64,000 nt of DNA from Tribonema minus (lineage: Eukaryota > Sar > Xanthophyceae > Tribonematales > Tribonemataceae): positions 372,001 through 436,000 of the forward strand of contig JAFCMP010000257.1 in the NCBI GenBank assembly GCA_017506865.1. The letters run 5' to 3'. The notes below the pieces were generated by a model, which had not been told where the DNA came from, made no database searches, and was given only the letters and a program-made list of their open reading frames with translations. Shown one piece after another: positions 1-64,000 of the stretch (position 1 is the stretch's first letter; the number at the start of each line of letters is the position of its first letter). Position numbers and translations under genes: made by a program.

Positions 1-1060
1 GCACGTGGTAATCATACAGGATACACGGCATAGGGGTTCATTACATGATCGATGTGGAGCACAAGACACTTCGCAGTACCAAATACGGTGCCTCAGTAAA
101 AAACTGTCATGTTTTGCCAACAGCTTTGCCAGAGTCATCAGGTCTGGCAGCTTGTGCTTGCAACCTCGGTGAACCCTCTTCCTATGACAGCGGTAGCACC
201 TCAGACTCTTCTTTCATATTGTGCGATGGACACACAAGTGGTTGTTCACCTGTGCCTGCACAAATGTATACAGTGTCACGTATGAGGCTGTTGTGACACA
301 TGTTCTACAGCTTGACAAGCAGTACATTGTGCAGCTCAAAAGGATGACGTGCGGCAAACAGCAACTGTACGCTACACAGCACAAATTGCAGCTTCAGCTT
401 GAATGACCGCAGCACACCTTGTCACCCGGCCTTGTCAGGTTTCTGGGCAGCTCATTCACTTGCAGCGGTGCATAACAACATGTCATGCTTGAGGGGGGGG
501 GGGGGGGGGGGGGGCAATTCTTCAAAACATGAGCCCCCGCTTGTGCTACAGATACAGCATCCAGCTGAACTGGGCTACACGGTTGCATCTGCCTGCTTTC
601 GCAGAGCTGCAGCTGTGCTGCTGCTGTGGTTGTTTGAACGGAATGTACCTGTCAATGCAGCTCAACATGCAGTGGTTGTGGATGTGACTTGCAGTTTTGT
701 TGATTCAGACCACGCAGGATACGCTCACTCTGCCCTGTTCCGAAGCACCTGTAAAAGGGGTCAACCTCGGTGTTGTGATCCCAGCTGCAGCTGTATTGTG
801 CTGCCCGTTGTTTTTTCTGCAGTCATGTTCGCTTTGACTCAACTCCGACTCAGAGCACCACCCTCCCGTCGCATCAGATCAAGCTAGTCGCGCCAGTAGA
901 GACGCCAACTGCACACCGTCAATCTTCAAAGCAGAGGCGCTCGCCGCTGGCACAGCGGCACCGCACTTCTCATGGAACTACACACCTCGCATACTAACAC
1001 CGAATCACTGGCGCACTGGCCTTCTACTCACTCACTCACTCAACGACTCACTCTCCCCAG
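1..1060. other. 5' flank with short open frames and a 22-G tract
   Basis: No gene is firmly supported here. A + strand frame at about 540-850 reads AELGYTVASACF and AVVVDVTCSF and could be an upstream exon of the following gene, but I found no convincing splice pair. A run of 22 G lies at 493-514. The final stretch (about 1,010-1,060) is pyrimidine-rich and ends in CCCCAG, which suits the 3' end of an intron. Confidence 0.4.
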
Positions 1061-3869
1061 GCAACGACTACCTGCCCGACGCGCCCGACTACTGCCACGC
1101 CGCCATCCTCTCTGGCGCCGCATGGGGCGGCCACGGCAGCTCGCGCCACAAGGGCAGCAGGGCCGTGCTAGAGAGCGTAGGCAAGTATCTGGCCTTCAAA
1201 ACGCGCCTCACGGGCAAGGGCGCCGCCGCCGCCGCTGCTTCACCGCTCAGCCTGCCGACGCTGTGCGCGGAGCTCTGCGGCAGCGGCAGCGGCGGCGGCG
1301 GTAGCAGCGGCAGCAGCGCCGCGCCGACGGCCGCGCGCAGGGCGTGCAACCGCAAGAAGCGGCGGCGGAAGGGGAGCATCAGCGACGCCGCCGCAGCAGC
1401 GCCGCACGATCCCGGGAACGTTCCGGCGTCGCGCCCGGAGCGCTTCCTGGCGCTGTTGATGGCGTCCATTGCGCAGTATGATCTTGCTGGGGGGGAGAGG
1501 GTGACTGGGGGGGGCGGGGGCTTGCCGCGAAGCCTCCATGTTGTACCCAGCGTTACGCAGGCCGTGACGGAGGGGGTGTTCTGGGGCGGCGTCGTGCTGG
1601 AGGATAGTTCCGAGGGGCGCGGAGGAGCGTGGCTGCAGGTGAGATGGTTCTGGATCGAGAAATCAACTTTAGTAAGCAGCACAGCAACGGGGGCTCATCA
1701 TATGAAAGCTGACAGGGCAAGTTTAAAAGCTACGGGGGAACATGGCTGCGCGTGAATTTATCGAGTGCAGGAAAGGTCGAGAGCCACAGAGTGATGGAAA
1801 AGGCAATCATTTTTGCTGCAAGTTTTGGGACCGTGCCAAGCCTGTTGATCAAAGAGTATGCTGCAGTGGTGGCTCTTGGAGGCAGAGAAGCACGGTAGTA
1901 GTGCGAGGTCGCTGCACACACACTGTGGCATCCCTGATGTGAACTTCAAGAGCGGTAGGTAAACCTCAACAGCTGTAGGTCACCATCCCGGCAAACCTCA
2001 GAACTTGGCATACACACCTGCTGCCGCGTGATGGCATTTCTGAAACAAGAATAGCAGCGTGACTCGGAGCCGTGCACAAAACAGAGAGCCTTGATAGCCG
2101 CCGTACTGGGTGTGAGCTTGAAACTTACCCGCTGCGTGCATGCAGTTTTGCACACACGACCATGTGTGCACTTCGCAGCCGCAGCCACACCGCTATTGCG
2201 TGCTGCCACATCCTAGCACACTGGTCAGTGCGAGCGTCTTCACTTCAGCGTCTTGAAGCAGTGTCTGTAAGTTGTGCGCATGACACGACAAGTGCAGATG
2301 CATACCACATGTGCCGCAGCGTGCGCCTAAACGGGCGGTCGCTGTCACAGCGCTCAGGGCAGCACCGCTCAACAAGTGCACGTTGTATGGGGCCGCTAAC
2401 TGGGCCTGGACCCGCAAGCGCCATCGCATGCGCTGCGCCCGTTGTGCGGGGCCTCAGTAGTTGTCATCTATCATCATCTCGGTTTCAAGTTGAGAGCGCT
2501 GGATCATGTGGCTTGCTGCAGACGTGCTTTGAGCTTTACCTTTGATATAGAGCGGTGGCGATTACCATGCTGCCAATGCTGCATGAGTGGACATAACCGC
2601 TGGATGCACACGCGGTCGATGCGGCACCCCCCATGCGGCTCTGCGGATGCAGTTGGTTCTGCACACAATCTGTTGTGACTTTGCACACAAACATGGTGGA
2701 TGTACCTCAAAGTATGCAGCCATGCTTGTCCTCCTATTCGCCAATGCTTTACGGCTCGTTTGTCAGCTGACCCTCCCTCCATGCAACTTCTTTCTCTGTG
2801 CGCAACGCAGCTGGCACCTGTACGCGCCAACCTTTATGCAGCATTGACCCCTCAAGAACAACCGCTTAGAGTTCAAGAGCACATAGCCATAGGCGGCAAG
2901 TTCAAGAGTCGCTGGAGCGTCACCATCGGCACGGGAACCCTTCTTCCACAGTCGCCTTCAGAGCAAGCTCGAGAGCAGGAGCTCTCCCAGGGCACCTCTC
3001 ACAAACGCATCGGGGGCCACCCGTCCAGCGCAACAGCAGCAGCAGCAGCAGCTGAGCACTGCTGCACGCTGCTGGGCCTGGAGCGGGGCGCTGCCATCCT
3101 TGCACGACACGCGCGCAACGCCCCCGCGGCAGCAGACGTGCTGGCGGCGGTGCTGACGGCAGCAGTCGCGCAGCGCCACTCTGCAGGGCCGTCATTTCTT
3201 GGCCTGCTGGCGTTCATTGCTGCTGCAGCGGCGCCGCCATCGGTGCCAGCTGAGTGCGGCTGCCTGTGCGCCTGTCGCTGCGCCTGCGGCGCCGACAACG
3301 ACGGCAGCGGCGGCGGTGGCGCAGCAGCTGCGGCGGCATCGCTGGAAGGCGCGTTTGTGTGCGAGTGGGCGGGGCTGCAGGTGGCTGCATGGCATGTCAA
3401 CGCCGTTGTGCGCGCTTGCGGCCTTGGCAACGCTACTGGACGTTCAGGTGGTGACGGCGGTAGTGGTGGTGGTGATGGTGCTGCTTCTGCTCCTGCCACT
3501 GTCGGTGCTTCTGCTGCCACCCCTTCTAGGCACGATGATGCTTCCGCTGCCGCTGCTGGTGGAGCGTGGCCACCGCTGCCGCTGCTGCTGCCGCCGTGTG
3601 CGCTGCGACCGGCACTTGCGCTGCGGCTGTACACGCAACTGCATGGCAGCGCTGACGGTGACGGTGGCGGGGATAGCGATGCCGCTGGCGCCAGCGATGA
3701 CATTTGTGACATAATGGCGATGGTCAGCGCTTCGGCTTGGAGCCCGCGGTCAGTGGCCCGGTGCTTGGGGCTGTGCGCGAAATGCAGCAGCGACGGCGGT
3801 GATGATTGCTGGAGGTCCGCTGTGGAGTGCGCGTTGACAGTGTTCAGAGAGTTGGTGTGCGGCACATGA
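1061..3869 (+). CDS. 3' exons of a gene with a GNDYLP motif (possible XPG/PIN or Asteroid-like protein)
   Basis: Two exons are proposed. Exon 1,061-1,638 follows a pyrimidine-rich CCCCAG acceptor and ends CTGCAG before GTGAGA. Exon 2,811-3,869 follows a CT-rich stretch ending GCAACGCAG and stops at TGA 3,867-3,869. Both meet in phase 0 across an intron of about 1.17 kb. The first exon begins (G)NDYLPDAPDY and reads on to AVLESVGKYLAFK, then poly-Ala/Ser/Gly and a basic NRKKRRRK patch. The second begins LAPVRANLYAAL and contains long Ala/Gly/Ser tracts between conserved-looking islands (FVCEWAGLQVAAWHVNAV). The G-N-D-Y-L-P element recalls acidic motifs of the XRN/XPG/Asteroid nuclease folds, and R-x-x-x-Y-x-x-L after it recalls Asteroid-type proteins. 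That assignment is a guess. Earlier exons are missing or outside the window. Confidence 0.5.
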
Positions 3870-4817
3870 ACACTGTTTTGACATTGCCGCATGTATGCTA
3901 CATCTGCACGTCTGAGCGGCTGCTCGTGCCTTGGTCATCGGTTGCCGCTGCGCGAGTTGTGCTGACATTGTACAGCCTGATGGTGTGTCGTCGCTGCTTG
4001 GAACTGCATGCTTGGCTTCATGCTGTGATGTGTGGAACAGTCATGATGCCCTGGTGTGTGTTCCGTAGACTCAACACGCGCAAATAGCAGTCATACAGAG
4101 TGTGACTGCTTTCTGTGAAGTCTCATCAAATGAGCAGCTGCTGAGACGATCAGCATAATGTGGTCAATGATATGTCTGTAGGTAGCAGCACACCTTTGTG
4201 CATGGCATGCCAGCGTGCCTGCCACACAATATCATCACCAATTGCAGCGCCACCCACCATATGCGAGCCGTTGAACGAGATATACGATGAGTCAATGACC
4301 ATCAATTCGGCTGTTATAGCAGTTGTAGGTACTACGGCTTGGTAGGTGCTTGAGTGCCGTTCGCCTTGGGACGCATAGGAGTAGTGACACTGCATGGTCG
4401 TACAGCACAAGAACATATCGCATATGTGTATAGTATACAAAACATGGCATCTTGTACATGGACAACTTCTTGGCGTTGGGCCACATGCGCAGCAGCCGTG
4501 ATATCACACATGCCGTTCAAGCAAGACGGTCAAGATATATTGCAATCATCACTCCACGATTGCCGCCAAACTGCTCATGAACTGATGCTCAGCAAAACTG
4601 CAGACAAGGGATGCAAAAGGAAACACCGTGCCCCGTTCCGTGGTTGTGACATTTTGTGGTTGTGCTTGACATATCACATCATGCAAAGCAGAGCAGTGGT
4701 CAACACCGCCTTTCTATGTGAAGTATCCAGACACATGCCAATGTATTGCTTGCATCCGTGAATGGCAGCAATGGCGCCTACACGCCAGAGTACTGCCGTG
4801 CTGCTAGTGCATGACCC
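3870..4817. other. Intergenic, one dispersed repeat
   Basis: Apart from the repeat at 4,111-4,230, no coding signal, RNA or promoter could be supported. Short frames on both strands have no splice context. Confidence 0.4.
4111..4230 (+). repeat. Dispersed repeat, copy 1 (partner at 23,138-23,272)
   Basis: The stretch from TTCTGTGAAGTCTCATCAAA to the GCCAGCGTGCCTGCCACA segment recurs at 23,138-23,272 in the same orientation, with substitutions and a short insertion containing CTAGTAGTAG. Its family is unknown. No coding potential was recognised. Confidence 0.75.
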
Positions 4818-5263
4818 TCAGAAGTAAACAGCAGCTACAGCCTCGTCCCAGTCATCATTTAATATGCGGCGCAAGCTGCATGCCGCCCTGGTGCAATGCC
4901 ACAGTAAGCGTGCCTCATGCGCCAATGCATCACACAGTCTTGTACCGTCCGCAACCGCAGCACGTGCAGCTTCAGCCCATGTGCCTGCTGATGCTGCGGT
5001 GCCCAGCGTCATTGCTCTCCGCAGCTGCTTGAGCTTGTGTCTTGCCTCAGCTGAATGAGCATATGCTATCCTCCACACGTACGACTTCCTAGAGTCAATG
5101 CCGTACGCTACAACGGCAAGTGGCACAAAAACGGCCATGGCCTTGCCACTGCGAGTGCGCACCAAGTATTGATAAGAAAGTATAGCACCCAAAACCAGCG
5201 CAAAGGCCATGGTGGAGAGCACTAAACCCAGGCAGGTGAACTTGAGCCCAAGTGTGGCCGCTT
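4818..5263 (-). CDS. Terminal exon of a putative membrane protein
   Basis: The minus strand after a clean acceptor (CTTGCTGTGCTTGCAG) reads AA-GCG-GCC and stays open to TGA at 4,818. The protein has a long hydrophobic segment (LGLKFTCLGLVLSTMAFALV), continues with a basic stretch (YLVRTRSGKAM) and ends in a helical, Ala/Arg-rich tail closing with DDWDEAVAAVYF. The same frame is open upstream to an ATG at 5,330, but the polypyrimidine-AG context favours a splice. I read it as the last exon of the gene whose earlier exons lie at 5,583-5,922 and 5,995-6,340. The family was not recognised. Confidence 0.5.
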
Positions 5264-5582
5264 CTGCAAGCACAGCAAGGCACGATTGTGGGTGAGACCG
5301 CATTGACAGTGACAAAGGGCGATGCTTCATGCATCACTGAGAGCACACTGTCAGGTACTGCAAGGTCGACAAAGCATTACAGTCAGGCTGACGTCAAAGC
5401 AGACAGTGAGTGCTTCGTCACACGCGCACAGTAGGCATCACAGGTGGTATAGTAGCATATATGATGCCGTACTGCATGACACGCCTTTCGGTGATCTCAC
5501 TGCTATGTGTCGGACAACTGATTCTACAACCAATGCATACCTTTTCAGATTCTTAGATGTCAATGATCTGTCACATTAGTGG

Positions 5583-5922
5583 TCATGTATACTGTGTAAT
5601 ACGCGCTTCACTTCCACACATGACCAATGTGTGTATGCGGCAGAAATTGGAGCTGCAGAACACCAGGCCAGCACACAGCAGCAGTGACTGTATTGGATTA
5701 TCAGAGTTCAGGTCAGGCAGTCCAGTGAATGCAGGGACAGCTTGGCCCATGATTGATTCAATCGGATTTGGGCCCCCAGGTATATATATGAAACTCCACA
5801 AATAAGCAAGCCAGGCAACCCAGTCAGGGAAGGAATAAATTGACCGAAGACCGATCAAAGGCCCGGGTCGAAAATCACAAAAGCAATGTAATCTGGCTCC
5901 TATACATCGTGACGCCCCTGAA
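5583..5922 (-). CDS. Internal exon candidate, hydrophobic (same putative membrane protein)
   Basis: A minus-strand frame reads LIGLRSIYSFPDWVAWLAYL, SFIYIPGGPNPIESIMGQAV and QSLLLCAGLVFC. Two hydrophobic stretches flank a Pro/Gly/Asn-rich loop, a composition typical of real membrane-protein exons. The acceptor could be GTGCAG at 5,923 or TATAG near 5,901; the second fits the phase of the exon at 5,995-6,340 (phase 1). The donor was not settled, GTATTA near the end being possible. Function is unknown. Confidence 0.4.
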
Positions 5923-5994
5923 CTGCACAATTCAGAAACTAAGACTTTGTGACGGGGTCATGGTTTTCAGGGTTTTTGGCGGGCATTCACTCAC

Positions 5995-6340
5995 CATGAA
6001 TGTCTTCCATACACGGCGCATGCATCAGAGCCAGAAGCCGCAACCGCGTGTTGGCGGAGAAGCGAGCATACCGTGGGCCCTGCAAGGCTGCTTCAGTGTT
6101 GAGCTCGTCGGTGGTGGTGATGGTGTTGATCAACAAATCAAAGTCCCTCGCAGACTCCCTCGCCGGCCCCCTCCACCAGGGTCGAACGTCTGCTACAGCT
6201 CTGATGCGATCTTGAGCAGCCTGCACCGCATTCATCGACGAGGTGTTCCTCCGCACAGCGGCGGTAGAGGCGGCGCTCGGGGCAGAGGGCAGGGCGCCAG
6301 ATTCCGGACTGAGACAGCTGCGCTTGCTTCGATGTAGATG
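5995..6340 (-). CDS. Internal exon, putative membrane-protein gene
   Basis: On the minus strand CTCTCTCCAG precedes an exon that ends CATG before a consensus donor GTGAGT (5,994-5,989). The frame is open throughout. It includes SSMNAVQAAQDRIRAVADV, FDLLINTITTTDELNTEAAL and RYARFSANTRLRLLALMHAP, with mixed amphipathic composition that looks genuinely coding. It starts in phase 0 and ends in phase 1. It lies just upstream of the hydrophobic exon at 5,583-5,922, so one gene reading leftwards to 4,818 is likely. No family was recognised. Confidence 0.5.
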
Positions 6341-6539
6341 CTGGAGAGAGACAGAGGGCTGTTACGAACTGGTGTGAGTGTCAGCGTAGTCCTCATTACG
6401 AACGTCAGCGTAACTGTCGACCACAACTTCGAGGTCAACACGGGGTCCAAAAACTGGCGTGTCACGTCTCATAGTTTTAGCTTCTTCCCCACCAAAAACT
6501 TTTTATTCCCACCGCTAGAGAGCGAGAGGCTAAGAGGCT

Positions 6540-6801
6540 ATGAGCGACGACAGCGTGTCGGAGTTTCCTGGTCCGCCCACTGCGGATGAGGTGAAGCGGG
6601 TGGATTTGAATTGGTGGTGCTGTCGTCGTCACCACGCGGTGAAAGTTGAAGTCACAAAAACGACTTCTGAGGCACAACGATGCGGCACCGGCGGCCAAGC
6701 TGCGCATTGGGAACGTCACTTGGACTTGCACATGCACTTGATCGACGTCATGGAGACACATGCGAAGCTCACAGAAGACGAAAAACGTGTGCTTGAGGAT
6801 G
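6540..6801 (+). CDS. Small gene or first exon, unknown function
   Basis: ATG at 6,540 opens MSDDSVSEFPGPPTADEVKR and continues with a Cys/His-containing part (NWWCCRRHHAVKVEV) and a charged helical end (HAKLTEDEKRVLEDG). It reaches a consensus donor G|GTGAGT at 6,801/6,802. Twenty-nine bases on, T(8)AG at 6,823-6,830 would make an unusually small intron and gives GAT CCG TAA, that is, a protein of 89 residues. Without splicing the frame stops after GELHILFFF. A longer intron to an unrecognised exon is also possible. The gene diverges from the minus-strand exon ending at 6,340, so 6,341-6,539 may hold a shared promoter. No family was recognised. Confidence 0.4.
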
Positions 6802-7150
6802 GTGAGTTACACATCTTGTTTTTTTTTTAGATCCGTAAACTTGAACGAGGTCAAAAGGTCCTCAGCGCATTATTTGTTTTTGATATACCGTGCATCTGAA
6901 GGCCCCGGAGCGCGCCTGGCTGTAACGCAGGCCTGCCGACTGTGAGGTTGCTGTGATGTCCTTCGACAAGCCGCACTGCAATGCGTCGATCAGTCTTTGC
7001 AGCACACGTTGGCAGGTGGCAAAGTGTCCCGAGTGTGCACCATGGTGGGTAGAAACATGCACTGCAGTGCACCAGTGCTGCTGTGTGTTAGCCTCAGCTG
7101 AGAGCGCAACCTGTGCTGCAAGCATTGTGCTCATGAAACAGGGTTAGGAT

Positions 7151-7289
7151 GTTGGAAATCTGGGCTATGCAGGCAGGCACAACGCTGCCAGTGCATAGCA
7201 GCAGAGGAAGCAGGGACGCTGGCCGGTGCGAAAGCAGAGAAGTGATCATTGATCAGATCAAACACACAATTGCTTCCCGTCGCGTGGGG
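7151..7289 (+). repeat. 140-bp direct repeat, copy 1 (partner at 8,666-8,805)
   Basis: GTTGGAAATCTGGGCTATGC to CCCGTCGCGTGGGG occurs here and again about 1.5 kb downstream in the same orientation, nearly identical. It contains the palindrome TGATCATTGATCA. A second shared segment begins at 7,337. Confidence 0.85.
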
Positions 7290-7336
7290 ACACAAACTTC
7301 CTCAGAAGATGACAGAACCTGCCAGAACTTGCAAAG

Positions 7337-7436
7337 AAGCTTTCAAGAGCAACTTGGTTTGAACCAGTGCTAACAAAAGCAACCTGAAGAATCCTGAGCT
7401 CTTCTTGAACTACCAGTAATACCCCATATCCCAACA
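7337..7436 (+). repeat. 100-bp repeat that recurs inverted and direct in the fold-back at 8.8-8.95 kb
   Basis: The sequence from AAGCTTTCAAGAGCAACTTG to ACCCCATATCCCAACA is found as a reverse complement at 8,807-8,895. Its second half then appears in direct orientation at 8,896-8,947. Confidence 0.85.
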
Positions 7437-8665
7437 CTCTCCCCCATTGCGACCGTGTGTGCAGGGAGCAATGCTTCAAAACAATTACCGCCTCAAACAC
7501 AGAGCCTGGCGCGTTATCCTCTGCGCACATCTGTACTACAGTTACTGTACTGCTCTCCCCGGCTCAAAGCGCCTGATCAAGTGCACTGCCAAACTGGCTT
7601 CAAACTGCACATTACTGCAATCAAACCTGGTGCACTGCCGGACTTCCCCCTTCTTGTGCAAAAGCGTACATACCACATATTGCTGCAATCAAACATATAC
7701 TTAGTGCACTGCTGGAACCCCTTCTTTGCAAAAGCTTACACACAACTTGAAAGCTGTACTGCTGAGCACCCGCTCTTCTGTACTACACATACTGCACTGC
7801 TGAGCGTCCGCTCTTCTTGTGCATTCCCGCTTCTGAGGACTCCGAAGCTCTTCTTGCGCATACATTCCTACACTTCTGAGCGGCCGCTCTTCTGTGTGTA
7901 TTGCACTCCTGAGGACCCATAAAACCTCTTCTGTGCAAAAGCGTGGCTTGTGCTGCCATCAATGTACTAGGCATACTGCTGCCATCGTTGTACTACCAAC
8001 TGCCGCTGCCCGCAGCTTCTGGGGATGCTCCTCCCCGTTCAGTGCTCCAACTACCATATGCTGCAACACTCTTCCCCGTGTATGCCTTAAACCTAGGGGT
8101 GGCCGTACACTTGAGGGCAAATGCTGAACAATTTCGTGGCACTAACTAAATGAGCAGACGCGTGTTCACCGCCTATGTCGCCACGGTCACCGTCTCTCCG
8201 TTGTTGCTTCTGCGCCTCCCGCCGCTGTGCAAGCGCGCGTTCCTGGCCGCATCTGCTTGTGTGTCCTCCAGCATACTCCTCCTTGCTGAGATGGCGAAAG
8301 CAAGAGGCAGCTCGACGATGAATCCCTTTGGGTCGCCACAGAGCTCCTTGATGCCAATGCCGTTGTCGATGTTGTAGTGTGGAGAGCTATCTCCAAAGCT
8401 CCCAACCTCGTGCTGTCCGTGTACCCTCCAACGCTGCCCAGCGCTTGAAGTTCGTCTCCTCGATGCCGAGCGGAACCTGTTCTTCTCAGTCCGCAATCCA
8501 TCGCCAGACAGTCGTCATCGTCGACCCACAAAAGCACAGGCTACCCCCGCTCTGTGCTCACAGCAGCGTGGCCTGTATACTACCGCTCTATAGCAGCACT
8601 TCATCGTCTGCTCCTAGTAGCGGGACTTCTGCTACGCCAGCCCCGTGCACGTAAGGCTCATAACC
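7437..8665. other. Low-information stretch between repeat copies
   Basis: 7,450-7,950 is a degenerate repetitive stretch rich in CTTCTTGTGC, GCAAAAGCGTAC and CTGCTGAGC words. 8,150-8,540 has overlapping frames on the minus strand (for example LLWVDDDDCLAMDCG, and in another frame ELCGDPKGFIVELPLAFA) that may be a decayed retroelement protein. No intact gene could be supported. Confidence 0.35.
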
Positions 8666-8805
8666 GTTGGAAATCTGGGCTATGCAGGCAGGCACAACGC
8701 TACCAGTGCATAGCAGCAGAGGAAGCAGGGGACGCTGGCCGGTGCGAAAGCAGAGAAGTGATCATTGATCAGACCAAACACACAATTGCTTCCCGTCGCG
8801 TGGGG
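8666..8805 (+). repeat. 140-bp direct repeat, copy 2
   Basis: Near-identical to 7,151-7,289. It runs straight into the left arm of the fold-back element. Confidence 0.85.
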
Positions 8806-8810
8806 GCGGG

Positions 8811-8934
8811 GTATTACTGGTAGTTCAAGAAGAGCTCAGGATTCTTCAGGTTGCTTTGTTAGCACTGGTTCAAACCAAGTTGCTCTTGAAAGCTTCTGAA
8901 GAATCCTGAGCTCTTCTTGAACTACCAGTAATAC
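8811..8934. repeat. Fold-back: 39-bp perfect inverted repeat, 46-nt loop
   Basis: Arms 8,811-8,849 and 8,896-8,934 are exact reverse complements (outer ends GTATTACTGG and CCAGTAATAC). The loop matches the reverse complement of 7,337-7,383. A tandem copy of the outer part, ACTACCAGTAATACCCCATA plus CAGGATGGATTAA, follows at about 8,921-9,016. Confidence 0.9.
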
Positions 8935-9290
8935 CCCATATCCCAACAGGATGGATTAAAGAATGAAACTACCAGTAATACCCCATATCCCAACAGGATG
9001 GATTAAGGAATGAAAGGACATGTCACGTTGCAAGCCCTGCGCAATGACCATCATCTAAGCAGCGTAGCGCAAAACAGACTGACCAACCAAACCAATGTCT
9101 TGTCTATAATCAAGGAGAATGGGCAGCATTTTATTGGTTTTGACGCGAACACTGAAACATATGGGGCACCCTTCCAATTGGTTCACCAACAATTGGTTCA
9201 CCAAGTAGATGTTCACCCTAGTTTTCATTGCTTTGCCAAAAGGTGTCCACCCCCCTGATATGTGCCACAGTGTCGTTGATTACTATGTTC

Positions 9291-10054
9291 ATGCTGTTTC
9301 AAGCAAGCCGCACGAGTGTAATTGTTGTGCAGCAGGCATTGTGCCAAGCAATTCATCTGAGTCCGTCTCGTAGTGTGGTTTTACGATTGGTAGTGTCTCA
9401 GGGTAATGAGTCATGACAATATGTCGTCCCGGGGCCCTCGTACTTCCACCACCGCCAGCCTCAATCTCTGAGTCCCCCAACTTGGAGGACAACAATGACA
9501 AATCGCTTTCATCATTGGCAAGGTCAACCAGCTGTGCAGCTCCTGCTGCAGCTGCTTGTGGTGATAGAGCTTGCGGTGCTGTGACTGATGCGGTTGGCGT
9601 TTTACTAATTCTCGCTTAGCGCGATGCTGTACTACACAGTAGTACACTGCTGCGTGATTGACCTGAAGCGCTGCTTGCCAGCTTTAAACTCAGCTGTAGT
9701 CCCGCTATAATAGTTCTGCGTGTCATTCGGACCCTGACAAAAGTGGCGACGGATGAAATGTATTGCGCTAATCTTGTTGTCATCTGCTCTGCTACGGCGA
9801 GCCACGTATCCATGATGAAGCACGACGTGCAAAAAAATTCTTATCTTGCACTCTTTTCGAAATGCGTCCATTACTTCTAATTCACTCTGCGAAGAGGACG
9901 TCCACCCCCCCATTTGACATGTAAACAAGAAAAGCCGTCCAGACTCAGTGTTCTTCAACATGGACAACACGGTATCAGAGGGTGGACTCTGTACTAGTGG
10001 CCTGCACAAGGTGCTAAGTGCGCAATGGCTTGCGCCGCAATGCCACGTACTCAA
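9291..10054 (-). CDS. Weak minus-strand gene or decayed element fragment, unknown
   Basis: Two coding-looking blocks lie in line. The upstream block (about 9,632-10,000) reads TESGRLFLFTCQMGGW, FRKECKIRIFLHVVLHHGYV and HFIRRHFCQGPNDTQNYYSG, with dense, non-repetitive residue use. The downstream block (9,291-9,612) reads AAQLVDLANDESDLSLLSSK, HIVMTHYPETLPIVKPHYET and ends ...HSCGLLETA before TGA. An intron between them is plausible (AATTAG acceptor near 9,613), but no good donor was seen. Neither block matched a family I know. It could be a transposon protein remnant or a small gene. Confidence 0.3.
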
Positions 10055-10221
10055 ACTAAAATTAAAGCCTACTAGCAGGAGGCTTGAAAGCGGTGACGTA
10101 TGTGTAGCTCATCGTGCAGCCAGCTGGCGGTGGCTTCTGTGGTGCTCTGGCGAGGCTCAACGCAAGTGTGCTCGTATGCAAGAGTGTCACCAAGATCCCT
10201 ATTGTACCCTCATCGACGAAG

Positions 10222-10248
10222 TCCCTAACCCCAACCCCTAACCCTAAC
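10222..10248 (-). repeat. Short degenerate telomere-like tract
   Basis: CCCTAACCCCAACCCCTAACCCTAAC, the complement of a degenerate TTAGGG array, lies between unrelated sequences. Confidence 0.6.
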
Positions 10249-10463
10249 ACTGGAAAAGAGGTAGAAGCAGTACCGTCTATTCAACCCTACCTTTGAAGCC
10301 AGTGCTCACAGAGTGACACTGGCAGCGGCAACGGACAATGCAGGGCACGGAGGAGCACCAGGATCGGTGGTACTCAAAAGCTGATCCCTTGCTCGTTCTT
10401 TTGCCGCCACCGCTGCTGCTGCTGCTGCTGCTGGTGCTGCTGCTGGTGCTGCTCTGTTTGCAG

Positions 10464-10727
10464 TTACTGTCGATGTCATTCGCTTTGAGGTGCCATTCTA
10501 CAGCATCGAGCTCAGACTCCGCTTGGCAGCATCAGGGGCGGATGGATTGGTTCCAGTTAAGCTGTGGCTTTTTTATGGGGCGTACCTGTCGTATTATGGC
10601 TTTGACACAGTTGAGCGCTTCAAGCTGCTCAATGGCAAGTCAGAGTGCTTGGCGGGTCTGCCACTGGAGCTCACAGCACCCCTACTGGAATGCGTGCAAG
10701 CACTGCAGCGTGAAGATGAGGCAGCAG
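10464..10727 (+). CDS. Isolated internal exon, unknown protein
   Basis: After a pyrimidine-rich acceptor (CTCTGTTTGCAG) an open frame reads TVDVIRFEVPFYSIELRLRL, GLVPVKLWLFYGAYLSYYGF and ELTAPLLECVQALQRED. It ends at GCAGCAG before GTGAGG. It begins with two bases of a split codon and ends in phase 1. Residue use is that of a folded protein and differs from the low-complexity frames around it. The preceding 60 bases are CTG/CTGGTG repeats. Neighbouring exons were not found; a short open frame at 11,073-11,161 (MAEPFILAITACLLAFRLQA) may or may not belong. Confidence 0.45.
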
Positions 10728-11270
10728 GTGAGGCATGCACGCATACGTAGTACATGCCTGGACACGCTGGTGTACATGATGTGACCGTTCATATCAGCAT
10801 TGCAAGCTCATGATGTGGTCCACATCGATCATAAAGTGACATGGAAGGGAGATCGTACGAGTGACTGACTGCGTCCCCTTGATGCCCTCAATACCAAAGG
10901 CAAGAAATGAATAAATTACGTTCTCTGAAGTATTGAATGCTATTAGCCTGTTAACAAGAGAATGTGCGAGGCCATGCAGGGAGGACACACTGGCAGTGGT
11001 AGCCTGCTGCATCACCTCACATTCAAGCGCACATGTGTATCACCAATTCCTCTCCCTTCCGCTCAACCTAACATGGCGGAGCCGTTCATACTCGCCATCA
11101 CCGCTTGCCTCTTGGCATTCCGTTTGCAGGCGTCCATGCCCGCTTCTTTTCACCAGCCGTGAGAAGCTAGCTGTACAGCTGTTTGCTGCAACTGGCAATA
11201 GATTCATCGGTGCGCACTCTTTCGCCTGCAAGTCATGAGGCACTGTGTGCTTTAATTGGCAATATGTACG
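10728..11270. other. Intergenic flank of the family A retrotransposon
   Basis: No supported gene. The 3' end of the retrotransposon on the minus strand reaches about 11,271, so this is its downstream flank. Confidence 0.4.
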
Positions 11271-11347
11271 TATGGACTTGTATTTATAAAGGCCCAAGGG
11301 AGGCCGGGTTGCCTATGCAATCGAAAAGCTTGCGTCAACGCAGCAGC
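11271..11347 (-). other. 3' tail of family A
   Basis: Read on the minus strand this holds GCTGCTGCGTTGACGCAAGC, TTTTCGATTGCATAGGCAAC, a GGCC...GGGCC hairpin and ATAAATAC. It is shared with 43,978-44,060, which extends about 10 bases further 5'. It is probably the RNA element recognised by the cognate reverse transcriptase. Confidence 0.75.
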
Positions 11348-11850
11348 CTAGTCTGCGCTGTGCCCTAGGAGTTTGGATACCGGCGCCGCAACACAGCCCA
11401 GCATTCGCGCTCCACGTGTGTATGCCATGACGCGCTCCGCCAACTCCCGCGCCAGCGATATGCTCAGCTCAATGAGGATCTGACGCTTAGCTAACCCGGC
11501 CTTGCGTAACACATCTGCCTTCCCCCCCCCTGAGCACAGTGCTGAGTGCATTGCCAACTCCTTAACAAAAAGGCTTGTCTGCTTGCCCAGCCGTCCGTAC
11601 GACTCCTGCACGAATGGCACAAAAGCCCAAGATGACGTCAAGGTGCCGGTGTGGTGCTTGACCTTCGCGTCCTCCCCCACCCCAGCAGCATAGCCGTCCG
11701 TGTTCGAGGCATTTGTTTTGCCTGTCAGGTACGAGCTCGCTGTGGGCGCGCGCACACTTGTGTCTAGCACTATTCCCTTGTTACGGTATGCACTGCTAAA
11801 GTGCAGACACCCTGGGTCAATGACTGTGCCACAGTGTCCGCCCGATACCC
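11348..11850 (-). pseudogene. REL (restriction-like) endonuclease end of family A, out of frame with the main ORF
   Basis: The main frame reads GYRADTVAQS and then stops at 11,770. A second frame, open from about 11,845, reads GTVIDPGCLHFSSAYRNKG, then IVLDTSVRAP, DAKVKHHTGTL and a helical end closing LGCVAAPVSKLLGHSAD. R-x-D, the downstream D and K-x-K-H-H match the R/K-P-D...D...K-x-x-K-Y layout of REL endonucleases in R2/NeSL-type elements. The same order occurs in family B at 35.3-35.6 kb (RMDIVL, LMVDVT, AAKTTHYSGHY). A single-base frame change near 11,825-11,845, beside the near-palindrome ACTGTGGCACAGT, separates the halves. It may be a mutation, an assembly error or recoding. Confidence 0.7.
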
Positions 11851-14800
11851 CGGTACCTTGAAGACGCTAGCGTCCTCATTGCGGACAATAGAGACATGGT
11901 GCTGTCTCAAGATGCGCTGTAGGCACCGCTTTTGGGCAGTGTGTGTCGCGTTGTGCCCCCGTATGTGCTGGCTGGGGCAGCTGATCGCATGCGTGGAGGT
12001 GGGGCTCACGTCACTGCACCGCCATGGGCACACCTCGCCCTGTATGCCCCACCCGTCTATAAAGATCGCAACCATAATCATCGTGGCTGCTGCCATACTG
12101 GACATGGGCGCCGCACCCGGGCGGTCATTGGCAGCGGGTGGCACGCTCATCCACGCCATTGCCCCGGACGCACGCTGGCTGCGCAGCTGCGCCAGGACCC
12201 GCGCGCTAGCCTGTTGGCGGCGGCGGCTGGTGTCACGCAAGTCACCAATAAGTGTAGCCTGCGTCGGCTTGCCCACGGCACCAGCCGAGGCAGCCTCTAG
12301 GTCCTCCACCAGGCAGTCCTCGTATTGACGTCGAAGAACATTTGAAAGGCGGGCTTGTAGTCCGTGCGTGAAGTGACCGCGCCGGCGGCGGGGCACTACC
12401 TTTCTGCAGATCTCGTCAGCATAGGCCTCCCAGTCGTCGTCGTCGTCCTCCTGCCCGCCGCTGCAGCTGCTTTCTTCCGCGCTAGTTTGTGTTTTAGCGG
12501 GCGTGGAAGAGGCAGCCGCGGCAGCGGCTTGAGGGCCAGGTACGGTCGCCGCCGCAGCGGCCGCCTCGGCGCCAGGCACAATGCCGTGGGTGTGTGGGGC
12601 TGGCTCAGTGGTCCCCGTCTCCGTGACGGCAGTTGCGGCGTAGATCGCTTGCACCGCAGTGGGGAGCGTCGACGCTGCGGCCGTTGTATCCGCTGCCCAC
12701 CGTAGCAACGATGCTGGGAGCTGCTCGGCCACAGCTGTGCGTGATTTTTCGCCGCCATCAGCTGTCAGCGCTCGCGTAGAGCGTCGCACGGCCTCGATGA
12801 TTGGCGGCAGTCCCTGGTCCTCGCGTATTGCGCATGAGTGCTGCGCGAACCAGGTGACTGCGCCGTGTTCGTCAGTGCCGAGCCTCAGGGCCCCTGCTGC
12901 CACAGTGGCATGAATTATTGCAGGCCGCAGTGTTGTGCATGCCTGGGCCGTGTATGCGGCTGGTGCCAGTAGCCCCAAAAGCGGCATGCCCAGACCGCCT
13001 CGTCGCTCCGGCAACCGTGACGCCCGCAGTGGCACTGCGATGTCCGTGAGTTCTGGCGGGCCCAAGCGCGGCAATACCAGCACGCTGCCACTGCTGGCTA
13101 CCTCATTGTCACCAGCAGTGCAGGCGGCCAGCAGGTGTGACTTCATGACTGCCGCGGTAGCGCAGCCGTGCAGGTGCAGCATGCGTTCAAGCGTCCATGC
13201 ACAGAACCCGTCAAATGCGTGCAGCCATGTCTCACTCAAAGCCGTGTCAACGACCCGAGCTAAGAAGCCCATGCGCTTCGTCAGTGACCTGCGCAGAATG
13301 AACTGTGCTGCCTGTAGGTGATGCCGCGCCATCCCAGCTAGCTGCCACGACAATCGCCATGTCCCTGCGTCAACAAGATGCTTGCTCATGGCAGCATGCA
13401 CATAGGCTGGGTGCCCTACCGGTACCCCGACCGACGTAAAGCCCTGACTGGATTCTGGCATGGTGGCGTCCACAAACGGTATGTCAAGGGCGCGCAGGCG
13501 TGCTCTGGCCGCTTCATCAAACACTGTGCCGCGCATGGCAATGGCCAGCGACTTGTCTGGTCGAACGCGTAGGCCCCCTGCCGCAAGCCGACGGATCACC
13601 TCTGCCACCCCAGCGGCCGCTGCATCGTCGAAGTAGGCAGCTTGCAGCACGTTGAGGTCATCCAGGAAAGCGCAGTGCGGGGCTGGCGGTTCCGCTGTGC
13701 TGTGGCCGTAGGCCGGCATACTGCCGGGCGTCGCATTCACTCCATCAGGGTAGAAGAGTAGGAATGCCGCTGCCACTGCAAAGTACAGCGGCCCTAGAGG
13801 GTCCCCTTGCTGGCACCCTAGGTGGGAGCAGATAATGCGAGCTTCACCGTTCACCTCCACTCGCATCTCTGGGGCAGTGTCACCACAGTATACGGACTCA
13901 AAGTGCGGGAGCAGCTCCGGACAGAAGAGCATAAGTCCCCGCACAATGGCGGCGCGATCCACACTGTTAAATGCGTTCTCACAGTCCAGCTGGATTGTGG
14001 TGCCATACAGCTCGTGCCACACGCGCGCGCGCGCTGCCACATGCTCGACGCCAGACCGGTATCCTACGCCAAACTGCGACATGGAGGCCAGCAGCCCCGA
14101 TATTTTGCCCTTGACACCCCGTGCCGCTGTGGACCCGAGGAGTCTGCGCCAGACACTGGAGCAGGCGATCGGACGCCGCTTCTGTCCTATGCCTGAGAGG
14201 GCCGCGGCGCGGAGAAGCCGTTGCGATTGCTCCGGCAGCAGTTCGGGCTCAACAAGCAGCGTCGTGAACACCTTGGCCAGGTGATGGGCGAATGCCGGTT
14301 CCATCACATCCGATTCTGAATCACCAGCTAGTCCTGGCGAGGCACTGCCCACGGGGCGGGTGGCTGCTTTCACTGGTGCACCAGGCCCAGCGGCCATCAA
14401 GAGGTGTTCATAGCGTAGGCCGTCCAGCCCTCCTGCCTTCCCCGCCCCTGCTGCGGACAAGGTCGACAGTATGTCTGTCGCCTCCACCTCGAGGCGCCGT
14501 CCGGCTGCGCTGGCAGCATCCTCAGGCCTATCGCTGCGATCATGCGCCTGACCCGATTCGAAGACGGGACTGCCGCTGCCAGCGGGCCCGGCGGTCGTTG
14601 CCACCCCTGCGCCGTGCAAGCAGTGCCGCCGGGCGTCGCGTACCAGGCCGCGCACTTGCTCCATTGGCGTATCGACTACCCCGGGCCGGGTGCCAGTTTC
14701 AGGGTGCTTTGCTGCCAGCACCTGTGCCGTGACCTCGTCTGCTGGGGCGCATGCTTCACGCGCCTCTAGTCGTGCGGCAGCCAGGCCTACCCCCCGTCGC

Positions 14801-17800
14801 TTGCCTGAGAGGGCAGCGCATGCTGTTTGCTGCCTGGAGTCAGCCTCCGTCCAGTCGGCATCGAAGTTCGTTTGTGCCGACGCCGTAGCTGCGTTGTTTG
14901 GTTTGGGGGCCCGCAGCGCCGCTGCTGCTGACAGCGTCTTTCTCAGTAGCTCCGCAAAGTCGCCAGACAGCAACGCTGCCAGCCGGGCCGCAGGCGGCAT
15001 ACCGGTTCCCTCCGGTTGCCTACCAAAGGCCATTGCTGCTAGCAGGTGCAGCAGCCTGTAGCCGCGCTGCACTAGAGTCTGAGAAACCTGATGAGCAAAC
15101 GCCCCGGCACCATGGTGGAGGCGCACCCGTGCCGCCTCACGTGCACTGTCTGTGGCGTCCGCCAGTAGTCGTGTGGCGTGCTCCACTAGCCGTGCCCACT
15201 GGGTGCACTGCAGCTGAGTGCGGAAGGGGTTGGCAGTCGTGGTGAACCGTAGCAGCAGTAGATCCGCCTCATTGGTCTGGTCAAGTGCGTGGACGACCGA
15301 GGGCGTCGAGAGGTCCCAAGCCAGGGATGCTCGTGACTGGGGCTTTGAGGGCCTGCCACTGGTGGTGGTGGTCGGGGGGGGCGGTGACGCGGCATCGTCC
15401 GGCGGGTCCAAGTCCATGTCCGCCCATCCCACGGCCGTCCCGTGGGGGGGGCTGCTGTCCTGCAGCCTTAGGCTGTTAGACTGAGTGCGGCTGCCGGCGC
15501 TGCCAGGCGGTGCCGCAGCAGCTGCCGTTCGGCGCCGGCGTTGCGCGCCGGTTGCCGTGGCCGCCGGGCGTTTCTTGCTGGACTTTGAGTTGGCAGCGCC
15601 ACTAGCCGGCACCGCCGGTGGCTTTGGAGGTGTCGCTGCGGCAGCCCCCGCCGCCGCGGCCGCGCCGTCGCTACCCGCACCCCCGCCCTCGGACTGGCCC
15701 GGGGGTACTGCCGGGCGTGCGCGCGTGGGGGCGCTTCCATTCCGTCGACACGTGTGGCATGGCGAGGTCAGCGCGCATTGCCTCTGCCCCGCGCTGGCTG
15801 ACATATGGACCAGACCGCAGGCACCTGTGCATGCACTCAGCTTCCTTACCGCCCGTAGGAAGTCTTCTGCCGTGCAACCATACATGGTGCTCATCTCCTG
15901 CACACGCTTGGCATGGTGTGCCCCAGTGTTGCAGGTACTGCTGCCTGAAGGGGCACGGTCACCGGATGGGTCGTGATCAACCTGCTGCCGGATGCCCTTG
16001 GCGTATGCTGCCGCCAGATTTTGCTGACAGTGTGATGTGCTCGCCTCAGGGTTCAGCATCGACCTCGTGCAGCTACCACCGTTGAAGTGGGCCACTACCG
16101 GTGCCATGCGGCTCGCAGCTGACAGTTTGCCTCGCTGTTTGCTGTCCTCTTTCTGACCAAGCTGCCAAAATGCCAGTGTGCATAAAGGACACCTCAGTGG
16201 CTCAGGCTGCTGTGGCAACTGCAGCGCAGTACGGGGCTGTGTCCGACTCGGAGCCGTGATGTGGGTGCTGTGAGCTTGAGTGGTCGCCGACGCTGTCATA
16301 GTGGTTGGCAAGGGCGGAGCTGCCGCAGGGGCGACAAGCAGTTCAAAGTGTCCCACATTTGTATATAGCCCAGGCGGCGTCCACAGCACATCCAGATGGC
16401 AGTCAGGCTGAGCTGGAGTTACCGGTGCGAATACCGCTGGCAGCCCCATCAGTTGTGCCAGCACCAGCCCTGTTGATTTTTGCGTGCTGCCAGTGGCCTG
16501 AGGCTCGGCCTGCCACACCGTCACCGAGACCGCGTAGACCGCTGCAACAATGGCCCACACAGACAAACCGAGGGGCCGTCCCCACACGCCCTCTTCCTGT
16601 AGGCGTTGCAGCAGGAGCGTGTGCCCGCTGTCCGCGCTGTCCGTTTCATTTGTGCCGTACTCGATTGCGAGGCAGCGAGCGCGTGTCCCGTACGTGTCGA
16701 ATTGTTCACGTGTACACGCAGGTTGGGCTGCTGCATGCGCGGTCAGTTGACGCATCGATGACATGCTGGCCCCTTGTTTGCCCGCCCCCTGCGTGACGTA
16801 TGCCACCATCCCGTCCAGCAGTGCCTCTCGCATGGCAATCACCAGTGCTGGGGCCGGCAGTCCGTGCTCAACTGCGACGCTGCCTATGCCGTGTAGAGCT
16901 GTATGAATCAGGCAGTTGCCGTTGCCCACGTTGCTCACGGGGCGAAGCTCCCCACCACGTGCTAGCGTCGCTGTGTTTTCCCCAAGCGCCTGTTTGTGGA
17001 GTGCCTGCAGGCCCGTGTGCCAAGTGGAAAAACCATAGTTGGTGGCTTTTGCCAGCGCGTCTTGCTGCTCCTCCACGGTGACTGTATGGCACACGGTTGA
17101 GGGTATCCGGGTCGCCACCGTCACGGTGGTGACCTTCGCCGGCCCGGATATTGGTGCTGAGGGGGCAGAGGCACCGCCCCTCGGCGGTGTGGTGGCTGGT
17201 GCCAGGGGTGCACGAGAATTGTCGCACTGGGCCTGTCGCTCCTGCGTCCGCCGTCTGTGTTTACCTCTGCGTCGACTGCGCTTTCCACTGGCAACCATAG
17301 CCGTGACAGGTGCTGTCTCGGTCATTGTTGCGTGGGTGCTGTTATCACCAGCCTGCGTTACGTCTGACTCACCACGTTTCCCGGCTGGCTGGCGAGGCGA
17401 CCTGGCAACGACCGGTTCCCTAAGGGAGAGTTGGTCAAACACCGTTGCCAGGTCATTACCTTCTTCTCGGAGGGAGAGCAAGCTGAACGTGACCGTCAGG
17501 TCATGCATCTGACTCGCCAGCGGTGCGCAGGAAGTCCGGCCCAGCAGGGTCTGTGTTGCTGGCGCGTCGCTGGGCGCCGGCCGCATATGCAGTCGGCGTG
17601 ACGTGCGGAAGGGTCCAAGCTTGGTACCCGTCGGCCAAGCGCAAAGCACCGTGACGCGTGCCCGATTGGGGGCAAGGGCCAGTGCACGTACCCTGCGCGC
17701 GAGTGCGCCAGCCGCCCCCAGCAGGCCTTGCCAGTGTGATCCCGTCGGGTCCCTGGGGCATTCGCTAGACTGAGCGCCCGCTGCGACAGCAGCTGCGGCA

Positions 17801-20307
17801 CTGCCAGGTGTGCTGGGCACACGATCGTTGCTTGACATCGTTGCGCCGCTATCGCTAGCACGACTTTCGCCAGGCAGCACACCCATTGTGCTGCTCCGGG
17901 TCAGTCTCGGCAGCGGCGCATCTGCCACACCGTCCAACGTAGATGCATGGGCTTGCCTGGGGTCTACCCCCAGGTGCTCGCATCCGAGGATTTTGCGTAT
18001 GGGACCACATTTGCTAGCGGCGGCGAGCAGCGCGGCTGTTGGCTTCAGGCTATTCCCCCCACCAACAGCTGCACCACCCGCTGCCGCCGCGCATGTCGTT
18101 GGTCGGGTGTGTATGTCAGCAATGTGATCATGGCCTGATGCACGGTCACAGCCTGACAGTGTGCATGCTGTCGCGGCGACCGGGCCTGCGAGGCAGTCGG
18201 CGCAGCGCCACACGTCGCACTGGTCCAGGGCCCCTAGATCACCAGATGGTGTCGTGGCGCTTGCTGCTGTGCGTCTGATGAAGAGGTTGCCGCACCCATC
18301 GCAGACCTGCTCCAGGCCGCCGCATATTGGTCGGTGGTCTAGGAAAAGCTGAACATGCAGTTCTGCAAATTGCTTCCCTTTCCCTGTGTGGCGCGTGCGC
18401 TGGTGTGCACATGCGTGTGCCGCTGGGCAATTCTTTCCCGGGGCCCGAGGATTTGCTCGCACTATGAACTTGTCGCACATGCGGCAGTCCAGCCCCGGGA
18501 TATTGACCTTCCGGTTGGCAGCGGGTGTCTTGGCGGGCGCCAAAACTGTCATAGCGGTGATGCCGGATATTGGGTGCCCGTTGCGACTGTTACCGTCAGA
18601 GGTGACGCTGCCGCCTGACAGAGAGGCGCCGCTGCCAGCTGGCTGCAAAGACCGGGACGTGATTCGTCTCTGGTGACCCGCCGGCCCAGGTTCGCCAACT
18701 TCCATCGGTACAGGCATGGTCACGGTGACCGGCTTTGCCAGCGCACCGCCAGACTGTGGCTCTGGACGGGTGACGCTGCCAGTGCTTTGGGCGCTGGCGC
18801 GGCGCCGACCCCGCCGGGGTGCAGCCGCCCCACGTTCGCCGCCCGGTGCAGCAGCCGCTGCGGCCGCTGGTGCTGTTGTCACCATGTCTGCAGTACATGA
18901 GGTTTCCGCTGCGGTGACCTCCATCGGCTGAGGACCGGGATGCCACTGGGGAGAGGCGCCGCTGCTAGCTGGCTGCGAAGGCCGCGACGTGATCCGTCTC
19001 TGGTGACCCGCTGGCCCACTGGTAGGTTCGCCAACTTCCATCGGTACGGGCACGGTCGTGGTGACCGCCTTTGCCAGCGCACTCAGTTTGCCAGACGGCG
19101 ACTCTGGGCGGTTGATGCTGCCAATGCTTCCGAGGCGTCCCGGGGGCGGCCCGGCGCTGGCGCCGCGACGCCGACCCCGCCGGGATGCAGCTGCCCCGCG
19201 TTGGCCATCTGATGCGGCAGCGCCTGCCGGTGGTTTTGGCACCATGTCTGCCGCACGTGGCGTTGCCGCCGCCGTTAAGCCGGAGGTAACCTTGCGACCG
19301 CATGCAGCGGCGGCTGTGACAGTCGTCCGTGGCTGTGCAACCACCGGGTTGGCCGGTGCGGGCCCCGCCGCTGGTGCGGCAGTGGCAGCCGTCACTAAAG
19401 GCGTTTTCCGCCGCGAACGTCGTTTTGCCATTGGCGTTGTCGCTACTGGTGAATCCGGCGGCAGTGTCGCCCGACGGCGTTTATTTGCCGCTGGTGGCGG
19501 TAGTACCACCAAGCTCAGTACAATCATCGCTGCTGGCGGCAGTGCCTCCCGTAAACTCGCCGCTTGAGACTCCGAGTCACTGGCAGGCTGATGCCGCGGG
19601 CGCTTCGTCTGTGAGCATCCCCTGTCACAGTGATTAGCGGCACCTGGGCTAGACAGATGGCGGCGGCGCTTCTTGACGTGCGCGTGGCTGCCACTGCCCT
19701 GAGGCTCGTCCGAGTCGGCTGACGACAAGTGTAGTCTGCGCATGCTTCTGCACAGCTCTGCAACCTGACTGCACACTGGCACCTCTGGCATCGGCCGCGG
19801 TCTAGAGCTCTGGGCCATCAGCTGAGGTGGTGGCGGGCCGGGTATCGGTGGCGGGTCCGGTATCGGCGGCGGGCCCGGTATCGGCGGTGGGCCCGGTATC
19901 GGCGGCGGGCCCGGTATCGGCGGGGGGCCCGGTATCGGCGGCGGGCCCGGGATCGGCGGCGGGCCCGGGATCGGCGGCGGGCCCGGGATTGGCGGCGGGC
20001 CCGGGATCGGTGGCGGCGGCGGTATCACTAGGCGTACCCAACGGCCAACACCATGGCGGCGTCTGCGGCGTGTGTCAGATTGGCGTGCAGCTTTGACCTG
20101 CCACCACCACAAGCCAGTATTCAGCCCGTGGTTGCGCTGTTCCCGTTTGCGTTTCAGAGGTGACCCCTCCCCATGTGAGGTAGGGCTGGTAAGCCAGTGG
20201 AGGGCCATAGCTTTGAAAGGCGACTTTGAGGGGCGAGAGAAAAAAAAAAAAAAAAAAAAAAAGAGCCCAGGCTCGATCTCGAAAGCGCGGCTGCCTACCG
20301 CGAACAC
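11770..20307 (-). CDS. Retrotransposon polyprotein: zinc fingers, OTU protease, reverse transcriptase, CCHC knuckle
   Basis: The frame runs 2,845 codons; the first clear ATG is near residue 34 (MALHWLTSP), after an in-frame poly-Phe encoded by a poly-T tract. Order, with rough residues: nine PPPIPG units (95-160); basic Ser/Arg-rich region with a duplicated PVPMEVGEP block (about 420-560); Cys/His clusters resembling zinc fingers (605-710, CRMCDKF and CDGCGNLF); OTU-type protease with Cys in GNGNCLIHTALHG (about 1,126) and His in VGHFELLV (about 1,321); more Cys/His pairs (CPLCTLAF); RT with GGLDGLRYEHLL, LDCENAFNSVDRAAIV (2,107), GCQQGDPLGPLYFAVA (2,170) and FLDDLNVLQ (2,215); CPWRC...H...C knuckle (2,770). 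The end YRADTV begins the REL domain, which continues in another frame. It would act in target-primed reverse transcription; the protease role is unknown. Confidence 0.9.
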   Translation of the reverse strand: MFAVGSRAFEIEPGLFFFFFFFFSRPSKSPFKAMALHWLTSPTSHGEGSPLKRKREQRNHGLNTGLWWWQVKAARQSDTRRRRRHGVGRWVRLVIPPPPPIPGPPPIPGPPPIPGPPPIPGPPPIPGPPPIPGPPPIPGPPPIPGPPPIPDPPPIPGPPPPQLMAQSSRPRPMPEVPVCSQVAELCRSMRRLHLSSADSDEPQGSGSHAHVKKRRRHLSSPGAANHCDRGCSQTKRPRHQPASDSESQAASLREALPPAAMIVLSLVVLPPPAANKRRRATLPPDSPVATTPMAKRRSRRKTPLVTAATAAPAAGPAPANPVVAQPRTTVTAAAACGRKVTSGLTAAATPRAADMVPKPPAGAAASDGQRGAAASRRGRRRGASAGPPPGRLGSIGSINRPESPSGKLSALAKAVTTTVPVPMEVGEPTSGPAGHQRRITSRPSQPASSGASPQWHPGPQPMEVTAAETSCTADMVTTAPAAAAAAAPGGERGAAAPRRGRRRASAQSTGSVTRPEPQSGGALAKPVTVTMPVPMEVGEPGPAGHQRRITSRSLQPAGSGASLSGGSVTSDGNSRNGHPISGITAMTVLAPAKTPAANRKVNIPGLDCRMCDKFIVRANPRAPGKNCPAAHACAHQRTRHTGKGKQFAELHVQLFLDHRPICGGLEQVCDGCGNLFIRRTAASATTPSGDLGALDQCDVWRCADCLAGPVAATACTLSGCDRASGHDHIADIHTRPTTCAAAAGGAAVGGGNSLKPTAALLAAASKCGPIRKILGCEHLGVDPRQAHASTLDGVADAPLPRLTRSSTMGVLPGESRASDSGATMSSNDRVPSTPGSAAAAVAAGAQSSECPRDPTGSHWQGLLGAAGALARRVRALALAPNRARVTVLCAWPTGTKLGPFRTSRRLHMRPAPSDAPATQTLLGRTSCAPLASQMHDLTVTFSLLSLREEGNDLATVFDQLSLREPVVARSPRQPAGKRGESDVTQAGDNSTHATMTETAPVTAMVASGKRSRRRGKHRRRTQERQAQCDNSRAPLAPATTPPRGGASAPSAPISGPAKVTTVTVATRIPSTVCHTVTVEEQQDALAKATNYGFSTWHTGLQALHKQALGENTATLARGGELRPVSNVGNGNCLIHTALHGIGSVAVEHGLPAPALVIAMREALLDGMVAYVTQGAGKQGASMSSMRQLTAHAAAQPACTREQFDTYGTRARCLAIEYGTNETDSADSGHTLLLQRLQEEGVWGRPLGLSVWAIVAAVYAVSVTVWQAEPQATGSTQKSTGLVLAQLMGLPAVFAPVTPAQPDCHLDVLWTPPGLYTNVGHFELLVAPAAAPPLPTTMTASATTQAHSTHITAPSRTQPRTALQLPQQPEPLRCPLCTLAFWQLGQKEDSKQRGKLSAASRMAPVVAHFNGGSCTRSMLNPEASTSHCQQNLAAAYAKGIRQQVDHDPSGDRAPSGSSTCNTGAHHAKRVQEMSTMYGCTAEDFLRAVRKLSACTGACGLVHMSASAGQRQCALTSPCHTCRRNGSAPTRARPAVPPGQSEGGGAGSDGAAAAAGAAAATPPKPPAVPASGAANSKSSKKRPAATATGAQRRRRTAAAAAPPGSAGSRTQSNSLRLQDSSPPHGTAVGWADMDLDPPDDAASPPPPTTTTSGRPSKPQSRASLAWDLSTPSVVHALDQTNEADLLLLRFTTTANPFRTQLQCTQWARLVEHATRLLADATDSAREAARVRLHHGAGAFAHQVSQTLVQRGYRLLHLLAAMAFGRQPEGTGMPPAARLAALLSGDFAELLRKTLSAAAALRAPKPNNAATASAQTNFDADWTEADSRQQTACAALSGKRRGVGLAAARLEAREACAPADEVTAQVLAAKHPETGTRPGVVDTPMEQVRGLVRDARRHCLHGAGVATTAGPAGSGSPVFESGQAHDRSDRPEDAASAAGRRLEVEATDILSTLSAAGAGKAGGLDGLRYEHLLMAAGPGAPVKAATRPVGSASPGLAGDSESDVMEPAFAHHLAKVFTTLLVEPELLPEQSQRLLRAAALSGIGQKRRPIACSSVWRRLLGSTAARGVKGKISGLLASMSQFGVGYRSGVEHVAARARVWHELYGTTIQLDCENAFNSVDRAAIVRGLMLFCPELLPHFESVYCGDTAPEMRVEVNGEARIICSHLGCQQGDPLGPLYFAVAAAFLLFYPDGVNATPGSMPAYGHSTAEPPAPHCAFLDDLNVLQAAYFDDAAAAGVAEVIRRLAAGGLRVRPDKSLAIAMRGTVFDEAARARLRALDIPFVDATMPESSQGFTSVGVPVGHPAYVHAAMSKHLVDAGTWRLSWQLAGMARHHLQAAQFILRRSLTKRMGFLARVVDTALSETWLHAFDGFCAWTLERMLHLHGCATAAVMKSHLLAACTAGDNEVASSGSVLVLPRLGPPELTDIAVPLRASRLPERRGGLGMPLLGLLAPAAYTAQACTTLRPAIIHATVAAGALRLGTDEHGAVTWFAQHSCAIREDQGLPPIIEAVRRSTRALTADGGEKSRTAVAEQLPASLLRWAADTTAAASTLPTAVQAIYAATAVTETGTTEPAPHTHGIVPGAEAAAAAATVPGPQAAAAAASSTPAKTQTSAEESSCSGGQEDDDDDWEAYADEICRKVVPRRRRGHFTHGLQARLSNVLRRQYEDCLVEDLEAASAGAVGKPTQATLIGDLRDTSRRRQQASARVLAQLRSQRASGAMAWMSVPPAANDRPGAAPMSSMAAATMIMVAIFIDGWGIQGEVCPWRCSDVSPTSTHAISCPSQHIRGHNATHTAQKRCLQRILRQHHVSIVRNEDASVFKVPGYRADTVAQSLTQGVCTLAVHTVTRE
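19835..20030 (-). repeat. Proline repeat array (PPPIPG units) in the retrotransposon N-terminus
   Basis: Nine to ten 18-bp units of GGGCCCGGTATCGGCGGC type on the + strand encode PPPIPG on the minus strand. One unit reads PPPIPD. Third positions vary (GGT/GGC/GGA-type changes), so the repeat is maintained at both DNA and protein level. Confidence 0.9.
20240..20262 (+). repeat. Poly(A) tract (poly-T in the element's sense strand)
   Basis: A run of 23 A at the very 5' part of the family A open frame would encode a poly-Phe stretch if translation began at 20,307. This argues for initiation at the ATG near 20,208 instead. Confidence 0.85.
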
Positions 20308-20310
20308 GTC

Positions 20311-23137
20311 CCTGCACAGCTATACCACTACCAGTTCAAGATCACTCCCTGCTCTGGTTTATCTGGTGAGGTGCTTTTCCCGCCGTCGTGAAACGAGCGG
20401 TGGTGGAACGAGTCGGTGTGCTCAAGCTCTCTGCCTCTGACCAACACAAGGCAGCTAGGTTGAATGCAATGCTGTGCAATTCGTGTCCTTGCCGCTGCAG
20501 TGTCGTGGTCCTGTCGTGTCTGTGCGTGTGCTGAATGCAGTCAGTCTCTGCCAGGCGAGGTCCCTTGTGCGGCTGCAAATCAAGCTGGTCAGCAAGCGTT
20601 CAAACCTTAATCTGGTGAACTGCTATCTACTGCCCTGCGATCCAGTGTGCCCTAGGTTCCCCCTTCCCGATCCGTCGACGGCGATATCGTCTGATGTTTT
20701 CTTTTTTTTTTTTTGGTTTTTTTAGTTTGCCCTTTTTGTGCTTCGGCCGATGTCGCTGTGTGCGTAGGTAGCTTTAGCAATATCAATGCGAGGCTTACTT
20801 GCTTACACCGGCGACCCACGCTGCGTGTCTGGCCTTGTTCGCCTCAGGCCCGCGGTGGAGCGAAAATCCGCTCTCTAGTCCTCGGCTGTAGCCAGGCCGA
20901 CAGGTTGAGCGTGCGGTGCTGCTGTGCCCTCAGTGTCCCCTGTGCATCCTCGCCTTCCGCGCCGCCGCTCCGCCAGCGGCTCCTCCTTCGCTGCCTCCTC
21001 CTGTTGACAATTTGTACTATGTACATCCGTTTGACGTTGCCTCTACATAGTCAATTGCTTATTCTGACAAGTAATGTTTGCATCTGTCTGACATTGCCTG
21101 TACAACTGCCAACTGCTTATTTTTCTTTCTGAGGTGTCGTCATCATTTGCAGTTGTAGTGCTGCACCGTAGTGTCACCTGCTTAAGTCATTCAACCATTC
21201 CTGCTTGACCCAGGCTGCCACGAGAGCCTGCCTATGGCAACATGTCATTTTTTTTCTACGATGTGGCAGAGTACTTCAGACGCATTTGTTTTGGTGATTG
21301 ATCTGAAAGCAGGCTTATTCAAGTTGTCAGGGCGCTGAAACTCAAGCACGTGTGCGGCGCGACGGTGCACCCAAAAGTTGGCTTACCAAGAGTTTCACCC
21401 ACAGAATGCAAACGGCACTGGCCCGGGAACGTTAGGTCCCGGGCATGTACTTTCAGCTCTCTTGGGCAGTAGCTGGGCGCTGACTTGTCTACTGCAGCCC
21501 TGCATGCACATGTTTGCTCACTGTTGTAGGCGTCAAGTTTTACCCGACTTCTCGGTTGCCGCAAGATCAGTTGCTCTTCCCTCCCATTGCTTCCAGGCTA
21601 CTATCACAGTGACTGCTGTTGTGCTCTCCGGAACTCGCCATCGCTCTGCTCGTCTCCTGCACTGCTGTCTCGTTACAGCGGCAGCGCTCCGGAGGGCGCA
21701 AGCACAAACTAAATCACAGCAGATGCAACAGAATTCTGTGCAGCCGTCGGGCAGCCTTGCTACTCACGTCCGCAAGGCTGTAACTAGTGCTGCCCACAGG
21801 TCTACAAGCGATCCTGAGGGTCTTCCGCTGTTACAGCACCGTGACGATGCAGCATGTTATAGACGGTGACGGCGACAACACCCTGCCAGTGGCTGCGCGC
21901 GACCAGCACCGCATCATGATGATCTCGACTGCTCCGAGCCCCAGGGCACCACTCAACTTTGTGGCATGGACCATGAGCATACCATCAGCTGTAACATTGG
22001 GAAGCGGGGCTTGCTGTAACATTGGGAAGAGGGGCTTGTGTTGAGCCGGGTCCTACATAGTATGCCCCCCCCCCCCCGCCGTGTGCGCCTGGGTGAATGC
22101 CTACGGGCAGGGGTACCCTGCACCTGCCTCAGCCTGTGAGAAGCGCAATTCACCGTCTGAGCTGTATCGTCAACCGGTGCCGCCAGCACCCAGCATACCA
22201 GCGCTAACTTCAGCGTGACAACCGTTGTGTCTGTCCAGCTTCAGTGCCAGCAATGGCCGGGGAATGGTAAGGATGGTACATGATCATGCCTGTGGCTTGA
22301 ATATGCACAGCAGGTACCTCAGATGTGCATGCATTTGGACGCTGGGAGGGGGTTGGGTGTTGCATCGGGATGCAGAGCCACTGCCACCACAATTCTCCGG
22401 CAAAGCAGCAGCAGCGGCCAATCCAGCTGCACAGGGTGCCACGGTGGCTGCGAACTACAGTAGTATACTACTTTGCTAGCGCCACATGTCAAACATATCA
22501 CAATGAGTACTGCTTCCACTCAATGTGCATGACGCAAGAGAGGTGGAGCATCTGAAGTGCAGCATTATAAGCAGGCAATCCTGTCCCTGGAATCGTCAAG
22601 TGCCGCACCAGTACAGCTGCTGTCGTCAGGCTTGGCGTCAACACAAGTGCGTTGAAGGAGGGCCATGCGTGCTGTCACACGGTGGCTTTTGCTGGCGCCA
22701 GGCATCCCTCTGCAGCCACATTGGCTAGGTATACCACCAAGTGCATTTCGGTCCAAATCATACATCAAAGTCAACTCATGATGCATATATCCAAGTCTTT
22801 CGCACTTCTTTGCTGCACCCGGTCTGACAACTTGAACTGTTACAATGCTTTTGATTTGGTTGGTTTGCCTCCCAGTTAGTATGCAGTATCACGGCAATGC
22901 CAACTTTGAAATGCATTGTTCATGTAGTAACGGGTTTTTAGGTTTAAGGTTCAACGACTTCAACTACGTACATTTTTGAGTGCATCCTTGTTTACAAAAT
23001 AAGTATGTATATGGATATTGTTGAAGTGACTGTCCGTGCACCTCACGCTGGATGACTGACTCTATGGCAGAACGGCTCCTGGATGAGGACCCCGAGCCAA
23101 TTCATACTTCTACAAGCACTGACAACAACCGACTGCC
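20311..23137. other. Intergenic; no gene supported
   Basis: Frames such as 21,378-21,869 (+) lack splice signals and recognisable motifs. A T-rich tract (T11 then T7AG) lies at 20,700-20,725. A C14 run lies at about 22,065-22,078, and GTAACATTGGGAAG is repeated in tandem at about 21,991-22,029. I see no RNA gene or element ends. Confidence 0.4.
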
Positions 23138-23272
23138 TTCTGTGAGATCTCATCAAATGAGCAGCTGCTGAGGCGATCAGCATCTTGTGGTTGAAGATAT
23201 GCGTGGTACTACTAGTAGTAGCAGCACACCTTAAAGTTTGTGCTTGGCATGCCAGCGTGCCTGCCACAAAAT
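23138..23272 (+). repeat. Dispersed repeat, copy 2 (partner at 4,111-4,230)
   Basis: This matches the copy at 4.1 kb across most of its length but carries an extra CTACTAGTAG segment and TTAAAGTTTG. Confidence 0.75.
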
Positions 23273-23414
23273 AACAGCTGGACCCCCCAGAGGGAGCGCT
23301 CGGGATCATCGACGCATCCAGCCGCCCACTGCCATGGCACCACATCTTTCAAAGTTGCAATTGCTTTCATGCAGCTGCCCATGACACATCTTTGCGATTG
23401 CGTTTACATTGATG

Positions 23415-23478
23415 TTTATCATTAATGTCAGTCCAAAGATAAGCTGTTTATCATTAATGTCAATCCAAAGATAAGCTG
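23415..23478 (+). repeat. 32-bp tandem duplication
   Basis: TTTATCATTAATGTCA plus RTCCAAAGATAAGCTG occurs twice back to back with one substitution. Confidence 0.9.
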
Positions 23479-24589
23479 CGTTGAAAGCGGTAATCACGTA
23501 TGTTTGCTCATGAAATAGATGCCATGGCTTGCTTGGAGTGCTGTGGTGCAACGGTCTGCAGGCAATGTCACAGGTTGTGGATGTGCGGGTGCACAGCCTG
23601 AGTGTGCTCATTGATGCTCCTAATGCTCTTGCCGATTGACAGACTGCTGTCGGTGCTTGTAGTACATGCATGCTTTCAGAGTCTAAGACGTCAAGTTGTC
23701 CGTGGGGAGGGTCAGCGATGCGGCGGCGGCACAGGCAGGTGGCGGCTTCGCCTGCTTGGTGGCCGGCGCCGACGCAGCGACCGAGTGTCAAGCCTGCTGC
23801 CTGCTGCGCCAAGATCATCAACGCGAATGCCAACACCTGCAGCCTCAACGTCGAAGACCGGAGCCTCTCCGCCGCCGTCCCTACCGCCGGCAATGGCGCA
23901 CAACCGCCACAAGGACACTATCTTGGGGCCTCGCGGCGCCCTTGATTGTTATTCATACAACTCTGCGGACTGTTGTCAAAGGAATGTGGTTAGAGAGCGG
24001 CACCTGTGCGCAGCGACGGGCAGGCGGCGGCAACTGCTTGGCGGGAGCGGCGCGGAGGAGCAGGAGCAGCAGGAGCTCCTAGGAACTTCAAGGAGTTCGC
24101 AGCGGGGGTACTGTACTACTAGTAGTACCACTGGCAGACTGAGTGTGCGGCCGGGGACACCGGGGGGGGCAGCTGTACTAGTACTAGCAAATAGAAGGGC
24201 GGGATTTAGTAGATAAGCTTGCTTTAGTGACAGCATCAGCCTTCAAGTTTGCAGCACCAGTGCCTGCCAGTGGCACTTACAACTATAGTGATCCATGATA
24301 ATGCATTGTCCTCAGTTCTGGGCGCTGCTACCACTGGCAGTAGCCCAGGCCTGCACAAAGCTGTTCACAGTAAGGACCGTTTTGGCAGAGACACGGGAGA
24401 CCTTAAAATATGTCTGGTCGTGTGGAGGCAGTAGCTAGGGCACTTTCAAATTGGTGCAGCATGATAGCGGGGACCAGATTGAATCAGGGTTCGGGTGGGG
24501 TTCAACTTCTAGAGTTTGTCGGGGTTGGGTCGGACTCTTTGTAGCAACAGCGTTGATACCCTTAGCACCAGTACCAAGGCCAGCTGGTG
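23479..24589. other. No gene supported
   Basis: Frames overlap on both strands at 23,306-24,216. The + frame is Arg/Ser/Gly-rich; the minus frame is more protein-like around 23,306-23,560 (AFNAAYLWIDIND) but is partly the tandem repeat. No splice model convinced me. The palindrome ACTACTAGTAGT lies at 24,116-24,127. Confidence 0.35.
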
Positions 24590-24913
24590 CCCAGTGATCA
24601 CTTTAATTGCCTAGACGTCACGGTGATTCAGACGTGTCAGCATGGTCCTCAGTTCTGGGCGCTGACAAAGGCGACCCACTGGGCATGCCTGCATAAATCC
24701 TTTCCAAGACGGGACACGTGTGCCTCACGGCTGGGCAACCCTAAGTACTACTGAGTAGGGTTTGGTTGTGGGGTGTTGGTGGTAGTGTGAAGAGGAAGAA
24801 GCCTGTTTGCGTTTGAGTCTCCGAGAGTCTCTTTGGAGCAGGAGTGTTGCATTGAGTGCACATGTAATGAGAGGGCTTTTTGCGCCCCTAGCAAAGCGAA
24901 ATAAATAAAAGTA
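24590..24913 (+). mobile_element. Family C repeat, copy 1 (non-LTR 3' end or SINE-like)
   Basis: About 320 bp from CCAGTGATCA through CAGCATGGTCCTCAGTTCTG, GTTTGGTTGTGGGGTGTTGG and TGTTGCATTGAGTGCA to GGGCTTTTTGCGCCCC and AAATAAATAA, then AAAGTAC. The partner at 62,600-62,934 aligns along its whole length with small indels. The terminal hairpin and AT tail match family B, although the upstream sequence is unrelated to it. Confidence 0.8.
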
Positions 24914-25056
24914 CATGCATGCTATGCATTAATGAAACATTCAAGTTGGCTCGCGCTTATCAGCCGGCGGGAGCCATTCTCAGTCCTCCAGCCTGAGTGC
25001 GTCAGCTGAGGTTCCGGGACAGCCACTGGCACTTTCTTAGAAAATGTTATGTACTT

Positions 25057-25101
25057 TTTATTAATTCTCGCTCAGGGCGCGAACAAGCCCAGATGATTGG
25101 C
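25057..25101 (-). mobile_element. Family B insertion of only about 45 bp (severely 5'-truncated)
   Basis: On the minus strand it reads from GCCAATCATCTGGGC through TTCGCGCCCTGAGCGAGAAT to TAATAAA, the last 45 bases of family B. ATGTACTT stands on both sides (25,049-25,056 and 25,102-25,109), a target-site duplication of the AAGTAC type. Confidence 0.8.
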
Positions 25102-25663
25102 ATGTACTTCAAGTTGGTAACTTAGTTGCAAAGTTTGTACATACTATTAGTACTCAGGCTGTACATACTACTTCGAAGCATTAGGTATCCATTCATATGA
25201 GGTAACAATTGAACTCGAGTCCTTGAACCTCAGGCTTTAACCTCACAAATCTGTTACTACTTCAAGTTGAAGAATGCCTTTCAAGTTGATATTGTTGCGC
25301 GTGGCACTGCATACCATCATGTGCCAAATCAGGCCTGTCGGCCAAAGATTTAGAATGGCCTAAAAAGCACTCGGACAGTGCACTGAAGAAGGACATCGGA
25401 TCATGCAGAAAAGCACCAGGCGCAATTAGGACAGGGCCCTCAAACACCTTCAAATTAGCACTATACGAACCATCAGCGGCACATGCAGTCATGTGTCTGC
25501 TTCTGCCGCAGCGTCTCCTGTGTTGAACCGAGAAGAAACTCAGAGACTCTTCTTTAACTTGAAGTTTTAAAACACTGATGAGGCCAAGCAGGCTGCAGCC
25601 AGAGACCCAAGACAGATGAGGCTGCAATGCACGTGTACAATTATGCAATGGCACTTGTCATCT

Positions 25664-25962
25664 TGAAACGATTAGGGGTTATAGTTAAGGCAGTTTTCTT
25701 ACTTGTGGACACCATGGAGGTCTCTTGGGTTGGCTTCAGGTCGGCTCCTCTGCTTGTCTTATCTCTCATTCCAGAGTCAGTGTTGTTGTGAACCCCTGCC
25801 CCAAGTTCAAGCCCAAGGGCTCCGAACCTTTCAGCACAAGAAGGGTCTCACAGACAGTTCTCAACTGACACTCTGATATGCTGAGCAATGACCGAACATA
25901 GGGAGCCTCTCATCATATGCCAGGAAGTGTAACATACAGAGTACATATATCAAACCGTGTCA
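25664..25962 (-). repeat. 3' LTR
   Basis: 299 bp, starting TG and ending CA. It is identical to the 5' LTR at 32,832-33,129 except for one extra A (GTTAAGG versus GTTAGG on the + strand). No internal promoter could be pinned down. Confidence 0.92.
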
Positions 25963-25975
25963 ACTCCCCCTTCTC
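25963..25975 (-). promoter_or_regulatory. Polypurine tract
   Basis: On the minus strand GAGAAGGGGGAGT directly precedes the 3' LTR start TGACAC. This is the expected plus-strand primer of reverse transcription. Confidence 0.75.
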
Positions 25976-25999
25976 GACTTTTCTCTGTCCCCAGAGAAA

Positions 26000-28079
26000 C
26001 GCCATGAACCACATGGGATCAATGTTGCACAGCCACGTTAGATGTATGTACCTGCATGTTATCACTTCCACCCTCAACCTTCAGCGTCCAATGAAAATAC
26101 ATAACGTTCTCGGCGTTACTACGATATACATTGATCACCAGGTACCATGTGGTATACGTTCGGTTAAAGCATCGAACCACATAGCGTACTAGCACTGCCT
26201 CAACAAACCCAGGGTTCGCTTTGGTGCTGCATACACAACTCTTCTCTGGCCTGCTATGGGCCGCTCTCTCGTCATAATCAATCAACTCAATCTGATGCGA
26301 CTCCTTGTTCTGGGGCTACAAGTGTGCGCTCGCTGGGTATATGCAAGTAAGCAGCATTAACATCGGCTGTGCATCAAGTCTTAGACCAGGAGTGTCACTC
26401 TTGTGCTGCAGGCATATGCCATGCAGTTACATAGTCACATACTAGTCGGCGTGCGTGCACATTCTTGCTATTTGAGGCCAGTGAACTTGACAGGCGCTCA
26501 AATATCTGCAAGTGAGTGGTGCTCATTTCTGGCGTATCCTGCAGTTGCATAATGCAATGCACATGCAGAAGTTCCAAAACCAAAATGCTCAAACATCTTA
26601 AAGTGCAGTGGGCACAGGCCATCGGCGCAACACCATCCCGCGCTTGAGGTGGCTTGTGACCAGATGTAGTACTGTGGCACTAGCAACTCATATCGTCCTC
26701 AAGACATTGAATCGTTGTCTCAAATCATCATCAAGTGCAAGGCCAGTTTGCTGTCCCCCTTCTCAGAATGCAGGCTATCTTGACTAGGCACCTCCGCTGG
26801 GGGCCTCAGTAAAAGCCTCAAGACTGAGCACTGCAGAGTAACAGCCTCTTGCACCATTATTGTCACCTTCAAGTTCTGCTAGCTTTGCAGCCATCATGAT
26901 TGCCAATGGCAAGCTAGTAACTTCATATGCCACAGTGTGTTGCTCACTACGAGTTGGTCGAGCCTGAAGGAATGTCCCTAGTCAGAGCTCGTGACTCAGC
27001 CTCTGAACGTACTAGTAGCAATTTCAACAGTAGTGGCTGGAGATCTGAGTGGTACCTCAGGGTATGTCGTCAGCAAAACTCGCCAATTGTGGCGTTGCCG
27101 ATGCAAACGGTGAAACCGACCACTGCTCACCAGCATGATCATACTCTCTTGCGCTTCTCGCTCTGTATTGACTGCAGTCTAAAATGCCCATTGCACTAGA
27201 GTTCACAACATCTACATGTAAAGGCCTGAGTAATGCTGTACGATTATGTCGTACTCCATTGGCCTCCCATTTCATCTCATCATGCTGCAGCTTGCCATGT
27301 GGTCTTGTAACATCAACAACCATCGCATGTTGTGCAATGATGCTGTTCAGCATCTCTCATTACGCTTGCGAAGCCAGGAGCCATCGCAATGTTGTTTCAT
27401 ATATCATCACTGTGGTGGGTTCCCCCATAAGTGTGGTAAAAAAAAAAAAGGTTTGAGTGCTCAGTGATGGCACTACGACCAAATACTCCAGTGCGGTAGC
27501 GCTCTTGGCGTTTTGCACGAAGTTACCCCACTACCACTTCTATTTCCTCCCTCCCATTTACTGTGCGCCTGTGGCGTGCCGCAGGTGCATATTCCTTGTC
27601 GCTATGTGCTTCTACCGTTTTGATTTGCGTCAGTATGCCACAGCAGGCAGTCTGAGAGGGCATCGGTTTACAGCACTTCATCCACTTAAGTCTTTGCTGA
27701 GCACTGTGTCATGACCTTTCAGGGGTGCGCAGGCACTCTGCCCCCATCTTGCCATCTGCAGACAGTGTTCTTTACCGCATCTGCATTCAATGTCGCCAAA
27801 ACTACTAGCGTAGTAGCTAGCTTTTGCGAAGTAACACTTCAGTAGTTGAAGTAACCTAGTACAGAGCATGACGTCACTGTGATGCCAGGTTTCGGTCAAC
27901 CTGTTGCCTTGCCATTTAAACGCACTTCAAGTCTAGGGAGCATCCATGTCGGTCATTTGCTTGGACCTTATCAGGGTCTGGGCGAATGCCTCCTGCTCCT
28001 ACACTGCGTCTCATAAATTCAATTAAATTCTGAGGCCTCTGGCACTTGTGTCGAGTCACACTAAGCCCAGGCCTCTGTC
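26000..28079 (-). pseudogene. Presumed RNase H/integrase region of the LTR element, decayed
   Basis: By position downstream of the RT this should encode RNase H and integrase of a gypsy-type pol. Only short frames remain, for example MVVDVTRPHGKLQHDEMKWE and RTALLRPLHVDVVN at 27,170-27,340. I could not recognise catalytic residues. Confidence 0.35.
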
Positions 28080-28620
28080 ACCTTGACGAACGCGTTTTTG
28101 ATGTGTGCAATATTTGCCTCCATGGAGTCATCATATATGAGCACGTCATCAACATACGCCATTGCATACGCTCCCAGCTTGGAGTCAAGGGTGCTTGCAT
28201 TGGGCGCGTGCGCCGGCAAGTTCACCACTCCGAATATGGGTTTAATGATACCACCTTGTAAGGTTACATTCCGGCGTCTGGCGCGCGGTATGCGATATTG
28301 TCAGCTCGTCACACTCGCACGATGGTATCTGACAATAGCCAGCTGCCATGTCAAAAGACGACATGTAACTTGGCCCTCATCTGATGCACCACATGTCATC
28401 TGTTGCTCAAACTTCTACTCGTTGTACTGTTGCGTTTGTAACAATGTTCAACCGCTAACAGCGTTTAACCGCTGAAACGTAAAATTGAATCTTGTCACCA
28501 GGCCTGTCTATAGTTGTAACCAAGACTGGACTGCAGTACATGCTTCCTTCTGGAACCTAGCGTCTTGCGCTTTCAGTAATAGGCACCGCATTCCCCGTGT
28601 CAATGTCAAACTTTGTGGGG
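28080..28620 (-). pseudogene. Ty3/gypsy-type reverse transcriptase remnant
   Basis: On the minus strand, in order: KFDIDTGNAVPITESARR (28,562-28,620; the start of gypsy RT), SFDMAAGYCQIP (28,328-28,366; D-x-x-x-G-Y-x-Q-I motif), IFGVVNLPA (about 28,215-28,243; FGL-N-AP motif) and AYVDDVLIYDDSMEANIAHI (about 28,100-28,160; the YxDD active site). The segments lie in different frames with an in-frame TAA between the second and third, so the gene is not functional as it stands. Confidence 0.8.
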
Positions 28621-29239
28621 TTTGTCAACATCGGGCTTTTTGCGTCCTGTGCACATCATGATCATTTCAATATTCGTAAAAACCCGCGAATCACATTCAT
28701 GAAATGCGTTGCGTATGGCCTGCCACCAGGCGTTTTCATATCGTGTGCACAACCAATCGTATGGATTGTCTCTCGCAGTTCTTCTTCTTTGCACTCATCT
28801 TCCAACTCAATGATATCCTCACGCAGCACAGGCATGGTTTCACCTACAACGGTGGTCCTGGCTATTAGTACTGGCTGATAGAACCTCATTAATTGCGCTC
28901 ATTGGGTTGTGTGAGCCAACCGTGTCAACCGACATGGCTGCTCTCACCCTGCGCTCCCATAACTTCAACGTGACCTCCTTAGTGCAAGTCGCCGCGGAAT
29001 AGAGGTGGACACCTTTGACCGGGGCACAATATGGCAGCTTCAACATTGATCTCTGTGTGTGCAGGAATCACTATGTCTTCTTCGCGAAACACTGCGGTGT
29101 GGTGCCAGTGGTGGGTCACTGGCTGGTACCTCCGCACGTTGCCCGACATCTTTGCATCACACCACTCTGCTGCAGCCTCCTCACAGCGGAGCTACTGATC
29201 ATCTAAGATTCATCTTCAACGCGGGGCCCTCAAGTCACA

Positions 29240-29355
29240 ATGGCTCGTATGTCAAGCTAGCCAAGAAGTCACTGCCCAACATGGCTGTGATGGGCAAGTT
29301 CATCACTTGAACTTGTGCCTCACCAACTTGTTGCCAAACCGCAGTGTCAGGTACA
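29240..29355 (-). pseudogene. Retroviral-type aspartic protease C-terminus remnant
   Basis: The minus strand reads TAVWQQVGEAQVQVMNLPIT followed by AMLGSDFLASLTYEP and a stop. The I/M-L-G-x-D-F-L signature is typical of the end of gypsy proteases, and its place upstream of the RT fits. Confidence 0.55.
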
Positions 29356-32300
29356 CACCCCTTTAACCTTCACTTAGGTACGTTTTGTCCGCCAGTTCTG
29401 TCACTGAATGGTCCCCCTTCTCTAGAGCGCAAATTGCTCTTTCAAAGACTTCAGCTGCTTCAGTGACTGACATAACGCTGACCTCCAATTCAGGGTCGAG
29501 CAATGACAAAAAAAATCCCGCTCTTTGAAAACACTCTTCGCTGCTGCGCTCGCGCTAGTAGTCTGCCAATGCATTGTTTGCTGGGCGTTCCATGTGGGAG
29601 TACAGTACAACCCCTTTGCCTGGCCTGATGGGAGCAGGGTCCTCCGTGGTATGGGGGTCCCTGGTCACATCATGGCGCATCGCGGCTGTGGCGTTCACAC
29701 ATGAGTTACGCGACTCCTTACGACGAGCCACTTCATGAGGGTTCTGATGAAGTTCCAGTTCACCTCCATCAGGGCTCTGTGGTATGGAGACACCTGGCGA
29801 TGGGTCGCTGACCTTGGCTTCGCACTTCAAGTTCAAGTTCAACTTCATCACGGTCCATACGCGATCTTGAATTGACTTAGCTCACGGGCCAGTATTCAAG
29901 CCTTCTGCACAAATCACATAGGCGAAACTGCGTACTGCCAAGCATCGCCTTGTGCATTGATAGCAGCAATCCTAGCCTTGATCCACTCATGCTCTTTGGA
30001 ATACTCTGCCACATGCATATTGACTCCCTGACTCGACACCATTTACTGGGGGGGGCGGCGACCGAGTCGTGGTCCAAGCATACACCTTTGGGAAAACAAG
30101 GTATTCGCCGGGAGATCAAACACGCCAGAGCCCAAGAGCGTTACAGCAAACGTGAAACGCCATTTGAGGCATGGCAAATTCACAAGCCATAACTTCATGT
30201 CCTCAACGGTGGCCTTGACTGGCAAGTCACATGTGAATGTGAACAAGACAGCCATTTCGTGCAATGACAGCACTCGCGCTTCATGCACTGGGCCAGCATC
30301 AATCTGCACATCAGCCACGTAGTTTGCAAGGTCAACTGGGGGTGTCCCAGGATTCCTTCCACAACAAGGCCATGCATGCAGTTGGCATCATACACGCTCT
30401 TTGTACCCATCACAAGCGATTCAAAAAGAAGCAGTGCTCAGGGCAGCGAGGAACACGACACTCAGAAACGGGTACTGTAGCTCGCTGAACTGCATTTATC
30501 AGCATGCCAAACACTGTCAGGTTGAAAGCTGCAGTGGCACCCGGGCCTGCTCGCGCCCACACCTTTGAGCTCCGTATAGACGCCAAAGTCTCAGCTCTCC
30601 AGCAACGCAGCTGGGCCCTCCACATAGGCTGCGCCACCACCATCCACTCTCGAGCCGCCTCGACCTTGATAAATGGCTCGCTTGCGTAATCTGCGCACGG
30701 GCGGGCCACCAAAGGTCAGGTCAGGATTCAGTTCAACTAGTGCCTTAGTAACTGAATCACTGCTCAAGGCCTCCCACTGATAACCTGCTGTTGAGCGCTT
30801 GCACCAAGGGTGAAGTTTGCCTCACACACGTGGAGACACTTTGTCAAGTGCACAGTGTATATCCGCCACAAGGCTGTCACACCTGCCTGCTCTCAGGCCC
30901 CTTGTTTCAAACTCAGCAGTTCAACTTGAAGTTCTGATGCCGAAGCATCTGAATTCATCTCATCATTCACGACTCTCCGTGTATCACAGCACCTGCCACC
31001 GTATTCACGGCTGTAGGTCGCGTGACTTAGCTAAGGTGCAGTCAACAAACCATACGTGCAAGGCATTGAAGCCTACAACGCAACATTGGTAATACTGCCC
31101 ATTCGTTCAACAAAGCTCACCAAAATTCACATGTGGGCACGTGCTGGTGCAGCATGTTCCTGTCATGTATAGAATTTGGTTACACTGTACATCAGCATTC
31201 AGGGCGCCGTCGAAACGGTTAAAACCCTACGCACTGTCATTGACCCGTCCTCATTCCGCGAGGTTAGAGTAGTACAGCGATGCTAACTCGCTCGCGATGC
31301 ACTGCATTGACTTGTCCTCTATGTGTGAGGATACAGTCGCACAGCATCTTGCTTCATTCAATACTTCATGGATGGAGCCTTCTTTGGTGAGAAGGTGATC
31401 CACTCAGAACACTTCAATGTCGCTCAAAGTGCGTGTGAGCCCCTATGGTGGGAGGTAATCACTGACACACTAAAAGCACTCAAACACTTTCACGGTGCGT
31501 GCGAGCTCCTATGGTGGGGAGGTAAGTCGCACTCGAGGTGCATGCCGAAGCAATGCGTCCCAACACATACCCGCATGTCAAAACAAAGAACCCAGACTGC
31601 AGGACATGTAAACCACGTGTGCAACACGTACGCAGTGTCATCACACTTCATCACCGTGCCACTAGAGGCATTTGGTACAGACATGGGCTCTTACTATTAG
31701 TGTAGTCTAGCCTCATCGTCCAACCTAACCTCCTTCCTTTTTCAAAAGAGCCCATGTCTGAAAACCAGCACAGAGTTGCTGTCAGACAGCTCGCCATAAA
31801 TTCCATCAAATTAATCACGCAGGTAGTGAAATTTTGTGTGCTCTGGTGCCCATACATATGCCAGCATGGATCAGCACATCAAGACAACCACCACTTTCAC
31901 TATATGCTGGTTGCCTGCACTCTCGCGCGCCAGCGACCATCTGCACTGGTGGGTTCCCACACTACCACCAACATGCAGAGCCTGGCCACGCGTGCAAAAA
32001 AATACGCTAAGGCAGTCTACGAGAGGTCCATGCCCGCATACGTGATTGCACAGTTTAACGTCTCAAATTCTAGCATTGTGTCTAGCCGTTGTGGATTTCA
32101 CACACAACCAACTCTCTTCCTGCATTTTCTCTGATGCCCATCGCTGTCGCTCTGGACCGGGCGACACAAGCAGACGCCGACACCATCCGCAAGACGACTT
32201 CGGGTACCATAAGTCGATTACACCACGCATGGTGGTGCTGAGAAACAAAGGGGGGGGGTATGGGTAACCGCTCAAGCCCACTCTGCCAACCGCCCTAAGG

Positions 32301-32814
32301 CGCGCCGACATACAACCTCATCATCTCTATGCCAATGCTAGACAAGGACGCCATGCACAGCATGCCGGATGTGTGAGCCGCGGCTGGCATGGAACACAAA
32401 CGCGAGCACTCGAGCGAGGGCTGCTCACACAGCTAAGGCACAGCTGTTAAGTGTCTGCTCGTCGAAATCGGCTGGGAACGACACAACAGAAGATCTGACG
32501 CAACCAGCTGGTTTGGACAGCTTGAAGCCCAGATTCCCGCGTGCTATCTCTCTCTCTTGTTTCATTATATCAGCACGAATGACAACACGCGCTAGCGCGT
32601 CCGCATCACGCATGTGCCTACGGTGGACGAATAAGTCTGAAGATGAAAATAAAAATGAGAGGATGGCGAGTATGTGAAGGCATGTATGTGTGTGTAGGCG
32701 AGTGTAAGATGAATGAAAGCATTACGTCCCGCAGCGACGTGCACTGCAGCTCGGTAGCTCGTGTGAACTAAGTAGGAGCGATCGGCTCACGAGCGTGGGG
32801 CTGGGTAAAAAGCC
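29356..32814 (-). pseudogene. Presumed gag/leader region of the LTR element, decayed
   Basis: Only short frames remain (for example DLPVKATVEDMKLWLVNLPC near 30,200 and MRDADALARVVIRADIMKQE starting at 32,613). No zinc knuckle is certain. A 15-bp perfect inverted repeat, CAGACATGGGCTCTT, has arms at 31,678-31,692 and 31,746-31,760. Confidence 0.4.
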
Positions 32815-32830
32815 TGCTCTCGGTTTGCCA
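32815..32830 (-). promoter_or_regulatory. Candidate tRNA primer-binding site
   Basis: On the minus strand TGGCAAACCGAGAGCA starts one base after the 5' LTR end (GTTTCA). The leading TGG is expected of the complement of a tRNA 3' CCA end. The tRNA identity is not determined. Confidence 0.6.
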
Positions 32831-32831
32831 G

Positions 32832-33129
32832 TGAAACGATTAGGGGTTATAGTTAGGCAGTTTTCTTACTTGTGGACACCATGGAGGTCTCTTGGGTTGG
32901 CTTCAGGTCGGCTCCTCTGCTTGTCTTATCTCTCATTCCAGAGTCAGTGTTGTTGTGAACCCCTGCCCCAAGTTCAAGCCCAAGGGCTCCGAACCTTTCA
33001 GCACAAGAAGGGTCTCACAGACAGTTCTCAACTGACACTCTGATATGCTGAGCAATGACCGAACATAGGGAGCCTCTCATCATATGCCAGGAAGTGTAAC
33101 ATACAGAGTACATATATCAAACCGTGTCA
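32832..33129 (-). repeat. 5' LTR
   Basis: 298 bp, one base shorter than the 3' LTR and otherwise identical by eye. This indicates recent insertion or recent conversion. Confidence 0.92.
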
Positions 33130-33133
33130 ATCT

Positions 33134-33659
33134 GCTTGCATGCTGTGCTTCATGTGCCTCACCAGAGCACACGATATGCCATGTGCATGCCATAATGGGG
33201 TGACAAAAAAAAAGTGCCACCAGGCCTAATTTCAAAGTTAAAATCGGAACGCCCAATAAAACACCCAGGCCTAATTAGGATCGCTGCTCCGAGTCGGTAT
33301 GCTCCTGATTCTTGACTGACCGGCCTAGTTTGGCACATGACGGTATGCTATATAGTGCAGTATAAGTTCAACTTGAAACAATTAATTATTTGAAAATTGT
33401 TCATGAAATTCACGACACTGTCATCGTCACGGCCCGGATATCGCATATGCTTGTATTATATTATATACCATTCAATTGAGTTTCAGTTCGAAGATTTCTT
33501 GCAAGTACACGTAGAACGTACAGTACTCAGTCTGCATGCAGACACTTTGAACCTGCTAGTATACTATAGTACTTCAAGTTGCTAAGGACCGCATTCGCCA
33601 TGCTCTCCATGATCGGGCTTGACGAGATGGTCAAACTACTTCAAGGTACACACTAGAGC
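33134..33659. other. AT-rich flank of the LTR element
   Basis: No coding signal. Several TTCAAGTTG/CAACTTGAA words occur (33,367 and 33,573). Confidence 0.4.
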
Positions 33660-33698
33660 GGGTTAGGGTTAGGGTTAGGGTTAGGGTTAGGGTTAGGG
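33660..33698 (+). repeat. Interstitial telomeric repeat, six perfect GGGTTA units
   Basis: Six exact GGGTTA repeats plus GGG. Directly after comes GCTGCTGCGTTGA, which also occurs in the family A 3' tail. Confidence 0.95.
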
Positions 33699-33740
33699 CT
33701 GCTGCGTTGATGCTGTTAGAATATGAGCACTTCCGACTTC

Positions 33741-33817
33741 ACTGTGAGGTAGGGGTGCATGTGAGGCAACTGTCTATCTGGTTAAGAAAGTCTGACCAGA
33801 TAGTGCACAACCTTTTG
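33741..33817 (+). repeat. Duplicated target segment, occupied copy
   Basis: GTGAGGTAGGGGTGCATGTG to CAACCTTTTGT recurs at 34,131-34,205 with few differences. Here it is interrupted by a family B fragment; there it runs on into GTTGGAAGTGCCCCTGTCTT uninterrupted. Confidence 0.9.
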
Positions 33818-33951
33818 TATGCCATTTGGCGGCGGCAGCGTTTGAGTGGTTGTCGTTGCGACACTTTCAGACTGTCATACGACATGTAGATTCCTTACAG
33901 CTAGATGCCAATCATCTAGGCTTTTTCGCGCCCTGAGCGAGAATTAATAAA
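33818..33951 (+). mobile_element. Family B insertion, about 134 bp, 5'-truncated
   Basis: From ATGCCATTTGGCGGCGGC to GAATTAATAAAA this matches 35,807-35,938. It begins in the last codons of the ORF (MPFGG) and includes the whole 3' untranslated region with hairpin GGCTTTTTCGCGCCC. Confidence 0.9.
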
Positions 33952-33954
33952 ATG

Positions 33955-34012
33955 TAGTTGGAAGTGCCCCTGTCTTAACAGTTTGAGGAGTCGGGTTCGA
34001 TACCCACCAAAG
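33955..34012 (+). other. tRNA-like segment with a B-box (degenerate)
   Basis: GTTGGAAGTGCC resembles the second half of a D-arm. About 35 bases on, GGGTTCGATACCC matches the pol III B-box consensus GGTTCGANNCC. The T-stem pairs over only three bases and there is no acceptor stem, so this is not a functional tRNA. It may be a tRNA-derived SINE remnant. The paralogue at 34,211-34,262 has GGGTTTCAGACCC instead. Confidence 0.35.
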
Positions 34013-34130
34013 TCTTCGGATTTTTCAGCATCAGCCTCCCCCCGGGTGCTGGGAAATCAAACCCGGTGAAAACAGAAAACCACTGGCAATGCGACTTGGG
34101 GACCAAGTCAAACAATGAGTAGGGGAGATT

Positions 34131-34240
34131 GTGAGGTAGGGGTGCATGTGAGGCAACTGTCTATCTGGTTAAGAAAGTCTGACCAGATAATGCGCAACCT
34201 TTTGTGGTACAGTTGGAAGTGCCCCTGTCTTAACATCACC
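34131..34240 (+). repeat. Duplicated target segment, unoccupied copy
   Basis: The same sequence as 33,741-33,817 continues through TTGTGGTACAGTTGGAAGTG without insertion. It serves as a natural empty-site control for the family B insertion 390 bp upstream. Confidence 0.9.
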
Positions 34241-34466
34241 TTGTGTGTGGGTTTCAGACCCAGCAGTTTCATAGCACGATTCAGGCGCGTTTCACGAGAT
34301 GTGCGTTACATGGCGGTTACGTCCACCGTATGACAGTCACATTTCTACCGTATATGTTTAGTAATATTCACTCTCGTTTGGACCAGCACCCGCGGTGTGG
34401 CGATGCCTGTCAGCCTCTTCTGCTGCCCTTGCTAGTGCACAACACTGCATTTCCAATGATGCAAAC

Positions 34467-34500
34467 TTTTTTATTGCATAGGCAACTTGGCCTCCTTTGG
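34467..34500 (+). mobile_element. Decayed family A tail fragment
   Basis: TTTTTTATTGCATAGGCAAC followed by TTGGCCTCCTTTGGCCTT aligns with the family A 3' tail (TTTTCGATTGCATAGGCAAC...) with several changes. Confidence 0.55.
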
Positions 34501-34874
34501 CCTTAATAATCTATAAGCCTTGAAGTATACAAAACTTAGTCCATTAGTACAGGCGGCGCAGCTGCAGCACCAGCGCACGCAGCAGCGGCAGCCGTCAATG
34601 CAGGCGCTGCGCGTTCCACACCAGCAATGCTACAAGGCGCAGCAGCAGCAGGCGCGCCTGCCCCTCATGCGGACGATCGCCACAGCTGCCACATCTCTAC
34701 GTGCAGCAACAGGTGACAAGCTGGAACATATACTGCCACCAGCGCTAACGCCACTGCAGCAGCAACCACCTACGCAGCAGCCGCCGCTGCGGCCGACAGC
34801 AGGTGGTGGCACTGGTGCGGATGCTGCTTGCGTACTTGACGCCAGTGCTCTACAGTTGCAGTGTACTACCTACT

Positions 34875-35832
34875 AGCCTGAAGCGCCCCAATCAGAGTGC
34901 GCTTGCAGATGCCGTCGCTACCGAGCTTGCAGATAAGGTGGAGGCGGACCTGCAACAGCTGCCGCAGGGCACGCAACGCACGCAAGCACTTGCTCGATTC
35001 CGGTCGCAGCGCCACATGCACTCGATCGGCATGGCATTCCTCAGCGAGCCCATGTACTCCACAACGGCTTCGTTCGATGGCCTATCCTGGCAGCTGGCCG
35101 TCAAACGCGCCATCGGAGTAGAGGAGCAGACGGCAGGCTGCAAGCTGTGCGGGAAGTCGCCGGGCGGCACCCTGCATGCGCGGCTGTGTCAAGCGCCACG
35201 CGTCAAGGCGCACGACACCATCGTCCACAATAGCGTCAAGAGGGCCACGCAGCGCATCCTGCGGCAATACCTCAAAACGGGACTGGTGGACGAGGACTAC
35301 ACGCCGTTTCTGGGGTCCGCCGGGCCGGATGGACATCGTGCTGCCTGCCGACGCCTGCCCGGTGACCGGCTACGACGACCCGACACGCCACCTACCGCTC
35401 ATGGTGGACGTTACCTGCTTCGAGGCACAGGTGGCGTCGCGGGCGGCGAAGACTGCAGCAGACCCCGAGCGATGCTGCCGCGACCAAGAGGCCGCCAAGA
35501 CTACCCACTATTCTGGTCATTATGATCAGCATTGCTACAAACTTGCCACTTTGGCAATAGGGTCATTTGGCAGCATCGGGGAGCAGGGGCGGAAGCTGCT
35601 GGAGGCTGTGGCGACGGAGTATGCCAGCAGGATGTCAGTGCCCGGAGGAGCGCGCCCTAAAGCTCTCAAGGGCATCGCCCTGGCGCGCTTACGCTCGGCA
35701 CTGTCGGCAGCGCTCCACATGGCGTACTCTGGCCGTGTCATGACACACATGGCAGAGTCCAGGGGGGGGGGGCACATGGAGGAGGACGTAGGGGAGGACC
35801 CCGAGATGCCATTTGGCGGCGGCGGCGTTTAA
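34875..35832 (+). pseudogene. C-terminal CCHC knuckle and REL endonuclease of family B
   Basis: One frame reads LKRPNQSALADAVATELADK, ARFRSQRHMHSIGMAFLSEP and the knuckle CKLCGKSPGGTLHARLC, then KRATQRILRQYLKTGL and YTPFLGS. The endonuclease core then continues in a second frame: RMDIVL, HLPLMVDVTCFEAQ, AAKTTHYSGHYDQH and GEQGRKLLEAVATEYAS to a stop at 35,832. The switch is at about 35,318-35,330, in a run of G/C. The knuckle and the following helix align with family A (CPWRCSDVSPTSTHAISC then TAQKRCLQRILRQH), so both families share this domain order. The RT itself is lost by 5' truncation. Confidence 0.85.
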
Positions 35833-35939
35833 GTGGTTGTCGTTGCGACACTTTCAGACTGTCATACGACATGTAGATTCCTTACAGCTAGATGCCAATC
35901 ATCTGGGCTTTTTCGCGCCCTGAGCGAGAATTAATAAAA
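35833..35939 (+). other. Family B 3' untranslated tail with terminal hairpin
   Basis: GTGGTTGTCGTTGCGACACT, CGACATGTAGATTCCTTACA and CAATCATCTGGGC lead to GGGCTTTTTCGCGCCC and GAGCGAGAATTAATAAA. GGGC/GCCC can pair. AATAAA doubles as a polyadenylation-type signal. Confidence 0.8.
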
Positions 35940-35946
35940 AGTACAG

Positions 35947-37288
35947 ACATTTATTCATTAATAAATACACACTTGTCAACTGCAAAGCTCAACTTGAAGA
36001 GTGGATGATGAAATGATCTCTTGGACCACGGCAAGGTGGAGATGGGAATGATAGTTGAGCATATGCATTGAGTCCTTCCCCCACATTTTCGTTGCACGAG
36101 TGCTCTCCTGGCTTCGCGCGGCCGTATCTTGACGTATCTTGACGCATCTGCCGTGTGCAATTGCGCAAACTTGAATCATCAAATGTAGCAGCAGCAAAGA
36201 GCATGCAAGTGACAGGTTGGCGATTGGCTGCGCATAGTAAGCCGCGCAGATGAAATACATACATCTGACTGAAACACACACAACAATACAAAAATGACTG
36301 CAGTGTCTGACGACCACTGCACGTCGCCGAGAACTAGACCTGGAGATTCTGAACACCACGCACGCACGCGCAGTTGAGATTTTATGCTGTCCGGCCTGCG
36401 CGTGCCCAGGCATGCTGCAAGGCGGTGAATCACATCTCACACCCACACGGCCGGCCGGTCAGGCCCTGTGGCAATGCAGTGGCAGGCGCTGTGTATACAC
36501 CAACATGCCAATGCCGACCTTCCGGGATAACTGCAGGCTCTTAGGCTCTCCTTAATGGCACACTCCGCCGTGCTACTGCACGCTACAGCATGCTACAGCT
36601 CGCTACTGCTCGCGCTCACAGGATGCTACTTGCCCATCGCACTTTTTCGCATGCGTGCTCACTCGCGTGTTTCTGTTTCTGAAGACGTGCAAAGTACTGT
36701 TGTAGCGCCAGCCAATTTAACTGCAGCGACGACAGGGCTGTTTGGTGTGTAGCACGTGAGGGAGGACCGCCATGCATCAAGCGTGAGCGCAAGCAACCGA
36801 GTCGCGGCCATCTACAAGCGGACGCTAATGCTGCCATCTCCAACACAGAAGGTGTGTGCCACCTTCGCGTGTGTGTGCGATACATATGCATGCCACCATC
36901 GTGATCTCCGCAGCCTCAGTGGCGAGCGATCCCCCCCACCGTTTTCTTCAGCCAGGGCCAGCAAGATGCACAGGCTATCCGTACTCTTTGCTGCTTCTCT
37001 TAGCTCTCCTTTTGCTGCCAGTTTGTCTCTGGTCTGCTTCCGCAGCGCAACTGTGCAGCCAGCTATGCGCGCTGCATGACGATGGTGGCTACCGCTTGTT
37101 CTGAAGAGATACCCCTTGCATTCCTAACACTGCGTAGGCATCATCGTCATGTAGCCAGGCCTTGCAGCAGTTGTGAAGGAAAACTGCGGCGATCTTGTGG
37201 TGGCCGCATGCTCCTCTTGCATTTGTGGTTCTGAGCCTTGCATGCTTTTTCATTGTTGCTGCTGCTCTCGTATGGCCATGCACAACAG
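35947..37288. other. Intergenic or 5' gene region; no exon supported
   Basis: Short frames occur at 36,555-36,750 and 36,756-37,079 (+) but without clear splice partners. The next supported signal is the exon at 37,289. Confidence 0.35.
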
Positions 37289-37381
37289 TACAACTATGAG
37301 CGGAGCATGTACCGGTGGCTCATGGCCCGCAACAGCGAGGCCTTTGAGACTTGCGGCATTACGACCAAGACACTAGAGAGC
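37289..37381 (+). CDS. Exon, unknown protein (upstream part of the 37-40 kb gene)
   Basis: Acceptor GCACAACAG, then TACAACTATGAGCGGAGC, ending GAGAGC before the perfect donor GTAAGT. The 31 codons read YNYERSMYRWLMARNSEAF and ETCGITTKTLES. Phase is 0 at both ends. Confidence 0.5.
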
Positions 37382-37573
37382 GTAAGTGGCGGCTGCCTCT
37401 GATCGTGTGCTGCGAGGCCTTGAACATTTCCTATGCCTTAGTGCCCTGCAATCTCTTTGCAAAGTCGCTACTTAATGGTGGGGTGGCACAATTATTCCCG
37501 AGACATTTCACTCAGCGCCACCGCTCATTGACGCTGCACGCACGCAGCTGTTGCTATACTAATTCGTTAGCAG

Positions 37574-37667
37574 GGCATACATTGCAAAGGCTGTAAAGCT
37601 TGCAGTGGGCTGGCACTTCTCGGTGGATGTGAGTTTTGTGTTCTTTGAGTCAGGTGTTGAGGTGCAG
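37574..37667 (+). CDS. Exon, unknown protein
   Basis: After GTTAGCAG the frame reads AYIAKAVKLAVGWHFSVDV and SFVFFESGVEVQ, ending CAG before GTACAG in phase 0. It joins the exon at 37,891 in frame. It begins with one base of a split codon, so an exon between it and 37,381 is missing from this model. Confidence 0.45.
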
Positions 37668-37890
37668 GTACAGAGTTGAAAAGCAAGTGTCAACATTCAC
37701 TTCTGAGGCCTTGCTTTCAGTCAGGATCTTGTAGCTTTGTTGTCGATAGTTGCCGCACGTTCTGCATGTGCGCAGTGTTCATGCTTTGGTTGCACGACAC
37801 ACCACACGCTGATTCAGGCCAGATTCATGTATGTATACCAGCTGCTTGATTGGTCGTGGACACATGCCAAGCGCCTACGCTGGCCCACAG

Positions 37891-38035
37891 CAGCGAGCAA
37901 AGCGAATGATGTGGTTTGCAGCATGGACAGATGTTTTGCACTTGCTTTGTCAGTGCGCTCATTTGGGGCAGAGCATGCTTGGGGACTTCACAGCGGAGGC
38001 AACTGACGCCATCACATTCTTACACTTCATGACAG
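37891..38035 (+). CDS. Exon, unknown protein, hydrophobic
   Basis: After GGCCCACAG the frame reads QRAKRMMWFAAWTDVLHLLC and QSMLGDFTAEATDAITFLHF, ending ACAG before GTACAG in phase 1. It does not join directly in frame with the large exon at 38,300, so either a small exon or a different donor lies between. Confidence 0.45.
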
Positions 38036-38299
38036 GTACAGCTTGCAGTATTTTACGCGGAATGTGACACCGTATTTTTTTTTTTTCACTGCAACCGCTT
38101 CACCGTCAACTACGCCAACTTTACTACTGGTCCTGCACACGACACCAATGCGCACAGCGCATTCTCGTTCTGTACTGTGTCTCGTCTCTCGCTTGGGCGA
38201 ATCTACTACATGTACCGTGTGACGATTCGACAGTGCATCAAACGCGCGTGCTGACGCTCACTTCGCGCCGTACCACCGCACTTCAACTTCAACTTCCAG

Positions 38300-40372
38300 G
38301 CCAAGCGCGCCCGCGAGGCCTTCTACGGCTCCGGCTGGCCCGGCGCGCGCTACCTCATCCAGGTGGACTCGTCGGGGCGTCACGAGCGCACGCCGTTCTT
38401 CGAGGCCATCATCCAGCGCGGCATCCGCCACCAGAGCGGCTGCCGCTTCGACGGCGCCGCGCTCACCGCCGGCGAGCTCACCTCCCTCGGCATCGTGCGC
38501 AACCCCATCACCAAGGACTTTGTGCTCGACAAGAGCGCGTACCCCGCTGCCGCCGCCGCCGCCGGCGGCGCGCGCAGCGTGTCCGCGTATCCCCCGCCAG
38601 CGCGCCACGGCAGCGCGCAGCCGCCTCCGCCGCCGTTGCCCAAGCCGCAGCCGCGCCTTTCTCTGGTGGATGGGCTCAGGGCGGAGGCAGCGGCGGCGGC
38701 GCAGCAGCAGAAGCGCTCAGGTGAGCTGGCGCCGAGCGGCGGCGGCGGCGGCAGTGGCGCCTCGCAGACGGGCGCGCCTGCGCAGCAGCAGCAGCTGCGC
38801 CACGACCACCGCCACCAGCACCAGCAGCCCTACCAGCACCACCAGCAGCAGCAGCAGCAGCACTGGAACAGCTCCAGCGCGGAGTCGTCGCCCGTGCAGC
38901 CGGCCACGCCGTCGCCGCCGACGTGCGGCTTCACGAGCCTCCCCCACCTGCACGGCGGCGGCCACGGCCTGCCGCCGCGCCCGCCCTCCAGCGCCTTCAG
39001 CATCGGCAGCAGCGTGCACAGCGCGCAGTACGAGGCCGACGCGCACGGCGGCGGCAGCGGCGCGCGCGCGCACGTGTCGCCCACCAGCTCCACCGGCAGC
39101 CTGCACGAGGTGGGCATCGCGTTCGAGGCGTCGCGGCGGCGCGGCGGCGCCGGCGGCGGCGCGAGCGACGTCGGCGGCGGCGGCCGCAGCCGCAGTAGCA
39201 GCGCCGGCAGCACGGGCAGCGTCGCCGCCGCCAACAGCATGATGGCGCTCGCGTCGATGCTCGCGCAGCAGCAGGCGGAGTACCACGCTGCGTCGCCAGC
39301 CGGCGGCTCCGCGTCGCACTCGCCGGTGTCCGACTACGGCGACGGCGGGCCCGCGCCCGGGCTGCCGCCGATGCAGCTGAGCGTCGCCGCTGCTGCTGCC
39401 GCCGCCGCCGCTGCCGCTGCCGCCGCGAGCCCCGTGCTCGGCGCGCTGCCGCGGCTGAGCGCGCGCCGCGGCAGCTTCGACGACGCCAGCAGCTCCGGCT
39501 TCAGAGACGCGCCACAGCGCAGCAGCAGCGGCAGCGGCAGCAGCGCGCACCCCACCAACTACGCGCTGCTGGCGCTGCAGCAGACGCTGCAGGAGCTCGT
39601 GCAGAGCGAGTTCTCGGACCTGGGCGCGCACGGCGACAGCGTCTCGTTCAAGGTGCAGAAGACGGACAACGTCGCGGGGCCGTCGTCGCGCCGGCTGCAC
39701 GTCACCATCGAGGCCAACACGTCGCCGCCGCCGCCGCCGCGCGCCGCGTGGCAGCCGCCGCAGCACCCGTCTCCCCAGGGTTTCGAGCACGAGTACAACA
39801 ATCACCACCACCAGCAGCAGCAGCAGGGCGCGCCGTCGCCGCAGCATCACCACCGCAGCTTCGACCACGAGAGGCTGCAGCACCACCCCGGGTACCAGCA
39901 GCAGCAGCCGCAGCTGCCGCCGTCGCCGCAGTTCGACCACCACGGCGGCGACTACCACCACCACCACCACCAGCACCACCACTTTGTGAAGCTCGAGCAG
40001 CTTCACAGCGACTACATGCCGCACGGCGCGGATGCGTACGCATCGCAAGCCGCCGCCGACCGCCCCTCCCTCGGCCCCCCTCCCGTATGCTCTGGCAGCG
40101 GCATGGGCACGACGTACAGCAGCCATGGCAGCGCCGAAACGTGTCCGTCCGACGGCGGCGGCGCGCAGCACGGCGGCGGCAGCGGCGGCGGCAGCGGCGC
40201 CATGAGCGCGTACCGCGCCGCCGTCGCCGCCGCCGCGTACGCGGGCGCGATGGACAGCACGCGCTCCGCGCAGCAGCAGCACGCCTCAGCTCACAGCAAC
40301 GTCAACGACGTCGCCGGCGGCAACACGTTTGATGCCCTGGACTGGGACGAGCTGCTCGCCAGGCCCTGGTAG
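38300..40372 (+). CDS. Large terminal exon: Gln/His/Ala/Gly-rich protein, possible transcriptional regulator
   Basis: The open frame starts after CTTCAACTTCCAG and stops at TAG 40,370-40,372. Residues 1-75 are not low complexity (AKRAREAFYGSGWPGARYLI, FFEAIIQRGIRHQSGCRF, GIVRNPITKDFVL) and look like the end of a folded domain. The rest is poly-Ala, poly-Gly, Gln/His runs (for example HQQQQQQHW-type and DYHHHHHQHHH), with islands such as ALLALQQTLQELVQSEF and SRRLHVTIEANTSP. It closes FDALDWDELLARPW, an acidic/aromatic end resembling activation domains. GC is very high. The antisense 521-aa frame is a shadow. A nuclear regulatory role is inferred from composition only. Confidence 0.6.
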   Translation, partial: AKRAREAFYGSGWPGARYLIQVDSSGRHERTPFFEAIIQRGIRHQSGCRFDGAALTAGELTSLGIVRNPITKDFVLDKSAYPAAAAAAGGARSVSAYPPPARHGSAQPPPPPLPKPQPRLSLVDGLRAEAAAAAQQQKRSGELAPSGGGGGSGASQTGAPAQQQQLRHDHRHQHQQPYQHHQQQQQQHWNSSSAESSPVQPATPSPPTCGFTSLPHLHGGGHGLPPRPPSSAFSIGSSVHSAQYEADAHGGGSGARAHVSPTSSTGSLHEVGIAFEASRRRGGAGGGASDVGGGGRSRSSSAGSTGSVAAANSMMALASMLAQQQAEYHAASPAGGSASHSPVSDYGDGGPAPGLPPMQLSVAAAAAAAAAAAAAASPVLGALPRLSARRGSFDDASSSGFRDAPQRSSSGSGSSAHPTNYALLALQQTLQELVQSEFSDLGAHGDSVSFKVQKTDNVAGPSSRRLHVTIEANTSPPPPPRAAWQPPQHPSPQGFEHEYNNHHHQQQQQGAPSPQHHHRSFDHERLQHHPGYQQQQPQLPPSPQFDHHGGDYHHHHHQHHHFVKLEQLHSDYMPHGADAYASQAAADRPSLGPPPVCSGSGMGTTYSSHGSAETCPSDGGGAQHGGGSGGGSGAMSAYRAAVAAAAYAGAMDSTRSAQQQHASAHSNVNDVAGGNTFDALDWDELLARPW

Positions 40373-42110
40373 AAACCTGCCGCAAGGGCTGGCTCAGTGC
40401 TGGCAGCGGGGGGGAGCGTCGCCCTGCAATATTGAAGTTGACATTGCCCGATGGCCGCTCGCCCCCCCCCCCCTTCCCCCTCTTTCGTTTCTCCCCTCCT
40501 CTGCGCTCCACGCAAGTGGTGTGCCCAGAGATGGTGAGATAGTCATTTTCTCACATCCACCCTCACCGCCCCCCCTGCGACGCTCCCCCCCCTCTCCACA
40601 CACACACACACACACACGCGCGCGCGGACCTGCATGGCTTGCAGTGTGGTGACGAGTTTGGTTAAGCCCCGCACACGTTCTCGGGCACCGTTGCTTTACA
40701 GTCCTCAGGGACCTGTTTTCTACCCAATGTATCTGTGGTGCCAGTTTTCAATTATCATAGCAGGATAGTGCGGGCAGCGGATGTTGGTTTCCCGCTGTCG
40801 TATAGTGTTAGGACCCCCCCCCCCCTCCCCCCCTCCACCCTTCACAGTCTCATGCTGCGGTAGAGGTGGTGCACGCAAATTCGCCGCCCCCCCGCCCCCC
40901 CCCCCCGCCCCCTTCGCTACTAGTCTCAGGTAACACACCGCCAAAGCCTTGAAGCGCAATTCGTGTTCTGGAGCACAGTTCAGCAGTGCTCGGTCTGCAC
41001 CCCGCCACCACGTTCATTTGGCGATACACGTATCCAGTCAGAGTAGATCGGTTGACTACAGACAGACTGCTGCAGCCCCCGGCGTATGCAGATTTCGTAC
41101 CGCTCTTTGTGTTTTCCGGGCCGCGGCGCCCGCCGCCGTCGCATGTGACAGTCGCAACCCGATTTTAGCCCACCTAGCATCTGGTGCCATGGAGTTGTGT
41201 CGTCCAAATGATAAACTGTGTTGTGTGACATGTGTGTACCCCCCCCCCCCCCCTCCCCCGCGCGCCTTGTTCGCAACGCGTCGGTGGTGTCTGTGTTGTT
41301 GCTCTGTGGCCGGTTGGTGCCCCGCATGCCCTGCTGAATGCATTGCATCGTGTGGACGGCATGCTTCAACTGCCTGCGCGCATCATCGGCTGCAGTGCAT
41401 GCAGTCAGCAGCAGTCAGCGTCCATAAATGATTTCGCGCCTGGTGAGACTAGATGGGGACTGTGGCTTGATTTCAGCCCCTTCGTGCAATGGCGTAGTGC
41501 TTGACGCATGCGCTGCCTTTGATCTCAATCAAGTACCATGTGTTGCCAAAGCGTGCCAGCGACCGCAGCATGCGCATGGTGAATGACTGCGCAGCGTTCT
41601 GCTTGGTGAGATCCGCCGATGCCGTCCCCCAAAGTGCAGTGCGCCCATGTTCTCCGGCATTGAGCGCGCACGCGCGCCTTACTTTCCTTTTCGGCAGGCA
41701 CGGTATGCGCGCCTGTGCATGACAGGACCCTATCTCTAACCCTAAATTTAAGCACCCTGCTTCGTCACTCGCGCCCGCACTATTCTGGCGGCAGGCGCTA
41801 TGTGTGTGCCCACTGGGTAGGCATGTCGCGGGAGTCTACACTCTCGTTTGGCGGCGGGCAGGCTTGTGCGCGTTCATAGCAGCGGGTGCGTTACGTCATG
41901 CGTGCCTGCACACCAGAGATGGCCCATAGTGCCGTTGGTCAATCGTTTCGCGTTCGCGACAACAAGAACGTGTACAGGTTAAAAAAGTACGTGTTCAGGT
42001 ACTTTTATTATATTCCACTTGTGGCTGTGGAAATGCCATGTTGTAGGTGTGTCGCCTTGTTCTCACTCTTGGATGTAGCATGCAAAGCTTGCACGCCACA
42101 CCCCGCCCCC
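40373..42110. other. 3' flank with C-runs and a CA/CG microsatellite
   Basis: Contains C-homopolymers (about 40,466, 40,815, 40,890 and 41,240), a (CA)n(CG)n run at about 40,596-40,626, and a short TCTAACCCTAAA telomere-like word at about 41,736. No supported gene. Confidence 0.5.
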
Positions 42111-42770
42111 CACATCACCCCCAACAAAGCACCCGCAAGCGACTGTCCCCCACATACTAGCAGGGATACCAACCAAAGCTACAAGACTCTCCCCCCACAG
42201 ACAGACCCGTCTTAGGGCCACCCAGCTCCACGCAGACTCCATCTCCAACTTTTCATGCAGGCCAAGGTCACCATAATGGGCCCTGAACTGGAGATTGTGG
42301 CTATCTACGTGAACCCCGATATCATAAAGATAAGCAGAGGGAGTCACTGGGCGCCAGGCGCTGACGCTAAAAAGAAAGGCTATATAACTAAGCAAAGCAT
42401 CGCCTCCTTGATGAGCGGGACAGTGGTTCACCGGGCCTCCCATATCACCCCCAACAAAGCATCCGCAAGCGACTGTCCCCCACACACTAGCAGGGATACC
42501 AACCAAAGCTGCAAGACTCTCCCCCCACAGACAGACCCTTCTAAGGGCCACCCAGCTCCACGCAGACTCCATCTGAAAGTTTTCATGCAGGCCAAGGTCA
42601 CCATGATGGGCCCTGAACTGGAGATTGTGGCTATCTACGTGAACCCCGATATCATAGAGATAAGCAGAGGGAGTCACTGGGCGCCAGGCGCTGACGCTAG
42701 AGAGAAAGGCTATATAACTAAGTAAAGCATCGCCTCCTTGATGAGCGAGGTCACGGCTCACCGCAGGCTG
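42111..42770. repeat. Tandem duplication of a 330-bp unit, two copies
   Basis: 42,111-42,440 and 42,441-42,770 align at exactly 330 bp offset with few substitutions. The unit length is a multiple of three. On the + strand it reads QAKVTIMGPELEIVAIYVNP and SRGSHWAPGADA; on the minus strand a frame stays open across both copies. I could not assign a protein family. Confidence 0.9.
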
Positions 42771-43093
42771 CAAGCCTGACAAGATATTGCCATTTACCGC
42801 TGCGAGTAACTTGTGGTTGGTGCCGTGGCGTGCAGCCGACTCCGCTTGCTCTCCAAGCACGCCAAGCCGCTGCCTGTCCCTCCTCCGCACGCCAGCCAGG
42901 GCTTCCGAGACACCACCACACGTTTGAAGTTCTCTCGAAGGGGCTACGCACGCTGGCATCACCTGAGGGCCGCTGGTGCTAGCTCCTGCAAGCCCTGCAG
43001 CCCAGCCCACCCACCAAACCAGCCGCATTCGCTGCCACGCCTTTCGGCGTTAACGAGCTTGGGACGCTGTACTTGAAAAAAGTTCAGGTACTT

Positions 43094-43476
43094 TTTATTA
43101 ATTCTCGCTCAGGGCGCGAAAAAGCCCAGATGATTGGCATCTAGCTGTAAGGAATCTACATGTCGTATGACAGTCTGAAAGTGTCGCAACGACAACCACT
43201 CAAACGCCGCCGCCGCCAAATGGCATCTCGGGGTCCTCCCCTACGTCCTCCTCCATGTGCCCCCCCCCCCTGGATTCTGCCATGTGTGTCATGACACGGC
43301 CAGAGTACGCCATGTGGAGCGCTGCCGACAGTGCCGAGCGTAAGTGCGCCAGGGCGATGCCCTTGAGAGCTTTAGGACGCGCTCCTCCGGGCACTGACAT
43401 CCTGCTGGCATACTCCGTCGCCACAGCCTCCAGCAGCTTCCGCCCCTGCTCCCCGATGCTGCCAAATGACCCTATT
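43094..43476 (-). mobile_element. Family B insertion, 383 bp, 5'-truncated
   Basis: On the minus strand it corresponds to 35,556-35,939: the end of the REL protein (EAVATEYASRMSVPGGARPK, one Arg/His difference later) and the full tail. The 12-bp sequence GTTCAGGTACTT flanks it exactly (43,082-43,093 and 43,477-43,488). Confidence 0.93.
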
Positions 43477-43530
43477 GTTCAGGTACTTGTGGACTTGTAG
43501 TTATACAGGTATATTATACTTCGGAAGTAA

Positions 43531-43590
43531 ATAAATACAAGTCCATACATACTTGGGCCCTTATAAATACAAGTCCATACATACTTTGAA
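43531..43590 (+). mobile_element. Family A tail end in tandem
   Basis: ATAAATACAAGTCCATACAT occurs twice, with TTGGGCCCTT before the second copy, matching the very end of the family A tail. Non-LTR elements often end in short tandem repeats. Confidence 0.6.
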
Positions 43591-43977
43591 AGTTCAAGAA
43601 AAAAATGCTAGCAGCGACTTACCGTCAGTTCAACTGGCGTTCTGTGCCAACATGTATGCATATGCTCAAATGGTGACACCCATGATTACTGGCCTCGCCT
43701 GTTGTACCAGCTTTTGAGTAACATTGACTTGGGGATGTCTTGTAGCCCCAACGTATTGAAGTTGGAGCAGAAAGAAATCAGGCCTCTTGCAGGTCCCCGT
43801 TTGTGGGGAGTTAGCAAGGTCGAATGCATTGCATTCATGGACTTGTTTTCATATCCTTAATCTATATCTTACTGACTTCGAAGTATAAGATTCTATTTAT
43901 AAAAGGCCCAAGTACCATGTGTTCCCAGAGTATGAACTTCGCTTGAATACTATGCAGCAACAGCAACCTAGTACAGT
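43591..43977. other. Spacer between family A tails
   Basis: No gene. A reversed tail-like piece (TACTTGGGCCTTTTATAAAT on the minus strand) lies at about 43,893-43,916. Confidence 0.4.
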
Positions 43978-44060
43978 ACAGCAGACTAGGCTGCTGCGTT
44001 GACGCAAGCTTTTCGATTGCATAGGCAACCCGGCGTCCCTTGGGCCTTCATAAATACAAA
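43978..44060 (+). mobile_element. Family A 3' end fragment
   Basis: CAGACTAGGCTGCTGCGTTG through TTTTCGATTGCATAGGCAAC to CATAAATACAAAT matches the minus-strand family A tail at 11,271-11,356 almost exactly. It is 5'-truncated. Confidence 0.85.
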
Positions 44061-45616
44061 TCGATATTTACAGTACAGCATCGCACATATGGTGTTGATG
44101 CTGGTCTGTATTGCTCCAAGAAAAGTGCCAAGTGAATGCTCGGCAACCGCCGCTTTGCATGACCATCACCTAGAGCGGCTGCTAGAGTCACACTTTTGAC
44201 AAAAATTGCTTCAGGGCGATGACTTTTTGTCATGTTAGCCGCACTGATAACCCAGCGCCCCAGTCCACGCCGCCTTCATGGATACACAAACATTGCCTTC
44301 ATGAATTCACAAACATCATGCCCGCCGCTCACCAGATGCCTGTTACATTCCCACAGTGAACCTAGCTGAGTTTAGAGATTCACATGTACACATATGCGGC
44401 TGCAACACGACCCTTGGCATCAAACGCATGCTGCCAATACATAGTCAACGACACTCTGGTGCCTGCTCACAGCCGCTTTACAGCATGCGCTGCCATCCTT
44501 TTGTTGATTCTGATGCGGGGCGATTTGCAAGGGGGCGAGGAAGTTGGCAGGCATTGACGCACCAAAAGGCACATCGGTGTTGTTGTGGCGGGTTTGATGC
44601 AATGCTAACAAGAAAACTGAGGCTTTCGATGTGCGGGATAATTCAAATCTGCATGTCGCAGGCCTTGCTGCTCTCCCACATGACACAAAACCAATGAAGT
44701 ATGTCGAGGATGGAAAGGAATTCTATTAATCCTGTGCTTACATAACCTTTTGTCAGAAGATGCAGGACCAATCTCAGTGACTTCAAGTTGCACATTGCTG
44801 TAACCTGTGTTGTTGCAGTCAACCTGCGCCTGCGGAGAGCACCGACCACGGCACAGATGTTGCGCTCCCTGCCCCGTGCAGTGGAGTCTGTGCCACAGCA
44901 TAACGCGTGAAACAACACCCATGATCTGCCACAGGCAGACAGACCCTTCAAAAACCTGTAGACTAGGCTAGTCGCAATACGCATGCGACCTTGAAGGCAA
45001 ACACAGAACCTCAACTTCCAGGAACCCATGCCTTCCCAACGCAACCCCTAATCCAGACGCCAGTTCCACCCTCAGCTGCAGCATGAGGTCAGGTGAGGTC
45101 TCCATGTCGTGGCTTGTCTGTGATGCTGAAAAAGCGACAGATTTGCGGAGACCTGCGGCAACAGAGCAAGTTTGTGACCTTGTCAGTGGGCGTAGGGGCC
45201 TGTGCGGAGCGTCAGCCTCACATATGTTTGAATGTGAATTGCTGTCGCGTTACACGGTGATGGGAAAATATGCTGCATGCGATGTGCAACAGTGGGACTG
45301 CTGCACTTTCGCTCACACCACCTGTGGACAAAGAGACCTAACATCAAGCCTCAAGTTCAGTTGCACCTTCAACAGCTTGCACTAGGCCCAGCTGCAGCAC
45401 AAGTGCGCACTGCTTGCAACAATAACACGCTGAGGCTGGTAGTGCGAGCAAAGTCACTGCTGTTCTGACTAGGTCTGATGAAGGTCACCGACCACGTACT
45501 AGATCATGCCACTGGTGGCTCAAGTGGTATGTAATGGGCATCACTTCACGGGTTATGCCAACCTCATACGACACAGTGTCATGTACACCGACTGCCTATG
45601 AGGAGGCACTCACCAA
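44061..45616. other. Region downstream of the P-T repeat gene
   Basis: No gene or RNA supported. The frames on both strands are short and lack splice context. Confidence 0.4.
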
Positions 45617-45916
45617 TCAGCGACCACACACATACCCTATCCCTGCCACATAGGGAGGGGCAATGGTGCTGCGCGGCGGTGCAACCCCCTTGATGGCCAC
45701 AGTGCGCAGCCCTATGAACACCAAGTGTGACGGACAGCTGGTGTTCACGGCTGCAGTGGAGCTCATGAGCCCGTAGGGCCTTGAGAAGGTAGCAAACGAA
45801 TCCACCGTAACAGTGAATCTTGACGCCACGGTGACGGCGCCTTGCGGCGCAGTGACCGACCACGTCCCCGTGCGCGCTCCGTTGAATGGCAGCCCGTTGC
45901 GCCCTGAGACGGTCAC
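45617..45916 (-). CDS. Exon 15 of the P-T-repeat gene: C-terminus
   Basis: After CACTGTAG it reads VTVSGRNGLPFNGARTGTWS, VASRFTVTVDSFATFSRPYG and NTSCPSHLVFIGLRTVAIKG, and stops at YVCGR. A possible donor (GTATGT) lies just before the stop, so one more exon cannot be excluded. Parts resemble exon 13 (V-S-R-F-x-x-T-x-DSFA). Confidence 0.75.
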   Translation of the reverse strand: MTVSGRNGLPFNGARTGTWSVTAPQGAVTVASRFTVTVDSFATFSRPYGLMSSTAAVNTSCPSHLVFIGLRTVAIKGVAPPRSTIAPPYVAGIGYVCGR

Positions 45917-48900
45917 CTACAGTGGCATGAGCAGAGACGAATGCAACATAATGATGTGCTGACTTAGTGGTGATTGCGGTCAACTGGTGTTGTGGAGCAG
46001 GGTCCCGGCAAGACTCAGTTCGGCACAGCGGTGTGAAACGACAGGTGCCTTCTGAATACGATTGCCCTTGTGTTTGACAGCGCCTAAGTGAGCAGCCCGC
46101 CGCGTAGTTGTGCGCACCGTGCAATCCGTTTCTATATATTCTGAGCAAAAGTCTGCGGCTGCCAGTAGCGCTGTGTGACAAAGGGCAGCTGGCAGCGTTT
46201 GGACTGGCTGGGCAACGCAGCCACCGCCGAACGAGCTGTACTTATGTGGTCGGCGTTTGGCCCTTGAAGGGATGCGTTTCGCCTGGACAAGTAATGCAGC
46301 TAATCACTTGCAATACAAAGTTACAACTCTCATGATGATGCCATCAGAAGTAGCAGCAGCACAAGCATGGCTGAGGTGTCTCGATGCCTGCGCACCAGCG
46401 ACCATCGCCCACTGGCCCAGAGGGAGAACGCGCATGTCGTCCACCTACAGAACTGGCTGGCAGCAGCGCCGCAACGCAAGGCAGAGCCAGAGACTCAGTA
46501 GCACCATCCTGCTGCGCGGGCAAAGAACAATGCACATCGCATACTTTAACTTCAACTGTGACAACAAAAGACAACGCACATCGAACACTTCAACTTCAGC
46601 TGTGACGCACCGCAGCGGGAGAGACGGTGGGCATGGGCGTCGGCGCCGGCGTCGGCGAGTCAGTGCTCGTCTGCGGTGGCACAGCGTACGCGTTGTTTGT
46701 GCGGACGGGCAGCACCACCGGACCGCTGTTATGCGCGCTTGGGTCGCCGGACGTGCAGGTCAAGCTGACGATGGTGTCCAGCTGATCGCTGCTGAGCAGT
46801 GTGACGGCGGTGACGACGTAGCGCGGCGGGCAGACGGTGTCAACGATGGCGGTCGCGCGCTTGGTGGGGCCTAGGTCCACCACTCCTGAGGGTCGAAATA
46901 AGGGTCAGGGTTTGGTGTTAGAGTCAGCCCCGAGTACGAGCGTACAGTAGGGTAGCATGCGGGTTCAGTCGAGGCTCAACCACTAACCGTTGAGCCAGTG
47001 AAGGTGGACCTGTGCAGGTCTAGCGACAGAATGTGGCGCTCATAGTGTGATTCATGAAGCCTACTTTACTTTAGAGTATCTTCTAATACTCGAAAATAGG
47101 AAGGTGTTGCGTTTGGAATGGCTGGCAGCATAGTAAGCTGGAGGTACATGGCACAGCGATTATCATCGGCGGCTGTTCTGCCTGTGGAATGGATACACCT
47201 ACGGCACAAAATATGGTGCTGCTCTACACTCCGGTGAGATAATGCAGGCTTTTGTGACTGTTGAACATAGCAGACAAAAGAGAGCAGTCAAGCATACTGC
47301 GCGTCGCAGCCTCAACTCTTTTTGTCGTCTCAAGATCCACTGCTAGGGCGCATCTTTACCCACCAGGCAGGTCAGCGTTTGCGTCTGTTTCATGTACTTC
47401 TAGCATCATTGTTGACATGGTTTGCTGTTCGCAATAGTGCAGCGTCGCAGCTCTCAGCAATGCATGCCCGCCAAGTGCTTTGAAACAACGCCAAGGCAGG
47501 TGCAAGATATGCGGCCAGAGGTTGGGCCATGCCAAAGCCATCACCACACTCAAGCATCTGGCTAGGCCTGTTGCAATGTGCTACTGTAGGGCTAGGTTTA
47601 GACCAGGATTAGCCTGCCAGAGACGTGAGGTTTTCTTGTACCAGTAGATTTCATGGAGGGGATCAACACCTGCAGCAGTGTTGTTTGCACCGGCTCATGC
47701 ATTGCGCGCATCCATGCTCCACCTTATGAAGCCCAGCACCCCTCACTGTGACTTGCCTCAGACCAAATATGCACAGTGCTTGACATGCCTCACAAGTACA
47801 TGAGGTTTTCTGCCTCTCAAGCAGAAGTCAATAAAGTGCGTGCCTCAATTCCGGTAGCTTACGCAACGCGTTGTGGGTGTGGCTGCTGATACCCCTCGAA
47901 GCTTGAGTACTTCAAGTATAACAAGGTCCTTGCCATTGCTCACCTCCGCTCTGCCCACACACGATCCCTGCAGCAACAAAGCAGATGATCGATATTGTTG
48001 AGTGTCACGGCCAGGAAGCTGCAGACGCAGCAGAATCGCGAGGGATGCCATGCCAAGCGGTGCCACGGTTCGATCGCGTAGTGCACACACACGACATTTG
48101 ACAATGTGCGATGGTGCAGCTGATGCAGCAGGGTTCCAACATGTCACAATTTACAGACACAGGCATATCAAGTGCCGTTGTCATTGTGCTCTAGCGCCTG
48201 CACGCCACAGAGCGTCCTTGCACACGACATTCTCTGAGCCGCCAGACGCATGTGTAGCACAGCAGTGCAACGATTGATTGCAGTAGGCACGGCACGACAA
48301 CCGTCTTTGACATACTTTTGGGCTGTACGCAACCTTTCAAGCAGCATGTGCCCACCACCGCAGACGGAATATTTTGATGATTAACCCTCCCCAGTGACCC
48401 CTAAACACAGCGCAAGCGGGGCAAATGCGTGCAGCGATGTTCGCAAGCAGCTCATTGATGGGTACTTTGAAGTATGTAGGCCTCTACATGTTGGACGGGC
48501 ATGTATGTGGAAGTGATCATCGTACATATTGAACATGGCGCAGTTCAACATGTGACTCACCAAACCCCGACACGTACGCGTCGCCACTCTCGATGAACGT
48601 CACTGCGTACCGCAGCCCGGTGATCTTCTGCGTGCCAGCACAAATCACCTCCTTCCCAGGCCCCCCTGACTGCCCATACCTGCCAAAGTTGTTGGCGAAG
48701 GAGTCTGCGGTCATGAAGAAGCGAGAGACGAACAGCTTCTGCTCAAAGCCCAGAGTTGAGCTTGCGCTCGCTCCGTTGAAGCCCTGTGCGTTTGAGAAGG
48801 TAGCTGGGGAGCCGCCGTCGCCGCCGGCGCGGATGAAGAGCGTCGTGATGATGCCAGCGCTGTCTGTGCAGGCGAGGGTGTTGATGGCATCCAGCCAGCC

Positions 48901-51900
48901 CCCAGACCTGTGGGGTCAAACACGACACGCGCGAAGGCACCACAAGGCAGGTAGGGGGGAAGGTTTTGTGGTGTGTGTGCCAGAAGCTAGCACGGTACTT
49001 GGTGAAAAGTAGACGGGGCATGCAGTCATGGCGCTGCTGGTGCGTGCGCACAGTCCGTGATGGACATCATGATTCTAATTCTGACCCCCTGGCCTCCTCA
49101 TCAGCAACACGACCGGAATCCTGGTAGCATCGCTTCACCTGCCACACACGCGCGGTATTTCAAGGGACCTACCCACTGATTTGTGGTCTGCGTGAGGCGC
49201 GCCAACTTCAACGACAACGCATGCGTGCTGATGCGGTGTCTGTGAAGTTCAACGCAGAGACTGACACCTGGGGCCATGTTCGAGGCTGGCACCTGGGGCC
49301 AAGTTCAATGCAGAGACTGACACCTGGCGCCATTTTCAACTTCAAGTTAAATCAGGCGTGCGCGCCGCCCACCTGAGGCCCAGACCGGTCACAATGCTCC
49401 CCGGCGGGCACACCGCCGAGCGGATCTCATCGTTACCGAGCTCCGGTCCAAAGTCATAGACACTTGTGCTAGCACTCAGCACAGGCTGCGCAGTGGTCGG
49501 CACTGCCGTCGGCGCTGGCGTTGGCCGAGCAGTGACTGTGGGCGTAGGTGTGGGGCGCGGCGTCGGCACTGCAGACGGTCTGGTGGTGGCGGTCGGCACA
49601 GCAGTAGGCGTCTTAGTGGGGATGGCGGTAGGCGTTGCCGTTGTGGGCGCGGGGTTTGGCGGCGTCGTTGGCTCGCGTATCGGCATGCGTGTGGGCACGC
49701 GCGTGGGCAACCGCGAGGGCAGGGCAGTTGGCCTAGAAGTGGGCACCTGGCAGTAACAAGAGAGGGCGGAGCGTCACGAGACTTTAGCGGTGCTCTGTGC
49801 ACCTTTGGTAGAAGCTAGGTTGCATAGGCACAGAAATGGCGAAATCATGGTCCTTTGGTGCATGTGGTGCATTGCATCAGCAAGGGATACCAAGCAGGAA
49901 ACACATCGCAGCGGCTTGCCCTAGTGTCACTGAAAAACATCTCCTCTGGTTGTGGCGCCCTGCAACTTCAAGCGAGTGTGTGAAGCCTGAAAATTGATTA
50001 GTGTCACACGAAAGACCTTTATTGTGGAATTCAGGAAGGGGAAAACACTTGGCTACTAAGTACGATGGCGCACGTGAGCAGACAGGCGAGATGCACATCG
50101 ACATGACCAGATGTGTGTGAAATCAGCAAACGCGGCATTGCACCTGCGTAGGCTGCGGTGTGGGGGTCATAGTCGGCGCACTTGATGGCGTTTGGCTGGG
50201 GGGGGTGGTCGGCCCCGCTGTTGGATTGTTTGTTGGCTATGCAAAAGAGAGAGAGAGGGTGAGAGAGGGGGGGGGGGGGGGGAGAGAGAGCAATGGGACA
50301 CTCCAAATATTAAGGGGCATCCCGACGCCCTGGCAAACGATGTGTTTCGCAATGATGTGAAAGTCACTACAAGCAGACAGCTGGGCCACTGATACCAGAG
50401 GCTGATGGTGCTCACCGCAAACAGCAGAGTTTTGCATGATGTTGGCAAGTTCATGTCATAGCTGCGTCCCCATATCAACACAACGAGAGACGCGAAGCCT
50501 GCAGCTGCCGAGGGTTGGTAACCTTACCACCACCACGCCAAACAGCAGTGTTAACATTGGACAGCGCCACACCAACTCAAAGTACTTGGGTACATGCCTG
50601 ATTTTTGTGCAGCATACACAGTAACTTCACATTCAAACCCTTGATGCATTGCAAGCTACGTGAAACTTCTCTCACCGCCTCCGATGGTCGCGCAGTGGGA
50701 CTTGAAGTTGGCTGCGCAGTAGGGGTTGAAGTTGGCTGTTTTGTAGGCACAGCAGTTGGCACGCGTGTCGGACTGGCCGTTGGAGTTGCTGAAGGCTTGG
50801 CTGTCGGTGTGCTGGTTGGTACCCGCGTTGGCACCGCGGTGGGCGGTGGTGATGGTTTGGCAGTTGGTGTGCCGGTGGGTACCTGTATGTATGTATAGGG
50901 AGGGCAGCAGTGAGTCACTTGTGTTGGCACTGAAGGTGCACAGGTGACAAAGGGTGCGCACAGTGTCGGAATGAAGCTGGAGACATGGATTACTGCGAGT
51001 GACCGAAAAATTGCAGTCTGCTTGTTTCTGCCACATACCTGCGGCAGCCACTTGCAGTACTTGTTTAGGCCCCACATACCGACACATCGGCGTTGCCAAG
51101 TCATCTTCGGCTGCAACAAATGCAGCGCGAACAGCACTTTGGATGTGGGGTACACTGCCTCGCCGCACGTGCAATTGCCACATAGGGGTGCAGGTATGTT
51201 GAACTGGCATATATGCGCACTGGCGAGCTGCACCTGGCAGATCACCCAGGCTGTTGTGGCTGTTTACCGATTCCTGAGTAAGTTACCCAAGTAGGTAAGT
51301 GGTGAATAACTCGAGTCATAGTGCTTCGCGCAACCCATCAGCACTCTCAGCATGACCCACAGTGCTGCTGTTCAGGTCCTGGAGAGCATTGCACGCCTGG
51401 TGGAAACCATCACCAGCGCGCGAGGTGTGTCACACAAAGGCGCTGGCATCCCTTCTGTGTTCCAACATGAAAATACCTCTTGGAGGAGGCATGCCTGACA
51501 AGTTGAAGTTGCGACAAAGCTGCACTACCCAGGTTTGCGAGATTGGCATCAAGGAACTTGGTCAGTGATTCATCACTGCATACTTGAAGTTCGCTTCTCG
51601 GAAAAAGCTGCAAGAGTGCCCTCTCGGTCGGTCAGACCTAGGGCTCAGAAACAATAGTAGAGCATGTTCTAGTTTCAAGGCAGCCTAGGTATGTGCCTGT
51701 ACTGTTACTCATAGCACATTGAGCACTGTTGTGGTGACCTGTGTGCAACTCATGACAGAAGCATGACTGAGCAAGCGTCCCTGAGTCTTTCACCATGCGC
51801 AGCGGGCTTAAGGTAGCAGTGACCCCCTGATGCAACAAGACCCCAGGGTCTTTACCACACGGGGGCTGCATACCGCTTGGGGACTGTTTACCCGGTGCTT

Positions 51901-54900
51901 TCATGACAAGTAGTAGGCCGAGTTGAGCAGTATCGCTATCAGAAAGCTATGGCGCCACCGTGTCATTACTCCACAGAGCCAGCTGTCGCGGTTCATCAGA
52001 CCTGCATGTGCCAGAGTGTATACTCTTACCCATACCAGTTCAGTTGTAACTGTACTTGGTGTGTTCACCGTGACGCTCACTGCAGTGGCAAAGTGTGCGA
52101 TTGTCTGCGCAATTAGGCATGAGGCAAGCACTTTCAAATGCGCACAGTGCCAGCCCAAAACCACGCAGCATCAGATTCTACTGACTGTGTCAGAATGACT
52201 TATACCTTGGTGGGTAGCTGCGTGGGTGTTGAGGTTGGTACGCGCGTTGGCTGCTGAGTTGGCTCTGCTGTGGGCGTAGCTGTAGGCTGTGCGGTCGGTG
52301 TGGCGGTCGGCTCAGCAGTGGGCTCGGCAGTGGGTTGCGCTGTAGGGTTTGAAGTTGGCTGTGCAGTAGGATTTGAAGTTGGCTGTGCAGTAGGGTCGGA
52401 AGTTGGCCGTGCAGTAGGGTTTGAAGTGGGCTGCGCAGTGGGGTTCAAAGTGGGCAGTGGCGTGGGCTCAGCAGTTGGCATGCGTGTCGGACTGGCCGTT
52501 GGAGCTGCCGAAGGCTTGGCTGTCGGTGTGCTGGTTGGCGATCGTGTCGGCTTCGCTGTGGGCAGTCGTGTTGGTTTGGCAGTGGGGGTGCCAGTGGGAA
52601 CCTGCATATATGTACAAGGAGAGCGACAATGAGTCACTTGCATCAACGTTGACGGGCAATGAGTGAAAAAATGGTGCGGAAAGCGTTGGAATAATGTGGG
52701 AAAAGAATGACACACTGCAATCTCAATTTCAAACTCGCTTGCTTCAGTCACATGACTGCTGCAGGGATTCACCACACAGCCAGTCATCCGGCCTCGCGGA
52801 ACCTGTTGTGCCCCATCATGACGCTGGTGCATCACACTGGAGGAAAGTTGCCCATTCTACCTGTACTTTCTGCAAGGTCACCGGATGCAATGTGCCACGC
52901 GCTGCGGCGGCAAAGTTTGCGGCTCTGCCCTGCGAACTAAGTAGACGTCAGGCAAGCACCCCCAGAAGCGCACAAGGCGAGCCCAAAACCACGCAGCGCC
53001 ATGATTCTACGAGCACATGGTCCCATAACCGTACCTTGGTGGGTCGCTGCGTGGGTGTTGAAGTTGGCACACGCGTTGGCCGTTGAGTCGGCTCTGCCGT
53101 GGGTCGGTGCGTAGGAGTTGACGTTGGCGAACGCGTAGGCCGTTGAGTTGGCTCCGCTGTGGGCGTGGCGGTAGGTGTAGCTGTAGGCTCTGCGGTCGGT
53201 CTGGCGGTTGGCTCAGCAGTGGGCTCGGCAGTAGGCTCTGCGGTAGGGTTTGCGGTTGGCTGCGCAGTAGGGTTTGAAGTTGGCTGCGCAGTGGGCTCCG
53301 CAGTTGGTTCAGCAGTGGGCTGAGCAGTTGGCGTAGCAGTAGGTTCAGCTGTCGGGGTGGCAGTAGGCTGTGCTGTTGGCTCGGAAGTAGGCTCCGCTGT
53401 GGGTGTGCTAGTCGGCTGTAGAGACACAGAGGCAAGTCACGGTCGGTCAACAGTTCATAAGGTGAGCGCGCCTGGATAAAGCTGCTTGCGAATGCGGCTG
53501 ACAATCCTATGTGCACGATTATGCCTTGCAGGCCGCAGAAGTGCCAGCATACACATTTTCCTACCATGCATTGAAACCATGAATGAGGCTTGGCATTGGA
53601 GTACATCCATTCATTCGAATTGGCGAGCGTTTAACTGTGTTCGCTCGGGAAGGTGCGGCCCGGCTGGAAAGAATGCATCAATTGGCAACTGGCTTTGTCA
53701 GGAGAGCCCAGTTGCGTATTTTAGCTGAGCACTGCAAACACAACACCCATACGGGCCTGTCACCGTAGGTCTGTGTCATATGCACTCGTAGATGTGATGC
53801 GGCACCTTATTAATTCCTTACCGGCCCTATAGACTATGCATATACAGGTGATGTGGGTCACTGCTGCTCTTTACATATGCTATGCGTCATGGCAGGGCCC
53901 TGCACACATGGTTTCACTGACAGCGCACAGATCAAGAGCAGCATGTGCATGAATTCAGTAATGCGATTAGTCTCACCGTTGCAGTTGGCTGCGCAGTAGG
54001 GCTTGACGTTGGCTGCGCAGTAGGGTTTGAAGTTGGCTGCGCAGTAGGATTTGAAGTTGGCTGCGCAGTAGGGTTTGAAGTGGGCTGTGGCGTGGGCTCA
54101 GCGGTAGGCACTCGTGTCGGACTGGCCGTTGGAGCTGCCGTAGGCTTGGCTGTTGGTGTGCTGGTAGGCACCCGCGTTGGCTTTGCGGTGGGCGGACGTG
54201 ATGGCTTGGCAGTTGGTGTGCCAGTGGGTACCTGGTATGTATGCACAAGAGAGGGCAATGAGTTGCAGCAACAGGCGGCGGCGTGGGTGACAATCTGGAC
54301 AATCATGGTTGCATTGCGAGGGTAACAACATGGCCATTTGAGAAACTTGCAAGTGGGAGCCTGAAGGTCCTGTTGGAGATTGGCCTCGGCGACTGTTGAA
54401 GTTGCGCCCATGTGTTGCTTGCCTTGACAGGTGCAGCCTACGCGCTAGCAGGTTCTGTGAGACACCAACAGTGCACATGCGCCGCTTGGCCGTGGACCTA
54501 TCCAGCAATGGTGCTGTGTGAGCGGCGAGCAATTCCTCGTAAATAGACTGTGCCTTCCCGGCAGTGTCATTGCGCCGCATGCTCTGGGTGTTGTCCCAGT
54601 GGAGGTTGCGAAGAAGCGGCATCAGCTACAGGACGGCAAGCTTGATATAAATCTGCTGGTGTAGCATGACTCCATCATTATGGTCATGGTATTAAAACGA
54701 TGCCATGTTGTTCACGTGTCCAGCTGACTTATTTGCACGCGGTTCCAAATCACTAGACTCTTCAGATGCTATCGGAACGCTACAGAAAGGGTTCGCACGG
54801 CAAATGCTGCTACTTCACCTTTGTTGGCTGGCGTGAGGGTGTCATGGTCGGAGACCCTGTCGGTGTACGACTGGGAGCGGCGGTGGGCTCCGCCGTCGGC

Positions 54901-57900
54901 CGCTTTGTTCGCTGCACAGACACACGGACACATTGTAGCATTGAAGGCCGTTGACGGTAAGAAACATTTTGTGGCTGATGCCTGATGCAGTTGTGTGCCA
55001 CTGCGCAAGGTGCTTGATGATGATGCGGCACCAAGTTGAAGTTGGGTCACAAGCGCGCTGCTGCAGCCATGCAGGAGCGCGGAACAGCGGCAGCAGGCGG
55101 TGCTTGCGCGCACTTGGAATCATTGCGCTTGGTCTGCTGAGCGAGCTGCGCGCTGCAACTCCTTTGTTGAGACCAGAACAAATGCATGCATACTTCAAAG
55201 TATTGTATGTACTCATCAGCACATTATGTTACTTGCAGCAACGTGCTCTTGCATGCTGCCTGAAGCCCAACGGAGACAATACATCATATCAGCATATATT
55301 GTTTGCAATACACTTGCTGCATGCTGCCAATAGCCCACTGGAACATGTACACGTTGGCATTTTATAGTCAGATGTGCAGTGCCCCGACTAACTCTGCCTC
55401 CCACTGGCTGCATTGAATGAAAAACGAATCAAAAGATCGACTGATGGCACGCATCCGTCGGGTGCAGCTGACTCTGTCTCCACTTTGACATTGCGATCAA
55501 GCAGATTCCGCACAGCACTGCTGTCGGATCAATGGCGCACATACTTTCTTGACAATTTAATGGCCACAAATTCGCGCCGCCTTTGCGATACCGCACTTGG
55601 TGCATGCCCGACTTGTTTTGAAAGCTAGTGCGGCTATGCGATGCCTTGTGCACGTGCATCTCGCCCAGGTTGCCCCATGAACATGACGGGCACAAACTTT
55701 AATCATGAGTGGCGTTCCTTGTCATTATGCATAAGAACACAGTACGATGTAGGGCCACAATTACCATTCTTTTTGTTGGCTTTGCAGTAGGTGTTGAAGT
55801 GGGCAGCAGTGTTGGCGAATTGGTTGGCACATGTGTTGGAGTGGCCGTAGGAGTTGCGGAAGGCTTGGCGGTTGGTGTGCGCGTAGGCCTGCGCGTACGC
55901 CGTGTGGTGGACGGTTTTGCAGTTGGCTTGCCCGAAGGCTCCTGGCAAAGCTCAACACCGGTTATGAGGCAAAAGTCAGCAACACGAAAAAATAGGCAGC
56001 GCTGTGTGCTTCTCCGTGCATTTGAGCACAGCTTTCGGAGCGGATGCCGTACGTGCGGTCGTACAAGCTGACATGAACAAGCTTGAGCACTAAGTCAAGG
56101 GCTCGCAGGTGCCTTGAAAGCACGTTGTCTGGCATTTTCGTCAGCTCCAATGGAGCTGAACCACTGCCAGCTTGGCAGCAGGAGGCGTGTACATTGGCCT
56201 GTGAAAGGCGCAACATGTTGGCAGGTTCATGCCTCAGCGGAAGGACAAGGAGGCAGAGCATATTGACAAGCTGAAGGCTCACCCGGTTTGATATGTGGCA
56301 GGATATGTTGTCGTGTGAAGCTGTGGTCATTCGTATATCGTGAGGTGAAAGTAAGCACGAGACCGTTGCAGTGTGCAACAAGAGATGTTATTCTCACCCG
56401 CTATATCGGCAAATGAAACGACGCGTTCGGGAGCACTGGGGGTGTCCTACGGTGAAGTGACTTTTGAATCACTGCTGTGCCCAAGTGGCAGCATGCTTTG
56501 AGTTGTGTGACACTGGCAGAAACAAGCATGAATCATCCAGTTCCCAACCATACAGTATGAATTATTGCATCAGAAACTTTCGGGATGTCAAAATGAGTAA
56601 CGTTACACACTGCACCTTTGTTGGTCGCTGAGTCCGTGCTGTGGGCGGCGGGCGTGTTGGCCTTTTGGTTTGCGCTGCTGTCGGCTTTCTTGTTGCTTTT
56701 GGCTGCCTTGTTGGTGCTCTGGTGGGCTGTGATGACTCAGTGCAGCAACAGACAAATTTTGTCTGTTAATAACCTACTACAAAGTGCAAACTAAACTACT
56801 GACGAAACCAGTACATGAGTATTGTCGAGGCTGAACTGTGCCTGTTTGAAGTCAATGTCATCTGCCCCTGTGCCATCATGCTGTAACTGAATGCGACAAG
56901 TCATCATTGAGGGCCAGCGGCATAGCCATTTGTACGTCAACCAGTGGATGAGGCTGGTAAAGACTGCCACTTGGACCACGCTTGTGTGGCAGTTGACTGC
57001 TATTGCACAGTAGTCCGACAAAAACATCTGGCATCGGGTATTTTAATGGCGGCGCTCTATATTTGAGCGAGGCAGGTATAGCGCAGCAGTGCCATGCAGC
57101 ACACGGTGTGGCCACAAGACCACATGACGCACAAGCTGCTATGCATCAGCGCTTCAATGGCAAATCATACCATTGGACTGTTTGGCTGTGGGCCTGTTTC
57201 ACTTCAGTCTCGGCCTGCGTGCAAGGCCTCCGAGTCTGCAATAAACGATCCGTGGGTTGAGTGTGGTCGCCCCCTTGCCACTGCACCACTACCTACCATC
57301 AACTGTCATCCAGGTTGAGCTTACCCTCTCGGTACGCAGCGCAGACGGCTTTGAAGTGGGCGATGCTGCTGTCGGCTTGGCGGTACGTCTTCTCGTCGGA
57401 GAGGCCGTGGGAGATGCTGAAGGCTCTGCAGGTGACGGCTGGGTTGGCCTGCGCGTGGGCTTGCTTGTAGGCGACGCGCCTGATGGCTTGGCAGTACTAG
57501 AAGGTACCTGAGAGCATCAAGAAACCATCGATGAGATGCTAAAGCACTTGGCAATGCTGGCTTGGCCCATGATGGGCCAGTTGGCACTTGGTAGCATGGC
57601 CATATATATCAGTTGCCAGTTTCTCCAAAGGCTGTAGCTGCTACATAGGTCTTGGATGATATGTCTGCGAGTTGCCATTGTGGCTTCCGGAGGGACAGGA
57701 CCTGCCAGTACCAGACTCAACAGCTGTCGCAATTGACAACTGACAATGGACTCAGGTTGAAGCCATGTACGCTGTTTTGTACCTGCACTATGCTTCCCGT
57801 GGATTGTGCGCCATGCTGTGGTCCGCCTTTGGGTTCAAATTGGTGCGGTTGTGCGTATCATGTGGGCTGTGATAATACAAATAGTAGGAACACTGACTGC

Positions 57901-59579
57901 TCGATCTTCAACGAAAGTTTCGAAGTATGTTTTGTACCTTGCAATAGATGATGTATGAAGATTGCGCGACATGCACGATTAGATTCAAAGTGGCGCATGA
58001 TGATCGAAGGCATTCTTACTGCCGCAATACAAGTAGCTTCAAGTTGAGGCTGCGGCGTGTGCACTCAATGACCCTATCACTATCGCCATGTTATCAGAGA
58101 ATCGGATGATCCAGCTTTGCCATGATGCCTTCAAGATTTGATTCAATAATAACAATATGAATGAACACATACGTTCAATTGAGGCTCAATGTCAGCAAAA
58201 CGGGGCCATACAAGGGGCTGAGAACTTCGTTGAACCCCCTGAAAATCACTTACATATTTGATATCACTCAGTCTGGCAGGCAGATTCACAAGTGTCATGA
58301 AGTGGGGCAAGTCTCCCAGTTCTGCCAGTGCATGGAGATTCCCCGACTCACAACTCATGGCGATGTTATGGACGCTGCAGAATTCGCTGAGACCCTGCTG
58401 CCCTCTACCAAATTGCAACTGCGGCTGACGAACTCATGGAACCGTGAGCGTCAGCACAGGACAAGCCAACAGCTGCTGCGGCGACCACGGTTATTGGTGA
58501 AAGGCATTCAATTTGACGGCTGACCACACCTTGTTGCCTAAGTAGAGCTCTACGATCTTTGATTCGTTTTCACCTGTATCTGAGCGTACAGCACATCAAC
58601 ATTGCTGGCATACGTGTCAGTTTACACCCCACAACCACAGCCTGGTGACTGCCACTGTGACCGGTGTCATGCGACATCGAACTCATGCGTGCACGTGCAA
58701 GCCTTGTTTGAATCAGTCACTTTACAACCAATTGCACGCGGCTGGTACTCTTAGCGTCCCGGCGCATTCCAAGAGGGCATACTGCTTTAAAAATTCTGCA
58801 TGGCATCATGATTGCATGACGTCATTGGAGCAACCTGGATAGTACGCGATGAGAAGCGAACACGGAATTCGGCATCCTCGCACCTCGGTGGGCCGCCGTG
58901 TACTCCTAGTAGGTTTCCCGGTTGGTGACCTGGTCAGCGCCTTGCTCACTGCAGCCATGGGCTTCAACTTGAAGTTGTTCAAGTTGGCTGACGGCATGTT
59001 GGTTGGCTGCACGAACAAAGGCGGGTCAGGGAAGAGTCTCAGAGACGCTTCATGGATATCGTGACTATATGATGCCGGTAAAGCAATTTGAAAGACACCT
59101 GCTAGAGGGACGTTGCACAGACACACCGTATGCGAGCAGCAACTTGAAGGACGCGCAACAGTGAATCATATGGCGACGAGGCATGCTTGCAAGTTGCAAA
59201 CCACGGTGGCCTGCGTGCTCAGCCGACGAGTTAGGATATATCGTTAACTCAAAGGTTGAGAAGGTGTTGTCATCACTCTAGCACTGATGCAGGTACGCAC
59301 CAGAGGAGTAGGTGTGTTTGCCAGGCGCCGCCCAGTGGTACCAAAGTCTGTTTCAACTTGGCGGTTGCGGCCAGCTGGCACTTTCACAGCCTGAGGCATC
59401 ATGATACTAGTGATTGGAGAGGTGACAATGTGCTGCCACTTCAAGTGTGTGATGGGTTGTCTGACGCTGTCCTTCTCGATCCAGTCGTGAGCGCCGGTCA
59501 ACTCCACATTGAAAGCCTGAGCGCTGTTGATGTAGGGCAGGAAAAGTACTGGCACCAGTAGTCGCCAAACATGCCACAT
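45617..59579 (-). CDS. Secreted P-T-repeat protein with C-terminal Cys-containing (lectin-like?) modules, 15 exons
   Basis: Minus-strand exons: 59,579-59,301; 59,006-58,884; 57,507-57,325; 56,726-56,616; 55,941-55,765; 54,911-54,819; 54,231-53,977; 53,415-53,035; 52,601-52,206; 50,882-50,676; 50,236-50,144; 49,746-49,373; 48,907-48,561; 46,885-46,611; 45,916-45,617. Every intron is GT-AG and the frame closes to 1,197 codons with TGA at 45,617. Exon 1 gives a signal peptide (MWHVWRLLVPVLFLPYINSA). Exons 2-11 and most of 12 are P-T-x-x tetrapeptides (PTAQPTSNPTAEPT style), likely an extended O-glycosylated stalk. Exons 12-15 carry two modules with CPPG/CPP..VT followed by LD-x-I-x-x-L-x-C. An extracellular or cell-wall role with sugar binding is inferred. 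Such P-T repeats are common in stramenopile surface proteins. A missed exon cannot be excluded in the long introns. Confidence 0.85.
46611..46885 (-). CDS. Exon 14 of the P-T-repeat gene: second module and short P-T linker
   Basis: Reads VVDLGPTKRATAIVDTVCPP, RYVVTAVTLLSSDQLDTIVS and LTCTSGDPSAHNSG, ending in STDSPTPAPTPMPTVSPAA before GTGCGT. The CPP..VT...LD-x-I-x-x-L-x-C order repeats that of exons 12-13. Confidence 0.8.
46886..48560 (-). other. Longest intron (1.68 kb) of the P-T-repeat gene
   Basis: Bounded by G|GTGAGT and CCCTCAG with matching phase 1. I see no further exon or nested gene inside. Confidence 0.6.
48561..48907 (-). CDS. Exon 13 of the P-T-repeat gene: first Cys-containing module
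   Basis: Acceptor CCCCACAG, donor G|GTGAGT. With the end of exon 12 (VCPPGSIVTGLGLR) it reads SGGWLDAINTLACTDSAGII, TTLFIRAGGDGG, FVSRFFMTADSFANNFGRYG and EVICAGTQKITGLRYAV. It resembles beta-rich carbohydrate-binding folds in style. Phase 2 in, phase 1 out. Confidence 0.8.
52206..52601 (-). CDS. Exon 9 of the P-T-repeat gene, 132 codons
   Basis: Starts VPTGTPTAKPT like exons 7 and 10 and ends STPTQLPTK like exon 8. It thus appears to combine the starts and ends of its neighbours. Phase 0 at both ends. Confidence 0.88.
53035..53415 (-). CDS. Exon 8 of the P-T-repeat gene, 127 codons of P-T-x-x
   Basis: Thirty-one consecutive tetrapeptides, mostly PTAE, PTAQ, PTAT and PTSN, ending PTQRPTK at GTACGG. 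Its last part duplicates itself (RPTRSPTSTPTHRPT / RPTRVPTSTPTQRPT) and resembles the end of exon 9. Begins and ends in phase 0. Confidence 0.88.
59301..59579 (-). CDS. Exon 1 of the P-T-repeat gene: signal peptide and N-terminal region
   Basis: The ATG at 59,579 opens a short basic start and a hydrophobic core (VWRLLVPVLFLPYINSA) with likely cleavage after AQA. About 65 residues of ordinary composition follow (FNVELTGAHDWIEKDSV, PAGRNRQVETDFGTTG), ending ANTPTPL at donor GTGCGT. Exactly 93 codons, phase 0 out. Confidence 0.8.
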
Positions 59580-62500
59580 GCCTGCACGGCAATACAGGAA
59601 TCAGAGGCCGCTCCAGTCAGCAGGCATGATGGAGCAGCAGCGCAGCACTAGCATTCATCATGATGTTGCCGCCTGATGTGGTGTCAGACTATTCAAGTTG
59701 AAAGTAGCATCTGAGCCAGTACAGCTGGCAACCTTCTTTAGCAGCGAGGCAGATTCCTCAGTGCAATGGGCAAGATGAAAGCACAACAGGGAATTCTGCA
59801 TGTCATCAAGAATGCTGGTTGCCTGTGGCCCCCGGCAGTCACTGTGATGCATCACTTCAAGACTCTGCAAGTACGGCTCAGCGGGCTTTATTGTAGCATA
59901 TCATATGTGTGGAGTTCATGACAAGCAGGAGCACCTGGGGTCAGGGTCAGGGTTAGGTGATGTTGCAGTTGAATGTATGTACTTTTTAAACAACCCCTCA
60001 CCACAAGTTATTCATCAAGTTCAACTCTCATGTTCAACTTGAAATATTTCAAGATTTTCTGAGAGTTGACAAAAATGTTTGCTTCCTTTTTTATTACCCA
60101 TGTGTCTATTTTTTTCACAAAGCCTCACCATTGGTTATTCTTCAAGTTCAATTTAGAATATTTCAAGATTCTCAGCGCTGACAAAAAGAGTTGTTTTATT
60201 CTGGGCGAATGCCATGACTATCACATGGCATTGCGTATGAACAACAACAAATAAAAGTCCATTTGAGGGGTCCACAACTGTGGGTCTGTTTAGAATAGGT
60301 CCTGTTCTGGTCAGACAGAAGACATACAGATGATTCTGCAGCAGTTGCTTCAGTCAGGCGACGTGGGGTTTAAGATCATCATGGTGCTTTTGGTATGCAG
60401 TGCAAAGATAAACTGATTCTTGGAAAATATATATACAAAAAATCAGCAAACTTAAAGTCCAGATTCAATTCGCACGAAAGACTGCTTGTGAGCCTTCACA
60501 AGTTATTCACCTTCACGTAAGTTAGACGCTGAGGTAGCAGGTTCAAAATGGCTTGCCAATGGCAATAAGCAACTTTTGGGCGCACATTCAAGTTGTCTGA
60601 TCGGATCATTGCTGCTGAAACAGGGGAATGCAGTTGACCTTTACTTTAATTTAGGCACAGCGCCTTGAAACTTCAAGTTACATTTTTTCCGTATGCATTC
60701 TGATTTATGACTTCAATTTACCTACTAAGCTCTAAAGTACGGCGTACAAGGTTAATGCACGTAGTACATTTGTATGCTTCTCATTACGAATGTAGGATTC
60801 AATTTGCAACACCCACAATTGGGTTAAAAATTGATCATGCGATTCTTGTTGAAACGTTTCAAGTACCCTGGGCCATCACTATAGTATCAATTGTACAGTT
60901 GATATCAGTAGCATTCGTAGACAACTCACTGACAGTCACTGTGGCACGAGAGTAAACATTATCTGAAATAAGTTCAAGTTTCCTTCGGCAGTCTTCGAAA
61001 CCTGTATAACGTTGTATGCTCCAACGTAACATCAGCCTGATGGCATTAATCAGCCTGTCAGTGAGCCTGAGGGCATTACTAACCCGAGGCCTCAATCTAA
61101 TAGTCAACAAGTAGAATTTCTTTCATTGATAGGTGCGTGTTGCATCATCAAATTTCTGATGCTGACTTCGGAAGCGGTTTGCCAGCCTTGCAGCCTGAGC
61201 AATTGCCACACCGTGACCGCCAGACTGAGTTGATTGCCTGATGCACCACTGGCCTCCCAGCTCAGACATAATGACTGACAATCACCAGCAGCGTAAGCTT
61301 TCATTTGAGCGTCAAGTTGCCAGCAAACTGAGTTCTGAAACTAACCACAGCGATGATAGCTAGTACTAGTAGAATGTCATGTTCAAGTTGCGGTGACATA
61401 TCTATCAGTAATTCAATGATTCAGAAGCAGCCGTAAGACATCAACAGGGTCAAGCCTTGAATTTGCATTTAACCAGTCCCATCATCATGTTTGATGGCAT
61501 GCACAGAGCATAGTTGGGCGCGTACAATAACTTTGAAAGCCCAAGGTTTAATATTTGAAAAGTTGATATTGAGAGCTCACTTAGTCAAGACAATCACGGT
61601 ATTTGCTAACATCTCGTATTCAAATTGAACTCATTGAAGTGCCACGGTGGCAAGAAGTTCTTTTTTCTACGATCACTGTTCAACATATATGAAAAAGCTC
61701 ATAGTATTATTCACGCAAAAAAATGCCCGAACTTACGTTACGATTAGTAATACGATTTACGACATGCTGTTACTAAGTGCATCAGATTCTGATGCTGTGA
61801 CAGCGTTGAACTTTGGTTGATCCCAGTAATGATCACCAATTTCCTGCCGATTTCATAGCCACGAACTCTGAGTGATGATAACAAAAACATACATCAACAT
61901 CATACTGAAAAGAGATTCAAAAAGAAAAAATTGAATTTATCAGACTGACCTGAAACTTTACATGATTTATCTATTCATGATGCTGTTCATTATCAGATTC
62001 TATTTCAACGCAAACGTTACGCGAATGTCATGACAACATTCTTGTCAGGAGTGGAAATCCGCTTTGGCAATTGCTTTAATGTTTGGAGTGAGCAATCAAG
62101 GCTTTCGAGAGCTTGCTGCCTTTGGGGAGGTGCGATCAACACTGACGCCTTTGGGATCGCGATGACGAAGATAATAAAAAAATTTGAAAAAGGACAGCCG
62201 AAGTGCTGAATGCTGACCTGATATTGCAGGACTTTGGCGTGGACTCACCAAATAGACTGCCCATCACTGTGTCCTGTAGTCCCGCGCGCTCCGCTCCGAG
62301 TCATTCATTCCAACGCGCCTCTTCCGATCCTCAGTTGCTGAACAGTTGCCGATCAGAGACCCGCGTCGCTAGAGAATTCCTACGCCACAGTCAGACTTTG
62401 AGCTGCAATGCACATGGGCACCCTCAAGCTTGGCAGTGGCTTGGGGGGGGGGCTTGGCGTGGGCAGGAGCAAAACACAATTTTGTGCGAAGAGTCTCGAT

Positions 62501-62599
62501 TAACCCCCTATTTCTTAAACAACTGCGGAGTTCTGCACCTGTTGAAGCACCCTGTTGAACTTTAGCTTTGCATCCTGACCTAGGGCAAGGGTTAACCTC
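59580..62599. other. AT-rich gene-poor region
   Basis: No supported coding exon. AACTTGAA/TTCAAGTT words are frequent (60,010-60,060; 60,590; 61,383). A short GGGTCAGGGTCAGGGTTAGG stretch at about 59,938-59,957 is telomere-like. It is presumably upstream of the P-T-repeat gene, but no promoter could be recognised. Confidence 0.4.
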
Positions 62600-62934
62600 C
62601 AGTGATCATTTTGCCTAGAGGCGTGATGCAGACGTGTCAGCATGGTCCTCAGTTCTGGGCGCTGTCAAAGGCGACCCCCAGGCCTGCATAAATCTTTTCA
62701 AAGACGGGACAAGTGTGCCTCATGGCTGGGACAAGTGTGATGGCTGGGCAACCTGAAGTAGCCTAAGGGTTTGGTTGTGGGGTGTTGGTGGTAGTGTGAA
62801 GAGGGGGAAGCCTGTGTGCGTTTGAGTCTCTCTTCGGAGAAGGAATGTTGCATTGAGTGCAAATCCAAGGGCTTTTCGCGCCCCTTGCGAAGCGAAATTA
62901 ATAAGCGAAGCGAAATTAATAAAAGTACAACATC
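62600..62934 (+). mobile_element. Family C repeat, copy 2
   Basis: Aligns with 24,590-24,913. Its end has GGGCTTTTCGCGCCCC and a duplicated GCGAAGCGAAATTAATAA unit, then AAAGTAC. Confidence 0.8.
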
Positions 62935-64000
62935 GGCAGCAGCGGTGCCGGCGGCGGCAGTGCAGCCGGTACTAAGGACAGCGGCGCTGGCAACGGCCGC
63001 AGCAGTGATGCCAGCAGCCGCAGCGGCGGTGCTAGCAACAGCGGCAGTGGCGCGCGAACTCAAAACGGCCGCGGTGGCCGTGGCAGCGGTCGCAGCAGCG
63101 ACAGCGGCGGACGAGGCTGTGGTCGTGGCGGCCGCGGCGGCGGCGGAGGGGGCCCCAGAGCGGCAGGTGCGGCGACAGCAGCGGCAGCGCCAGGCCCTGC
63201 AGGCGCAGCAGGTGGGGCAGGTGGGCTTTTCACGTGGACCATCTCAACCCCCGCAGTCGCAGCAGTGCTTGACAGCATCAGCCTCGATGAGCTGTGCAAG
63301 CTGCAGTTCGCGACAACTAGAAGCCTTGCTAGACCACGCAATCGTCGCTATGTGGGAGCTGCACTGGAGAACGCAGCAACACATCTGTTGGCACACACAA
63401 TGACGATGTTCGTCAATGCGGCGCGGGAGCCAGATTCCGCAGGGCGGGTGCAGCGACTGCAAAGATCCACGATTCTACACCACCTCATGCCATCACTCAT
63501 CACCTCCACCGATGGCGCACCTGGCATCACTCGCTCCGACAGAATCAGAATGTTGGCACGCGGTGAGCTTGACCGGTTGGTGCCAGCGCTCCTCGCACAC
63601 GCGCGTGCGCACCGGCGCTGGCGCGCGCGCCAGCAAACGGAGGCAGCGATCAACGCCTACGTCCTACAGTGCATGGGCACACGGGGGGGGCTACAGCAGG
63701 CAGCACGTTTCCTTCAGCCCAAAACGGTGGCGACACCTGATGATGACTGCTTTGCCGCCATGCAGTCCAAACACCCCCCCGCTGCGCCAGGGGAACAACT
63801 CCATGAGCTATCCGGCATGGTTGATCAGCTTGTGGCGAAAGCAGCCGACATGCCAGCAGAACTCAGCCTGTTACAGGGGGAGGGGATTGAGCCAGAGACG
63901 GTTGCCAAGCTCATCCAGCGAGCAAGCCCTTACAGTGGAGCAGGCCCATCGGGGCTGCGCTACAGCCACCTGCAGGATGCGCTACGCACAAGCTCAGGCT
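62935..64000 (+). CDS. Non-LTR retrotransposon protein, N-terminal part to the start of RT (cut by window end)
   Basis: The + frame is open from 62,923 (after tandem TAA stops) to 64,000 without an ATG near its start. It begins with Ser/Gly/Arg-rich RGG-type sequence (NGRGGRGSGRSSDSGGRG), an RNA-binding composition. It continues with LFTWTISTPAVAAVLDSISL, ENAATHLLAHTMTMFVNAAR and RWRARQQTEAAINAYVLQCM. It reaches SPYSGAGPSGLRYSHLQDAL, which matches the first RT block of family A (GGLDGLRYEHLL). The start directly behind the family C tail at an AAGTAC site suggests a 5'-truncated insertion, possibly family B, whose 5' part is not otherwise visible. Start codon and end are unknown. Confidence 0.75.

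Follow-up and report, generated by a model that had tools for sequence, protein, structure and literature searches.

An algal gene with a P-T-repeat stalk of two alternating phase-0 exon types, and its probable growth by recombination of the coding repeat

Gene model, protein parts and reading frame

The window analysed here is a 64,000-nucleotide stretch (C257:372001-436000) from the genome of Tribonema minus, a yellow-green alga; the genome searched comprises 158 Mb in 554 contigs. The minus strand of the window holds a predicted gene at positions 45617-59579, in which the putative splicing of 15 exons yields one open frame of 1197 amino acids plus stop. The first-pass annotation had proposed the same outer coordinates, strand and exon number, and the borders of this model follow GT-AG in all 14 introns. 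Introns 1-11 are in phase 0, followed by phase 2 for intron 12, phase 1 for intron 13 and phase 0 for intron 14. The introns measure 294-1675 bp, in agreement with the spacing of 0.3-1.7 kb described earlier, and exons 2-11, with 31 to 132 codons, are indeed in phase 0 at both ends. The additional claim that each of these exons is a whole number of P-T-x-x units did not hold, as exon 9 (132 codons) is the only one of the ten that is divisible by four.

The predicted protein consists of a signal-peptide-like start, a 768-residue P-T stalk and two copies of one globular domain. Its start, MWHVWRLLVPVLFLPYINSAQA, is hydrophobic, resembles a signal peptide by eye and is among the top hydropathy windows. 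Judged from the sequence, the protein is probably secreted. The stalk occupies residues 94-861 and contains 25% P and 26% T, with 85 K+R against 24 D+E. The parts of the gene are listed below, all on the minus strand, with the stalk exons assigned to two types, A and B.

Exon 1, 59301..59579, minus strand: signal-peptide-like start and N-terminal segment, 93 codons; present in the paralogues
Exon 2, 58884..59006, minus strand: B-type, 41 codons
Exon 3, 57325..57507, minus strand: A-type, 61 codons; not found in the tandem paralogue
Exon 4, 56616..56726, minus strand: B-type, 37 codons
Exon 5, 55765..55941, minus strand: A-type, 59 codons (61 in the paralogue)
Exon 6, 54819..54911, minus strand: B-type, 31 codons
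Exon 7, 53977..54231, minus strand: A-type, 85 codons, with 24-bp repeats (PTSNPTAQ)
Exon 8, 53035..53415, minus strand: B-type, 127 codons
Intron 8-9, 52602..53034, minus strand: homologous to intron 9-10
Exon 9, 52206..52601, minus strand: chimaera, 5' part A-type and 3' part B-type, 132 codons
Intron 9-10, 50883..52205, minus strand: homologous to intron 8-9
Exon 10, 50676..50882, minus strand: A-type, 69 codons
Exon 11, 50144..50236, minus strand: B-type, 31 codons
Exon 12, 49373..49746, minus strand: A-type start, P-T linker and first part of globular domain 1
Exon 13, 48561..48907, minus strand: remainder of globular domain 1
Exon 14, 46611..46885, minus strand: first part of globular domain 2 and a short P-T insert
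Exon 15, 45617..45916, minus strand: remainder of globular domain 2 and stop; the NCBI model has a different end

The deposited NCBI prediction for this gene, P0002 (915 aa, C257), was compared with the present model by eye. Exons 1, 2, 12, 13 and 14 are the same in both. In P0002, exons 3-6, 10 and 11 are read in another frame, exons 7-9 are skipped, and exon 15 is left before its last residues; in our model exon 15 ends in GYVCG, which fits the G-x-V-C-G ending of other domain copies. The prediction for a paralogue on C551, P0001 (458 aa), has no stalk at all. Skipping of most stalk exons or their joining in other frames had been named in advance as an outcome that would speak against the P-T gene, and this is what the predicted P0002 shows; the codon-position data contradict P0002. 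The gene has a tandem paralogue of 1136 amino acids at C257:441-455 kb, built in the same way; exon 3 was looked for in it and was not found. Read in the P-T frame, the window gene and this paralogue differ at 26, 27 and 87 sites in codon positions 1, 2 and 3, a count that covers exons 4, 5, 6, 7, 8, 10 and 11 and leaves out stalk exons 2, 3 and 9. With exons 2 and 4-11 aligned by protein, the numbers are 46, 45 and 128. All four exon gaps between the two genes are multiples of three (9, 3, 48 and 9), as compared with 14 of 76 gaps in seven introns. The third-position excess and the in-frame exon gaps suggest that the P-T frame is under codon constraint and make the NCBI reading of the stalk exons unlikely.

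One could still suppose that the P-T stretches are satellite-like DNA outside the P-T frame, and that the NCBI model or an antisense V-G reading is correct, given that P0002 is the deposited prediction and that open frames do exist antisense. Such a reading is very improbable in our judgement. It does not account for the third-position bias and the in-frame gaps that separate the paralogues in the P-T frame, the globular exons 13-15 show a like bias between the same two genes (22, 20 and 48 at positions 1, 2 and 3), and the strand of the P-T frame also carries the signal-peptide-like start and the domains, joined in frame. The deposited predictions for both genes, P0002 and P0001, drop or misframe stalk exons and are a warning for annotation.

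Exons 12-13 and exons 14-15 encode two copies of one domain of about 145-170 residues, in which three cysteines are invariant among 11 copies from the Tribonema minus genome. No credible match to the domain was found in Pfam, PDB or the protein database, and a profile built from the 11 copies gave no match in 7993 candidates, whose lengths were all close to that of the domain. The only two protein database matches at E<=1e-3 among 7992 candidates scored are P0001 and P0002, both from Tribonema minus. AlphaFold2 on P0002 with P0001 gave a mean pLDDT of 32, a model unusable for fold search. No P-T exons were detected by scanning the sequence read in the neighbourhood of domain genes on C146, C13 and C528; none were found by scan on C74, though open frames with short P-T runs occur there. 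At C13:1084434-1099667, in which the P-T exon scan found none, at least five globular domain copies form a cluster. As for the stalk, exons 5, 7, 8, 9 and 10 scored above the cut-off (26.2 bits) of PF04886, the PT disordered repeat, corresponding to five of the seven stalk exons scanned; exons 3 and 11 and the frame of exon 12 were below it, and exons 2, 4 and 6 lay outside the scan. This Pfam family describes repeat composition and is silent on gene structure or function.

Two exon types and the chimaeric exon 9

The exon order in the window gene is 2B 3A 4B 5A 6B 7A 8B 9(A+B) 10A 11B, and exon 12 begins as A. The C551 paralogue has the same architecture in 741 amino acids, with stalk exons of 31 (B), 61 (A), 31 (B), 61 (A), 31 (B) and 57 (A) codons followed by a B-type start in the domain-entering exon. 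The alternation is broken once, in the tandem paralogue, at the place of the missing exon 3. The types were assigned from exon order and borders, and the counts that follow come from three related genes and hence are not independent: A-type lengths are 4n+1 codons in 8 of 10 and B-type lengths are 4n-1 in 9 of 13 (exons 2 and 4 do not fit), A-type exons start with GTN in 12 of 14, B-type exons start with CCN in 13 of 14, and an AG codon closes all 15 B-type 3' ends, including that of exon 9. Since A exons mostly have 4n+1 codons and B exons mostly 4n-1, the P-T-x-x register closes over the exon pair and not over single exons.

Phase 0 alone is weak evidence for exon duplication, because 67 of the 130 AG sites in the stalk coding sequence would give a phase-0 cut anyway. 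This figure suits an alternative in which introns were inserted singly into one long P-T exon at AG proto-splice sites, so that phase 0 comes from the repeat and not from exon duplication. Intron comparisons by BLAST go some way with it. Among 214 within-gene intron pairs in the three paralogues, 210 have no match at E<=1e-3. The remaining four match, as compared with none in 20 block-shuffled sets. They are introns 8-9 and 9-10 in each tandem copy (E 5e-13 for the window gene, 2e-21 for its tandem paralogue), introns B1-A1 and B2-A2 in C551, and a 31-bp match between introns 13-14 and B3-A3 in C551, which is probably unrelated. A lenient pairwise-identity matrix of intron ends was uninformative, with random intron pieces averaging 74%, and was replaced by BLAST and shuffles. 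Inserted introns would not be expected to produce two alternating border types with complementary lengths. For exons 8-10 the insertion scheme is already contradicted by the intron copies in both tandem genes, and it also conflicts with the one-module difference between C551 and C334 and with the exon-plus-intron arrays on C212, C131 and C553, described in the next section. We consider it quite unlikely.

It had been reported that exons 7, 9 and 10 start alike with VPTGTPTAKP and that exons 8 and 9 have a common end, and both statements were borne out. Exon 9 resembles exons 7 and 10 on its 5' side and exon 8 on its 3' side, and the matches continue into the introns. In both tandem copies the alignment to exon 10 spans the acceptor and that to exon 8 spans the donor. 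The likeness to A exons runs from the 5' end, and in the tandem paralogue it begins 178 bp inside the upstream intron. The likeness to exon 8 runs from the interior of exon 9 through the donor into the intron, as an alignment of 701 bp at 68% in the paralogue and of 464 bp at 71% in the window gene. The simplest history compatible with these alignments would be a tandem duplication of a segment made of the 3' part of B, the intron and the 5' part of A, with both breakpoints in the P-T coding repeat. Its product would read B, intron, A::B, intron copy, A. As both tandem copies have the chimaera, it predates the gene duplication.

Duplication is directly shown for exons 8-9-10 only. For exons 2-7 and 11 we infer it from the A/B alternation, since their introns show no match.

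Related loci and exon-intron arrays

Between the tandem copies, length changes are seen inside exons, 48 bp in exon 7 and 135 bp in exon 9. C334 has one A exon of 62 codons, whose upstream flank aligns with the end of exon B1 of C551 and with almost the whole of intron B1-A1 (720 bp, 71%, E 3e-97), and whose downstream flank aligns with the first 290 of 667 bp of the C551 intron A2-B3 (308 bp, 69%, E 3e-28). In place of this single A exon, C551 has two A exons, one B exon and two introns. By these alignments, the two loci appear to differ by one A+B module, and gain in C551 or loss in C334 would both fit. Exon identities in C551 are 93% for A1 against A2 and 76% for B1 against B2. Introns B1-A1 and B2-A2 match in their last 49 bp only, and the junction would lie in exon A or in these 49 bp of preceding intron common to A1 and A2. 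No match was found by BLAST between introns A1-B2 and A2-B3, and for this reason conversion of exon A in C551 is possible. C334 may be a gene fragment, because no further P-T exon was found around its A exon in the 5 kb read. In C551, the beginning of exon 13 is present once more, as an incomplete copy at 201490-201640 just upstream of that exon.

The first-pass annotation had described modular lengthening by duplication of phase-0 exons together with slippage inside exons. Exon duplication (exons 8-9-10) and in-exon repeat change (exons 7 and 9) are both supported. The unit is what has to be revised, as it looks like a two-exon A+B module with its introns and not a single exon.

P-T exons also occur elsewhere in the genome. 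A 92-residue A+B query matched at least 155 places, on at least 24 contigs among the matches listed, the count being a lower bound from 150 of 641 first-look candidates scored. A regular series occupies C212 between 466055 and 484777, where 38 P-T matches follow one another every 506 bp and a single longer exon adjoins them; the 38 are matches of the A+B query, and those in the middle have the same score and open-frame length as the others. Reading of the array ends gave ten phase-0 exons of 216 bp (72 codons), separated by introns of 290 bp, and an exon of 100 codons at the 5' end. In both ends read, adjacent copies inside the array are 98.8-100% identical. Around the array (C212:463198-488365), short 24-codon P-T runs are present at 463-465 kb, and at 486-488 kb a short P-T exon occurs again after 2.1 kb. 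An exon-intron unit of 1448 bp recurs on C131 and C56 at 98-100% (6 full-length rows plus partial ones). C131:1-18548 and C56:8031-12047 have this unit in common at about 100%; the two contigs could be adjacent, allelic or duplicates. C553 carries a 2.3-kb module of two P-T exons, which repeats at 97.5% identity. Within the module, the blocks of roughly 0.4 kb that surround the two exons are 89-90% similar to each other, making it a higher-order repeat. C553 has P-T exon arrays on opposite strands, at 31600-35600 (plus) and 60700-67100 (minus), the second being the two-exon repeat of 2.3 kb. The arrays on C212, C131, C56 and C553 are known as exon-intron repeats and not as full gene models. 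Among the titles and abstract openings listed in literature searches, none dealt with arrays of P-T exons in Tribonema.

Did the copying take place through the introns? In such a scheme, exons would be duplicated by intron recombination, as in classical exon shuffling or through a transposon, and the coding repeats would merely have slipped inside exons. Intron ends do travel with the copies, and the 49-bp intron stretch common to A1 and A2 could contain the junction in C551. The 1448-bp unit includes, at bases 245-769 and outside the exon, a segment that is 78-88% identical to a dispersed repeat present on 17 other contigs, and this element seems to have multiplied together with the exon. Yet exon 9, which is flanked by two introns of one class, passes from A-like to B-like within its coding sequence, and breakpoints in introns do not by themselves produce such an exon. 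We regard duplication through introns as unlikely.

Stalk growth, known parallels and other open frames in the window

Taken as a whole, the data are probably best explained by a secreted wall stalk, built from two alternating phase-0 exon types, that grows and shrinks by out-of-register recombination of its coding P-T repeats. The protein would comprise a signal peptide, a short N-terminal segment, a long disordered P-T stalk, perhaps hydroxylated or glycosylated, and two terminal globular domains. Coding repeats of 12 and 24 bp would recombine out of register, lengthening or shortening the stalk. The outcome would depend on the partners: recombination within one exon would change the repeat number, that between a B exon and a later A exon would duplicate the intron between them and create a new chimaeric exon such as exon 9, and that between two A exons would add or remove one A+B module. 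With junctions in the coding repeat and exon ends in phase 0, the frame should be preserved in most products. A single process may underlie both recombination within exons and exon duplication, since the change from A-like to B-like in exon 9 takes place within P-T coding sequence and the junction between C551 and C334 falls in exon A or in the preceding 49 bp of intron. Growth most likely proceeds by copying of blocks of exon plus intron, arising from repetitive coding DNA that misaligns with itself, with unequal recombination as the presumed agent.

A broader proposal, which we hold tentatively and rate somewhat below an even chance, is that the P-T stalk exons behave as a protein-coding satellite. 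Recombination of the coding repeat, and not of introns, would multiply exon-intron units at many loci, giving two-exon higher-order repeats, arrays of about 38 near-identical exons and fast length change of wall proteins, with the frame kept by construction.

Tropoelastin and fibrillar collagen genes are examples of stalk or fibre proteins grown by duplication of symmetrical exons, and elastin alternates two exon types. The elastin introns are of another phase class, and the sequences differ from those of the Tribonema stalk. Tandem exon-plus-intron copies within one gene are found in the window gene, in introns 8-9 and 9-10 with exon 9, and in the exon-intron arrays on C212, C131 and C553. 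Coding arrays of exon-intron units are already known from human LPA, where the kringle IV type 2 coding VNTR (KIV-2) is described as having two exons per 5.6-kb unit and 1 to about 40 units (PMC11462820), an organization comparable to the A+B modules and the C212 array. Whereas the KIV-2 units described there encode a folded domain, the Tribonema units are 0.5-2.3 kb long and encode a disordered P-T stalk, with at least one junction inside the coding repeat. What sets the Tribonema loci apart is that at least one pair of breakpoints sits in a disordered P-T coding repeat, that the two exon types are complementary in register and that several arrays occur in one genome. These observations suggest that a spliced gene can lengthen a stalk without frame loss, the coding repeat serving as recombination substrate and the phase-0 ends keeping most products readable. 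In the alga, rates, junctions and strain variation could be measured at the C551/C334 pair and at the C212 array.

With regard to function, a parallel is found in another stramenopile. PT-repeat genes of Thalassiosira pseudonana are described as responding to silicon, and their silaffin-like, wall-linked products have XPT/SX tetrapeptide repeats; peptides of tpSil1H contain dihydroxyproline, and proline hydroxylation is suggested (PMC5501833). The word intron is absent from the main text of that paper. These diatom genes and the signal-peptide-like start make a modified cell wall spacer carrying two globular heads the likeliest role. The wall role is a guess from the stalk, the domain having no known relative.

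Other open frames in the window were noted as well. A 2845-aa frame at 11770-20307 (minus) has a weak match to reverse transcriptase PF00078 (E 1.6e-6, just under the cut-off) and is probably a retroelement. A 240-aa frame at 34803-35525 (plus), with no Pfam match, has wording that by eye is like the end of the 2845-aa frame. At 42063-43028 (minus), a 321-aa frame contains, by eye, two near-identical copies of a stretch of about 100 residues.
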